From assembly GCA_021234155.1 (NCBI GenBank), contig JAJEKV010000039.1:1550001-1614000 (forward strand): a stretch of 64,000 nt of DNA, written 5' to 3'. The position numbers were made by a program, and so were the translations under genes. This document shows positions 1 through 64,000 of this stretch, in pieces (position 1 is the stretch's first letter; each line of letters starts with the position of its first letter). The notes beneath the pieces were generated by a model, which was given only the letters and a program-made list of their open reading frames with translations, did not search any database and was not told the origin of the DNA. The DNA comes from Isoetes taiwanensis (lineage: Eukaryota; Streptophyta; Lycopodiopsida; Isoetales; Isoetaceae).

Positions 1-1
1 A

Positions 2-1167
2 TCTTCAAGTGAGGAGAGCATCCCAGGTGACCAAGATACATCTGATCTGATTGATAATTTCAATCAGCAGGTGGATCAAGACGAAGCCGAATCACCAACT
101 TCCATGGACGAGGAAACCAGGGAAGTTTATGAGGAGATGGAGCGGGAGATTCAACAGCAGGAAAGGGAAGAGGAGGACCACTCTGATGCAGCAACAGAGA
201 TCCTCGAGGACGAGGAGGAGGGAGCACAATGGGAAAGGAGAACAAAGGAGCGGCAAGAGCACAACGGGCCAAGGCTCGACCCAAGCGAAGAAGAAGACCT
301 CGCAGCATGGATTGCGAAGCACGAGAAGAAACAACGGTGCCGAGAAAGCAAGAAGAGGAAGAGGGAAGAGGAGGCAAAAGCGGCCGAGGAGAAGAAGAAA
401 ACAAAAGGGAAATTCGTGATTGGCGAAAGGAAGCTCAAGCAAGGGAAGGGACCGAACCCCAAGATCGTCATCACGGAACGGCCCCCTGATCAGCCACCGA
501 ACTCCTTCGGCGAATCCTCTGACGAGGATTACATCCCCAACCCCGAGGCTGGAAGCTCTTCCAAGCCTCCAGTTGCTGAGCAGATCACCACCGAGCAGGT
601 AGCAGCCGAACAGCAGCAGCAGGACCAAGTGCAGAAGCCCCCTCCTTATCCGAAGTGGGACAGGAAGAAGCAACCACGGCCTGCCCGAGAGGCCTACGTC
701 ACGGGGCATATATGGAGCACGAGGCATATATGAAGATGTGGGAGGCGTACAACAAGTACTATGAAGAGAACAAGGTCACGTTCGTCGTGGGAGGACGCCC
801 AACGAAGCAGCAGACCTTAAGGCCGCCTCCACCAAAGCCCAAGGTCCCCAAGAAGCCAGCCAAAAAGAAGACAAGCAGGAAGGAGACCGAGAGAAGAGCA
901 CTGAGGGAGATCCGACACTTCCAGCGCAGCTACGACCTCCTAATTCCCCGTGCCCCCTTTGCTCGCTTGGTTAGAGAAGTCATGCAGGACTTCAACACTG
1001 GCATGAGGGTCACAGACGAGATGCTGCTGGCACTGCAGGAAGCGGCGGAGCAGAGAATAGTGCAACATTTTGAAGACTCGACAGCTTGCACTGTTCATGC
1101 GAAGAGAGTAACCCTCATGAGGAAGGATATGCAATTAGCTAATTTAATTAAGGGAGATCCCAAATGA
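2..1167 (+). CDS. Histone H3-fold fusion protein of a Ty3/gypsy element (5' partial, one frameshift)
   Basis: The reading frame is open from the window edge, so the N-terminus lies outside. The first ~240 codons (to 733) are very charged: acidic Glu/Asp runs, then Lys/Arg- and Glu-rich coiled-coil-like sequence, then Pro/Gln-rich sequence. Between about 655 and 733 the frame moves by -1, consistent with a one-base deletion or, less likely, programmed frameshifting. The second part runs through a Pro/Lys-rich linker into 89 residues (898-1164) that align without gaps to the histone fold of H3. The ORF ends 23 residues after the RVTLMRKD motif, as H3 does. There is no canonical H3 tail. It is followed by ~720 bp of spacer, a second unknown ORF and a chromovirus gag-pol on the same strand, so I infer it belongs to that retrotransposon. 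A host histone gene captured or inserted there is the alternative. Confidence 0.8.
898..1164 (+). other. Histone H3 / CENH3-like fold domain
   Basis: By hand, about 48 of 89 residues match canonical H3 as I remember it, without gaps. Recognisable blocks are ALREIRHFQ (alpha-N), PFARLVREV (alpha-1), QDF, ALQEAAE (alpha-2), FED, HAKRVTLMRKD (loop 2) and QLA with a final KG (alpha-3). EIRHFQ, LLIP, ALQEAAE and RVTLMRKD resemble plant CENH3 more than canonical H3 (which has RRYQ and RVTIMPKD). Loop 1, however, has canonical H3 length and lacks the extra residues typical of plant CENH3. It is therefore an H3-family domain of mixed character. Assignment to H3 is firm; subfamily is not. Confidence 0.93.
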
Positions 1168-1310
1168 ACATTTTGTACATAATTAAAATTTTTGAAATAT
1201 AAATCATTTTTTAGTACTTTGTGTGCCTAAACTTATTTAATTAGGACAAATTAGCAAGTAGTAGTTTTTGTTTTAGTAAAATAGGATATTTGCAGACCGA
1301 AAAGTGAGAT

Positions 1311-1377
1311 GTCTCACAGGTCGCGCCTGGTCAAGAAACTAAAGTTTAGTTTTTGGACGAGGCGCTAGCTATGAGAC
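1311..1377. repeat. Near-perfect palindrome, copy 1
   Basis: Begins GTCTCAC and ends GAGAC, with inner arms CGCGCCT/AGGCG and AAACTAAA/TTTAGTTT. Almost the whole 67 bp pairs with itself, so RNA or single-stranded DNA would form a long hairpin. Confidence 0.85.
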
Positions 1378-1510
1378 CTTACCCGAATTTGGCCAAAACA
1401 GCTCCAAATTGACCAAATAAGGGGTCAATTCTGCTTAATTTAATGAGTCTGTCATCCTTGCACCCTTAGTTTACCCAAATTGGACATGTTTTGATCAAAA
1501 TGGGACTGAT

Positions 1511-1577
1511 GTCTCACACGTCGCGCTTGGTAAAGAAACTAAAGTGTAGCTTTTGAACGAGGCACTACCTGTGAGAC
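1511..1577. repeat. Near-perfect palindrome, copy 2
   Basis: Same sequence as the copy at 1311 with a few substitutions. Ends are GTCTCAC/GTGAGAC. Starts exactly 200 bp after copy 1, but the DNA between the copies is not itself repeated. Confidence 0.85.
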
Positions 1578-1890
1578 CTCCTACCATTTCCTCACCATAA
1601 CTTGTCCAATTGATCTCCAACTTGCTATATTAGGATCTTTAGGTTATCCAGTCATGCTCAAACCCTTAAATTAGTCTCCCAATTTCCATTTAGAACTAAA
1701 TATAAGCTAGAATTGCCCAACTCCAGGAATTTTCCAAGTCACCAAAAAAATTAGGGTTTTCCCCCTTTTCTATTTAGGTCCCTCATTTCTTACGTAGCAC
1801 CTTACGAGTTTGCTCCTGCTCCCTTAGCCGATTTCTCAACTCCCTGAGGCGCTCTTGCATCCGTTTGCTAGTCTCTTCCTTGCTAGACTC

Positions 1891-3417
1891 ATGACAACCT
1901 CTGATTTCAGGCGATGGTACAACGCCAGCGCTCATGCTGCCGAGGCCGATGTCAATGAGATTTTCCAAGTCTTCCGGAAGGAGATAGATGTCCAGGCAAC
2001 CTTACACGCAACCCCAGCATATAGCAGAGTCCTGTCTGAATTTCAAGCTAGGGTAGAGCCATCATTAGTGCAGCTTCCACCTTGCATAGGCTACTTTGTT
2101 CCTAGGCAATCCCTTCAAGCAGCTTTAGGCGATGTTCCGAACATTGCCAAGTACCTCACCAACAAGGCCCAGCGCACGCCCGAGCCAATGGTCCTAACTG
2201 TCAACAGGACCAAGTACTTCTCTTTCAACACTGCCTTAGCCATTTTCCTTACCCACTGTGCCGAAAACTCCATGGGAGAAACCTCCATTCCCCCCATGGA
2301 CGTGGACCCATTAGCCACAGCAGCAGCAGAGCAGCTCCTTTTACAGTACGAACAGGAGCAAGAAGGAAGAGAAGAAGACAAAGAAAGCGAGGAAGAAGAT
2401 GAGGACTACGTCGAGCTCGACCCAGCGGAAGAGCAGCAGCTAGCAGAACAAGAGTTGCAGGAATTCGAAAGAAACCGGCAAACTCTGAGGATTGCGCCAC
2501 CCCTCGGGCTAGGCATCACAAGCCTAGCCCCCATCATCGTCGAGGGCGAAGAGTACTTGCTCTTAAGCGACATCTAGAATCTCCCGGAGTGTAGGGAAAG
2601 GGAGTATCGACCTGATGAGTTGCTGCACCAACTCCGGAGAACAGACCTAGACGACTTCATCGTCCGAGGAACTTCTGACTTCCCACTCCAAGTAAGGGAA
2701 GCCGACACTTATACGGGAGAGTTCACCTCCGACATTCAGGCCTATAGCAACATCAGGCAGATTATGGAGGCGCGGGAACTACCAACGGAGGAAGAGTTCC
2801 TTGCCCTACGGGAACAGATGGGGATCCGCCACGCGACCTCGAACATCTTAACGGCAAGTTCTTCGGCAACACCTCCCCGGGCGGGAAGAGGTGAATTCGA
2901 CCTAAGGAGAGCTTCAACAACAGTCAGAGACTACAGGGAGCTCACCACGGTGGAGGTCGATGACTATGCCGGCAGACACAGATCTGGAGGCCGAGGAGGC
3001 GAGGACCCATCACGCAACGACAGGTCGTTGCGGTATTACCTTCCCCTGCTGATGGATGGGAGAATAGCGGTAATTTACCGCAAATTCACCCCCAGGGGCG
3101 AAGAAGGAGTATCGATGCTAATTGCGCTCTCAGGCTTTGGCCGGCATGCTCGGCTTGCTCCCAACACCGAGTATGCCATCCTAGTGAAGAGAGCGGTAGC
3201 ACTCAATATTTTTGACTTCGCCATACCTTACAGACGGCAGGGAAGACTGGCAGTGACCGCAGCCTATACCTCCGAGCGTAGGATAGAAGATTTGGCGAGA
3301 GCTTTGCAGGGGGGATCTTCAATCAACGTCCTTAGGAACTTGGGTCATTCAGTGGGAACAGCCCAAGTGAAGAAATTCCTAGAGGATAACCCATCATACG
3401 GGCGATTCCAAGAATAG
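1891..3417 (+). CDS. Unknown retrotransposon accessory protein, one in-frame TAG
   Basis: I do not recognise this protein. The first ATG of the frame is at 1891. A single TAG at 2575-2577 separates a 228-codon half from a second half that continues in the same frame to 3417, so the ancestral product was about 508 residues. The first half has a mixed helical part, then a strongly acidic tract (roughly 2350-2470) rich in Glu/Asp/Gln. The second half has a Gly/Arg-rich linker near 2870-3030 and a globular-looking C-terminal part rich in Arg, Leu and Ala. No zinc finger, transmembrane segment or enzyme motif is visible. It lies between the H3-fold gene and gag, on the same strand. The acidic tract recalls histone chaperones, but that is only an analogy. 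Confidence 0.6.
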
Positions 3418-3630
3418 TTAGATTCTTGATCCCGGGGGTTTTTGTATTAGGATATGATATCATATAAATATAATTTCTTTTGCACTTTAAATGTTTTGTT
3501 GATGTATTTTGCTCCACAATTATACCAACAAACACGGGTAATGCAAGAGAATGAATAAAGCTAACCATAAGGCCATGACCTACTTGTAGCTAGAGGCCTA
3601 GGCTCAGGGGAACAACAACGCCGAGACCAT

Positions 3631-5265
3631 ATGGAAGAACAGAGTCCGCCCAGGCCACCCCCGGCAAGGAACCTGTTCGAGGATTTTGGACCCATCACCC
3701 CAGAAGAGGAAATATCACAGATGAGGACGAACCTTGAGCAGATAAAGGCTTTGCTGGCCGCGCAAGCAGGAGTAGGTTTGGAGGGCAACGCTCAGTTGCC
3801 ACAAGCATCAGCTCGAAAAATAGGAAGGGACAAGAAGAGAAGCAAGAGAAGGAGGTCTTCCAGCTCGGAGTCCTCCGACTCAAGCTCAGACTCGGACTCT
3901 AACTCCGAGGAAGAAGAAGAGCAGGCCCAGGACCGAACATAGGGAAGGCAGAGGAACACCACAGATGGAAGGCAGAGGGACACCGCAGATGGACGACAAA
4001 GGGACACAAGAGCCTCTGACTACCAGAAGAAGGTAGACTCTGCATTGGGGAATGTTAGGAAGGCCAGGAAGCTCGAGCAATTCTCAGGCGAGAACAGGTC
4101 AGGCATGGAGGCGGAGGCTTGGCTCGACGAGATGAGTGAATACGACAACGCCTATGGTATGAAGGATAAGGATAAAGGCAGGGTGGCAACAGCTAACCTG
4201 AAGGGTGCAGCACACATTTGGTGGAAGGGTTATGCCAAGGCCCATGGCTTAAGCAGGGATGCTTGCAGGTTCAGGAAGTTCGCTAAAGCCTTCAAGCGCC
4301 ACTATGTCCCGAGAGAGCACAAGTCCAGCATGATGCAGCAGTTCTACAGGTTGCAGCAAGGCAACAAATCAGTCCAAAAATATACAGAGGAATTCATGAG
4401 GCTAAGGCTTTATGTGCCAAAATTGGGTGAAAAGCATGCAGTGGAAAGCTACATTGAGGGGTTGAACGAAGAGATCCGCAAGCTTGTAAGGGCAATAAAC
4501 CCTAAGACAGTATCAGAAGCGGAGTCCAAGGCAATAAGCTTGCAAGGAACGGGGCCTCAGAATAGCGGGCAGAGGCAGCAGTATTTCCAAGATAAAGGAA
4601 AGGCAATAGGGAGCTATAGCCCTAGGGCAGCCAGTCCAGGTCCAGCTAGAACCCCATATGGTGGCAACCAGGGGAAGCAGCAAGAGAAGAAGCAGGTGTC
4701 CTTCAAGGACAAGCAGGAGGGGTCAAACTACTCCAAGGCAGTGCGATCCTTTTTACAGGCTATGCCCAAGGAAAAGAGACAGGAGTGCATAGAAAAGCAG
4801 CTTTGCTTCAGGTGCTTCCAGCCAGGCCATAGGACAGTGAACTGCCCCTACGTCATGAGCGCAGCACTAGCGGAGTTGGGAGATTGGGACACTCTATCCG
4901 ACGACGACGGCGAGGCAGCCCACGACTACATCCAGGGTGAGTGTCATATCTTTGCCGCAATAGACACAGAACAAGCAGAGAGCCAGTATAAGGTAATTTC
5001 TACAGTAGGGAAGGCCAAGGCCAAGTCTTTCATAGTCCTGATAGACTCAGGAAGTAGCCATAACTTTGCATCCCCCAGAATGGTTGAAATGTTGAAATTG
5101 AAACCATTAAAGTCGAAGCCGAGGCCTGTCGTTTTAGCAAGTGGGGCAGTAAGGCAGACAGCAGGCAAGAGGATCAACTTCGACATCGGCTTGCCAGGGA
5201 TTAATATCCAGATGGGGGCAGAAGTAATGGGCATTGGCAAGTATGACTTGATCATAGGAATGTAG
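3631..5265 (+). pseudogene. gag: Ty3/gypsy gag and protease (chromovirus)
   Basis: ATG at 3631. The N-terminus is followed by a Lys/Arg then Ser/Asp/Glu run and a TAG at 3940-3942. The same frame continues through an 8-residue tandem repeat around (A/T)DGRQRDT into a capsid-like Retrotrans_gag domain (about 4080-4540; IWWKGYAK, YTEEFMRLRLYVP). A CCHC zinc knuckle is at about 4804-4845 (CFRCFQPGHRTVNC). The aspartic protease follows, with catalytic VLIDSGSSHNFAS near 5035-5075. The frame ends at a TAG (5263-5265) in the position where related elements read LIIGMDWL. Gag and protease are therefore recognisable and almost open, but the stop codons mark a decayed copy unless they are suppressed. 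Confidence 0.9.
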
Positions 5266-5290
5266 TACCTTGGACTAGCAAGGGCCATCA

Positions 5291-6112
5291 TTGATTGTGG
5301 AAAGCGGAAGGTGCCCAACGCCCGACGGCAAGATCACTGAGATTACAGGTAAAGAAGTTGTTCCCATCATGCAGTGTATGTCTTCTAAACGACTGTTCAA
5401 GTGCATCAAGAGCGAACAGGTAGCATACATCTTCAAGATTGAGATTGAAGAGCCGGAGTCAGAAGAAAGCAAAGAAGACAAGGTGCTCAGCAAGTTGCCG
5501 AAGCAAATAGCTCAGTTGATCACGGAATTCCACGATCTCTTTCTTGATGAGATCAAGCACCTCCCTCCTTACAGGGGAGTCGAGTGTGAGATAGGACTCG
5601 AACCGGGAACGAAGCCGACAAGTAAGGCTCCATACAGAATGACGACGCAGGAGTTGACAGAGCTAAAGAAGCAATTACAGGAGTTGCTCGACCTGGGCTT
5701 CATTAGGCCTAACGTCTCGCCATTTGGAGCGCCCATTCTTTTTGTCAAGAAGAAGGATGGCAGTTTGAGGATGTGCATAGACTATAGGCAGTTGAACAAG
5801 CACACCATCAAAAACAAGTACGCGCTTCCCAGATCGGATGACTTGATGGATCAGCTTCTAGGAGCAAAGGTCTTCTCCAAAATCGACTTAAGGTCGGGCT
5901 ATCACCAAATCCGGATTAAGGAAGAAGATATCCATAAAACCGTCTTCAGAACGCAGTATGGGCATTATGAGTTTACGGTAATGCCTTTCGGCTTATCGAA
6001 CGCCCCCGCGACGTTCATGAGGCTCATGAACGACATCTTCAGGGAGTTCTTAGACACCTTTGTGATTGTGTTCTTTGATGACATTTTGGTGTATAGCAGA
6101 TCCCTTGAATAG
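5291..6112 (+). pseudogene. pol: Reverse transcriptase, N-terminal two thirds
   Basis: This segment is frameshifted relative to gag-protease. It contains the linker and RT fingers/palm: [71 protein letters not shown] and the catalytic FFDDILVYS box near 6070-6100. It ends at a TAG (6110-6112) where relatives have a sense codon followed by HxxHL. FFDD rather than YxDD is common in plant chromoviruses. The next piece of RT (YLGHVIS, about 6215-6235) is in another frame, with a TAA at 6160 and a TGA at 6283 on the way. Confidence 0.92.
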
Positions 6113-6162
6113 CACGTACAACACTTAAGGAGAGTGCTAGAGAAGTTGAAGAGGCACAGTAA

Positions 6163-7569
6163 CAGTTGTACGCCAAGTTGTCGAAGTGCCACTTCGCAAC
6201 GGAGAAGGTGGAATACCTCGGTCATGTGATCTCAGCAGAAGGAATTTCGACGGACCCCGCCAAGATTGAAGCAGTGATTCAGTGACCGGCACCGAAGAAT
6301 GTGCATGAGGTCAGAAGTTTTCTCGGCCTAGCAGGGTACTACAGAAAGTTCGTGAAGAACTTTGCTAAGATAGCAGCCCCACTAACAGACTTGACGAGGG
6401 CGGAGAAGGTGAAAGATTGGGCAGAGCATTGGCACAAGAAAGCCCAAGCGGGGTTTGAATTGTTGAAAGAAGCTCTGACGACCGCCCCTGTCTTGACCCT
6501 GCCAGACCCAGAGAAAGATAAGCTTGTAGCCACAGATGCGAGTAAGATAGCTACAGGTGCGGTGCTTATGCAAGAAGAGCGTGTGGTAGCGTATGACTCC
6601 AGGAAGATGAACGACACCGAAACGCGCTACCCCACGCATGATCAGGAGTTGCTTGCGGTTGTCAGAGCATTAAGAATTTGGAGGCATTACCTTTTGGGAA
6701 GGAAGTTCCAATTGGATACAGATCATCAGAGCCTCCAGTATGTATTCACGCAACCACACCTCAACCTGAGGCAGAGAAGGTGGATGGAGTTCCTTGAAGA
6801 ATATGACTTTGATATAATCTACAAGCCAGGGAAGCTCAATGTGGTAGCGGATGCGCTTTCAAGGCATCCCCTGACAACTAGAGTGCATTGCAATGCAATT
6901 TCGACGCTCTCCAGCAACTTCGGGAAGAAGATTGAAGAATCCTTGCCAACAGATGTCGACTTCAAGGAAGTATGGGCAAGCTTATGCAGGGACGCAAGAA
7001 CAGATAAGGAGTGGGAAGCCTTCAAGAATTATAAGAAGGAAGGCAACCTGTTATACCATAAGAACAAGTTGTGCGTGCCCGAATCATCAGGTGTAAGGAA
7101 ATTGATCCTCCATGACACGCACAACAGTCCAATAGCTGGCCATGCGGGATTTATGAAAACATATTTCAAAGTGCGCAGCAGCTATTATTGGCCAGGAATG
7201 AAGAAGCAGGTAGCTCGCTACATCAAAGAATGTCAGCTATGCCAGCAGACGAAGGCAGAGCAACTTCGAATTCCAGGGGCATTAGAGCCATTAGCGGTGC
7301 CAAACGCTAAGTGGGAAGTGATCAGCATGGATTTTATAACAGGGCTTCCAAGGACAGTAAGAGGGAAGGATGCCTTGATGGTAGTGGTCGACAAGTTGTC
7401 GAAGATGGCACATTTTGTGCCTTGCAGGACCACAGATACCGCTATGGATACAACGAAGCTCTTCACCAAAGAGATCTTCAGGCTTCATGGCATGCCAAGG
7501 GAGATTATCTCCGACAGGGACCCCAAGTTCATGAGCGCCTTTTGGCAAGACCTCTTTACGACGATTTAG
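6163..7569 (+). pseudogene. pol: RT thumb, RNase H and N-terminal integrase
   Basis: After the end of RT (HFATEKVEYLGHVISAEG; FLGLAGYYRKF) comes RNase H with LVATDASKIATGAVL, HDQELLAVV and LDTDHQSLQY. The HHCC zinc-binding domain of integrase follows (HDTHNSPIAGHAG... CQLCQQTK, ~7110-7250). Then the integrase core with its first Asp in MDFITGLP (~7330) and second Asp in SDRDPKF (~7510). A TGA at 6283 and a TAG at 7567-7569 interrupt the frame. The TAG falls inside the integrase core between the second Asp and the catalytic Glu. Confidence 0.92.
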
Positions 7570-7581
7570 ACCAAGCTATCC

Positions 7582-8424
7582 ATGAGCACAGCCTATCATC
7601 CTCAGACAGATGGCCAAACGGAGCGGACCAACAGGATTTTGGAGGACATGCTACGAAACTATGTCTGGAATAAGCAAGGTATGTGGGAAGAATTTATTCA
7701 CTTGGTGGAGTTTGCATACAATAGCACCAAGCAGGAATCATCCCAAATGTCGCCGTTTATGATCAATTACGGCTATCAATGCCTAACTCCAGACACTTGG
7801 CACAACCCCGTGTCAAAGGTAGAAGTTTCGCAGCAAATGTTGGCCGAGATGCAGCAGCTCGTGGAGGAAGTTCGAGGGTATCTCCTTGCAGCAAGGAGCC
7901 GACAGAAGAGCATCGCCGACAAGCATCGAACAGTCAGAGAGTTCCAAGTTGGGGATGATGTATGGCTCAAGATCAAGGTGAAGCAGGCGAAGCTCAGGAT
8001 CGGGAATTGTAAGAAGCTTGCTCCAAGGTGGGCTGGACCTTTCAGAATAGTCCAGAGAATAGGTAATCAATCCTACAGATTGGATCTACCAGCACACCTA
8101 AAGATTCACAAGGTCTTCCACGTGAGTCTGTTGAAGAAGCATACTCCAAATCCAAACGAAGTCTTGGACACTCCAACGTTGTTGGAAATGATGGAGGAGC
8201 AGCTGGAAATAGTTCCAGAATTGATTCTTGATAAAGCCTTCAAGAAAACGAGGAGATCAGAGTTCCTCCAATATTTGGTCAAGTGGAAACACTTGCCAGT
8301 GGAAGACGCGACATGGGTACTTAAGACAGATCTAGTAAAGCAATACCCACAGTTCATGGAGCAATGGGACGGCAAGGTCATCTCCGAAGAAATCGGCTCA
8401 GGCATGTCGATTTGTGTAGATTAA
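7582..8424 (+). pseudogene. pol: C-terminal integrase with chromodomain
   Basis: Continues in the same frame after the TAG at 7567. It starts with the integrase catalytic Glu motif (YHPQTDGQTERTNR) and GPFRIVQRIGNQSYRLDLP of the C-terminal DNA-binding domain. It ends in a chromodomain at about 8215-8360 (LQYLVKWKHLPVEDATW), which places the element among the chromoviruses. In that group the chromodomain is known to bind methylated histone H3 tails and direct integration. The TAA stop at 8422-8424 lies inside a hairpin (8417-8450). No coding-sized ORF follows before the LTR. Confidence 0.93.
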
Positions 8425-9287
8425 TTCTATGTGTAGTTGAGATTAATCTACGCATGCAACCTATGTTAGGTATGGGTCGCATGCGTTGTTACCGATGATG
8501 GGACCACTACGGTGATCTCTAGGGCGTGGTGTAATGTCAATGTAGGCATGACCGCGTTTCCGCTTGGATGAGTGGAGGGTAGATTAGAAAGTCTACTTCT
8601 GTCCCACGGAAGTAGACGACCTCGAGAGAAAGGAGGTCATTGAGGAATGCATTGATAGGAAAGGCACCTTTAGCCCCATATATGCTTTGATAGGAGGAAT
8701 CTATCCTTCACGCCCCATATACGGGAAGGATATCCTCCATGCTGGGCAACTAGAGGTGTAGGCATGAGCGGCATATAGGCATATAGGCGTTGTCTCCATG
8801 GACACGATGGAAGATTCACCCTCTTCCTACGCCGGGAGATTAGCCATGCATCCATGTAGGTAGGTGGGGTGGTCACCATATAACCAAAATTTTCATTAAT
8901 AATTAAATGGTACTAACGTAGTGTCGACCTGCAGGCCAATAGAGCGCTCCGGAGGGCAAGGAGGTCGAGTTACGAAGACTTACAACACAAATTTTGTTGG
9001 AATGTGTTGCAAGGAATGAAGAGCACCTCGAACAATAATTATATATATGAAATGTTAGAATTTTGATAAACTTAATTGTCGTGTTAAGTAAACTATTGAG
9101 TAACTTGTTTAATGATGTGCGAATCGATAAGTTATTTCATAAGTTAATAATATTTAAAAATATTACCTTAAGGTAATCTTGATAAATGTGTAGGTATTGT
9201 AGTAGTAAATTGTATGCATCAAGTTGGTTGCAGGTTAGGACGTTTCCAAGGTAGGGAGACCCACGATGCTGCGGACAGCATCATTTC
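8425..9287 (+). other. 3' untranslated part of the chromovirus with stacked hairpins
   Basis: Non-coding. Three short inverted repeats are clear: 8417-8450 (TAGATTAAT/ATTAATCTA, around the pol stop), 8451-8485 (CGCATGC/GCATGCG) and 8592-8618 (GTCTACTTC/GAAGTAGAC). The stretch 8670-8730 also repeats the phrase CCCCATATA. The last 300 bp are AT-rich. Confidence 0.65.
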
Positions 9288-9300
9288 AAGGTGGGGAGAA
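9288..9300 (+). other. Polypurine tract of the chromovirus
   Basis: The purine run AGGTGGGGAGAA directly abuts the TG of the 3' LTR, the expected position of the plus-strand primer. Confidence 0.8.
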
Positions 9301-10878
9301 TGTGACGTTCCAGCACAGTATACGGTCCCAGGACGTATACTATACTGCCCCGTCGCGCGTACACGCCACCCCGACTGACGTGTACGCCGACGTGTAGCCA
9401 GGTAGGTAGCCCCTAGGGGGCAACTTGCTAGGTATGTGCAATTATTATTAATGTGCACATTTACCAATGTGCACATTAATGTGGGCACACCTTTCCATGT
9501 GGGCACATTTTGCCACCTAGCCATTAAAGGCAAGTGGGCCCATTTCCAATTATCCCACATGCCTAAAAGGATAATTGGAAACCCTAGCCCTAAACCCTTG
9601 TCTATTTAGGTTAGGAAAACCCTAACTTGCTATTTTCGTCCATAGGGTTTTAGAGCTCTGTTTTGGCTGCTCTAGGAGCCAAAACCACCTCCCAGACTCT
9701 GCCCAAGCGAATTGCACCATTAGTTTTCCTTGATTCGAGCAGTTCAGCAGGATGGTCGAACTCAGGTCAGGAGGAGCCACCCAAGGATCAGGTATTTAGT
9801 CAATTGAGTAGCTTAAACCGTCTTCCAGTCATAGAATCAATAGGTTTAGCCTATTAGACTGCCCATAGCAGCTACCTAGATCTCTAGATCCCAGACACTA
9901 ACTAAAGAACCTAACTCTACGATATAGATTAGATCTAGTTCTTTAGTTCTTCTGTGATGTATATAGATGATGTATCTCTGTGAACTCCTTGTATTGGGAA
10001 GGGGGGTAGAGGCCCTAAAGCTTGGTAGTTGATGCTCCTAGAAGTAGCCTCTCTAGCACACTGTAGATTCGGCCTGTGCACAAGAACCACACCTGGTTGT
10101 GGGTGAAGGGGCCAGACTGGCTTAGAAGGAGGTTCGTGTTCTGACTCTTGAACGATCCCTATGGTGTGTTAGTACTACCGGGGATCATTGTGACTAGGTC
10201 TAATGGCTTACCACTGAGTGTGGGTAAGGCATAGGCTCGACACCCGTGAAGTGGGGTATACTTTCCATTGGGTTCAAGTCGAATATGGGCAGTGGCCCTC
10301 TAGTCACCTTGGGTCAGCATGTAGATCTCTGGAGGGAGTGATCCCTACCTGCCCCAGCGGGACTGGGGAGATGCAACCCAGGAATAGCCCCTTTGGCTAT
10401 GCACCCGGTGGGCTACAGTCAGGTCCCAACACTTTTCAGCCTACTCTGCAAAGTGTGCATAGGAGGGGCGGATGAAGTGGACAACCCTAAGCCATGTTCT
10501 TATGCCAGCCAAATCCATTGCCATGAATTCCGTCTGCAATGAACTCTGGAGACCCAAGCCGCCAGTCATCCCTTGGAGTCTGAGCCTTGGGTAGGATTTC
10601 CCACATGTATTGTGCTTACCCTTGTCTATGCAGATGTGATGAACCACCCTTCGAGGTGGGTATGTGATTATGTTGTATACTGACATGTATGTTTACGCTT
10701 CCGCAGCTAGGTAGGCCCTGAGGGAGACGGGGTAAAATGACCCCTTCACTCTTCCCACTGGAACCCGTCACGGTTGCAGTGTCATGTGGAGGGCCCTGTA
10801 TCGGCATGGAGCTGGTATGGGGGATGAACTCCTGTTTGTATACGGTGAGTGCATCGTATGCGATTAGGGGACGTCACA
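9301..10878 (+). mobile_element. 3' LTR of the Ty3/gypsy chromovirus
   Basis: Starts TGTGACGT and ends ACGTCACA, an 8-bp terminal inverted repeat with the canonical TG...CA ends. Length is 1578 bp. A polypurine tract precedes it. No second copy occurs in the window, so the 5' LTR must be upstream of position 1 or lost. The putative target duplication would start with GGCAA (10879-10883), which cannot be checked here. Confidence 0.88.
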
Positions 10879-12180
10879 GGCAATGATTTGTAGTCCGTGG
10901 TTCAGCTCGAACGAGCATTTACCACGACTCTTCAATACGCTTTGGCACAATGATCGAGGATCTGCCTTCATTGTAGCCAATGCCCCTCCTAATGGATAGC
11001 CAAGTAATTTGTCAAACAATGTTCCCACCAATGTCACATTTAGGGTCTTGCATCCAATGTCAATATCATCTAACATTGTTACTTCTTCCGTCATGTCGTC
11101 AAAAACAAATTGATTAGCAACCTTCAAAATAGGAAATATCATGACTTCAAAAATGATTAAAAATCTTCAGAATAGGAAATATCTGTTACTGGAGTGAAGA
11201 GTATTTACAGAAATAATTTCCCATAAACTCCAGTGGAGATGGCTTGCAAGGACATAACCCTGCACATCTCTTTCCAAAAGCTCGACATCCTTTCCTAAAA
11301 GCAGCATTCTCTGTTAATGCTAGCTACCTTACAATTGTCAAGTAAAGCATACACAATAACTGATAACTAGTCTTATAAACTTCCACAATTTGAGTTTGGT
11401 ATTTTAAGAAGTGGTTTTATCAATGGTTTGGGGTAAGATTTAAGTGATGTATAGTATTGGAAAGCATATTTTTTGAGGCATTTGAGGAGCTTAATGGCGT
11501 TTAGATGTCGCTTGAGGAAACAGGGTGAATTTCTTTGGGCGCTTGCAATGTCTGGAAATGGAATGACGGGGAGGTGACGTGACGGTGCTGCCTTGACAGA
11601 CAGCGAGTTCTTGCATGCCGTTGAAGGCGGAAATGGACAGTGGTTTGGATGCCCCAAGGATGTCTGTCAGACTGGCAATGGGAGGTAGGAATCCGGATTT
11701 GCAATCTTTGTGTTTTATGAGGTCGAGTCTTCTGCTGGGGTCCTTAATGAATTTGATTTAGTTTTGCTTGAAACTTGCTCCAAACGCAATGATTCCTGCT
11801 GCAACATATTTTTGTTGGCAGACCTGTTTACACTATTCCAGATATTGTTGAGTTCGTTGTCCGTTCATGCATGTATCTGCCTAGCAATCTGCGACTAAAT
11901 CTGATAGTTAAAATTTCCTTTGTGATTTAAACTTATCTAAATTCAGCCTTAGATATAAGGCGAGTTTACTTGTTACCATAAGCTGACTATAGCTCAAAAA
12001 CAAGTCTTCTTTCTTCTACCGTGAATTTTCTTCGTTTCATGTCGAGTGTAAGGTGATTGAGCAGCTTTTGCCAGAGCGATCTAGTCCTGAAGCAAAGGGA
12101 CAACCACATGTTTTTAAAGGTTCACTTTCTTGCAAGCGCCTGAACAGCTGTTCATGGGGTCCCCGGGTGGTCTGGCATGA
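10879..12180. other. Intergenic stretch, nothing identified
   Basis: AT-rich flank of the chromovirus. A minus-strand frame at 10879-11142 is open but resembles nothing I know. Two copies of AATAGGAAATATC lie near 11125 and 11173. No RNA gene or TE motif is evident. Confidence 0.5.
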
Positions 12181-13463
12181 GTGTTGCTAAGTGCTTTGAA
12201 AGGACTGTATGTTGTTGGAGGTATGGATATGCGTAGAGCAGCGAGATTGGGACTGAAAGTGCACAAGATGGCTCTTCCCAAGGTCATTGTGCAGGAATCC
12301 ATTTGTTTACAATGTAGAGGCTTTGATGGGAGGCCATTACAGCATTGTCTTGATGCAGAGGGCAGATTGCCTATGAGTAGTGGAACTGATGAGCTGAGGA
12401 ATAGCAGAGATAGGTCTAAAGTTGGGGAGGTCAGCTGGGGTGCTGTAGAGCCTGGATCTTTCACTGTTCTAATTGGTGGACAGGGTAGATATGACAGTGG
12501 TAACAGCTTTGGTTTAGTTCCAGAATCATGTGATGGAGGTAGATTGCCTGTCAATGACCTAAAGGGCAGCTTTGTAAGTAGAGAATTGCCAGCGATCTAT
12601 GAGGATCGTGGCCCATTTCTGTTTCCACAGCCTGCAGTAGAAAAGTACCGTATGGAAGGTGGTAGAGGTGGAAGGGGAAAATCTGCTATTAGAGGTGGTG
12701 CACATGGGCAAGAAAGGGGTGCACGTGGAAGAGGGAGACATGTGAGAATTTGTGAGCCTATTAATGACAGTTTACATGAGGATCATGTAGAAGAAGCTGA
12801 GCGGGAGGGAATCACGTATGTGACAAGGGGTCGGAGTGCAAAACGAGGGCGATGGAGAGGAAAGAAAACTGCAGGTATGCTTGAAGAGCATCTCGGTGCG
12901 AACATTGCAGGGGGAGCCAGCGAAGAGGTTGTGGATATGCCCTCGGTTCTAGATATGTCAGTAACAATTGTATTTGGAAGTGTAGATGTGCTTGTTTCAT
13001 TGTATGAGCGCATTGTGGATTTCATGAAGCAAAACTGCAAAGCTGGTGTTGTAGAACTCGAGAGAGGATCTTTTTTAGATCATTTGCATGTGCAAGCAGT
13101 ATTCCGGTTGCATGCAAACAAAAACACCTGCAAGTGTAAATATTAGGATCAAGAATTTCCTTAGCTGGAACCATAGCAGGCTTACGGGAGTTATCATTTT
13201 GTGCAAAACTCTGACATGAAGTCGGCTCCATTGTTTTTGAAGGGTTGGTCGGTTATTGCTTAAAAGATCTGGACAAATTGCATTTTAAGGTGCATTTGCG
13301 CAACATATGTGCTGAGCAGGTTAAGGCCGGGAAGGAATTATATGCGCTATATGGCACTGGAGATGTAAAGAATTTGGCGATCCTTGATAATAGAAACATC
13401 ATTGTTAGAAAATATAGGGTTCATCACATATTTAAGTTGAAGACAGGTTGCAGAACAATATGA
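12181..13463 (+). pseudogene. HUH-endonuclease Rep gene (Replitron-type transposon), broken
   Basis: An open frame runs 12181-13146 (the ATG is uncertain). Its first two thirds are low in recognisable features and include a Gly/Arg-rich segment (about 12650-12850). The rest carries the Rep signatures in order: motif 1-like SVTIVFG (~12958), the HUH motif as HLHVQ (~13083) and, after a TAG at 13144 and two frame changes, the tyrosine motif GYCLKD (~13250) followed by FKVHLRNICAEQ. The HUHUQ plus YxxKD pair is diagnostic for rolling-circle Rep endonucleases. The downstream block resembles what I recall of Replitron proteins rather than Helitrons or CRESS viruses, and there is no helicase domain here. 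The breaks mean this copy is not functional. Confidence 0.72.
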
Positions 13464-13510
13464 TCTTCATGATCATCAGAGTTAAAATGAAGAACAAAGT
13501 TGCAGAACAA

Positions 13511-14036
13511 TGTTATTAGGGTTGCATCTAAGTTCAAAGGTTGCAAGATTTTATAAGGTGAGATAACATTTAAATTATATGGTTAAATTGGTTTTCAATT
13601 GTTCGTGGTCGCGAGATTAAAAGGATGCATGTGGGATATTGTTTGAAGAAAACCAGAAGGTCGTGAGATTGAAACAATGCATGTGGGATATTGTTTAAGA
13701 AAAGCAGAAAATAGAAAGGCCAAAAACTCGGCTTGCCGAGCTAATTGAATTGAGCCTACACCGACAGATCATTGGATAAATAGCCCAGCAGACGGAATGG
13801 AAATGAGCTGAAGTGATCCCGGATTGAATCGGGCAGATATGAAGACCTCCATGTAGTTGCGTTGATTGGAAATGAAAATGAAATATTGAAGTTCATTTAC
13901 AATGGTTTAACTATACCATTGTTTTCTTTCATTTGATAACCATTGGTTATTGTTGTTTATCTTTGCTTGGGTTATTCTAGCCTATTGAATTATTTGATAT
14001 TGAACTGTGCTTGCTAAAGGTCTGAGTATTTTAACA
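13511..14036 (+). mobile_element. 5' LTR of a Ty1/copia element
   Basis: 526 bp beginning TGTTA and ending TAACA. The primer site follows within 3 bp. No 3' partner is present in the window, so the element is truncated. The 14-bp phrase GTTGCAGAACAATG directly at the 5' edge is preceded by a near copy about 55 bp upstream. Confidence 0.75.
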
Positions 14037-14038
14037 TT

Positions 14039-14050
14039 TGGTATCAGAGC
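14039..14050 (+). other. Primer binding site, initiator Met tRNA
   Basis: TGGTATCAGAGC is the classic plant copia primer site, complementary to the 3' end of initiator tRNA-Met. Confidence 0.95.
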
Positions 14051-14071
14051 AGATTACATTTGCATTAAATT

Positions 14072-15349
14072 ATGTCAAGCCGTTTTGGAGCAAGTCTCTT
14101 GAGTACAGTAGAAGTGTACAAAGGTGGACTTGGGTTTCAGGTGTGGAAGGATGCTATTAAGCATATTTCGGAAGTAGAAGAGCTATGGGATCTAGTTGAT
14201 CCATTAGGAGCAGGAAATGCTCAATCTGGTGCAGAAAATATAACGCCAACAAGGTCAGTAAATGGTGGATCTTCAAATACTCAAAGCTATGATGTAGCTG
14301 CAGGATCTGGATGTACAAGCTCTGGAGCAACTTCTGGAACAGTGAGCAGTGGTGGAGGAAGATCATTTTATGCAAGGTCAAAGGAAGCTCAAGGCATTAT
14401 TACCTGTAAGGTTAGTGCTATAATAAGGTTAAAACTTAGAAATAAAAGTGCTAGAGAAATGTGGATGTTCTTGCTTAAACACTATGAAGAGAAAAGCTCT
14501 TCTCAGATTGATCTCTTAGAGAATGAGTTAAGAAAGCTAAAGTTGAGAGAAGAAAATGATGTTTCAGAGTTCTTTAATAACATTGATAATATTGTAGCGG
14601 ACCTAAGTGCTGCAGGAGTTAACCTATCTAAAAGATATCAAGTTTTGGCCATTGCTAGGTCTGTTAGTGAAAATGAGCAACTTGCTATGTTCATTAGAAA
14701 CATGGCAAAAACTGGGGAGGAGGCAGAAAATATTATAAGGACTGAGGCAGAACAAAAGAAAATGTTAAAAGGTGATGATGATGAGTCTGCAGAAATTTTT
14801 TTTGCTGGGAAAAAGAATAAAGATACATGTTTTTATTGCCATGAGCCTGGACATTACAAGAATGCATGCTCTAAATTAAACAAGGAGTTTCATTGCTTTA
14901 ATTGTGGAGGAAAAGGGCACTCAGCTGCAAAATGCCCAATTCCCAAAGATTATGGAAAAGGAAGACGGAGTTCAAATAGAAGGGGAGCTAGAAATCCAAA
15001 TTCAAGTCGAGGAGGAAAAAGGTCTGCTGGAACATTTGTGGCAACTGAGATAGAAAAAAAGGAGAAGGATGAAACTGAAGATGAAGAAGAGGTAAAATGC
15101 GCTTTGTCTATCTCTTGTAGAAAAGAAGCTAATACTAAATCTGATGTGCTTGTAGTTGATAGTGGAGCTGAGAGATCAGTAGTTCAAAACTCTGATCTAC
15201 TCAAGAATCTGGAAGGATCTTATGCCAAGAATATTCAAGTGGGAAATACTGTCGGAAGTAAAAAAAAAAAACATTTTTGGGAAAGGTTCTATGCACAAAA
15301 CATCAACATCAAGCGAAGTGGTGTTCTATTGATGAGTCTGGATCAATGA
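14072..15349 (+). pseudogene. gag: Ty1/copia Gag and start of protease, truncated
   Basis: ATG at 14072, 22 bp after the primer site. The N-terminal Gag has the copia pattern (YKGGLGFQVWKDAI; AREMWMFLLKHYEEKS; LRKLKLREENDVSEFF). It carries two CCHC zinc knuckles (CFYCHEPGHYKNAC and CFNCGGKGHSAAKC, ~14830-14935). An acidic/Lys-rich linker leads to the protease active site VVDSGAERSVV (~15150-15185). The frame is intact up to an A12 run at ~15260. From there the codons are unrelated and the ORF ends by chance at 15349. The element therefore broke or received an insertion in early protease, and no integrase or RT follows. Confidence 0.9.
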
Positions 15350-15720
15350 ATATAATAACTCATAGGAAAATACAACAATGAATCTCAAATGAGTGAAGAC
15401 AAAACCAAATGCCTCGGAATTAAACAATCATCGAGGTCAAATGAATGGAGTATCAACAAGTAATCCCATAAGGACTCAGGAATTTGAAGATCACAGTCGA
15501 AGGTAAAACCGCCCCTGAGTTAGAAACTTATCGTCGGGGCAAAAAACCCGACCCTTTTGGATTTTTAAGGAAAAAAATCGCATTTAATTAAAGTGGGTCA
15601 GATCTCGACGTTTGGGACTCAGACTGAAAATAGGACTCATTCTAATTTTGTTTTTTGAAATGAATGCATGAATAGAATTTTTTTTTAATAAAACAACAAT
15701 AATATAAAGAACAATCCGAG
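15350..15720. other. Unassigned sequence after the copia break
   Basis: No coding or RNA signal. The segment from 15270 shares a 19-bp identity with 51748-51766, so it may be the end of another repeat. Confidence 0.4.
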
Positions 15721-15724
15721 AAAA

Positions 15725-16012
15725 GAAGGGGAGACGGTGGAGAAAGAATGGTAGGAAGGAAGGGGAGATGGAAGGGAAGGAGGGACGGAGGGAGGGAAGC
15801 AAAGGAGCAGGGGAGAGGGAGGAGGCAGGGGAGAGGTAGGACAGTGGGGGGATAAGTTGGAAGAAGGGGGGGGAAGGAAGGGGAGAGGGAGGGAGGGGAG
15901 GGAAGAGGGGGGGGGGGGGGTTAAGTTGGAAGAAGGGATGGGGGAGAGAGGGGATAGGAGAGCAAAGGGGCAAAGGAGGAGAGGGAGGGGCAAAGGGATG
16001 CAAGGTCCCCCC
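15725..16012 (+). repeat. Purine-rich G-tract
   Basis: GGGA/GGAA-type low-complexity sequence with an uninterrupted G14 run near 15907-15920. Several G3+ runs are close enough together to form G-quadruplexes. Open frames here are compositional artefacts. Confidence 0.85.
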
Positions 16013-16117
16013 CCAAAAAAAGTATCAATTATTAATATATAATTAATTAAACTAACTAAATAATTAATAATTAAATAATAAATGAAATTAATCTAATGAC
16101 TAAGTTAAATAATAATC

Positions 16118-16354
16118 CTTGACATGGTAGTCAAGAATGCATACAATCACAAGTATGGAGCCCAAATACACAACCAAACACCACAACTACCTAGGGCCCA
16201 AATACAATGCCAAACACACAACACAACTGCTTCCATTCTCGACTCGATAGTCGAGAATGAAGCATTCTTTTCTGAAGCTTTTGCCCTAAGCATCCTTTGA
16301 TACTTCCCTAAACATGGGCTTGATTTGCTTCATTCTCGACTCCGTAGTCGAGAA
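16118..16354. repeat. Short palindromes of the TTCTCGACT/AGTCGAGAA type
   Basis: Palindromes at 16118-16134 (CTTGAC/GTCAAG), 16235-16258 (ATTCTCGACT/AGTCGAGAAT) and 16333-16354 (TTCTCGACT/AGTCGAGAA). The last two have the same core as the array at 19.1-19.6 kb. The sequence between them is ordinary. Confidence 0.75.
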
Positions 16355-16429
16355 CTTACCCACCTTGCCTCCTATAAATCCATCTTGCTTTAACACACAA
16401 ACCCAGGCCAAGTTCCAGGGAAAATTTTA

Positions 16430-17150
16430 AGGGGCCTATAATTTTGTATAAGTATAATGAATTGGCCATTTCTTGTGAAATATGCCCCCAAAAGTGTAGC
16501 CTGAACTGGCCATTTTTCCTATTTTTTTCTAACGTGGCTGCAACCCAATTGGCGATTTTTGAATTAATTATCTAATGATGTGTATCCCAAATGGCAATTT
16601 TTAGCTAGGTTTTTATTAAATATAGAGCTAGTTGCCCAAATATAAAAAAGTTGCTACCCTATATAAATGTGTTTTAAGTTACATGTTGTATGATTTTGAA
16701 TTCATACCCCATGTATTTCAATAATGCACAGATTGCTGGTAGGGAGAATCAGAAATCGGATGCCGGAGTCTTCGTAAAGAGGATTGAAAGGTGCCTCGGC
16801 ATTTGATTTTCCAAAAGAGCGGGATTATTCTTAGTTGGTAGATATATATAGGAATAAAAATTTCTAATAATGTTGGCCCCCATAAGTGACGAATTTGTGA
16901 GGGGGGCCGATTTGGCGAACTTAAGGCATTACAGGATTTGGCCAAGTGACCTAAATGGCCATTCCATAAGCATATCTAGTTCTCACTTGGGACTAAATTG
17001 GCCCCAAAGTCGATACCACTCCAATTAGCAAACATCTAATTGGCCATTCTAATGTCGTAATAGGCAATAAAGTGCCACGAAATGGCGAATCTACAGGTAG
17101 TCCGTAGGTAAGGCATCCTACTCAAGCCGGCCGTCGCATTTTGCCTGAAC
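16430..17150. other. AT-rich stretch with recurrent TTGGCCATT-like words
   Basis: Variants of AATTGGCCATTT / AAATGGCGATT occur about seven times with irregular spacing. No coding potential. Nature unknown. Confidence 0.45.
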
Positions 17151-17540
17151 TTGTAATTTGTGGCCAAATGGCCCGCTGGGGCCACTAAAATTTTCGCTGC
17201 CAAGTTCTCACTTTCACGGCTATGGAGGCCAGGCTATTATCCTCCCCTGTTTCTGCAAACGTGAACCAACTAGGTTTCGGCAAAAACATCGCCAGAACTG
17301 CACAATCCATCGCCATAGCCAGTCCTGCTGGAGGGAAGAGGCAATGCAAGAGCAAGCTAAAATGCAGGAGCAACTATGATTCATGAAATGAAGAGAAAGG
17401 AGCTACTATTGGATTCGACAATAGGAGCAGCAGGGCTACCATTTTTGTTAAACAGCCCGGGGGCGTTGTGCTCACCGGTGCAGCCACCGGATCTGAAGGA
17501 CTGCAAGGCTGAGTTTCAGATTTCTTCTGCGCTAAAATCT

Positions 17541-18104
17541 ATCCTGTCATTCGATTGGCAACTCGCAAGAGCATTTGGGGCAGGATATAATATCTTCATC
17601 ATAAAAAGACGAAAGGGAAACACAGCAACTGGGCGATTTCTGGGCCAGACTTTATGAATAAACGCAAGTATAATTCCATGTCACTAGAATGATAAACAAA
17701 AAACTAAAAGTAAAACGACGGCCATCTGGGGTAGGAAATAACGTATTCTTCACTCTATAAGTCGGGCCGCATGTATACCCAGGAGCTGGGGTCATAATAG
17801 TAAAATTTTTTGGAGGAACCACAGTTTTATTAGTGGTACCGGATCTGCCAACAGTGACCTGAAAAGCTCCAACTGCACGATTTGGATCCTGGCCCATGGA
17901 AGATAAAACTCCTCCTCTGCAACAATTTGCTACTTGCTGACTGTATGGAACTCCAGGCATAAGGTCTACAGTTGTGGGGGTTCTAAGACAACAATGTCGC
18001 ACATTATATTTGAACTTAGAACAATCCCCTTGCAACGTTGCCTGAGCTCCTACCATGTTCCAGATTACTTCTTTCTTTGCCCATGTCCAGCCCACTCTCC
18101 AGCT
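17541..18104 (-). pseudogene. COBRA-like (COBL) gene fragment
   Basis: On the minus strand a frame reads WRVGWTWAKKEVIWNMVGAQ, then HCC, VDLMPGVPYSQQVANCCRGGVLSSMGQD, AGTTNKTV-like and PAPGYTCGP. This order is characteristic of COBRA, the GPI-anchored plant protein that controls cellulose orientation. After a TAA at 17652-17654 the same frame continues with LAQKSPSCCVSLSSFY, the CCVS motif of the family, and then SCPKCSCE. The codons before WRVGW soon meet a stop, as expected at an exon start. The N-terminal cellulose-binding-like exon and the C-terminal GPI signal were not found nearby. It is an isolated exon of a broken or captured gene. Confidence 0.85.
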
Positions 18105-18639
18105 TTGCTGGAGTTCTTAAGTGCAAGAAATCGACTGGTTCAAGCTGGATCAATCTACGATTATCATCACGGTTTGTTGCTGATTCAAATTCTGTTTTTG
18201 AACCATATAACCAAATGATATTTTTGCTAGTTTATTTGGCGACCTCCTTTCTTCGTAAGCTTCGAGCCTTTCCTTATTCCTTCTATATGAGGTCGCCACA
18301 TCTGCGGGGTGTATAGCCTGCTTCAATAAGTGCCATCACCGATTTGATCTTTGAAGAGTCGTTCTGGCGGATCCAACCCTGCCACTACTGCCAGATTCGG
18401 TTCTAGTATGCTTCTACTGCCGGATTAACTTCTACAATTACCTTGGTTTAGATTTGGAGACGGAATGAGGGCCATACCTTCTAAAAAAGCTCTGCCATAG
18501 CCTTTAAGAAGCTCTGTCATTCTCTTTCGACGGATTCGTGGTTGCAGATCTGCCGGAAACCAGAGTGGTTTCTCCTTTCCAAGTGGTACAACAGGATCTG
18601 CGGCACAAAGGTGTGTACCAAATTTCAAAATTCAAATAT

Positions 18640-19110
18640 TGGGGGGAAAAAAAGCGGGGTATAAGAAATAATTAAATAAGTCTTGAAAATAAGCCACGAA
18701 GTTGTCATAATATTTATATAGTGCATAATTAGTTGTAAGGGTAAGTAAGTAGATAGGGTAAATTATTTTTCAGTTGTTATAATAGTTGTTATAATGTGCA
18801 TTATAGGTGCATATGGTGTCCATTAGATAATATATGGGAAGGGTTATTTATCATAGAAAATACATAGAAAATTTATGGGGAGAGTATTTTTTTCATAGAA
18901 AATACATAGGATATTGTGTATATTGAAAAATACATAGTATAGTATAGTATGGTATAGTGTCTTATTAGAGAATACAAAGTATATAGTGTCCCATTTAAAA
19001 AGGCTATCTTTGAATAAAGCTATGGGTAAACATTGACATATTAAAAAAAGGGAGAGGGCCTATTTTTTCATATATGCATACATAGAAAATGTATAGGATA
19101 TGTTGTGCAT
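18640..19110. repeat. AT-rich degenerate tandem sequence
   Basis: Repeats of CATAGAAAATACATAG and TATAGTATAG-like words, roughly 50 bp apart, over 400 bp. Low complexity, no ORF. Confidence 0.6.
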
Positions 19111-19119
19111 TAGAACTGC

Positions 19120-19640
19120 GTTTCTTGATTCTCAGAACTGTGTTTCTCAACCTGAGGTGTCTTTCTCGACTCGCGAGTCAAGAAAGGCCCTCAAAACTGT
19201 GTTTCTCGACCCTCAAAACTGCATTTTGCGACCCTTAGAACTGCATTTCTCTACCTTCAGAACTGCGTTTTTCATCTGAGCTACCTTTCTCGACTCATGA
19301 GTCGAGAAAGACCCTCAGAACTGCGTTTCTCGACCCTCAGTTTTTACCCTGAACTGCTTTCTCGACTCGCGAGTCGAGAAAGGCTCTTAGAACTGTATTT
19401 CTCGACCATCAGAACTACATTTCTCATCTTGAGCTGCTTTTCTCGACTCGCAAGTGGAGAAAGGCCCTCAAAACCCTCTTTTTTTTCCCCACAACAAAAA
19501 AGAAGGGAAAAAGATTTTTTTATTTTTTTTTATTTTTTTTTGGGCTCTAAGCTACATTTCTCGACTCACGAGTCGAGAAAGGCCCCCAGAGGGGCCTTAG
19601 GGCCTTTCTCAACTCACGAGTCGGAAAAGGGCCTCAGACC
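19120..19640. repeat. Array of palindromic TTTCTCGACT..AGTCGAGAAA units
   Basis: At least six palindromes of the form TTTCTCGACTC-N2-GAGTCGAGAAA (19161-19186, 19286-19310, 19358-19381, 19438-19463, 19557-19581, 19602-19629), one perfect over 24 bp. They alternate with half-units GTTTCTCGACCCTCAGAACT. Divergence among units suggests an old array. Confidence 0.85.
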
Positions 19641-20269
19641 TACTTTCTTCAAAAACGGCCCTTAAAACTGGTTGTTTTCTTATTTGTATTGTCTGTAGCA
19701 TCACTTGCATTAACTTGATTTTGCCTTTCCCAGTATAGATCGCGAACAGAAAGGACATGATCAGGAGCCATGGAAAGACCCGTTCATTGAAGAAAGAGGA
19801 CGAGAAGAGGTTGATGACATGCATTGGTCAGGTCAGCATGTTCAGATTTCTATTCTCTTTAAGTTGCTGTCGTGGCTTGGAACACCTCGGACCTTGCTCT
19901 GCATGTTGTTCCCAGTAGGTAGTCTGTGTGCGAAGATGATGTAATATTTGTGCCAGCCCGACCATCATGGTATCTTTAACCACTATAAAATACAATGTAA
20001 TGAAATCATTTATGAATGAAAATTTAGGGTAGATCAACACTTCGTTTACAGAGAGATAGCATTTTCATTGGTTTTAGCTGTGCGCTAACCGAGAAAAATA
20101 GACCACTTAATTTTCCTTAACATTTTCTTTCTTAAATCGAATAAGATTTCGATGGTACGCACAAAGTTGAGAAAGAAGACTGAGGAAATTAGAACATCAA
20201 TAGGAAAAAACATCCAACGAGGAGAATCAGAAGCCATAATGCTGCGCCAAGAAGAGAAAGACCTTGGAA

Positions 20270-20329
20270 GTTATGAAGACTCTAGAAGCCACAAAGCTAT
20301 ATCTTTGTGGCTTCTAGAGTCTTCATAAC
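20270..20329. repeat. Perfect 27-bp inverted repeat with 6-nt loop
   Basis: Arms 20270-20296 and 20303-20329 are exact reverse complements (starting GTTATGAAGACTC), loop CTATAT. It would form a perfect foldback in RNA. It lies ~60 bp from the GA microsatellite. Confidence 0.95.
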
Positions 20330-20388
20330 ACTAAGAAGAGAAAATAAGTACATCCAATAGAAGAATCCTCTGGAGCCTACCCCGAAGC

Positions 20389-20516
<128 letters not shown>

Positions 20517-20588
20517 GAAATGAAATGAAATGTTTATAGATATATGCGTCTGCAGACCACCAGGTCTATGTGACGCTCAACCATACAC

Positions 20589-23500
20589 TTACAGATTGTA
20601 AAATATATCCTCTAGTGCATCTTCTGAAAGAAATGCACTAGACCCCTCTAACTCATCCTCTTGTATCTCTTGGATGTTAAGTTTCTTCAACATTATTTCC
20701 CTATGATCCAAAATTTTAACAATATAGTCACCGATCGTGCTACCTGGCATATCAAAGAAATCTATCAAGTTACCACAAACAATATTATATGTATCTCTGA
20801 AACTTTTGTATTGCGGGCACTGTAGAAGCACATGCGTTTCATCCTCAACCACTCCCATCTTGCATAGCTTACAGAGTCTCAGCTCATGGGGAATATTGCT
20901 CCAACGCCCAACTTCAACGCCAAGATGATGTGAGCTAAGTCTCATTCTGCCAATTGTATGCCTTAGCTTTAATGACACACCTTCTCTCAAATATCTTGGG
21001 ACCTGAAGCTGTGGGCTGATATTCTGCCTGTAATATTCCTTCTTGACTTCTGGCACTCTCCATGATTTCTCCATAACATGTTCCATTACCCACTCCCTAA
21101 TATCCGCATGATGTTCGGCCAATCCAGATACGTCTAAATCCCACTTTCTCATCCAATTTTGTATATCGGCATACCACCCTTTGCATTTCGTTGTCTCTAA
21201 GGCCAATCGTGGTAAACTTGATACTGGCATTTCCTGTACATACTTAAGTGTTCGGCACAAGGCTTCTGATTGCAATGATGTCATCCCACACTCGGCGAGT
21301 AGCATGTCATATGGTGTCTGTGACTTAACACCGAGCTCTGTTCTGAGAAACTTCTTCTGTACCTTTTCTATTTTCCTCCAAGTCTCCTCAGCCAAACCTG
21401 GAGCCCATACCTCACAGCCATACACCAATACTGTTTGCACTAGAACCCCATATAACTGTTTTTTCAATTGGAAGTTCCATATCTCATTTTTTCTACTGTT
21501 GCGCTGCATACTATATAATGCTTTCAGCCCACCATTTATCCTCTGCTCTGCAGCATAGTTCCAACTCGGACTCTTATCAACCTATATCCCTAGGTATTTA
21601 TATGAATCCACCAGTTCTACCGGTTCCCCTTTGTACACAAGGTGTATGTGATCCACTTTGTTTGCCCCAAACACGATTATTTTAGTCTTTCCCATATTAA
21701 CTTTCATACTCTTATGGTCACAAAATTCAGCCAATCCATCTAAATGTTTCTGTATTCCAGCAATTGACCTTGACAAAAGCACTACATCATCCGCATATAA
21801 AAGTAAGAACACCACAAACCTCTCTAGAGCCATACCGCCCCTCCCCTCGGATTCGCATCATCGGTCTTCTAGTTGGTCTATGAACAACCCAAAAAGAGTG
21901 GGAGACATGGGACACCCTTGCTTTACACCTATGTTGCTTACTACTGGTTCCTGGCCTTCTCTAAAATAAGGAAAAGATAGCTGCACAAGTACCTTCTCGT
22001 ATAGTATTTTGACTGCTTGCTTTAGTTCGTTTGGCACCCCCAGTTTTTCCATACGTTCCCATAAATTGTCTCTGTCCACCATGTCGAAAGCTTTTGTAAA
22101 ATCTACAAATAACATATAAAGTGGTTTCCTTGTTCCTCGTGAATCAGATCCATCATTGCTCTCAAAGTAACCAAGTGATCTGTAGTGGACCGTTTGGGTC
22201 TAAAACCCGCTTGCCCTATAGCCCGTACACCCATTTCTTCTGCCCATCCGCTTAGTTTACTATTAACCATAGTAGCAAAAAGCTTAGCATATAGGCTACT
22301 GATCATAATCATCCTATAGTTGCTGGGATCTGACTTATCACCCGCTTTATGCAAGGGAACAACCCTATTTATTTGCCATTCCCGTGGGAAGCCCTCTCTC
22401 AATACCATATTCATTAATTTCAGCAATGTTTTGTGTATCTCCTCTCCTGCCCACTTAAACATCTCCGCAACCAGCCCCAAGTTATCTGCAGCTTTCCCAT
22501 TTGCCAGTGTTTCTAACCCCCTCTGTATATCGTCCATTGTGAATTCCCATTCTACATTGAAATCTGCCAGACCAGTGTCTTTTATGCCTGGTACATTGTA
22601 TATTTTTTTAACTTGGCTGATTAATGGTTCTACCTCAAGCAGCTCACCTTGTTCAATTCTTGGCTTAAGCCTTGCCCAAAATTTCTTAGGCTCTACCAGC
22701 AAGTCTCCAATCATTCGCATGTGTTTTTGGTATAGAAACTTTTTCTTTTTCGCTTTCACTAATAGCATATATTCCCTCTTAGCCATGAATTTCTCCTCCC
22801 CCCTTGCATGTTTAAATTTTTGTCGTTTTGCTTTGCATTCCTCGTCAAACCAGCTGTTACATGGGAGCCCTTTTAACCTACGCTGGGAGACAAAACATTT
22901 CCTTGCTGCCTCTATTACCAATTCACTAATGCTCACAGTAAGATCTTCCACCTTTTCAGGCCAATCCTTGCACATGGCACAGGATTCACATAAGGAGTTG
23001 TATTCCTCCGCTTTGTTATACTGCATGTATATCTTTTTATTAGGGCTGTCTACTACTTTTCTTGCAATCTCATGGCGTTTAATATGCATGGTAACAAAGA
23101 TAGGCACATGGTCTGATTCCGTCCTTTCTTCACCAACATCTACATCGGAAATAGTTCTCATTAATCTCGGGCTAGCTATCACTAAGTCCACCACACTGGC
23201 ACCTCTACAGGTGGGCTTACCAGAGTTCCTGTATTTTTGGAGACCATTATAGATGACCATATCGAGTCCTGTACACATATTTAGCACATGATTTCCTTGT
23301 GGTGTGGGCCACCCGATTCTATCTGCTGACTCTCTATGCCACCCTAGTTCCTTCATCTCATTTCCGTCATTCATTTCCATCCATAAAGGATCTCCTTCGA
23401 TACTAGTCATTGCGGCTTGCTTCTGTGCTATCCTGCCATTGAAGTCACCCATTAGGATCACTTCTCCCTGTTGCATCAACTTTAGGACATCTTATTCTAG

Positions 23501-23896
23501 GTCAAAAAAGGGATCATCCCTATCTATTTGCCCCCAGTTATAAACTAGTGATTCACGCTAAACCCTAAACCCTAAACCCTAAACCCCTGCTATGTATATT
23601 TTATTCAAAGGTCCCAATATCTCAATCCATATATATTGCAAAGATTTTATGCCATGTACTAGCTGTATCATCCCTTGCAGCTCACGTTTTATGTAACAAG
23701 CAATCCCACCGAATCCTTTAAGCCTCCAGTGCTTATGATGCCATACTGAGTGAAGACATATAAAACCTGGAATGTCTAATATCCCTTTTTCCTCATTTTC
23801 ACAAGTTTCTAACAGAAAGAAAACATCTACTTGTTCAATAATATCACTCATAGTTGCTACTTTAGTTGAATTCAGGCTGTTTATGTTCCAACACAT
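20589..23896 (-). pseudogene. LINE ORF2: endonuclease and reverse transcriptase
   Basis: Begins MCWNINSLNSTKV, the first motif of an APE endonuclease, about 20 bp after the ORF1 stop. The endonuclease continues after a telomeric insertion (23558-23587) with ILMGDFNGRI and SDHVPI (~23100). RT motifs follow: GKAADNLGLVAEMFKW, RVVPLHKAGDKSDPSNYRMI, GQAGFRPKRSTTDHL, then after a frameshift near 22110 FVDFTKAFDMVDR, KQGCPMSPTLF and the catalytic YADD (~21790). The C-terminal part has a Cys/His cluster, CKLCKMGVVEDETHVLLQC (~20850). Stops lie near 23481, 21858, 21582 and 21510. The copy cannot make an intact protein. Confidence 0.92.
23558..23587. repeat. Interstitial telomeric repeat (CCCTAAA)4
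   Basis: About four perfect plant-type telomere units (TTTAGGG on the minus strand) inside the endonuclease domain of the LINE ORF2. They replace the codons after KIYIAGV. Confidence 0.97.
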
Positions 23897-23917
23897 AACC
23901 CTGATGGTCCCTAATTC

Positions 23918-24955
23918 CTATGCATCTTCTTCTATTATGACTCTTCCTCTGTGCCAATATGCTTTTTTGCCACTCTGTCTTGCCTCCTTGAAGATCTGAA
24001 GTTGTGCTTTGTACTCTAGCAGCTGGCTTTTGGTGAGATCATCATTTATCCATATATTTCTTTTCCCTTTCAACAGCATTTTCTTTTTCAAAACATTGAT
24101 CTTATCCTCCCTGGACCTGAAACGGGCTATAATGTGCCGGTTGCCACTGTTTGGCTTGCCTATGCGAAATGCTTCAATCACCCCTGCATCCATAATCTGA
24201 AGGTCCTGTTCACATAAAGCCACCACTATCTCTTTGGTCTGTTCCCCAGTTTCTTCGGGCATGCCCACAATTCTCACATTCAATGCCTTTTCTTTCCTTT
24301 CTTGCTCTTCCATGTATGCAGAAAGCTGAGTTCTGACTTCCAGGATATCTTCATTAGTTTCCATCATGCCTGTGGATCCACTGGGATCATTGTTCTGCCT
24401 TGAAACTGACTGTTTGAATGCTTCCATTTCAGTTTTCATGCGTTCCTGGAAGCTTTCCAGTTCAACTTTCATGGCCTCTTTGCATCTATCTATTTCATTC
24501 TGCACATGGGATAACAGAAAAGATTTGAGCTCATTAACCATACCTTGCACTGAGATCTCCATGGATATTTTCATGGATACTAAAGAGTGATCCATTGCCT
24601 GTCGCATCTGACTGATGGCTTGCAGCAGGTCTTGCTTGGTCAGTGTATCTGGTGTTGCAACATGAAGGCCCGAATCCTCTGTTTTCCCAGAAATCAAATC
24701 CCCTGTTTTCTTTGTTCCAGCACCACCAATTGCTTCTGATTCTGTTATAAAGCTCGGGCTCCCTGTTTCGCTATCTCCTGTAGCACTGCCAGCTCCACCT
24801 GATCCGATCCCTATACCTGTTCCGGCCCCTGTTCCAGCGCTGTCAGGGTTTCCGATACCTGTTCCGACACTTGAGTCCGACGAATCCTCCTCTTCTATTC
24901 GATTTTCTTTTTTCTTGTTTCCGACACCTGTTGCAGTCCTCTTCTTTTGTGCCAT
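23918..24955 (-). CDS. LINE ORF1 protein (RNA-binding, L1 type)
   Basis: ATG at 24955 (MAQKKRTATG). About 345 residues without a stop. The N-terminus is basic, then a Gly/Thr/Ser-rich low-complexity part. A coiled coil spans about residues 130-230 (QMRQAMDHSLVSMKISME; RCKEAMKVELESFQERMK). It is followed by an RRM-like core (ALNVRIVGMPEE) and a C-terminal domain (RHIIARFRSREDKINVLKKK; GKRNIWINDDLTKSQLLEYK). This order is that of L1-type ORF1p, a trimeric RNA chaperone that coats the LINE RNA. It is the only LINE frame here still intact. The stop is separated from ORF2 by ~20 bp, compatible with reinitiation. Confidence 0.85.
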   Translation of the reverse strand: MAQKKRTATGVGNKKKENRIEEEDSSDSSVGTGIGNPDSAGTGAGTGIGIGSGGAGSATGDSETGSPSFITESEAIGGAGTKKTGDLISGKTEDSGLHVATPDTLTKQDLLQAISQMRQAMDHSLVSMKISMEISVQGMVNELKSFLLSHVQNEIDRCKEAMKVELESFQERMKTEMEAFKQSVSRQNNDPSGSTGMMETNEDILEVRTQLSAYMEEQERKEKALNVRIVGMPEETGEQTKEIVVALCEQDLQIMDAGVIEAFRIGKPNSGNRHIIARFRSREDKINVLKKKMLLKGKRNIWINDDLTKSQLLEYKAQLQIFKEARQSGKKAYWHRGRVIIEEDA

Positions 24956-25061
24956 GCTGCCCGGTACCCAAAGCACTGTAGCAGTCCTAAAACACCAGAA
25001 GTACCAGGACAAACCCCAACTAATCAGAAAGGCAGATCGATCTACAAGCAATCAGAGTTTC

Positions 25062-25195
<134 letters not shown>

Positions 25196-25265
25196 GGTTT
25201 CGGCCACATGTGAGCTGAGAGATCATTGAGAGATGAAGACAAAACGAGAGGAGAGATTATGAGAG

Positions 25266-25300
25266 AAATGCGAGAGTCCACTTAGTGGACTCTCGCATTT
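25266..25300. repeat. 35-bp near-perfect palindrome
   Basis: Arms AAATGCGAGAGTCCACT and their complement around a 1-nt centre. Just outside the GA tract that flanks the LINE. Confidence 0.9.
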
Positions 25301-26218
25301 AGAGATAATTCGCCCCTAACTGCTGCTAGGGGCGTTTCCATTAATCAATTGACCGTTAAGCCTAACGCCCCGAAAAAATTATGGAGCCAGTTTTTGGAGG
25401 CCAGAATTTTCGACCTTAATTCCGGGCTCTGTTCAAGGTGGGCGGGCTCCAAAAATCGGAGCTCCAAAATCCTTTCCTCCTAGCATCGCATTCAGCGCCA
25501 ATTGTGAATTCGGTAAGCATTTTTTGCATTTCTTTACTTCAATTTGTTAAAAGCTTTGGTAATAGCCACATTCTTAGCATCTACCTGCTTGAAAAATCAG
25601 GCATAAATTGTCTCAAGAACCATGGAATAATTTAAGGGCTAAACTTAGCTATTTGGCGATTTTTTAGCACATTTTCAAACAAAATTGGCTAAAGTAAATG
25701 GAAAAAATTGGGAAAAAATTATATTTTTAGCTTAACTTTTTTCGGGACTGTGCCAACCCTGGAGCTCTTTAGCCAAACGCTAGAAAGTAAGAGATTGTTT
25801 AGCTAAACCATAGAAACTTTTGGAATGAATTTCGGGCTAGTTTAGCTAACATCATTCTAGTTTATAAGAAATATATGATTAATAGTTTAGTTTCTAGCAT
25901 TATGAATTAATTTGAGTCCTAGACTTTGCTAATTAGCATTGTTTTAGAATGTTTTCACAAAGAAAATGACTAAAATAAGTGGGATATATTGAAAAAAAGT
26001 ATAGTAAATTGGCTTAATATTTTCTGTTGTCTGCACCTTAGAAATATTTGGGATGATGTTTGGGTTAGTTTAGCTAAACGCTAGAAAGTATGAGAGGAAA
26101 AATGTGTACAGTTTAGCTAAACCACAGAAAGTTTTGGGATTAAAATCGAGCAAGTTTAGCTAAAGTCATTCTGGCTAATAAGAAATACGCGATTAGTAAT
26201 TTATTCCCTGTCAAGAAC
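25301..26218. repeat. AT-rich upstream region with a tandem duplication
   Basis: A block of about 150 bp at 25765-25915 recurs at 26064-26212: TTTAGC(C/T)AAACGCTAGAAAGTA, then TTTAGCTAAACCA(T/C)AGAAA, then TCATTCT and TAAGAAATA. TTTAGCTAAA is itself palindromic. The second copy runs into the start of the SANT-like gene, so it may be its 5' UTR or promoter. Confidence 0.7.
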
Positions 26219-27407
26219 ATGACGAAGGCAACCAGATCCTCTATGCCGAATGCTAAGAAGCCGTTTGTTTCCCCCAGGACCGAGAAATTGGCTCTTAGAA
26301 GAACTAAGAGGATGATTGGATCAGTTTCCCAATCTGTGGCCATTGAGATAAATTCTGAACCTGCATGGGCTTCCACTTGTAGTGTAAGGGGAAGGAAAAG
26401 GGATCAACCAGAAGATGGATTGCCTGAGGTTCAATCTGAACCCCTCCCCAATGAATTAGCCTTAGTTGTGCACGAAAACAATTGCTCTTAACCCGGCCAA
26501 GAAAAGGAAAACTCCTGTAGATTGGTCGGACAATGCAATCTCCACCATGCTTGCTTTGATGAAGGAGTACAAGGTTCATAATAATAGAAGTATCAATCTT
26601 TCTTCAAGCCAATGGAGAGAGATTATGGTGAGATTACAACCCACAGTTCATGGACTTGAAGATTTGAGACAGTTAAGAAACAAGTGGGATAAATTGCAAA
26701 TAAAATTCAGGGATGAGAAAGAAGCATCCGAAAGAACTGGCTCTGAGCCATCTAGCTGGCCATGGTTTGAAGCTATGGAAGATCTGAAACATGGAGTTAC
26801 AAATGAAAGGGACATTCCAAGTGCAGGGGATGATGGGGAATTTGGGGCCGAGGCATTTGAGGATGCTGGTATGTTTCCAAACACCTTCATGTCTGATGCA
26901 TTCTATGAGACAATTGGAACAAATGCTTCTTTTGTGGAAGAAGAGTTTATAAACATTGCAGATGATAATCCTGTCAGCCCTGTTGCAAATGAAGGAAATG
27001 GAAGCAAAGACAATTCAAGTGCTCGGGAAAAAAATTCCAGCAAAGATACTCCGAGTGCTTTCAATCCTTCTGACACAAGTCCTCGGTCTGCTGCATGCAA
27101 TCAGCCAGGGGTTAGTGGTAAGCCAACAACAAAAAAGAGATCTCGAGTTCATATTGATGAAGAAATTGCAACTGGGATATCAAACATGGCTAATAGCTTT
27201 GGAGAAAATGAAAAAAGGAAACTAGATTTCATGAAAGAAGAATCTGTTAAAAAACATGAATTGATCAGGGAGTTGGAGTCCATGAGGTCAGCCAATACTT
27301 TGAAAATTGCCCAATCAATGGCTACAATGACAAAAAGCATATGTCAAATGACAAAAGATACTCTACTAGAGATTGCTAAGTTGGCTGCATCGAAGCAGAC
27401 AAATTAG
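26219..27407 (+). pseudogene. Myb/SANT-like protein of PIF/Harbinger accessory type
   Basis: A first frame starts at ATG 26219 (~90 codons, Lys/Arg-rich). It is joined after a one-base shift near 26480 to a second frame that ends at 27407. The second holds a trihelix-like DNA-binding domain at about 26515-26770: VDWSDNAISTMLALMKEYKVHN, WREIMVRL, LRQLRNKWDKLQIKFRDEK and SSWPWFEAMEDL, with the spaced Trp residues of the family. A Ser/Asn-rich linker, a KKRSR basic stretch and a C-terminal helical part (NSFGENEKRKLDFMKEE...) follow. PIF/Harbinger transposons encode such proteins beside their transposase to bring it into the nucleus and onto DNA. No transposase is adjacent here. A host trihelix-like gene is an alternative, and the apparent shift could be an unrecognised intron. 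Confidence 0.7.
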
Positions 27408-28489
27408 TATGAAATTCAAAGGTTTGTCCTGCACTGTCATTTTCAATTTGTTTATTTTTTTGTTCCTATTATTTTTTTGAGCTTCTGTAAGTTAGTTAAA
27501 ACAGTATGTTCTGTTCAAGTTCAATTTATGCTTTGTGAATGATTGGAACTTAACTTTCAATATGGTATGGGGATCTCATATCGAATTTAAATGAGTATGA
27601 AATAATATTCCTGATCCTGACTACTTAAATAGTTTAATTCCATAATTTCGTACGTCGTCTCTTTAAATTCCATTATGCATGTCTCGATTCTAGCGCTCGA
27701 TTCTTTATTGTAAGCCACTCGAAGATGGCAAGGCGAGGTCTTGGTCCGACGCCATTTCCCTGTGTATCCATCTTCTAGTGAAGATTCTGATATGGCGGTC
27801 GCTGCTAGTTCGGCTTCAAGCAGCATGACCATGGAATCGAATGAGATTTGTGGAGCTCTAGCACAAGAGCTTCCATGCATTTGTTAGCCAAAGAGTTATT
27901 CTTGGCTACATGTCCATGGAAGAAGTTTTCGTGGAAGCCGAGTTAATTGCATGGGCTGAGCAAGCCCCCTTCCGCTAGAGAGCATATGTTGAGATGATTC
28001 ATGTCAAGCATCATGGAAGATAGTGTCTTTGGGAGGTCCGAATCCCATCAGTGACATGTGAAAACTACCCTGAATAGCCTGCTCATATGAAGACTCGTTT
28101 TTTTTTTGTGCTGCTAAAAAACTCAGCCCCCTTTTTTTTTTCTTTCTTGTCTACTTTTAATTTCTGGAGCAATGTATGATATTGAACCGGCCACATGCCT
28201 TTTTTTGTACTCAGACTATGAAGAAATCATTTTTTTTGTACATCCATGACATATTAATACAAGTTGTTTGGTCTTAACTGGATATTCCTCACTTGAGTTG
28301 CCTTTCATGTTCACTAAGACGTTGTTCAGGTCCTCATGGTTTCTTAGCATTTCAGGGACCACAAACATTTCTGTGACAGCTCTAATTGTGTTTTAAATGT
28401 GTTCATGTAACAGCCTTGAGATTAATGAAATAAAAACAGTTTATTATCTTCTGTACTTCTCATCTGCTGTGGTTATTCATTGTTTATTT
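27408..28489. other. AT-rich intergenic stretch
   Basis: Poly(T) runs near 28100-28150. A minus-strand frame at 27587-27880 is open but has no recognisable motif. Nothing else seen. Confidence 0.4.
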
Positions 28490-28579
28490 ATTGCTGTAGT
28501 TGTTCATTTACAGAATGCAAATATTGTTTAGATAGAGCTGTAGTTGTTCATTTGCAGAATGCAAACATTGTTTAGATAC
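28490..28579. repeat. Minisatellite, left half (interrupted by the LTR element)
   Basis: Two ~45-bp units GCTGTAGTTGTTCATTT-CAGAATGCAAA-ATTGTTTAGATA. Two further units lie at 41803-41885, just after the 13.2-kb insertion, so the original array had about four units. Confidence 0.85.
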
Positions 28580-29139
28580 TGTTAGTCCTGTGCCTCCTGG
28601 TACAGGACTATTCATGCATACGACGGACCAGGTCAAGAACAAGGATCCATAGTCCGCCACGGGTCAGCCGTCAAAGGCCCAGCAGAAGACCAAGCAGCAG
28701 CCCAAGAGGCGCCGCTCAGACAAGTGACGGGCCATCACCGCCCGCGTCAGCGTGATCTTAGGCACCTCAAGAGGCACCGCCAGCATTCCTGCAAATCAGG
28801 CCTCCTTCAAGGAGTCGGCACCGAGATCAGTCAGAGTGTCTATATTGGGCCAAAGGCCATTGTACTATATATATGAGTAGAGCTAGCACATTAAGGCTAG
28901 ATGAGTTTTGAGTCTTGTCTCGTTTCAGTCTTCTCTCGATTGCGAGAGCTCATGTATGTTCATCATTGATATCAAGGAAGCTTTTCATTTTCCTCTCATT
29001 GTTCTCTTTGTTCTGTTTTCTTCTTCTTGTTCTCTTCTTGCAAATTCCGCGTGACATAGACCCCCGGATTCTCCTGTTAGATCCATTGGTCCTCACAGAG
29101 GGCTGTCTTCCAGGAGTTCCCGAACCCAGACCCCAAACA
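28580..29139 (+). mobile_element. 5' LTR (560 bp)
   Basis: Starts TGTTAGTCC, ends CCCCAAACA. A TATA-like run TATATATAT at 28866-28874 is a plausible promoter. Six differences from the 3' LTR by eye, five of them transitions. Confidence 0.97.
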
Positions 29140-29158
29140 CTGTCGCCGCTGCCGGGTC
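29140..29158 (+). other. Probable primer binding site
   Basis: TGTCGCCGCTGCCGGGTC directly follows the 5' LTR. It resembles the TGGCGCCGTTGCCGGGG primer site used by several Athila/Tat elements, but with mismatches. Confidence 0.55.
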
Positions 29159-29186
29159 TGATTCCATCCTACTTTCTTCTGTCGAC

Positions 29187-31028
29187 ATGTCTGTCCGAAA
29201 CTTCATGCCAGAAGAACTCCTTTCTCAGACGGCATCTCGCTTGGAGCGCCATCATAGAAGGGAAACTGTTCGCGACATGTATGGATCTGCTTATGACATT
29301 GAGGGCGGCCACATTCGGTCTCGGGCTCAGTCGGCGCCACCAACCCCTCGTGTCCTGTCTCGTCCCAGTTCCCCGCCCCAAGCGTGCAAACATTGCTCAC
29401 GACCTCGATCACCCTCTCGCCTTATCGGGAGCCCTACCGGGCTCAACCTTCTCAACCTTACTTTTCATACCCCCGATCATGCCTACATTCATCACTCTTC
29501 GGGCCATCGCCTCTTCCTTCACAACCATCATCTCCCGGGTGGTGGGGCTATCCACATGTCTCTTTTGCCTCCCGGGAATTTCCTTTCCCTACATTTCCCA
29601 CCGCTCTTCCCTGTTTACAACCTTACAGAGACCTCAAAACCAATGCTCGCACCTTGGTCCCTCAACCGCAGATCACCCCTTCATCAGGGTCCCGGGCACT
29701 ATACCACCTTCAACTCCACCTCAATATAATCCCTACACCGCTTTCTGCCCAGCCAAGCACTTTCACTTCTACCTTTCAAACCCTTAAACCGGACGTATCC
29801 CACCTTTGGCAACACGAAGGCAAACCCTTAGACCAAAGTGCTCAGGCCCACATGGAAGAATTTGAGGCTGGGCTGTCCCGAATGGTCATCGCGCAACCTC
29901 AACTGAAATTCCACATCTTTTTCCACCACCGCTGCGGGCTCTCCTCATCAATGGCTCATGTCCAACAAAAGCCACCGGAAACAAGATTGGTCGTAAATGA
30001 GAACTGCTTTTCTTTCTCACTATGGGACCACCGGATGATGATCAACTTCATCTCAAACAACTCAATGACCTTCAACAAGAGCCCACGGAGTTCCGGGATT
30101 TTTGCGGATCGTCTTCACATTCTCGCTTTCGGCAAGCTCAAGGAGTACCCAACACGTAGCCAGATTTTGGTCCGGTTTCTCCAAGGACTTCCTCCGGCTA
30201 TTCGACTCATGATCAATACTGCGCCCCAAGACTTTGGAACAAAGCTATCGACCTTGTCAATCACTCGAGTCAATGTTTCCTCCAGGTGGCGTGGCTCTTC
30301 AGGAGCTCCCTTTCATTCCACCCGTCATGGTTCCACAGGCTGGCACATCCCAGCCTCAACACGCCAATCCATAGCCAGCAGCCGGATCGGTGCCATATCG
30401 CGCCAAATACCAAGGCCACTTGGCAAATGAGTGCAACTCCACCAATGGCCTGCCTCATTGCAAAAGATGCAACATGTGCAATCATGCCACGGAAGAGTGC
30501 ACTCGCACTCATCCAACACCTTTCCGCAACAAACTGGTTTATCAAGTGCAAACCACACCTCAGCAACAATCACACTATCAGCAGCCACCACTGCAGGCGC
30601 AACCCAATCAACTCTATCAGCAACAGGAGCAACAACGGGGACCCAACCTACGTCCTCCTTTTCATCCTTCTAAAGCTCAGTGTTATCACTGTCAAGCATG
30701 GGGTCATACCACCACGACGTGTCCTCAACTTCCACAAGTTCAGATGCAGCTTCCTGGCACCAATCAGACCACATCGGTCCGCCTCACGGCTTACCAACTC
30801 TGGATTGCTAATGGCAAACAAGGCTCGCGTCCTGTTCTTAAGAAGCCACCTCGAGCGCATCAGCAATCACGTTATCAACCAGCTCCTGCCAATCAACCTC
30901 AGATGGATCAACAAGCACAGGAAGAAATTTTCCAGGCTCTTAATCCTCCAGTCCAGCCATCAAATTGGGTTGGTTTGGTTTCACGCCAGACCAGGGCATC
31001 ACGTCCCTTGACCATTATTCCAAACTAG
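29187..31028 (+). pseudogene. gag: Gag of the 13.2-kb element, frameshifted
   Basis: ATG at 29187, ~48 bp after the LTR (MSVRNFMPEELLSQ). The sense appears to move from this frame to the +2 frame near 29390-29420 (Pro/Ser/Tyr-rich N-terminus). There a capsid-like part is visible at about 29800-30280 (DVSHLWQHEGK; MEEFEAGLSRM; ILVRFLQGLPPAIRLMIN). Then it moves to a third frame from about 30390, with Cys clusters CKRCNMCNHATEEC and CYHCQAWGHTTTTC (the latter a CCHC knuckle) and a Gln/Pro-rich C-terminus ending at 31028. Gag is therefore recognisable by its zinc knuckle and position, but cannot be translated as one protein. Confidence 0.75.
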
Positions 31029-31074
31029 TAATGGTACCCAGCCTTGCTGGGCATAAATTAGGAACCTTTAATTT

Positions 31075-33122
31075 CAATCTTTTTTTATTCTCCCTTTTTT
31101 TTTTCTAACCCCGTTCTCCCTCCTTTTGCCTTCCCTTTCCCCTTTCCCTTTTTTTCTTTCTCTTTTTCTTATCAGCTTTTTCCCTTCCTTTTTATCTTTC
31201 CCCGCTCTTCCCATTTTTCCACTACTCTCTCTCCCTTTCCTTTTCCCCTTCCTCTTCCTTTTCCTTTTCCTTTTCTCTTTCCCGTTTCTCATGCATTTTT
31301 TTCGTTCTCTTTTGCTTACCTTTTCATGTGCCCTTTTCTTCCTTTCCCCACCCTCTTCCTCTTGATCACGTGCCCTTTTTCCCCATCTCTTTTCCCATTT
31401 CTCTCTCCTCTTTTCCTCATGCTCTTTTTGCTTTTCCCTTCTCCTTTTCCGCTTTCCCTTTTCCTTTCAACTTTCCATTCCCTTTTTCATACTTTCCCCA
31501 CCCTTTTGCTTTTGCGATGTTCCCTTTTTCCCTTTCCTTTCTCTTTCCCCTTCCTTTACATTTTCCCTTTCCGTTCCCTTTCTTTTCATATGCCTCTTTC
31601 CATTCCCTTTTCTCAACCTTTTTTTTATGTACCTTTTTTTTTCCTTCTTTCCCCATCTTCTTCCCCCCCTTTTCCCCTTTCCACTTTCTCCTTTCTTGTT
31701 TCTTTTTTTTTCTTTTCCCTTTCCCATACTCTTTTTCCCTTTCTTTCTTCTATTTCCTCACCCTTTCCCTCTTCCCTTTTTTTTTTTCTCGTGCCCTTTT
31801 CTCCTTCCTCTTTTTCCTATTCCTTGCTCCCTACCCTTTGTCTATTCTAATTCCCCCACCTTTTCCTCATTTTTCCATCCTTTCCCTCTTCCTTTTTCTC
31901 ATGCTCTTTTTGCTTTCCTTTTTTCTCTTTCTTCACCCTTTTTCTTTTCCCCTTTTTTCACGCCCTTTCATTTTTTTTTCTTTTTCTAGTTCCTTTTCCC
32001 AAGTTCTCTTTTTTTCCCTTTTCCCCCTCTTTTTCCTTTTTACTTTTCTTTTCCCATAGACTTTGCAACCTTTTCTTATTTTCCCTTACCTTTTTCTCCT
32101 TTTTTTTCTCACATTTACTTCTTACCCTTCTCGCTGTGCTCTTTTTCCCGCTTCCCTTTCCCCTCCCTATTCTATTCTTTTTTTCTATTTTCTTTTATCT
32201 TTCCATTTTCCTTTTCTCCTTCTCTTTCCTTTTTCCTCTTACCTTTTCCTTTATTCCTTTTCCTTTTTTTCCCTTTTCCCTTTTCCCTTTTCCCTTTTCC
32301 CTTTTCCCTTTCATCGTTTTTTTTTTTTCCCTTCTCCTCTTCCTTTTCCCTTTCCCTTTTCCTTTCATATCGCTTTTTTCCTTTTCCCTTCCCCTCTTCC
32401 TTTTTTCCTTTCATCGATTTTCCTTTTCCCTTCCCCTCTTCCTTTTCCCTTTTCCCTTTTCCCTTTCATCGTTTTTCCTTTTCCTTTTCCTTTTCCCTTT
32501 TCCCTTTCATCGCTTTTTTCCTTTTTCCCTTCCCCTCTTCCTTTTCCCTTTTCCCTTTTCCTTTTCCCTTTTCCCTTTTCCCTTTTCCCCTTTCTATCGT
32601 TTTTTTCCTTTTCCTTTTCCCTTTTCCTTTTCCTTTTCCCTTTCCCCTTTTCCCTTTCATCGGATTTTTTTCCTTTTCCTTTCCCTTTTTCCTTTTCCCT
32701 TTTCCCTTTTCCCTTTCATCATTTTTCCTTTTCCCTTCCCCTTTTCCGTTTCCCTTTTCCCTTTTCCCTTTCATCGTTTTTCCTTTTTCCCGTCCCCTTT
32801 TCCTTTTCCGTTTTCCCTTTTTCCTTTTCCCTTTCCGTTTTTCCATTTTTCCCTTTTCCGTTTTCCCTTTTCCCTTTCATCTTTTTTCCTTTTCCTTCCC
32901 CTTTTCCTTTTCCCTTTTTCCCTTTCATAGTTTTTCCTTTTCCCTTTCATCGCTTTTTTCCTTTTCCCTTCCCTTTTTCGTTTCCCTTTTCCCTTTTCCC
33001 TTTCATCGCTTTTTTTCCTTTTCCCTTCCCTTCCCCTTCCCCTTCCCCTTCCCCTTCCCCTCCCCTTCCCCTTTTCCCTTTTCCCTTTTCCTTTTCCTTT
33101 TCCTTTTCCTTTTTCCTTTCAT
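31075..33122 (+). repeat. 2-kb polypyrimidine array between gag and pol
   Basis: Almost pure C/T on the plus strand. From about 32300 it is a minisatellite in which CCCTTTCATCG(C/T)TTTTTCC recurs about 14 times at 35-100 bp intervals, separated by TTTTCCC/CCCTTTTCC runs. Upstream of 32300 it is less regular. The long Phe/Pro/Ser or Lys/Arg/Glu frames in it are artefacts of composition. Such mirror-symmetric purine-pyrimidine DNA can form triplex H-DNA. Confidence 0.95.
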
Positions 33123-33321
33123 ATTGAAGCCATAGTCAAGATGAAATTTTAGTTGAAGACACGCACACATCATCTCCACCATTGGTCAATCAAATCCTCG
33201 ACCGTCCGATTTAGGGTGCGGTCCATTACACAACATTATAATATAAGATGGCACGCAACCTGCCTTTGCAGTTGACACCATTCCTCATGAGGAGGAAAAA
33301 AAGGTACATTTTGCCCCTGAC

Positions 33322-34227
33322 TTGGAGAAACTCATGTCAAATGTCATGCCTAAAGTTCGCCAAAGCATTTTGAATCTCATGCAAGCTGCTGAAGGCCGCA
33401 CGTTGGCAAATGTTCATGCCACCACCAGAGCTCAACACAGGCATGATACACCTTCCACCTCTCAACCTCCACGCTCTCAAACATATCCCAATATTGCTGC
33501 CGAGGTTGACTTACTCAAAGAAGTTGCTGCTTCATTACCACGCACTCCAGCACCCGTGGAACCAGCAGATCCTTTTTCTCATGTGCCTTTGGAACTCCAA
33601 GAGGAGCTGGCAAAAATCAAAATCCCCTTAAGTTTGGCAACAATTTTGAAACTCTGTCCTGCTCTCAAGGACCAGTTACCACTCCCGACTGTTTTGGTTG
33701 GGGCTGTTGCTACCTCTACCCCCACGGTCCATGCCACGGTGGGTAATCAGCAAGTCAACCATGTTCAAATAGATGGAGGTAGCGCAGTTAATCTCATAAC
33801 GGATAACCTCCGCAAACAAATGGGCATCAAAGAACTTTATCGTGCCCCATATGACATCAAATTGGCTAATGGCCATATCACGAGACCTCAAGGCGTCACG
33901 CCTCTTCTTCATATCAACATTGGTGACCTCCGATTCCCTTTGGAATTTGGAGTTTGGAAGGCTGGGAAAGATCCCGGTGATTATGAAATGTTGGTTGGCC
34001 GACCTTTTCTCCGCCAGGCCAAGAGTATCCATTACTGGGCCACGGATCAGTTAGTCATCACCGATGGTCACCTCAATGCCACCATGGACTTGGAAACAGG
34101 CAAGATCATTTTCGTTGAACATTTGAACCCTCTCTCTCGACCATGCATTTCGGAGGGAAGCGAGAATATCTATCAAGTTCAGCTCCACTGCGAAGTCCGC
34201 CTCGTCATCCTACCCCGAATATGTTGA
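33322..34227 (+). CDS. pro: Protease region of the 13.2-kb element
   Basis: About 300 codons without a stop (start codon uncertain, ATG at 33346). A helical N-terminal part (VRQSILNLMQAAEG; VDLLKEVAASL) is followed by the retroviral-type aspartic protease. Its catalytic site is in HVQIDGGSAVNLIT (~33760-33800), where IDGGS replaces the usual IDSGS/IDGGA; this is acceptable for Tat/Athila elements. The flap-like region and the closing motif MLVGRPFLRQAKSIHY (~33985-34035) match the family end. A short frameshifted tail (34210-34300) leads into the RT part. It probably was one polyprotein with RT. Confidence 0.85.
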   Translation: MEKLMSNVMPKVRQSILNLMQAAEGRTLANVHATTRAQHRHDTPSTSQPPRSQTYPNIAAEVDLLKEVAASLPRTPAPVEPADPFSHVPLELQEELAKIKIPLSLATILKLCPALKDQLPLPTVLVGAVATSTPTVHATVGNQQVNHVQIDGGSAVNLITDNLRKQMGIKELYRAPYDIKLANGHITRPQGVTPLLHINIGDLRFPLEFGVWKAGKDPGDYEMLVGRPFLRQAKSIHYWATDQLVITDGHLNATMDLETGKIIFVEHLNPLSRPCISEGSENIYQVQLHCEVRLVILPRIC

Positions 34228-34296
34228 TCCTTGGGGAGAAATGACTCTTGATCAGGACCAGGCTGTGGCGGCTTTGCTTGACCCCTACCTGGCTCC

Positions 34297-37200
34297 TTGC
34301 AATCGAATTCAACGGTTGATCACTTTTCAGATGTGGAATCTCCTGCAGCTCCTGTAGATGTCCACGCTGTCATGAAGCAACCTCTGCTTGATGAAACTCA
34401 GCAACCTCTCTTTTTCACCACGCATAGTGCCATGCATCCTGTTATGCTTCAACCTCCTGCACACATTGTCCAGGACACAGAAGTGATACCCCATATTCAG
34501 ACTCCTGAAGTCGAGATAGTGGACGTAGGCAACAATCACCACATGCGCTTTGCCGCCAATCTTCCAACCCCCTATCGTAACAGGGCCGTCAAACTCTTCA
34601 AAAAGTTCAAACACATTTTCGCCTGGAGCTACAGAGATCTTCGGGGAATCAACAAAAGCTTGGGGGAACTCACCATTCCTACCAAATCCGATGCTCGTCC
34701 AGTTTAGCAACGACAGTACCGGCTCAACCCCAATTACCGTGATCGCGTCAAGGCGGAAATTGACAAACTCCTTGCTGCAGGTTTGATCTATGAGGTCAAA
34801 CATTCTGAATGGGTGAGCCCCATCGTCATTGCACTCAAACACAATGGTAAGATCCGCGTTTGCGTGGACTACCGAAAACTCAATCAAAGCCACTCTGAGC
34901 GTGATCATTTTCCACTTCCCTTCACGCACTGTGTTCCGAAGAGGTCATTTGGACATGAGATGTACTCCTTCATGGATGGTTTTTCCGCTACAATCAGATC
35001 TCAATCAAAGAATCTGATCAACTCAAGACTACTTTCACCACCCCAGGCACATTTGCCTACAAGGTGGTTCCTTTTGGCTTATCAAACTCTCCATCCACGT
35101 TTCAACGCATCATGCTCTCAGTTTTTCATGATTTTATGAAGGAAAATCCCTTTTTACAAAATTTTCAAGATGATTCTCTGCCTACAGTTCCATGGCTGAC
35201 CATTTGGATAAATTGGAACTCGTCTTCCAAATGTGATGAGTCAGGCATTAGTCTCAATCGAGAAATGTACCTTTGTGTCACCTCGTGTGTTCTGTTAGGA
35301 CACGTTGTCGGCAAAGGTGTATCACCACGATCCCGCCAAAATCGGGTTGTGTGCTCAAAGCTCAAGCACCGCCAATATCAAGGAGACACGCCGTTCCTCG
35401 GTAAGGTCAATTATTACTCCACCTTCATTCCTGGACTAGCAGCCATTGCAGATCCCATTCATAAACTCACGGGTGATGAATCCACCTGGGCTTGGAATTC
35501 CCAGGCGGATGCTGCTTTCCAACAGTTGAAGCTTTTGCTTACTCAGGCCCCAGTTCTTGTTCCTCCTCAATGGGACAAGCCCTTTCATGTTCATGTTGAT
35601 GTCTCGGCGTTCGCTATTGGAGCTGTTCTTTCTCAAGAATATGATGCGCACACTGACAAACCCAACAGATACGCCAGCCGAAAACTCAATTCTGCTGAGC
35701 GCAACTACTCTGCCACCGAGTGTGAAGCCTTGGGCTTAATTTTCTGTGTCCAACGCTTCCGTCACTACCTTTTGGGCAGTCAAATCAAGTTCTTTGTTGG
35801 CCACCAAGCACTCCTTTATTTGATCAACAAATCCACGCCCACGGGCCGCATTGCTCGTTGGGTCCTCCTTCTGCAAGAATTTGCACCTTTTGAAATTGTT
35901 CACAAGGCAGGCAAATCTCATGTTGTCCCGGATTATCTTTCACGCATCCACACAGATGATCCCTCTACTGGAGTCTCAGACGCCTTTCCTGACGCTCAAC
36001 TCTTTTTGGTCACGGCCACCCCACATTGGTTCCATGACTTTCAGCAGTACCTCCTCACAGGTGCTCTTCCACTAGAGGACACAACTCTCTCTCCTGCCAA
36101 ACGACAATCCCGTCGCCATCAATTTCTCCGCGAAGTCCGTGACTACACCATGGTTGCAGGACATCTTTACAAAAAGGGTAAGGATACCATCCTTCGACGC
36201 TGTGTCCTACCTCATGAAGTTCCAGATATTGTCCGAGAAGCTCATCAAGGGCTAGGTGGTGGTCATTTTCATGGTGACACCACGGCACGCAAAATCCTTC
36301 TTGCGGGTTATTATTGGCCCACGCTCTTCAAAGACGCTCACGCCCACGCCCGCACGTGTGATGCTTGCCAGCGTGTGGGACGGCCGACGGCCCGTGACGC
36401 TCTTCCTTTGACGCCGGTTGCCACGCCACTACCCTTCAGCAAATGGGGAATGGATTTTGTGGGACCCATCGATCCTCCTGCGCGGCACACCCGTGCCCGC
36501 TACATTCTGGTTCTCACTGACTACGCTACTAAATGGGCGGAAGCTTGCGCACTTCCAGACAACACTGCGGCAAGCACAACCAAGGTCCTCTATCAACAAA
36601 TTATCACGCAATTTGGCTGCCCCACGGAGCTGGTCAGTGATCGTGGTGTCCATTTTATCAATCATACCATCAAGGAGCTGACGGATTATCTCCTGATACA
36701 TCATCACAAGAGCACACCTTACTATCCTCAAGGTAATGGTTTGGCAGAAAGCACCATTCTCAAGAAAATTTGTGACGCTTCTCGCACAGACTGGCAAACA
36801 AAGCTTCCTACTGTTCTTTGGGCCTACAATACTTGTTTCAAAATAGCTACAGGTCACACTCCTTTCAAATTGGTTTATGGTCAGGAAGCTCTCATGCCGT
36901 TTGAATACATCCTACCAACTCTCCGTTTTCAACTGGCTACTGCCCATAATCCGCCTGCTGCACTCAAAGAAAGGGTCTATCAATTGGAACAGTTGGATGA
37001 ACTTAGAAGGGATGCTTATATTCGTGTTCTTCATGGACAACAGTTGCAAAAATCTTTACATGACAAACGTCTGAAGACAAAAACATTCAAAGAAGGAGAT
37101 TTGGTTCTTCTTTATGATTCTCGGTACAAAAATTTTCCGGGTAAACTTAAGTTTCGTTGGCTTGGCCCTTATCAAATTGTTCAAGTGGTTCGACCCAGCG

Positions 37201-37340
37201 TTTTCCAACTGGCTGAGTTAGATGGCACTCCATTACCTACACTGGTTAATGGCTTTCGCCTCAAAACATTTCATCACACAGAAAGCGAAAATCAACAAAC
37301 AGATACGGTTCAAGACGCAAACACCACAGATAGTGACTAA
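34297..37340 (+). pseudogene. pol: RT, RNase H and integrase of the 13.2-kb element
   Basis: Starts with the linker before RT (FAANLPTPYRNRAVKLFKKFKHIFAWSY). A TAG at 34705 is followed by RT sequence SEWVSPIVIALKHNGKIRVCVDYRKLNQ. After a frame change near 35060 the rest is one frame to 37340: PFGLSNSPSTFQRIM, then FQDDS in place of the catalytic YxDD, RNase H (FHVHVDVSAFAIGAVLSQE, YSATECEALGLIF), the HHCC zinc finger, GMDFVGP and SDRGVHF, YYPQGNGLAES, and GPYQIVQVVRPSVFQL. The integrase looks complete and has no chromodomain. The RT palm is clearly damaged, so this copy needs help in trans. Confidence 0.9.
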
Positions 37341-37479
37341 AACGGTGCATATTATATTCTAGGTGGAATTTTTTTTACAAAATGTGGGCACAGCCCAGCT
37401 ATTTCCGCTATGGGCACTGCCCTATATACAAAAATGGGCTCAGAGCCCTATCTACTAAAAACCTAAGAGGAAAAACCCT

Positions 37480-37959
37480 CTACTCCGGGTTCGGAGCAGA
37501 GGTGATGCGGAGGAGGTGGTAGAGGTTCTGCTCAGGGTCCCAGCGAAGGTGCAGAACCACCTCCATCCCGTTGGTATGAGGATCGGGATGTTCAGTCATC
37601 CCGGAACACCAGCCATCCATTCTCAGGCCACGATTGTGGCAGCGCCAGAGGTCCAGACAATTCATTTTGCAAGTAATCCACTCCTGACAGTTAGTGGGCA
37701 TAGTGCAGTTCTCGTTCAAACCAGCAGCCGCCATGCTGAGCGCCATCGGATGTCTTCGCTTCACTCCCGGTTCGTCTTATATAGCCAACCGAGGAACTCC
37801 TTGTCGACGTGGACCAATCAAAAACTCGCCAACGTGTTTGCAATGCAAGGCTGTTTCTAACTTGAGAATCTTTTCTCCCGCCGCATATCTAGCCATGGTA
37901 CCCTCTGACACATTCGTTTTAATGATATCCCACTTCGAGTTGCCAGCATTAAATGCCAT
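37480..37959 (-). other. Possible antisense ORF between pol and the env-position gene
   Basis: On the minus strand one frame runs 37959-37480 with a single stop near 37777-37779. The product would be ~155 residues with several Cys and Trp (for example NCQEWITCKMNCLDLWRC). Composition is protein-like rather than low-complexity. I do not recognise it. Some Tat-lineage elements (Grande of maize) are known to carry an antisense gene in this interval. The plus strand is also open here, so coding strand is uncertain. Confidence 0.35.
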
Positions 37960-38272
37960 TGCTTCTTTCCATACCCGTCAAACATTAATATGTGTCCTTT
38001 GGCCACCTGTCACATCCGATCATTTTCTCACGTCTCATCTTCAACGTTCCTTGCTTCTCCCTTTGTTGTTTGGGGACTTAGCCAAATTTTTGCCAATCAA
38101 TCGCCTCCTTGGCATCGTTCAACACCTGGCACCCTCAACGGTTGCCGTTTCGTCCTCATCATGCCCTCCATTTGCGCGCCCTAAACCTTTTCGTTTCTCT
38201 GCGCCTTCGTCCTCCGTTCTTTGCCTTCGTCCTCCGCCTTTGAATCACTGTTCTTTTCCGCAAATCTTTGCC

Positions 38273-41200
38273 ATGGCTGCACCAAAATTTTCTACACTTC
38301 AAGCTACTGCTCCTAGGAAACCGGCTCTTTTCGAGTCTGTATCTTTCTTGACGCCCACTTTCCGTGAAGCCCTTGTTGGCCCGAATTGTGAAGTCGCAGA
38401 ACGCCAGAAGCTTTACGAATTCTCTCAAATGGAACTTCCGGCTCCAAATCCTGACCAGTTGAAGCAGTTCATCGCCAACATCGTCAACAGCCCGCATGGA
38501 TACACCACCGTGGTCGATGGCACCACCATTTCGCTTACTCAACACCTGATTTCAGAGGTATTCCATATTCCTTTGCAAACCCCTTGTTTATCTTGGTCTG
38601 CCATACAGGATCTAGATGTCACAGAGTTTGGTGCACCTCCTTATCACGCCAATGTGCATCGCCTGACAAATATAGACAAGCCCCATGAAACTTTTGTTAA
38701 GTTTCTGTGGCGCAAGTTCCTTGGGTATTCTATCAAGAACACCCATATCAATAAGCCTTTCTATAATATAGTGCTCACTGCTACGCACTCCAACCACCAT
38801 ATTGATTGGCCCCAATTAATGTTCTACCGTCTTCTCCAAGAAGTTGACCGTCTTCGGGCTGCCACTTCTATTTCTGAAGTTTCTGTGGGAGGCCACCTTC
38901 AAGCCATCATCCGTCATTACTTTCCTCCCACACCTCCTCATTCTCAGGATTCCACTCAGCAGTCCCTTCCTCAGACTCACCAAGTTGGCACTTCACGCCC
39001 TTCTTCCTCTGGTCATGTCAAAATTCCGCACTCACATGTCACTGTCTCCTCCTCCGCTACAAAATCCAAGACTTCCAGTACACACCATGTCTCACAAACA
39101 TCGCAAACTCAGCAACAGCAGGCTCCACCACCACAGCACCCTCGCCAGTTGTTGTATCAGTATCAGCAGGATGCTCAAGCTGATGTTCTAAAGTTACAAG
39201 AATCCCAAGAAGCTCTTATGAATGGGGTTCACACGGCCCTGGCGGCCTCATGATGCGGTTCACCGTGACCTTCAAGCTGCAACTGCACAAGTTCAAACTT
39301 TGGAAGCCCAACTTCAAGACAAGCACGAGGCTCTCTTACAGGCCCGCATCGATCTCAAAAGTGCACAGGATCAGACCAACCTCCTTACAGATCAGCAGGC
39401 TCAACTCCAATCAAAAATTCAGGACTTATTGGAGCAAAACAAGTCCAAAGATACTCTCTTGAGTGCCAAGGAGAAAGATATTGCTAAGCTTGACGCCTTG
39501 TACTCAGAGCTTTGTGACAATTACAGCACTCAAGTTCAAAACCTTACAGAGCGTGACGCGCAAATTGCCTCTTTGACGGCTCAGCTCTCCACACAGACTT
39601 CTCAGCTCACATCCCTCCAAGATCAGCTTACGGAGGTTCAGAAACAGAAACTTCTTGATGACGCGGAGATTGCCGTGCTTCGAATCAATGCTCCTGGGCA
39701 ATCCTCCTCACAGGTCAACACTTCTCAGAAACGGGTCCGTGACCAGTCACGCCTTCTGTTAGAAAAGGACCACAGGATCCGTGACCTCGAACAACAGCTG
39801 CAGCAAGCTATTCAGTCTGCTGATGAGGCACAGACCAAACTTGACGGCTATATTGCCATCGTTTGCCGGCTGCCTTTTGATTTTCCAGTTCCTTCCTGCT
39901 ATCTGGATTATGTGGTTGCCCGCCGCCACCTCTTTCTTCTGAAGTGGCATGGGGCTGATGGTCATGTGGACGTTCACCTGCGCACTGCAGATTTTCTTCG
40001 GATCTGGCCAGAACTCTCAATTGAAGACAAAGGTTTATGCTGTGCCCTTTTGGTCTTTGATCTCATTCACTGTGATGATCCGGACTTCATCACCTTCAGA
40101 GTTGTTCAGCCCATGACTTACATTTTTCATGACTTCTATCTGGGTGATACACAGGAGAGATTTCGGGATGGGCCACGACAGAACTTTCAGGGTGATCCCA
40201 CAGTTCAATGGTTGCTCCAGGACCCACGCTCTTCATCAAGAGTACATGCCTGAGCTTGCTCATCATTTGCCTCTCTGGCAAGCGGAAGTGCTGCAACAAA
40301 TAAGGAAGTATCTGGGACATCCCGAGGATCTTCCCTATGCACAAGTTTACATGCAACACCTCGCTGGGTACAATCAATTGCGTGCTCTTCTGGATAGCAA
40401 GACCGTCCCCTCGGGCTGGGATAGCCCTCCTGTCAACTCTCAACTTTCGGCCTCTGTCTGGGATTGTTGGTGCAAAGCACTTGATCCGGCCCTTGTCAGT
40501 GAATTCCGGGAGCAGGCTCAGCAACCAACGCCCACGGGCATGGTTCCCTCTCCCTATACTTCCCTCGGTGTTCCTCCCCGCCCCAGGTTCCTGACCTCTG
40601 ATTGGCGTCGCCCCTTTTGGACCAAGGTCATGGATGGCCATGCTGGATGGACTCCACCTCAGATCTCGACGGATCTCCGGTGGGATCCCCGTTTTGTTCG
40701 CCGCTCCAATTGGGAGGAGGATGCCACTCTTGATACCACCACGAATTGGATCTATATTGCTAATGAGCGTGGTTGGCAACGCCCTGCTGATGCGCTACAT
40801 GGTCTTGACACCTTCTTGCAGAATGCCGCCACCTCACCAGATCCTTCAGTCCATCTTCAAGCAGGTTTTTGTGCTGCTCTCAAATGCATCTTGCTCAGCT
40901 CCTTAAATCGGCAGCGTCCCATTTTTCACTGCAATCCGAATGCCAGCGTCAGTGCCTTCGGCCTCCAGACCTGCCTACTCATGGAATGTCAGTTTGTTTC
41001 TTCAGACGCCCATGCTGCCCTTGAAGACATGGTACGATCTCGCTTTCTCATTGATGCAGATCCTGCCCTTGGCCTCAACACTCCTCCTGCTCTCCAAACA
41101 CGCCAGGATCTCATTAGCAAGTACCATAATGGTGCCCGTCCTCACTCCCGTGAGGATCACTTTCAGACTGATGGCTTCCCGCCCTCGGAAACACTTCCTC

Positions 41201-41385
41201 CTTTTCTTCACTCTGAGTGTCATTTGGTGGGGGGGAGTGTTAGTCCTGTGCCTCCTGGTACAGGACTATTCATGCATACGACGGACCAGGTCAAGAACAA
41301 GGATCCACAGTCCGCCACGGGTCAGCCGTCAAAGGCCCAGCAGAAGACCAAGCAGCAGCCCAAGAGGCGCCGCTCAGACAAGTGA
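38273..41385 (+). pseudogene. Large env-position gene of the 13.2-kb element (coiled-coil protein)
   Basis: ATG at 38273 in good context. Three frames succeed each other, with changes near 39230-39250 and 40190-40250, giving an ancestral protein of about 1,030 residues. Parts in order: a globular N-terminal region (FSQMELPAPNPDQLKQF; VDGTTISLTQHLISEVFHIP); a Ser/Thr/Gln/Pro-rich linker (38930-39170); a long coiled coil (about 39190-39860; QTLEAQLQDKHEALLQ, LQSKIQDLLEQNK); and a Trp-rich globular C-terminal region (PRFLTSDWRRPFWTKVMDGH, NWIYIANERGW). The last ~49 codons run through the polypurine tract into the 3' LTR and end in a basic, NLS-like QQPKRRRSDK. There is no signal peptide or membrane segment, so it is not a classical envelope. 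Function unknown. Confidence 0.65.
41227..41237 (+). other. Polypurine tract of the 13.2-kb element
   Basis: GGTGGGGGGGAG immediately before the TG of the 3' LTR, lying inside the open frame of the env-position gene. Confidence 0.9.
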
Positions 41386-41797
41386 CAGGCCATCACCGCC
41401 CGCGTCAGCGTGATCTTAGGCACCTCAAGAGGCACCGCCAGCATTCCTGCAAATCAGGCCTCCTTCAAGGAGTCGGCACCGAGATCAGTCAGAGTGTCTA
41501 TATTGGGCCAAAGGTCATTGTACTATATATATGAGTAGAGCTAGCACATGAAGGCTAGATGAGTTTTGAGTCTTGTCTCGTTTCAGTCTTCTCTCGATTG
41601 CGAGAGCTCATGTATGTTCATCATTGATATCAAGGAAGCTTTTCATTTTCCTCTCATTGTTCTCTTTGTTCTGTTTTCTTCTTCTTGTTCTCTTCTTGCA
41701 AATCCTGCGTGACATAGACCCCCGGATTCTCCTGTTAGATCCATTGGTCCTCACAGAGGGCTGTCTTCCAGGAGTTCCCGAACCCAGACCCCAAACA
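41238..41797 (+). mobile_element. 3' LTR (560 bp)
   Basis: Same length and ends as the 5' LTR. Contains the last ~148 bp of the env-position gene. Confidence 0.97.
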
Positions 41798-41802
41798 GAT
41801 AC

Positions 41803-41885
41803 TGCTGTATTTGTTCATTTACAGAATGCAAACATTGAATAGTTATTGCTGTAGTTGTTCGTTTTCTTAATGCAAACATTGTTTA
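41803..41885. repeat. Minisatellite, right half
   Basis: Two units of the GCTGTAGTTGTTCATTTACAG repeat that begins at 28490. Confidence 0.85.
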
Positions 41886-42660
41886 GTTTTTCATTCATGA
41901 TTTATCACGAATTCCAGTTTGCTGCAGTTGTTAAATGACTGTTAAAACATTTAACTGTGTAAGCTTAAGCTCTGTAAGCTTAGAAAAGAACTGCAAGCTT
42001 AAAATTGAACTGCAATATATAAATCACATCTCTATACCGAGATGTTACTGGACCAGAATTGGGATATCAGAAATCTATTAATGTCAACACCCTAAACAAC
42101 ATTTTTTTTTTTTTTTTTTTTTTTTTGAAGGTAAGAAAATTTTTATTAAAAGATAGGAAGAATTACATCATAGGTCTCACATAGACCAGAAAGAATTTAA
42201 GCACAAAGATCTCATGTAGATCAGATTTCATATCCATTATTTCTGTACTAATCTGCCTTTCTCAACATCTTCTTCTATCTAACCAGTACTACATGATTAA
42301 AACCAATCTTCCTGTTTAGATAAAATACTATAGGAGCTTAGCACAAGCTTTCCAGAAACTGCAGATAAGTCGTGTGCTCCAAAAAAAACCTCTTGCAAAA
42401 CTAAAAATGAAGAGAAAAGAGCTGAAGAGTAATCTGACCAATTCTCCCGCACTGCTCAGAGAAGCCCAACTGCTTCAAACTATGATCTGATTCAGCAATT
42501 TTTCTACAGAATGCGAAATTAAAAGGAGATGCTGCATTGTCGGAATGTGCCAGTCAGCCTATCTGTAAAGCTAGACACACAGCCCAGCACCAAAACCTCC
42601 CAAAACAACATTTACATTGAGCATAGATGCGTCTGAAATGAATGAAAGAATCATACTAAA
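41886..42660 (-). mobile_element. Probable 5'-truncated retroposon marked by a T25 run
   Basis: T25 at 42102-42126 reads as a poly(A) tail on the minus strand. The sequence that follows on the plus side (42127 on, GAAGGTAAGAAAATTTTTATTAAA) would be its 3' end and resembles plant L1 3' ends. No coding domain is left and the 5' limit is unclear. 41886-42101 holds nothing recognisable. Confidence 0.4.
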
Positions 42661-42733
42661 TTTTTACCATCTCTATTTTGGAAAATTACATGTCTTATCA
42701 AGTCTCCTTCCTTCTTCAATTTCTTATTCATGG

Positions 42734-42782
42734 TGATCGGGGGTATGGCGATCGGGGGGGTATGGCGATCGGGGGTATGGCG
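42734..42782. repeat. Short GC-rich tandem repeat
   Basis: Three to four units of GGGGTATGGCGATC (14-16 bp). Confidence 0.9.
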
Positions 42783-42789
42783 ACCGTAA

Positions 42790-43635
42790 AAGCTGCGTTA
42801 CAGGGTAAGTACATTCCTCAATATAGTAGATTACCAGGAGAAAATAACTGTGCAGAAAAATGAGATGGAGTGCATGAATTTGTGCTAAATAACATGATGG
42901 ACGTCTCTTTACATTAGTTCTTTTTTGTGCCGGGAGGAATGTTCTGATTGTCTGGGTATGAATATGTTTTTACGGTCAAGGAAGCAAAATAAAAATAAAA
43001 ACGAAATATTGGAATATGATAACCGGGGATACTATGATACTCCGAGAACGAAGATCGAACCAGGGGAATAGGGCAGAACCTCGCAGACAGGATAAAACGT
43101 CGTCAAAGAACTCAAACTCCGGCATCGGCAATTTCAAATTAAAGATCCGTTGAGCAATAAGGATAAAAGTGGTAGATAACTTAAAATTGCTAATAACAAA
43201 ATTTCAAAATTGCTAAAAGTGCTAAAATAAATGGACGTCGTGGCAAATCAGGGGAGGATGAAAATCAGAAATCAAATAATAGTGTATGGAATTAGCATTT
43301 ACGATCGGTCCGACGTGTCGCAATAATCATTAGACCTAGGAAAATGGTAATAATGAGAAAATACAGATAAAGGGAGGATATAGTACGGGTGTCAGTATGG
43401 CGGGCAGGTGGACAGGTGACGGATAAACGCATACGAAAACCCGAAGGACAGGATAAGACAAGACCGGCAATTAAGACAGACGGGCGTAATAAAGGAGCTA
43501 ACTCAGCTCTAAAAGCTCTAACACATTCGTAACAAGGAGAAGACGAGGAGTGGTGCTCCGCCTTCGAGATTTCTAAATTTTTCTGAGCTCCGGCATCGCA
43601 CTACTCGACTCGCTTCCGGGTAAATTAGAAGCAGA
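42790..43635. other. Leader or spacer before the Cys-rich gene
   Basis: No ORF of note. Base use (A/G-rich) is like that of the LINE further downstream. It may be part of the same element. Confidence 0.35.
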
Positions 43636-44166
43636 ATGGATAAAGGGAAAAAGATCATCAACGAGCATGTTGCTGAGAAACAGGTAGCCAAGAAGCGCCC
43701 GAGGGCCGGCGTTCTGGGCAATCTCACAGTGCCATGGAACCCGGAACTGGAAGATCTTTGTCCGTGGTGCTTGTGCGAACAGGATTGTCTATGCTTAGAT
43801 CGAGGTTTAGCGTCATGTATAAGCTGCGGTAGAGTCCATTGTCTGTTCTGCGATCGCATACATCATGCGCAAGCAATGAGGGACGCGGGTTACAATCTCG
43901 GTCTGTTAGGAGTGATGGGAGTATTGGCAGATAAAAATGATACAGTTCGACAACAAGACATGGACAGGGTAATGCAGATACATGCAACCATTCAAAAATC
44001 TTCCAGCTATCAACATGAGCTTATGATAGGAGATTTCGGCAAGGTATATATATACTGCTGTGAAAAGAATCCAGTTGACTATATATGCCAAGCATTCATG
44101 GCAAGGAATTTGGAAAAGGTCCAAAAGATAGGAGAATCTTCGGTTGGTAAAAAGCAAAGGAAGTAA
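43636..44166 (+). CDS. Small Cys-rich, probably zinc-binding protein of unknown function
   Basis: ATG at 43636, 176 codons, stop at 44164-44166. The N-terminal ~30 residues are Lys-rich (DKGKKIINEH; KKRPRAG). Residues 42-78 hold a dense cluster, CPWCLCEQDCLCLD then CISCGRVHCLFCDRIHH, i.e. three CxxC pairs plus extra Cys and a final HH. That suggests a RING/LIM-like double zinc site. The C-terminal half is helical and ends in KKQRK. I do not recognise the family. It lies ~1.4 kb upstream of the second LINE on the same strand, with similar base use, so it could be an extra ORF of that element. An independent gene is equally possible. Confidence 0.55.
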   Translation: MDKGKKIINEHVAEKQVAKKRPRAGVLGNLTVPWNPELEDLCPWCLCEQDCLCLDRGLASCISCGRVHCLFCDRIHHAQAMRDAGYNLGLLGVMGVLADKNDTVRQQDMDRVMQIHATIQKSSSYQHELMIGDFGKVYIYCCEKNPVDYICQAFMARNLEKVQKIGESSVGKKQRK

Positions 44167-45535
44167 AATATCCGAAAGGGAGCAACGAGGGATGAACGGG
44201 AAGAAGGGCCAAAGATGGAGGGGAATGAAGGGAATAGAATTTTCTGTTCTGTTTTTGCTTTTTGAATCTTTCTTCTATTTTTAGCTTATGCTTTATATGT
44301 TATCTCCGTCATCTATCAAGGTAATGCATTTGTATCAGCCCATGGCTGAATATGAAATTTTAACTGATATGAGGGAATCCAGAAAGAAAAGAGAAGAGAG
44401 GAACTATGTTTTTAGATAAATTTTTTTTTTTGGAATGAATGACTTTGAATTACCTATTCAATGCTGTTTAAGCTTTTGTAATTCATGGTGAAATAAGAAC
44501 ACATGAAAAGGGATAATAGGATATAGATGGTACTATCCTATTGTTGAAATAGGAAAGATCTATCTACACTGACCGAAGGGTAGAAATCTTTAACAATTAA
44601 ATGAAATGCTGGGATTAGGAGCGTGAATATACAAACAGAACGCGAACGAAAGGATACACGACGAACAGCATAGCGAGCTTGACTTGACAAGAGCTACAGG
44701 GAAACCGACTTTGGGAAGACAGTTGGGGGAGTAACGAGACGTAGAAAGGTGGCAAGAAGAATATCGACACGAGGGAAGAAACGAGGACTGACAAAGGACG
44801 AAGCTAAGGGTGGTACGGAGCAAACAAAATGCAATAATTACACAGAAGCAACAAAAAAGGTGGGCCATAAAGGAGGCAAGATCGGGAGAAGCAATAAGAC
44901 CCATACGATGAGTAAAAGGTGGACGGGAAAAGTTACAGGACAGCAAGGCTAAGCCTCCGCCGTACACCAGGATAGCAAGGGCTAGACCCACGAACTGGTA
45001 ACCCGAACCACTAAAAACTCGCTGAAAACCAGGAGAACAAAATCTAACATCTATCTCTATCTAACATAATATCAAGGTATACAGAATATCCCAATTGTCA
45101 AAAAGGAAAATGGGGCAAGTTATGGACTGAGGGGTATAACCCCCGCCATAGGCCAGGATAGCGCGGGCTCGACCCCCAACTGGTTTCCAGATCACCAAAA
45201 TGACAGAAATGCTTAAATGCTGAAATGCATAACTAATACGGTAGGCAACTACTGAATTAATAGATTGGCTCAGAGAGGGTCACCCCCGGCCAATCAACGA
45301 AGGTGGAATATGACGGGATCTGCAGGGGAGGATCGAATAATAAAAGAAGACGGGCGGAATAATTAATGATTATGGGCAATTCAAAATTCAAAACTAAATG
45401 GTGATTTCGAATAAAAGACTGTTTAAAAGGATATAATATATACCCCTTAAGGAAGTATTACGGCTACCTTACCAGAGGGATTCTATCACGATAGTCCAGT
45501 CAAGAGCCATCGCAGAGTTTTTGTAATCAGAAACG
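44167..45535 (+). other. Non-coding region upstream of LINE 2, with an imperfect direct repeat
   Basis: A ~50-bp phrase at 44955-45000 (ACCAGGATAGCAAGGGCT, then GACCCACGAACTGGT) recurs at 45139-45184 (GCCAGGATAGCGCGGGCT, then GACCCCCAACTGGT). Otherwise no feature. Probably the 5' UTR of the LINE. Confidence 0.45.
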
Positions 45536-46390
45536 ATGGCCGATAACACCAGCAGCAGCCAACAGAAGAGAGCAGATACAGCGAAAGCGCCAGTGAGCCA
45601 ACATGATCTTAGGGATTTTCTGGCACAAATGAACAAGCAGTTAGATCGCGAGCATGGATGCACTCAACACATTGGCAGAAACGTGTAATCGCAACAAATT
45701 AGCCATCTCCAATATGGACGTGAGGATAGGAGGGGTCGAGAGGACAAACGAGGAGATGCAACGCAGAATGGACGAGATTGAAGAGGAGAAAGCTAAAATT
45801 CTGCAAAGGTTGGTTGAATTAGAGAAATCAAATGTTGAGTTAGATGCATGGGAGTCATTTGATAGGATAAAGCCACATATCATGGAATTTGAGGAGCAAA
45901 ATAGAATTAAGCATGACGTTAGGCTCATAGGAGTAGCGGAGAAACCTAATGAGGACATATATCGAGTGACTATAGTGGTGATAGAGACAGTATTCAAGGA
46001 GCACCGGAGCGTCATTGTCAAAGCATTACGATCAGGCCAATGGAGAGGGCGGTCGAGACACATAAACCTGACATTGAGGGACTTGGCAGCCAAAGAAAGA
46101 ATACTGCGGATGGGATCAAGGTACAGGAGGCTCTAATGGTCATGCAGCGCCAGGGGCTGCACAGGGAGTTGGCCAAAGTCAGGGAGTTGAATCAAGCAGG
46201 GATACACGCGGGTGTCAGGAACGGCAAAGTCTACCTTCACAAGAGGGTAAGGGAACAGGCTACCCTGACACAGGAACAGAATGTAGGGACACAGGGGCAA
46301 GCAAAAACAACAGAATTGGAGAAGGAAAACATAAACCCCCTGATGACCATACAACAGGGGCAGGAGAGCAGAGCTCTAGGGGGGCGCTAA
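45536..46390 (+). pseudogene. LINE 2 ORF1 (RNA-binding protein), frameshifted
   Basis: ATG at 45536 (MADNTSSSQQKRAD). The sense frame changes near 45650 and again near 46040-46130. A coiled coil is at about 45720-45880 (TNEEMQRRMDEIEEEKAKILQR). The RRM-like core follows (HDVRLIGVAEKPNEDI; RSRHINLTLRDLAAKERIL) and the C-terminal domain with GLHRELAKVRELNQAG and NGKVYLHKRVRE. This matches the plan of L1-type ORF1p. The frame closes at 46388-46390, ~200 bp before the start of the endonuclease. Confidence 0.75.
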
Positions 46391-46499
46391 GGGCGTTAAC
46401 ACTAGAAGGGAATCAGCACAGAGGAGCAGAAAGAAGCGAAAACGGGGGCGACGAAGACCGAACACCACAAGCGGGGATCATGGGGACAACCCCGACAAT

Positions 46500-49400
46500 G
46501 AAGACTAGAAGAAGGCTGAGAAGAACAGGCAACGGGACAGAATATACGGAGACCCCAAAGGAGCAGCCTCGAGGGAAGAGACGCTGACAATATGGTACTG
46601 GAATTGTACCGGATACCCGTGGGATGACAGAGAGAGACTCGAGGGTGCCCACAGCTGCAACATAATATGTCTAGTAGAGACATGGGAGCACAACGTCAAA
46701 AGGCTGCCGGAGGAAGAGTGGTATCAGCTATTCACGTGTTGGAAAGATAAGGATTTCAAGATAGGAAGGGGAAGTGCAGGCTTGGCCTGTTATGTAAAGA
46801 ATAGTATAGCCAACAGCGCATGCATTTTACATTCAGATATCAATAAAAGATACATGGTGTTAAATATTCAATTGCAAAACAAACAAGACCTATTTCTGAC
46901 CATAGCATACTATCCGCCAAACAGTGACAAGCTAGAGCTGTTAGACCTGGGGGAAAGCATGATGAAATGGAAAGAACAGGGGCCAATGATTCTATTAGGG
47001 GATTTAAATGCCAGAACTAGACAGGAACAAGCACAAAGCACAAACATTGATGAAACGGATGGTCAGATAATATACACAACAAGAACACAGGAGTGGAAGA
47101 GAGATACAGAGGACAAAGCAGAGGTCAATGCTAAAGGCGAATTACTGCTCGAAGTTTGCACATCGACAGGGGTAATCATAGCTAATGGGGTGCAAAAAAT
47201 GGGGAGGATCAGGGAGCTTCACGAGCCAAAATGCACACGGGAAGAGTATAGTAGACTATGTAATTATGAATGGTCAAGCAGTGGAAATAGTCGCAGGGTT
47301 TATGCTACAGGAATGGCCGACTGGGAAAAGGGAAAGTCATAGACCTATACAGTTAACACTCAAAGGAGGGGGGGGGGCCGACACTGTGTCGATAGCACAA
47401 GGGAAAAGGAGGAAGAGAAAATGAAGATAAGAATCCAATTTCAGGAAAAATACACGGATACATTCATACAAGCGATCAGGAAAGAAATGGGAAAGTGGGA
47501 ATGGGGAGAACACACGCCCTCAATGACATCATGGTGAGAGTAGCAACAGAGGTATTCGGAAAAAAGAAAAGACCCAAGAAGAACAATGCTTTCAAGGCAT
47601 CAGTATGGTATGATGAAGAATGCAAGGAACAAAAAAGAAGAACCAAAGAGCACATAGGGAAGGAGACGTACCAGACGGAAAAAGCAGCATACTTAAGACT
47701 ACTGAAGTTAAAACGGAACAGGAACTTGTTGCAGCATCAATGGGGTCTCGCAAAACTGTTGAAAAGGCAACCCCGAAGTTTCTAGAGGGGATTCAAAAGG
47801 AAGGGAGGGGGAATATGAAAACAAAGAATGAGCAGGACAATATTGGAGCAGCCGGATGGGAGAAATACCTGGAGAAATTGTATAAGACAGGGGCATCTCC
47901 AATACCAATACCAACATTGCAGGATTCGAATAAACCATGTTTCAACATACAAGAAGTAATGGTAGTCTTAAACAGGATGGCTAACCACAAAGCCCCGGAC
48001 CTCTACGGACTAACAGTGGAATTACTAAAATATGCTGAAACAGAAATAGGGAAACAGGTCACGGACATTTTCAACGGCATAATATATACAGGGCTTCCAG
48101 ACAGGTGGACATACAACAGGATCATACCTCTACACAAGGCAGGAAGCAGACAAGATCCAGAAAACTATAGGACAATAATGGTGAGTTCCACCTTCGCAAA
48201 ATGGTTCAAAACAGCACTGGACAGCAAATTGAAGAAAGGGGCAGAAGCGGGAAACCTGAGGGCACAAGGACAAGCAGGTTTCAGGCCGGAACACTCAACC
48301 ACAGACCATCTAGTAACCCTCCGAATACTAATAGAGAAGAACAGAGCACATGGAAGAAAGATAATTTGATGCTTTGTAGATTTCAGGAAAGCTTTCGACA
48401 CAGTCCCGAGAGAGAAGCTATTACAAAGGTTGATAGACATGCAAGCTCCAAGAAACATGGTAGGATCGATTGCAAGACTATACCATAGGGTATACGCAAA
48501 GATGGAGCAAGAAGGGCAGCCAATAGACTGTGATATAGATGTCAAACAGGGATGCCCTCTATCCCCGACTCTATTTGGGATATACATAGATGCACTACAG
48601 GGTTACATAGCAGAACAGCAAGGGGACGAATACGCCCCTATATTAGGAGATACCAAGGTACCGATTATGCTGTACGCTGATGATCTGCGCATGATGGCCA
48701 CAAAAAATAAGGGGATGCACAGACTACTAAAAATGCTGGAAAATTTCTGTGAAAAAACAGGGCTGACAGTAAATCTAGCAAAAACCAAGATAGTCATCTT
48801 CGGCCATAAGAATAGGCATAGACCCTTCAGATATAGAGAGACGGAAATAGATGAAGCAACGGAATATAGGTATCTGGGGTATGATGCACACGGCACGGGA
48901 AAGTGGGCTAATGGTGCAGACACGAGGTTCCAATCAGCCATAGGGAGCTATTTCAATATGAAAAATTTCTGCAACAAAAGTAGAATAATTGATTGGGACA
49001 TCAAATGCTACTTATTCAGTGCAGTAGTAGTCACGACACAATTATACAGGGCGGAAGGTTGGGGGCCAGGCTTAACAGACAAAAAATGGGAAAAACAGGA
49101 AGGAATCCTCGGGCAATAACACAAACAGGAATTTAAGGTACGGACAAATACGCCACTGACAATCATGATACTCGAAACTGGGCAGAAACCAATGGAGGTG
49201 AGAGCATGGGAGAGGACCATCAGGTACCTAATTAAGGATAATGCAGGAGACCTTCAGGGGAAGTTGTCTAGTATTGCAATCATTGAGTCGGCAAAGTCAC
49301 ACATTCTCATAGGCATTGGATGGTTTAAGGAAGTGGCAAGATGGACCAGAGAGATGGGATTGAATCTGAGTGACCTAATAAACGAAGGACAGTGGAATGA

Positions 49401-49851
49401 GGAGTGGGCAGACAGAGCTACAAGAGCATGGCTGCAAAAATACACATGACCGAAGACACTCTAGCTCATGACAATTTTCAATCCAGAACAGCAGGTAGGA
49501 CACCAGATGTACCGGGATGACATACTAGAAAAAGCCAGAAGAGACATCCTGACTAGATTCAGGATGGGGAGTCATGATCTAAGAATCGAAAAGGACAGGT
49601 GGAGGGGAATAGACAAGGAGAACCGAATATGCAGGATCTGCGACACTGGGAGAGTGGAGGATGAGAACCACATGATTAACGAGTGCCCGATATACGGGGA
49701 CATCAGAGACAGGTACAGAAATATAAGATGGGGGCAACCAGTACATATTTTGATGACAAGGACAGAATCATTGAGAGATTTGGCAGACGCGATCCAGGGA
49801 ATGATGATCAAACACCGAGAAGTACACAGGGAAAGAGGGTTTGTAATATGA
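46500..49851 (+). pseudogene. LINE 2 ORF2: endonuclease, RT and C-terminal Cys/His cluster
   Basis: Endonuclease motifs are in one frame from about 46587 to 47342: TIWYWNCTGYPW, CLVETWE, YYPPN, ILLGDLNART. The frame shifts near 47280 (ANGVQKMG then DYVIMNG). RT motifs are in a second frame from 47620: NHKAPDLYGLTVELLK, RIIPLHKAGSRQDPENYR, GQAGFRPEHSTTDHL, FVDFRKAFDTV, KQGCPLSPTLFG and catalytic YADD (~48675). The C-terminus has CRICDTGRVEDENHMINEC (~49630). Stops at 48367 (TGA), 49117 (TAA) and 49447 (TGA) plus the frameshift make it non-functional. Confidence 0.9.
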
Positions 49852-50087
49852 ATCGCACAAGAGGCGGCTCATAAACCCCACACAAATTGTTCAGTTAAAA
49901 GCTGATTAATAACGACGCATTACCGCACGGTCACGAAGCCGATGTAAAGCGGGGTGCTGGTAATAATAGAAAAAAGTCAGCCTTCAGAAAAGGCTACATC
50001 AGAACAGCGTGATGTGCTAGTAGCGCCTTTCAGGGAGCTCGCCCATGCTACACAAGTCTAGGGGCCTGAGGGCACAAGGGACGTTAA
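49852..50087 (+). other. 3' UTR of LINE 2
   Basis: No ORF. Possible small hairpins. Leads directly into the CTATT tail. Confidence 0.6.
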
Positions 50088-50090
50088 TTT

Positions 50091-51596
50091 CTATTCTATT
50101 CTATTCATGTCCTCAGTTTCATAGTAGTTTATATCTGGCAATTCTGCTTCTAAGGGCAACATTTCCAATTCCAAGTCTTCCATAATGCAGAAATTCCACA
50201 GCACACATGCAGCATGAATAATCTTGGCTGCCCTGCCAACATGAATAGGCAAAGCTTTGAGAATCCTGAACTTCTCTTTCACTATACCAAATCCATTCTC
50301 AACACAAACTCTGCCCTCGCAAATCCTCTTGTTGAACCTGCCAGAAGCACCTGTGCCATCTGGAAATACCTTAATAAAAAACCTTCTGCTTGGATATGGG
50401 TGTAAATTCTTTACTGGTGGTCAAAAAGCATTGTCCAGACAAGTGCTTTAACTGCTAAAAATCTCACATCCAACATGAATTTGACATGCATATTGTGTTT
50501 GAAAATTGAGTATTACAAATAATAAACGTGTCTTTAAAACATTAAAGTAGGAAAAAATGAGGTACCAACTAATATAATTATTTCGTAATATCAAATTTTG
50601 TATTAGCTAAGTGCTTCATGTGCTAAGTGCTGTCGCGGAAAGTTGTACACCACCAAAGAATTTACACCCATATGCTGAATCCCCTAAGAGCATTGGTGGT
50701 ATATTAACCGTCACATCTGCATCCAGTATTTCTCCTCTCCTGTTAATCTTTTTTCCTGTCATTTGCACAGTAGGTTCCTGCAAAATCTGCTTTGATGCTA
50801 GCATCTTATACAATAGACTCTTCTTGAACTGATTGGAATCATGCACAGAACCTGTTCTGCTAACACAAACATTGATAAAAATTCGAGAGTGTGTTACTGC
50901 ACCTTGCATGAGGCAGGAATGTCTCTTGTGTCTGCTGTAATAATCATCCCCTTTGTCTTTCCTCCAAGGCTTTCTGTACAGAAAAATGTGAGAACCATCA
51001 ACAACACCAAAAATACTAGGCAGATCAGTGGCATCTTCAAATTCCTTCATGATATCAAGAAGTCTTTGACCCGAGGGTAAGGCAATAAATTTTTTGTAAA
51101 GCATGGTCTTGGATGCTAAAACTAAAGTCACTTTCTTGGTGTATTTTTGGACTGTGGCCTTTCCAACATACAACCTTTGGCCAACATGCAATGGCATCTC
51201 TCCATGAGCAAGAAAGTAGAGTACCCTAGCCACTGCTTTCCTAGGATCTACAGGGGGCCTTACCAACTGGCCTGATCTGATCAGGTATGGCACAATAAGG
51301 CCAACCAATTTTTCAAATGATCTTCTCTTCATTCTGTAAAACTGATGCCACATATCATCTTCGAATGAGGGAAGGCAATTCCAAGCATGATTGTCAATGT
51401 TATCCCATTGTGTGGTCTGTCTTGGACAAACCCAGAATCTTCTCAATGGTCTTCTTAGTCGAGATGTTGCAGCCAAGAGCAAGATTGAAGATGCACATGG
51501 GAAACTAGTGTTGTCTTCTTGAAAATCTTCTTCCTCCACTAGAGAAAATGGTGGGAGGGGAGGAAACTGACACAAAAAATCAAAGATCCAGCTCAA
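50091..51596 (-). pseudogene. PIF/Harbinger transposase interrupted by a MITE
   Basis: Minus strand, first Met at 51596. The N-terminal part includes WHQFYRMKRRSFEKLVGL and the helix-turn-helix region (VARVLYFLAHGEMPLHVGQRL; YVGKATVQKYTKKV). Catalytic residues follow: Asp in FGVVDGSHI (~50995), second Asp in GSVHDSNQF (~50830) and GDSAY (~50680). The frame is then cut by an insert (50398-50669). Beyond it the gene resumes with PSRRFFIK, ASGRFNKRICEGR and the catalytic Glu in VENGFGIVKEKF (~50290). The C-terminus (IIHAACVLWNFCIMED) ends at 50091, where the tail of LINE 2 begins. Joined, the DDE domain has all three acidic residues, so the gene was probably active before the insertion. Confidence 0.9.
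50398..50669. mobile_element. 272-bp MITE inside the Harbinger transposase
   Basis: Ends GGGTGTAAATTCTTTACTGGTGG and, inverted, GGGTGTAAATTCTTTGGTGG (15 bp identical from the tip). Flanked by ATAT on both sides (50394-50397, 50670-50673). The host gene without insert would read GCATATCC (Ala-Tyr-Pro), with one copy of that tetranucleotide. The interior is AT-rich and non-coding. A TA duplication with ends TGGGTG...CACCCA is the alternative reading. Confidence 0.8.
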
Positions 51597-51690
51597 AGAG
51601 AATGGCGATGAGAATTGAAAGAGAGAACATGATATATATATGGGAGAAAGAAGCCAAAAGAGGCCTAAGCCAAAGAAGGCGTCCCTTTTT

Positions 51691-51737
51691 CAAGAATGAT
51701 GGTTCTATTCATGTTGAATAGAACCATTGCATTCTTG
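51691..51737. repeat. Two-part hairpin
   Basis: CAAGAATG/CATTCTTG and GGTTCTATTC/GAATAGAACC arms around a 5-nt loop. The right side continues into a phrase shared with 15290-15308. Confidence 0.85.
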
Positions 51738-51964
51738 GAAAAGATCTTATGCACAAAACATCAACACCCGACAGAAGAGGAACAATCTTAGACTCAAACA
51801 AAGATCGAAGGTACAAGGGACCATAAAGTATAGAGGAGATAACTGGGACTACCCTAGGAACCGGGATAAAAAGATAAAGAATAAAGTAGATGCAGTAGAG
51901 CAAAGGAGCAAAATAAGGTAAGAAGGAATATGTAGCAAAATAATGGGGGGTTCCAGGGTGTGAT
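51738..51964. other. Unassigned, A/G-rich
   Basis: 19 bp (TATGCACAAAACATCAACA, 51748-51766) identical to 15290-15308. No other signal. Confidence 0.5.
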
Positions 51965-52510
51965 ATAGATGTAAAAATAATAATTCGTGAAACCATAGAC
52001 CATATATCCCTAAAACAATCGAATAAATTATTATAAAAAAAACCATAGATTCAAGATAAAAAATAATCGCATTAGCTCACTGGGTATATTGGTTAAAGTA
52101 GTCTTAGTTAGGATATTGAATTATTTTGGCAGACTTTCGAGCTCCCGTATTTCATATTCTAAAATCTTAAGCAAAGTCGTATGGAGGTTCGATATTCCCT
52201 CAAAACCTTATGTGAAATCGTATTTCATATTTCAAGACGCCATAAAAATAACAATTCCTGAAACCATAGACCATATATCCCTAAACAATCGTAAAAATTG
52301 TAAAAAAACCATAGATTCAAGATAAAAAATAATCGCATTATCTCACTGGGCATATTGGTTAAAATAGTCTTAGTTAGGATATTGTATCATTTTGGTAGAG
52401 GTTCGAGCTCCTGTATTTCATATTCTAAAATCTTAGGCAAAGTCGTATGGAGGTTCGATATTCCCTCAAAACCGTAGGCGAAATCGTAATTCATATTTCA
52501 AAATCATAGG
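51965..52510 (+). repeat. Tandem pair of SINE-like units (~266 bp each)
   Basis: Two copies about 90% alike by eye, starting at ~51970 and ~52241. Each holds a possible RNA polymerase III A box (TAGCTCACTGGG at 52073; TATCTCACTGGG at 52339). Copy 2 also has a B box GGTTCGAGCTCC (52400-52411), degenerate in copy 1 (TTTCGAGCTCCC). The A-B spacing (~50 bp) is longer than in tRNAs. A tRNA-derived origin is therefore likely but not certain. Confidence 0.6.
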
Positions 52511-52529
52511 CGCCTCCAATCATAAATGA

Positions 52530-55440
52530 CTATAAGCGAAACGAAAGGTGCCCAGGGGCCCCAACATACGATCTGGGTCGTATGATCGACGAATTCAACG
52601 ACTGTGGCAGTCCAGGGTGCATCTCGTTTAGAATATGTAGCAAAATAACGAGGTAACTAATGGTAAATTGAACAAGATGAGGCACATGACAACAAGGAGG
52701 CATGGTATAGACCACCAAACAAGCAATGGACGATAACCATGAATAAATGGAGAAAAGCAACATGAGGCCCAATGGACCAATGCAAACAATGCGAATAAAG
52801 CAATCAAAATGAACGCAACGAAATGGATTAGTCGAACTACAAAGAAATGAGGAATCAACTAACGATATGAGCAATGGAGCAGAAGAACCACACAGATAAA
52901 GGGAAGACCTGGTGATAAACATAGGCTAAACAATAGAAGACTAGAATACTATGGTAAAGATATTGATTGATATCTCAAGAAGGAGTGATGCATAAGCAAA
53001 GGACAAGGGACACAAGGTGACATCCCATAGCTTGAACACAACTGAAAATGTGATAGGAACTACAAGAAACAAAAATAGAGCCACAAGGGATAAAATATGA
53101 ATATAACTGATGAGGCAAGGGAATAATAGGGACCAACAAGACATAAGAACCGAGCGGGGTGCAGGGAACCAAATAGTAACATGGAAAATGATGCCAACAA
53201 GCGAAGTGATGAAAACAGACTTTAATGAATCGGGCGACCTGGATAACGAAAATTACAAAGATAAGAAAGCATGAACCTCTGACTCGCAAGGTCAATAGAA
53301 TAAGTAAAACTGAAGATCAAGAAGATGATTAATGGAACTATGAGCCAGGAAAATCAAAGTAACAAAGCTAAAACAAGAATAATGAGACTAAAAGAACAAA
53401 CTCAAAATAAATCGACCCAATCAACAACCATGGAACAAGCGGAGCAAGAGGACACAACTATGATTAAAGGCATTCGAACATTGCCACTAGACATAGAAGG
53501 GCGAGGGGGACAAATCGGACAATGACGACAACTGAAAGGCTATGATAGAAAAAACTCAGAAAAGGAAAGTGTCAGATGGTCAACTTGGAGGAATAAGGGG
53601 GAAGTGAATAAAGCGTAACAAGAACTATGGAAGCAAATAGAGCACAAGTAAGAGTGCAGAGTTCTATAACAAATATGACAGACACTAAAGAGGCTTGCAT
53701 AACTATACAGGGTTAATGGAGCAACGTAAGACCACTATAACATAAAGGAGATGAAGGACGACAGAAAAAAAAAAACAAAAAAATGAATAAGGGCAATGAA
53801 ACATCGAGATCGAAGAAATGAAGGGGCACATTAGTGATCAGGCTCTGAAGCAATGACTCTTCAAAAAACAAGGTGGCAAGCATCAATAGAACTAAAGAGA
53901 CCATCAACTATGGAATGGGTGGAGCAAAAAGAGTAAATCGGATAAAGGCAACAGAAAAACTGCCAGAACTAGAAGGGCGAGAGGAACAAATCCGGCAATT
54001 GGAATACATGAACAAACTGCAACAGAGAGGACAAAGAAGGATTTCATGAAGACATAGGACCTAAGTTAACTTAGACGAATAAAATTGGCAAAAATAAGAA
54101 CTAACGAAGCAAATGAAGCACAAATATGACTACAAGAAACCATAGGAAGAGATGGAACAATGGAACAAGTATGAAACTAGGGCAAACACTAAAAAGATAC
54201 ACGGACTATAGAACAATAGAGCAATAAAGGACAGCTAGAACTAAAGGATGTGACGGGCGATCCAGAGAGAAGACAACGAATAGGGTAGTAGAACATTAAC
54301 CGAGATAAGAAATTGACGAGGACACATTGATTTTAAGGTAGTCGTAATATATACCGATAAAAACCATACCACATCATAGACCCATAGAAAATAAGATAGA
54401 TCAGTTGCATGAAACAAATATTCATGCACCATGAACTAAACAAATCCCCCACATATAACGAACACTGGTGCAATGAGGTAAAATATTGCACTTAAAGGAC
54501 ACATTTTAAATTCATGCTCGATATAGAATGCTCACTGCCATAAAGAATGCTCATGCATAACCTCCATACCTATACTCACACACGTGCAAGTCTACCACAA
54601 GTTATATTTTCCATGAGAAAAAACAAGCGATAAAAGAATTGACAGGGCACATTAGTTAATGCAGTTGTAACATCAACAAAAAACATACCGCATAAGAAAA
54701 ACGTATAAAAGATAGATGGACTACATAAACAAATATCAACACATCGTAAATCAAACATATTACGCTCACATAACAAATACTGATGCAACATGAAACATGA
54801 AACAAAATAAAGTCACGATTATCCATCAAACATCATACACATGCATGATAGAATACGTTTGCCCAAAATAAAGTCACGATTATCCATCAAACATCATACA
54901 CATGCATGATAGAATACGTTTGCCAAAACTATAAAAAAAATAGTTATGCATAACCCCACACCAAACATCATTATAACCTGTGCATGTCTACTTTAAGTTA
55001 TAGTTCTCCTAGAAATCATGCAAAATGGAGTTCTAAAAACATGCGATGTTCAAACTCAAAGTATAGAGGCCAAAAAGAATTAACGATGGCCAACCAACAA
55101 ACTGATGAGGTATGCCAACCTTAGGGACCAACTAGACCTAAGGACTGAGCGAGATGAAGGGGATCAGAGATCACATAGTAAATAAGACTAACGAAGCGGA
55201 GGGATGGAGCAATGAGATTGCGATGAAAGGGATAACTTGAACCACAAAGACCAAACAACGTGAAAGCAAACAATGACTAATAGAACAAGTAAACAAAAGG
55301 CTGAAAGAGGAGCAATGGACCATGAATAAGGACAAAATGAAATAATAGAGCCAAACATAACAAGGTGCTACGCACAGAGGGTTGCCCTCAAGTTTCTTGA
55401 GGGTGAGGTGGTCTAAATCTAAACGTGAAGTCATGTTTTT
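52530..55440. repeat. Degenerate A/G-rich dispersed repeats
   Basis: Phrases such as AGACTAAAAGAACAAA, CCATGGAACAAGCGGAGCAA, GAACTAGAAGGGCGAG and GATGAGG...TAGGGACCAAC recur at about 53.37, 53.9 and 55.1 kb, and again at 60.75 kb. Minus-strand open frames of 60-130 codons occur but look like shadows of this composition. Confidence 0.6.
54805..54926. repeat. 61-bp perfect tandem duplication
   Basis: AAATAAAGTCACGATTATCC ... AGAATACGTTTGCC occurs twice head to tail with no mismatch in about 58 bp. A recent duplication in otherwise old sequence. Confidence 0.95.
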
Positions 55441-56547
55441 TATAATCTATATTTAAATTAAAGTAGACCCCTACCATGTTCTTACAATCAGTTTGTAGTT
55501 CCCCTACATTCATGTACAAGCCCGTCCACAAGTGCCCCTTGATCGAATTGTGTATGCAACTGAGTAGTTTAGTGTTCTCATGGATGGAATTTTGAATTTA
55601 TGTCTCTGTGGCATCGCATTCCCATTTTTGGTCAACAATTAGATTGACCATATTAGATAAGTTTGTGCTCCCATCCTTGTAAGTCAGCTCTGCATTACGA
55701 AACTTCCAGGCAAGGAAAAACAACTCGCCATAATCCATTTTGTGGCCGCAACTTTATTTTTTTATAGCATCCTGCATCAACTCTCTGAAATAACTTTGTG
55801 ATGGTTTTCTAATCATTTATTATTAATATTTGCAGTAGCATGGTGAAAAATAGAAATGATAGTATTCATCTCTGAATGGCTTCTTAACTTGGATGTTTCT
55901 CGCATGACAAGCGTAAAATGCCATGCAGTGGATTACGTCACAAAAGCTATGCCCTAGGCAGTTCATGATATCACTAAACATTACACTCACACAGAAGCCA
56001 TGCTCAAAGCCTCCTCTTTCAAATTCTTAAAGCAAAGAAAGTAAACATGCATTATGTGTAGCACGGATAATGTGATTAGATTAATAATGTAGACTCTAGT
56101 AGTTAATCTTTAGGACTTTTAAGTGTTATGCAGAGAAAAGCTTGACAAAATTGACAAGGATCAAACCCTTCATAGAAAAGTTACTATAAGAGGTAAAGCT
56201 ACAAATACTTCTTGAAAGAATTCATAGCCCAGATATTAATTCTCAGCATGGTTGATGATGATACTTGTGCGCTTGATGAGGACCATCTTTGATCCATTGG
56301 CTGAATATCAGTTTCTCTATACTAAAAAACTTTATGATGCTTGCTTGCCCGAAATTGACATACCTCCTTTGGTGGCTTTACTACTTAACTAGATACAAAG
56401 ATTGCTACAAACTACCAAGTTGCTTACTTTCTCTTGGACATGTGCAGCATAAGTACAGCATAAATGTTAGATAATAGCACAAATATTGCAAAATTATTAT
56501 ATACTCTAGAACATGCATGATGGCTTGAGATCCAAATGGATGCCACA
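55441..56547. other. AT-rich intergenic stretch
   Basis: No coding frame or repeat recognised. Confidence 0.4.
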
Positions 56548-56769
56548 CTAGCCAAGAAAGGCTATCCAAGCTACACACTCAGGCTTGTGGGGAAGGCTAC
56601 CAATCCAGACTTCTGCTATGTCAAGCCAGTGTGCTCGTCCAAGAAGGTCAACCATTGAATTGCAATGCTCTAGAGTTACTAAAGTTACATAGGCACCACT
56701 TATAAAGTTGTGCCAACCTTCATCTATTGATCCAGCATGACTGCATGCACTAGCGAAACATTCCGGCAT
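56548..56769 (-). pseudogene. PPR protein fragment
   Basis: About 73 codons on the minus strand: PECFASACSHAGSIDEGW, EHCNSMVDLLGRAHWLDIAE, then PHKPECVAWIAFLG. This is the last PPR repeats and start of the E domain of a plant organelle RNA-editing PPR protein (consensus LSACSHAG...MVDLLGRAG...W..LLGAC). No neighbouring repeats are readable, so it is a fragment. Confidence 0.85.
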
Positions 56770-57299
56770 CTATTTTAAAGAACCAAATTTTTATAACTTC
56801 GACTAAAATTTTTTGGGATGGACGCGAGTTTCGAGCCATGGGTATTATCATGCGATTTTCAAAATGAGAGCGAGACTTCTTGCGAGACTTCTGACATGTG
56901 AACAAGCAACTAGAATGATGTCACAAAGCATCTTTGGGCATCTGTTAGTTTATTATGGCACTTCATATACTTAATTTTTGAGTAATTTCCTGATTACATC
57001 ATGGGATTAACTAGGAAAACAACACATGGATTTAAAAGTGCTTACATAATAGATTTAAGATGAAAAATAGGGGACCAATGCTTGGAATCATGAAGCTGCT
57101 CCTGTTGGAGTATGATATTTATTTTAGTCTCATCAACTTCAGCAACATGCAAAGTTGAATAGATCTCTTAAACGGTCTTAAAAATCCAATCAAAGTGGAA
57201 AAGATGACCTCTGACCCTGTACGAATGCCTTGAATAGATCAGACCAGCTTCCAAAGTCCTGCATTATAGGAAGCAGCAAACGTGCAGAATCCATATTAT
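56770..57299. other. Intergenic stretch, nothing identified
   Basis: Sequence between the PPR fragment and the ferroportin remnant. The last exon of the ferroportin gene might be expected here, but no match was seen. Confidence 0.4.
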
Positions 57300-60200
57300 T
57301 ATAAGATAACGATTTCATGTTGAAGTCCACAAACAAAAAAAAGGGACCCAGTCTGTCATATGTAGAACAAATAAATGTATCTTTGGATTTGGGACAATAA
57401 TTGCCACAATGTAAGACACCATATCTATAAATGACTCTAACGAACTTTGCATACCTCCAACGACTCCTGTTTCTGCCTCTGGTACAGATTCCTGCCGTCA
57501 AAGCCATAGTCAACAGTATAGCTGTCGTATCTGATTGGGCATTTGCATTTGTAAAGAACCAACATTCAAATTTATTATTATTAAGACAGTTCTAAGAGGG
57601 CAATCAAATTTAAACAGAGCCATATTTTTGCAATACCACATGAAGAATGGCACTGGAAGTTAGATCAACATTTTCCAGTAATATCTGTACCAAAGAGAAC
57701 CTATTGAATGCTGGAGACTGCTTCACCTGTATTGCTTGTGTCATTATCTGAACAATCTTCAAACCAAAGTACCACTACCAACCTAGTTTGTGGAATTGGC
57801 AATACCATTTTTCTTTATAAAAGGAGAATAATGCACCTGCATTATCTCAGTCACAGCCAAATCAAACATCCATAAGGCAAAGCATGAGATTACAACTCCA
57901 CTAATCAGCAATTCAGCTGAAAGTGTCTGATTCTGCATGAAGGTGGAGACAACACACAAAAAGACAGCTCCAGTGTTGAACACCAAAAACTGAGTTATGG
58001 AATATTATTTTGCTGGTACCAAAAGTGTTACTGAGTTATGAATTCATGATTCATACTTGAAACCAGATTGACCAGAGCCCTGCTCGAACAGTTGGGACGT
58101 ATGCATGAATCTTGGGATAAGCGAACGTTGCCCGACACCAATCAACGCAGATAATCCTCGTGCTAAACCAAGAACATATGCAGGCACGCCTTTCCACTCC
58201 AGAACAACAGTCATTAAGGACCCAAAACTGTAGATACAAGTCTGGAGTTAGTATCAACTACCTTGAGATCTGCAGCATGCAGAAACTTCATATTGCATCA
58301 TATCAGTTTAGGTTGCATACCTCAACACCGTGAAATATAGGAGAGCAAGTGCAAGGCTAGCATGAGCAGGCTGCTATTTTACGTATATAGAGAAGCCTTG
58401 GAAAATGGAAAAGTTGGTGGCTTTATGCACGGCTTTGGTAATAGAACGCCCTTCTTCCTGCTGATTATTCTCCTCTTCCATATACCCTGCTTCTTGGGCT
58501 GTAACTACTTGAGGAGCATTATTCCTATATTCTAAGGAGGGCGCGGAGGAATAGACTGAATATAAGAGCCAATATTCAAATCCAAACGTCAAAAGATTCC
58601 AAAGAGCTATAATGGCTGCAGATGATGCCACTGAAATACTGCTGCTCATGAGAATGCCAACAAAGACAGGAGCTACTAATTTGCAACATAGGTCAATTCA
58701 TCGCATTACAGAGTTCATCTCTGCAAGTATACTTGGCGTGCCTTTAGAAATAATGATTACCCTGTGAGGTAAAGAAATTATTACTATTGCTAAGAGCCAT
58801 TTTACAAGCACCTTTCATGAACCAAAAAATCACAGTATATGTGCATGGCATTTCTGAAATGCCAAGCATCATAGAGCTTGGACTGAGGGACTCAATACAT
58901 AAAGACTGGCAACATAACATGCAAGGATAGTGCTAAATGGTTGGCAGATACTTCAATCGACACTGTACACAACTCCTCCCCCAAGCAATGCTTACTTGAC
59001 AAATGCCAGGTGGTGCACAGCAATTGCAACTGCATTTGATGATCTTTCCAGGAGTGAAGATGGTAGCTTTGATGTTCACATAGAAAGACCATGCCATTAC
59101 ATGATACTCCACCTAATGAGACAATGCTAGCTTGCATATCGAATTTCACAACCTAGAGAGACCAAACTAATGAAAACTATTAGGTGAAAACAAACGTGCA
59201 ATCTTGAGAGGTGAGCAGTTAGAACAGTGAAAGTCCAAGAAAATATGCTGGAGTCTTTAGCAAAATTATTTGTATACCCTAGGCACACCGTATTCACTAT
59301 AGTCTTTTGTTTTTTTAGCTTCAGCAAACATGAAAAAAATTTGCCATCAAACAAATCTCATGCTAAGTCAACTTCAAAATAAGTGATGGCAGTGCAACAC
59401 AAAGCATATTGTGTTCATTGCAAAGGTAATAACTTAGTATCATGTTGAACCAACCAGTTGCCGATAATGAAATATACACCGAGATAATGATGGCAGTGCA
59501 CTATATACAAACTTGAGATAAGGACCGAAACAGCTGGAAGCCAGATACTTTTCTCAGGTGAAGGTGGTACAATTTGTAGAAAAAAATCTGAATATTCATT
59601 TGATGGAAACTTCTTGCTCTTGATAAAATCAATTGGAACTAAAGTCTTTGAAGAGGCATGGCTTTATGATCAGTTTGATGAATTTTTGGCTGCCAAAGGC
59701 ATTCAAAGAGAACTAACAGTTCCAGATACACCTCGCCTCCTCACAATGGAGTTGCTGAAAGCATAGAACCATTCTGACTTTGGCAAAATAATGATATCCT
59801 ATAAGCAGTTATCAACAGCGCACCTACTCATTCTTTAGTTCTCAAAACATATATGAATGCTAATACAACATAAAACCAGATGTCTCATATTTCAGGGTCT
59901 TTGGTTTCTTTTGCTAACCCTTTGCCACTCAACCAAGGGAAAAGCTGGAAAAAATGGCAGGTTGGCTGAGAGACAGTGCCCTTTTTACATGATATCCAAC
60001 TAATATGTACGGATGGAGATGTTATGATCCTGTAACCAAGACATGTTTGCCTCAAGAAGTATCCAATTTGTTGAACATCAGGCAAAGGAAAGAAGCTGCC
60101 CCTTTTCTACTACTATATATTATGACTTACCAATCTCGTTCAAGTTAAATACTACTAGCTAGTCCAGCAGGCCCCAGAAGCACCAAATGCATTAATCATG

Positions 60201-60446
60201 ACGATAAGCACAACAGCTATTACTACCAGGCAAGGAATCCGAATATCCAAGCAATCCCATAACTGCTAAGGCTGCAATCAACATAGATGCATTCTGAATG
60301 ACCAATGAAATCCACATTACCTGTAAGAAATAGCTAATGACCCATTGAGAGATGCTGGACTTTCATATCAAAATGCTTAGGATGTTATGTATGCACCTTA
60401 AGGGCTGCAGTTTTTCCGACCCAATCTCCCACGAAAACCCCAAATA
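57300..60446 (-). pseudogene. Ferroportin / IREG-like iron transporter, multi-exon, broken
   Basis: Minus-strand exons recognised, 5' to 3': 60446-60397 (VFGVFVGDWVGKTAALK); 60320-60131 (VMWISLVIQNASMLIAALAV, then hydrophobic helix INAFGASG); 58720-58321 (MNSVMR, IDLCCKLVAPVFVGILMSS, AAIIALWNLLTFGFEYWLL, ALALLYFTVL); 58227-58057 (SFGSLMTVVLEWKGVPAYVL, AGLWSIWFQ); ~57970-57837 (AVFLCVVSTFMQNQ, LWMFDLAVTEIMQ); 57491-~57300 (ESVPEAETGVVGGMQSSLES). Most borders show GT/AG sites. These are transmembrane segments of the SLC40/ferroportin family, which exports iron; plants have vacuolar/plasma-membrane IREG1/2 and plastid IREG3/MAR1. Lesions: frameshifts in the second exon, TGA and TAG in the third, a one-base deletion in the fourth. 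First and last exons were not found. Confidence 0.85.
59655..59790 (+). mobile_element. Ty1/copia integrase fragment
   Basis: Plus strand DEFLAAKGIQRELTVPDTP, followed in a shifted frame by PHNGVAES, the catalytic-Glu motif of copia integrase, and TLAK. It lies in an intron of the ferroportin remnant in opposite orientation. No LTR is visible nearby. Confidence 0.75.
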
Positions 60447-60719
60447 CTGTAAGTGAAGCTGTTTCCCCAAACTACTGGGCTTTCTTGAGAGACGCAAAAA
60501 AAATTTAAAACGTTGGCCCTCGGCAAAGAGCTCTGTCCTCAGATTCACTAGAAAAACAGCAAGAACGCATCAATTTTTGGCAGTGCCGGTTAGCCGGTGT
60601 GCACAGCGGCCTCCCAGCAATACTGGTGACCGAGAATTTACAGGCGAGCGCCAGTTTGAAGCAGTTTCCAGCATAATCTCGGCATATTCTAGCATATGCT
60701 CAGAATATGCTGAAACCCA

Positions 60720-61015
60720 CATAAACAAGGGTATGCCCCCCTAGGGGCAACCCAAAAATAACGAGACTAAAAGAACAAAATCCCAGCAAATAAACAAGAA
60801 GAACAAAAGCTACCAAACTAACGGAAAAAGCAAGATTGAACATGACCAAAGAACTAAAAAGACCAACGAACCATGGAACAAGCGGAGCAACATGGGACAA
60901 ATCCGAGTAGAGGCAATAGAAAAATGGCTACCATGACGATAAAATGGCATATCCAAGAACTATAGAAGGGGGAGGAGCACAAGTAAAACTACAAGGAATT
61001 TTTAAAACAATAGTG
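60720..61015. repeat. Copy of the A/G-rich dispersed repeat
   Basis: Shares ACGAGACTAAAAGAACAAAA and CCATGGAACAAGCGGAGCAA with the family at 53.4-55.1 kb. Confidence 0.6.
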
Positions 61016-62847
61016 CTGTAACACTCCCCTTTAATATGCGACCTTGTTAAAAAGCGAAAGAAAGGAAAAAAAAAAGGTAGAGGAAAAAAAGGAAGAAAAG
61101 GTAGCGAAATAGAAGAAAGGGAAAAGCGAAAATAAAAATGAAAAAGCAGAAAAGGGGAAGAAAGAGGAAGGGGAACTACTCAAATTTCTTATAGCCCAAT
61201 AATGCTGGGCTTGGTTTCTAGTTTTTTCATGCTTCACAAGTTGAAGAGTCAATGAGCTACCTTTAATTTAGACACGTGGATTGGAAGTTGTGATAAAATT
61301 TATGGTCACTAAAGCATTAAAAATTTATGATCTGACTCATGAGGAAGTTAAAAGTTTATTATTTAAATTTGGGAAGTGTGCATTATGCTTGAATGAATAA
61401 AAACAATCTCACATATCCTAACATATATAATGCAGTCTTATTTTTTGTTTTTGTTTGAGATGTAATATTTTTTTGAACAATTTTGGAGCTGACACGTGGT
61501 GTTGAAAATTCCAAGGAAAAAGAGCAACAAGAATAAAAAAAACCCAGATTTTGCGGATCTATTTTGCGGATCTGTGCTCTGGCTATGGCAGATCCACCTC
61601 CGGAACTAGATGCTTCTCGCCTCCTCCCAAGTACTCTAGCTATGGCGGAGCCCAGGGTTAGATTATCGGGGTTCTTTAGGCGCTTTTGTGCTCCGATGGG
61701 CAATCTCTTTATACTCTGCTTCGCCTGCTGATCTGCAGAGAAAATTGGGTGGAGGTGTTTTTGGAAGTGACTGAACCCAATCCGTCTGCTTGCTTGCTCT
61801 CCGGATCTGGAGGATTATCTTCTAGCTTTGAATCAGGTTGATTTCCCTAATTCCGGCCTTTTTCTGCAACGGAGCGTTTCTTCATCTTCCAGCTTTGAAT
61901 CAGGTTGATTTCCACGATTAGAACTTTTTTCGCTTCGTTCTTTGCATAACGGAGCGTATGCTAGAATCTTTTGTCTCAAGAACCGGCAGGGGTTTTGTAA
62001 TGGGGCAGGCCGCGGATTTGGCATTGAATTGAGGCGTTTTTGTGTAAAAATTGAAGTTTGATTGGAAATTGCAATAGATGCAACGATGTGACAATTCTTT
62101 GCAAGTTTTTAGGCCGTCTATGACGTCACAGAGCTCGGTTCAAGGAGACAGGGCTGCTCTTAGAACATCTTCCAGAGGCAAACCTAATCCTTCCCGCTTG
62201 GATTTCTCAGATTCTGGAGATGAATGGATTTCTCAGACTCTGGAGATGAAAAGGGGATACAGAGGATCTGAATAAGGTAGAGAAGCTTCAATGGAAGATG
62301 AAGGCAGAGCTGGCTGTCCATATTATTTCCTTGATTCTACTTACTTGTGTATTTGTCCTCTACATATGCTCCTACAGGACGGTAAGCCTTTTTCCTTAAC
62401 TTCAGATGCACCGCAGACTGCACCTTCCATTTGTTATGTTTTTTCTCAATCTGTTTTGTCCACAGAGCAGCAACAATATTTAGTTATATCCCTATCTTTG
62501 CCAAATTTTCATCATAACCACATAATTTGGAACCAAGAACTTACAAATACTTGGCCGAACCCATCAAATTGCCTATTTTTTTCACCGAATTGTGTTAAAA
62601 GACTTCCTTTTCGTTGTTGGACTCGATGTTTCTAAACTTTCCTCTGAGATGAGGCCTTGACGAGACCCAACATGCCATATTTGCAACAATCTAAGAGTTT
62701 GAAAAAGGAACAAAGATTCGCAAATGTGCAAAAGGTTTTCCCTCTTTTGACGATTTGGGTAGGACTAGAAATTCCTCTAATTTGAAGGAACATAGCCATT
62801 TCGCCATTAAATCTTTGTTCTCGATGTCCGTGGAAAGTCACATCGAC
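61016..62847. other. Unassigned region with a small tandem duplication
   Basis: CAGCTTTGAATCAGGTTGATTTCC occurs near 61822 and 61890, each followed by a copy of AACGGAGCGT. Short frames at 62078-62275 and 62291-62635 are open but unrecognised. A purine-rich run spans 61050-61170. Confidence 0.4.
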
Positions 62848-62906
62848 TTCAAAAAATATGACAAGGCTATGCTCACATCAGCTTCAAAAAATATGACAAG
62901 GCTATG
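62848..62906. repeat. 33-bp tandem duplication
   Basis: CTTCAAAAAATATGACAAGG..CTATG appears twice (62849 and 62882) just upstream of the helicase remnant. Confidence 0.9.
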
Positions 62907-62979
62907 GTTATCGCATGGTCGACAATGTGATGAGACCGGTACATCTCGAAGTAACACCATTTATCTTTCCAAGAATATC

Positions 62980-63300
62980 GGGGATGTCTTTGCTACTCTA
63001 GATGGAGAGAAAATTTCTAAATATTTCAATGGTTGTCATGTGCTTAATATTCCTGGCAAGATGTATCCGGTCAAAATCTTATACAAAGACCGAAAGCGAC
63101 CTTTGAATTATCTAGAATCTGCTGTTCAGACAGCACTTGATATTCATGTCCGAGAGCCAGAGGGGTGATGTTGTAATGTTTTTAACTGGCCACGAAGAGA
63201 TTGAGAAAGCTGTCAGGAAGCTTGAAGATGGAATTAGAACTTTGGAAGAAGGATCCTGCATGGATGCCATAATTTTGCCTCTTTATGCATCGCTTCCTCC
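62980..63300 (+). pseudogene. DEAH-box RNA helicase fragment
   Basis: Plus strand, ATLDGEKISKYFNGCHVLNI, PGKMYPVKILYKDRKRPLNY, LESAVQTALDIHVREPEG, then after a one-base insertion near 63160 GDVVMFLTGHEEIEKAV, EEGSCMDAIILPLYASLPP. This is the part of a DEAH/RHA helicase from motif III (SATLD; here the Ser is lost) through the P-x-YP loop to motif IV (FLTGxEEI) and LPLhgSLPP. ATP-binding motifs I and II are absent upstream and motifs V and VI are absent downstream. It stops at a natural exon end without a GT donor, so it is a fragment. Confidence 0.88.
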
Positions 63301-63328
63301 TGCAACTTTATATTATTGCTGCAATTGA

Positions 63329-64000
63329 CAACTCTACGTATCTATAATATAAGAAAGCTTTCCTTGGACCTGTAGTTTTTTACTCTTCCTTTTCTCCCTC
63401 CTTTTCTCCCTGTGTGCATTGCAGAAGGAAAATCATATTTCAATTCATTTCCCAAGATATTTTTTGAAAGTTTATATGAATTGCATACACAAGTGCAGGA
63501 ACGTCTTAAATATTGACCAAGTGCACGAAATATTGGCCATTGTCTTGCTAGAACTATGTACTAGTTCCATGGGTGAATTATATAGTAGAACTATGAGTAT
63601 ATATTTATGCATATTCTGGCAGATGCCAGTGCCTATACACAAGATGCTCTGCGCAGAGACTTGCCGTCTGGTTTCAACTAGAAAATCACAAAGCAACAAC
63701 GAGAAAAAAAATGCACGCACGCCGAACCTCCATAGTTTGATATAATCCATGCTTCCAGAGTACTACTCTGTGCAAAACTAGTTAAAATGGCTAGTTAGGG
63801 AATTCTACACTAGCTTGGTCCATGAGCAGAGCTTCTGGCACTCTAGCATCTGCCTGAAGGGAGCTAAGCTGAGCTTTGGAAATGGGTGTGAAAGTCTTAT
63901 TTCCATTTTTAAAAAACTAGCAAATCTTGGTGCGCTTTGTTACTTACATTATACGCTCATTGATCACTTTCTTCAAGAATTATCTATGGGTACTATGATA
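63329..64000. other. Intergenic to the window end
   Basis: No convincing coding frame, RNA gene or repeat recognised. Confidence 0.4.

Follow-up and report, generated by a model that had tools for sequence, protein, structure and literature searches.

Does a Ty3/gypsy retrotransposon in the genome of Isoetes taiwanensis carry a histone H3 gene of its own? The question arises at the left edge of the window analyzed here (64,000 nucleotides of contig JAJEKV010000039.1, positions 1,550,001 to 1,614,000 of the forward strand; coordinates below are those of the window), where an H3-fold protein had been predicted beside the genes of such an element. On the plus strand, frame 1 stays open from position 655 until a stop codon at 1165-1167 (655..1167) and encodes 170 residues, a basic linker followed by a histone core of 89 residues (898..1164). 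This frame matched the Pfam Histone profile above its cut-off (E = 1.3e-29), and the sequences of solved H3 chains in the PDB matched it from E = 9.1e-28. The first 87 of the 89 core residues aligned without a gap to chain 7ux9_E (listed as histone H3.3, and presumably that of Arabidopsis), with 50/87 identical where the original prediction had counted about 48 by hand; when the window residues were shuffled 10,000 times, identities to H3.3 averaged 6.3 and never exceeded 17. Among the database rows compared, the highest identity count to the core was 55, reached by P0012, P0017, and P0085. An AlphaFold2 model of the frame (53 sequences; pTM 0.46) had a pLDDT of 90 to 93 at residues 101-160 and of 82 at residues 81-100, and a Foldseek search with this model retrieved nucleosomal H3, with 427 matches at E ≤ 0.001 and an rmsd of ≤2.2 Å for 41 of the best 50. 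Profile, solved chains, and modelled fold all agree with the gap-free H3 fold proposed for 898-1164: this is a real H3-family gene encoding a strongly diverged H3. Of the positions that form the H3-H3 bundle and those that contact DNA, 10/11 and 9/14, respectively, are kept.

What precedes the core is less simple than had been supposed. A charged, low-complexity extension (2..733, plus strand, frame 2) is open at the window edge, ends in a TGA at 731-733, and encodes 243 residues (17% glutamate, net charge -20) that remained below every Pfam cut-off. The charged extension to which the H3 part was said to be fused, at least 290 residues long, thus exists, but 2-1167 consists of two frames, the charged part in frame 2 and the H3 part in frame 1, rather than of one. 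Joining the extension to the basic linker requires a frame change near 700-712. This is most simply explained by a decay mutation; programmed slippage or an intron could also form the bridge. A bridging intron was set aside as a test because the 78 GT-AG pairs that fit make it uninformative. A motif search found no ARK[ST], RTKQT, KSAP, or RPGT in either the extension piece or the H3 frame, so the canonical K4, K9, and K27 contexts, and with them the canonical H3 N-terminal tail, are missing from this protein; in the HMMER alignment, the linker followed the H3 tail only loosely, starting at GG. None of the best 120 of 653 H3 matches (718 candidates) shared the same extension, and neither did any of the matches listed from a second search (15 matches of 112 candidates). 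The nearest architecture among the matches listed was that of P0124 (324 amino acids), in which a diverged H3 core is likewise preceded by a long, charged N-terminal stretch: its core was 56% identical to that of the window over 88 columns, and the two extensions gave a low-complexity match only (best E = 3.8).

Downstream on the same strand lie the remains of an element whose Pfam matches follow in the order gag, protease-like, reverse transcriptase, RNase H, integrase, and chromodomain, which identifies it as a chromovirus (Ty3/gypsy) and bears out the prediction that the H3 gene precedes, in the same orientation, a gag-pol whose last domain is a chromodomain. The gag frame (3631..5265; Retrotrans_gag, E = 2.2e-18) includes a zinc knuckle and a protease-like end whose matches fell under the Pfam cut-offs. 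The pol pieces (5291..8424), spread over several frames, encode reverse transcriptase, RNase H, and integrase (RVT_1, E = 4.7e-28; RT_RNaseH; Integrase_H2C2; rve), and the type II chromodomain occupies 8212..8370 (Pfam Chromo, E = 2.5e-10, and an alignment to Chd1). A likely 3' LTR of 1,578 bases (9301..10878, plus strand) was recognized by eye from its 8-base inverted ends, TGTGACGT...ACGTCACA, with a purine-rich tract before it. Between the H3 gene and gag stands a further open frame, ORF X (1891..3417, plus strand). Both of its pieces fell below every Pfam cut-off, and its structure model was unusable (mean pLDDT 35.4), yet one of 7,997 candidates scored, P0122, encoded on a 2,007-base contig, matched it at E = 1.7e-138, with 46% identity over 97% and the same start methionine. 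Judged by this match, ORF X is a real, conserved gene; P0122 was the one relative found for a protein family that is otherwise unknown. Decay shows in the copy analyzed, with a TAG in X at 2575, a TAG in gag at 3940, and a pol split over stops and frames; because these three frames are broken, it is not autonomous as it stands, and it probably does not make the whole H3 protein.

Whether the H3 gene belongs to this element depends in part on where the element ends. A sensitive comparison of the 9301-10878 LTR with 1-9300 returned 8 pieces (best E = 0.86) and nothing LTR-like between H3 and gag. The claim that no LTR intervenes therefore held, and a nested LTR separating H3 from gag-pol, the arrangement that would have spoken against a joint element, was looked for in the sequence and not found. 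The spacer between H3 and X (1168..1890, plus strand) measures 723 bases, under half the size of the LTR. Since the 64,000-nucleotide window also holds no second copy of 9301-10878, a 5' LTR, if present, lies to the left of the window. A search of 1-14,038 that allowed up to 2 mismatches found no primer site of the initiator tRNA-Met type, the only type looked for. The spacer contains a 72-base direct repeat (1308-1379 and 1508-1579, 88% identical).

Gene order and strand, the lack of a detectable LTR in between, and a similar third-position GC make it probable, in our judgment, that H3 belongs integrally to this decayed chromovirus, along with the conserved X; the element is seen here in one copy with its left end beyond the window. 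The extension, H3, X, and the gag-pol pieces had a third-position GC of 0.57 to 0.65; 17 other open frames in the window ranged from 0.26 to 0.54. Counting against this reading are the broken gene frames, the single copy, the 5' LTR outside the window, the lack of a shared extension among the H3 matches listed, and the composition of the spacer, which, with a GC of 0.39 and no excess of A (AT skew -0.08), is unlike the coding parts (AT skews 0.48, 0.31, 0.18, and 0.19). Codon usage was rejected as strong proof of membership: the correlation of 0.79 between H3 and gag-pol was matched by 0.78 when the frame was shifted by one base (0.50 when shifted by two), and the histone core alone gave 0.66 with gag-pol and 0.62 with X, where one LINE frame reached 0.62 and 0.66. 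The codon-usage match shows shared composition, not membership. Scans of viral contigs (IMG/VR) for relatives returned 110, 10, 57, and 6 pattern matches, of which tblastn confirmed none, and Rfam had no match in the window.

The H3 gene could instead belong to another element, or be a host H3 or CENH3 copy, beside which a chromovirus lost its 5' part. The missing 5' LTR, the deviating composition of 1168-1890, the decay of the chromovirus copy, and a codon-usage match that is not frame specific would all suit such an arrangement. Opposed to it are the shared strand and order of H3 and element, a spacer without LTR remnant, and the third-position GC by which H3 resembles the element and none of the 17 other frames; on balance we regard it as unlikely.

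The element has neighbors of its own in the window. A second LTR element (28489-41886) has repeats at 28580-29139 and 41238-41797 that are 98.9% identical, with pol at 35064-37340, three open frames 3' of pol (37694-41385) that fell below every Pfam cut-off, and, by self-comparison, about 2 kb of pyrimidine-rich simple repeats (31121-33127). Elsewhere, at 20589-25051 (minus), 45654-49851 (plus), 50616-51596 (minus), and 26466-27407 (plus), there are LINE-like frames on both strands (identified by eye), a DDE_Tnp_4 transposase frame, and a Myb/SANT-like frame.

From which kind of H3 might the gene descend? The window H3 has the motifs EIRHFQ, LLIP, and RVTLMRKD, all like those of CENH3, together with a loop 1 of canonical length: the longer loop 1 of plant CENH3 is absent, and the core is gap-free against H3.3. 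The mixture of features described in the original prediction (EIRHFQ and RVTLMRKD with a canonical loop 1) is thus confirmed by the alignment, which adds LLIP. Plant CENH3 proteins (e.g., P0012, P0013, and P0015) share EIRHFQ, LLIP, and RVTLM-KD and have up to 55 identities to the core; they differ in that the rows shown align to it with 3 gap positions, and in an N-terminal part that is different from, and much shorter than, that of the window H3. The proposed H3/CENH3 tree gave a divided answer. In a tree of 136 rows, from which P0030 and P0135 had been removed (no motif found), the window H3 was unplaced, on a long branch. In a tree of 47 rows, which left out P0061 for lack of a motif and omitted P0086 from the plant CENH3 set (as did the next tree), joining plant CENH3 cost 0.31 log units (p = 0.371), whereas placement with canonical H3 had p = 0.013, but with row P0123 nested in the canonical pair. 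In a tree of 45 rows, chosen after the 47-row result (without P0011, P0044, P0061, and P0123, and with a further canonical row; overall three fewer long or nested rows), the window H3 was sister to plant CENH3 at 88/88 and canonical placement had p = 0.272. We therefore do not claim a rejection of a canonical-H3 origin from the p of 0.013. Having only about 90 columns, the trees do not settle the ancestry, which on present alignments leans toward plant CENH3, with 88/88 in one of three trees.

An integral gene may still be an idle one. Neutral change was simulated from the present core down to 56% identity (1,500 runs, two transition rates): the frame stayed free of stops in 12.7% and 15.5% of runs, and the probability of escaping a frameshift was about 0.001 to 0.0015 if 0.1 indels per substitution are assumed. 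Constraint on the H3 fold over its whole history is likely. With half of the change placed within the element, 32 to 35% of runs were stop-free and the chance of no frameshift rose to about 0.04, so selection on H3 inside the element is only suggested. The gene might thus be a functionless passenger, captured by chance and amplified, a reading that overlaps with an integral H3 in structure and differs from it on function. Capture followed by decay has a precedent in fungal hAT transposons, as described in PMC6710886, and the gene is frameshifted in the window copy. The gap-free, open core at 57% identity, its kept structural positions, and the neutral simulation all stand against a passenger, although each would also fit selection that acted before capture; we find the passenger reading possible but doubtful. 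That an assembly join error placed the H3 gene beside the element is very improbable: the feature sits at the window edge and is seen in one assembly, but the window contains no N and no break was seen in it, though none was specifically looked for.

For the chromodomain, the original prediction noted that such domains read methylated H3. At the cage positions, as placed from HP1, the segment retains the tryptophan (YLVKWKHL) and lacks an aromatic residue at positions one and three of the cage, so that 1/3 cage aromatics remain. Loss of the first and last cage aromatics defines the type II chromodomain, whose elements are described as, as a rule, not centromere-bound (PMC3059260). Because the domain is of type II with one of three aromatics, there is little basis for taking it to read methylated H3. 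In gag-pol order and cage aromatics the element resembles plant chromoviruses with type II chromodomains (the Tekay, Reina, and Galadriel clades as treated in PMC3059260); it is set apart from these clades, as far as that account describes them, by the H3 gene and ORF X that precede gag.

H3 genes have been reported on other mobile elements. Captured H3 genes are described for hAT DNA transposons of Pyrenophora tritici-repentis (PMC3538342), which also have an extra ORF of unknown function, and for hAT transposons of Pseudocercospora fijiensis and relatives (PMC6710886). As presented there, those elements share with ours an H3-family gene on a mobile element; they are fungal DNA transposons, whereas the window element is a chromovirus LTR retrotransposon whose H3 has diverged much further and comes with a long charged extension. 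Among LTR elements, Ty3/gypsy elements of Phalaenopsis with a captured AlkB-type demethylase ORF (PMC9289625) and of bdelloid rotifers with captured ORF3s (PMC5408684) likewise encode, in an additional ORF, an acquired domain of cellular origin; according to these accounts, both rest on many copies or families, and the capture proposed here on one copy. The main-text section of PMC9289625 on extra LTR-element domains in 121 angiosperm genomes names no histone, and the word "histone" is absent from the main texts of PMC6338049 and PMC5408684, which treat extra domains of retrotransposons. No LTR retrotransposon with an H3 gene was found in the literature searched, a lightly tested absence from print.

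In the scenario we propose, a chromovirus (Ty3/gypsy) family would have acquired an H3-family gene and would carry it in front of ORF X and gag. Because the core has no intron, the gene may have come from a host H3 or CENH3 mRNA captured during reverse transcription, after which its sequence would have diverged while the fold was kept. The protein could then pair with host H4 and enter nucleosomes or (H3-H4)2-like particles on the element cDNA or at the insertion site. With the canonical contexts of K4, K9, and K27 missing from its N-terminal part, particles containing it would be unable to take those marks. Joining host H4 in particles without the usual H3 tail marks is the mechanism that we judge most likely, and we advance it tentatively. 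A more specific version, in which a CENH3-like histone turned chromovirus nucleosome subunit wraps cDNA or insertion site and, having no H3K9 or H3K27 sites, lets new copies escape H3-based silencing, is a long shot; were it true, the element would be an LTR retrotransposon building chromatin of its own. If the H3 gene is both integral and selected, transposons can encode the substrate of host silencing and not its readers alone, the H3 captures known from hAT elements of fungi would be joined by one in an LTR retrotransposon, and histone mimicry by transposons would become testable.
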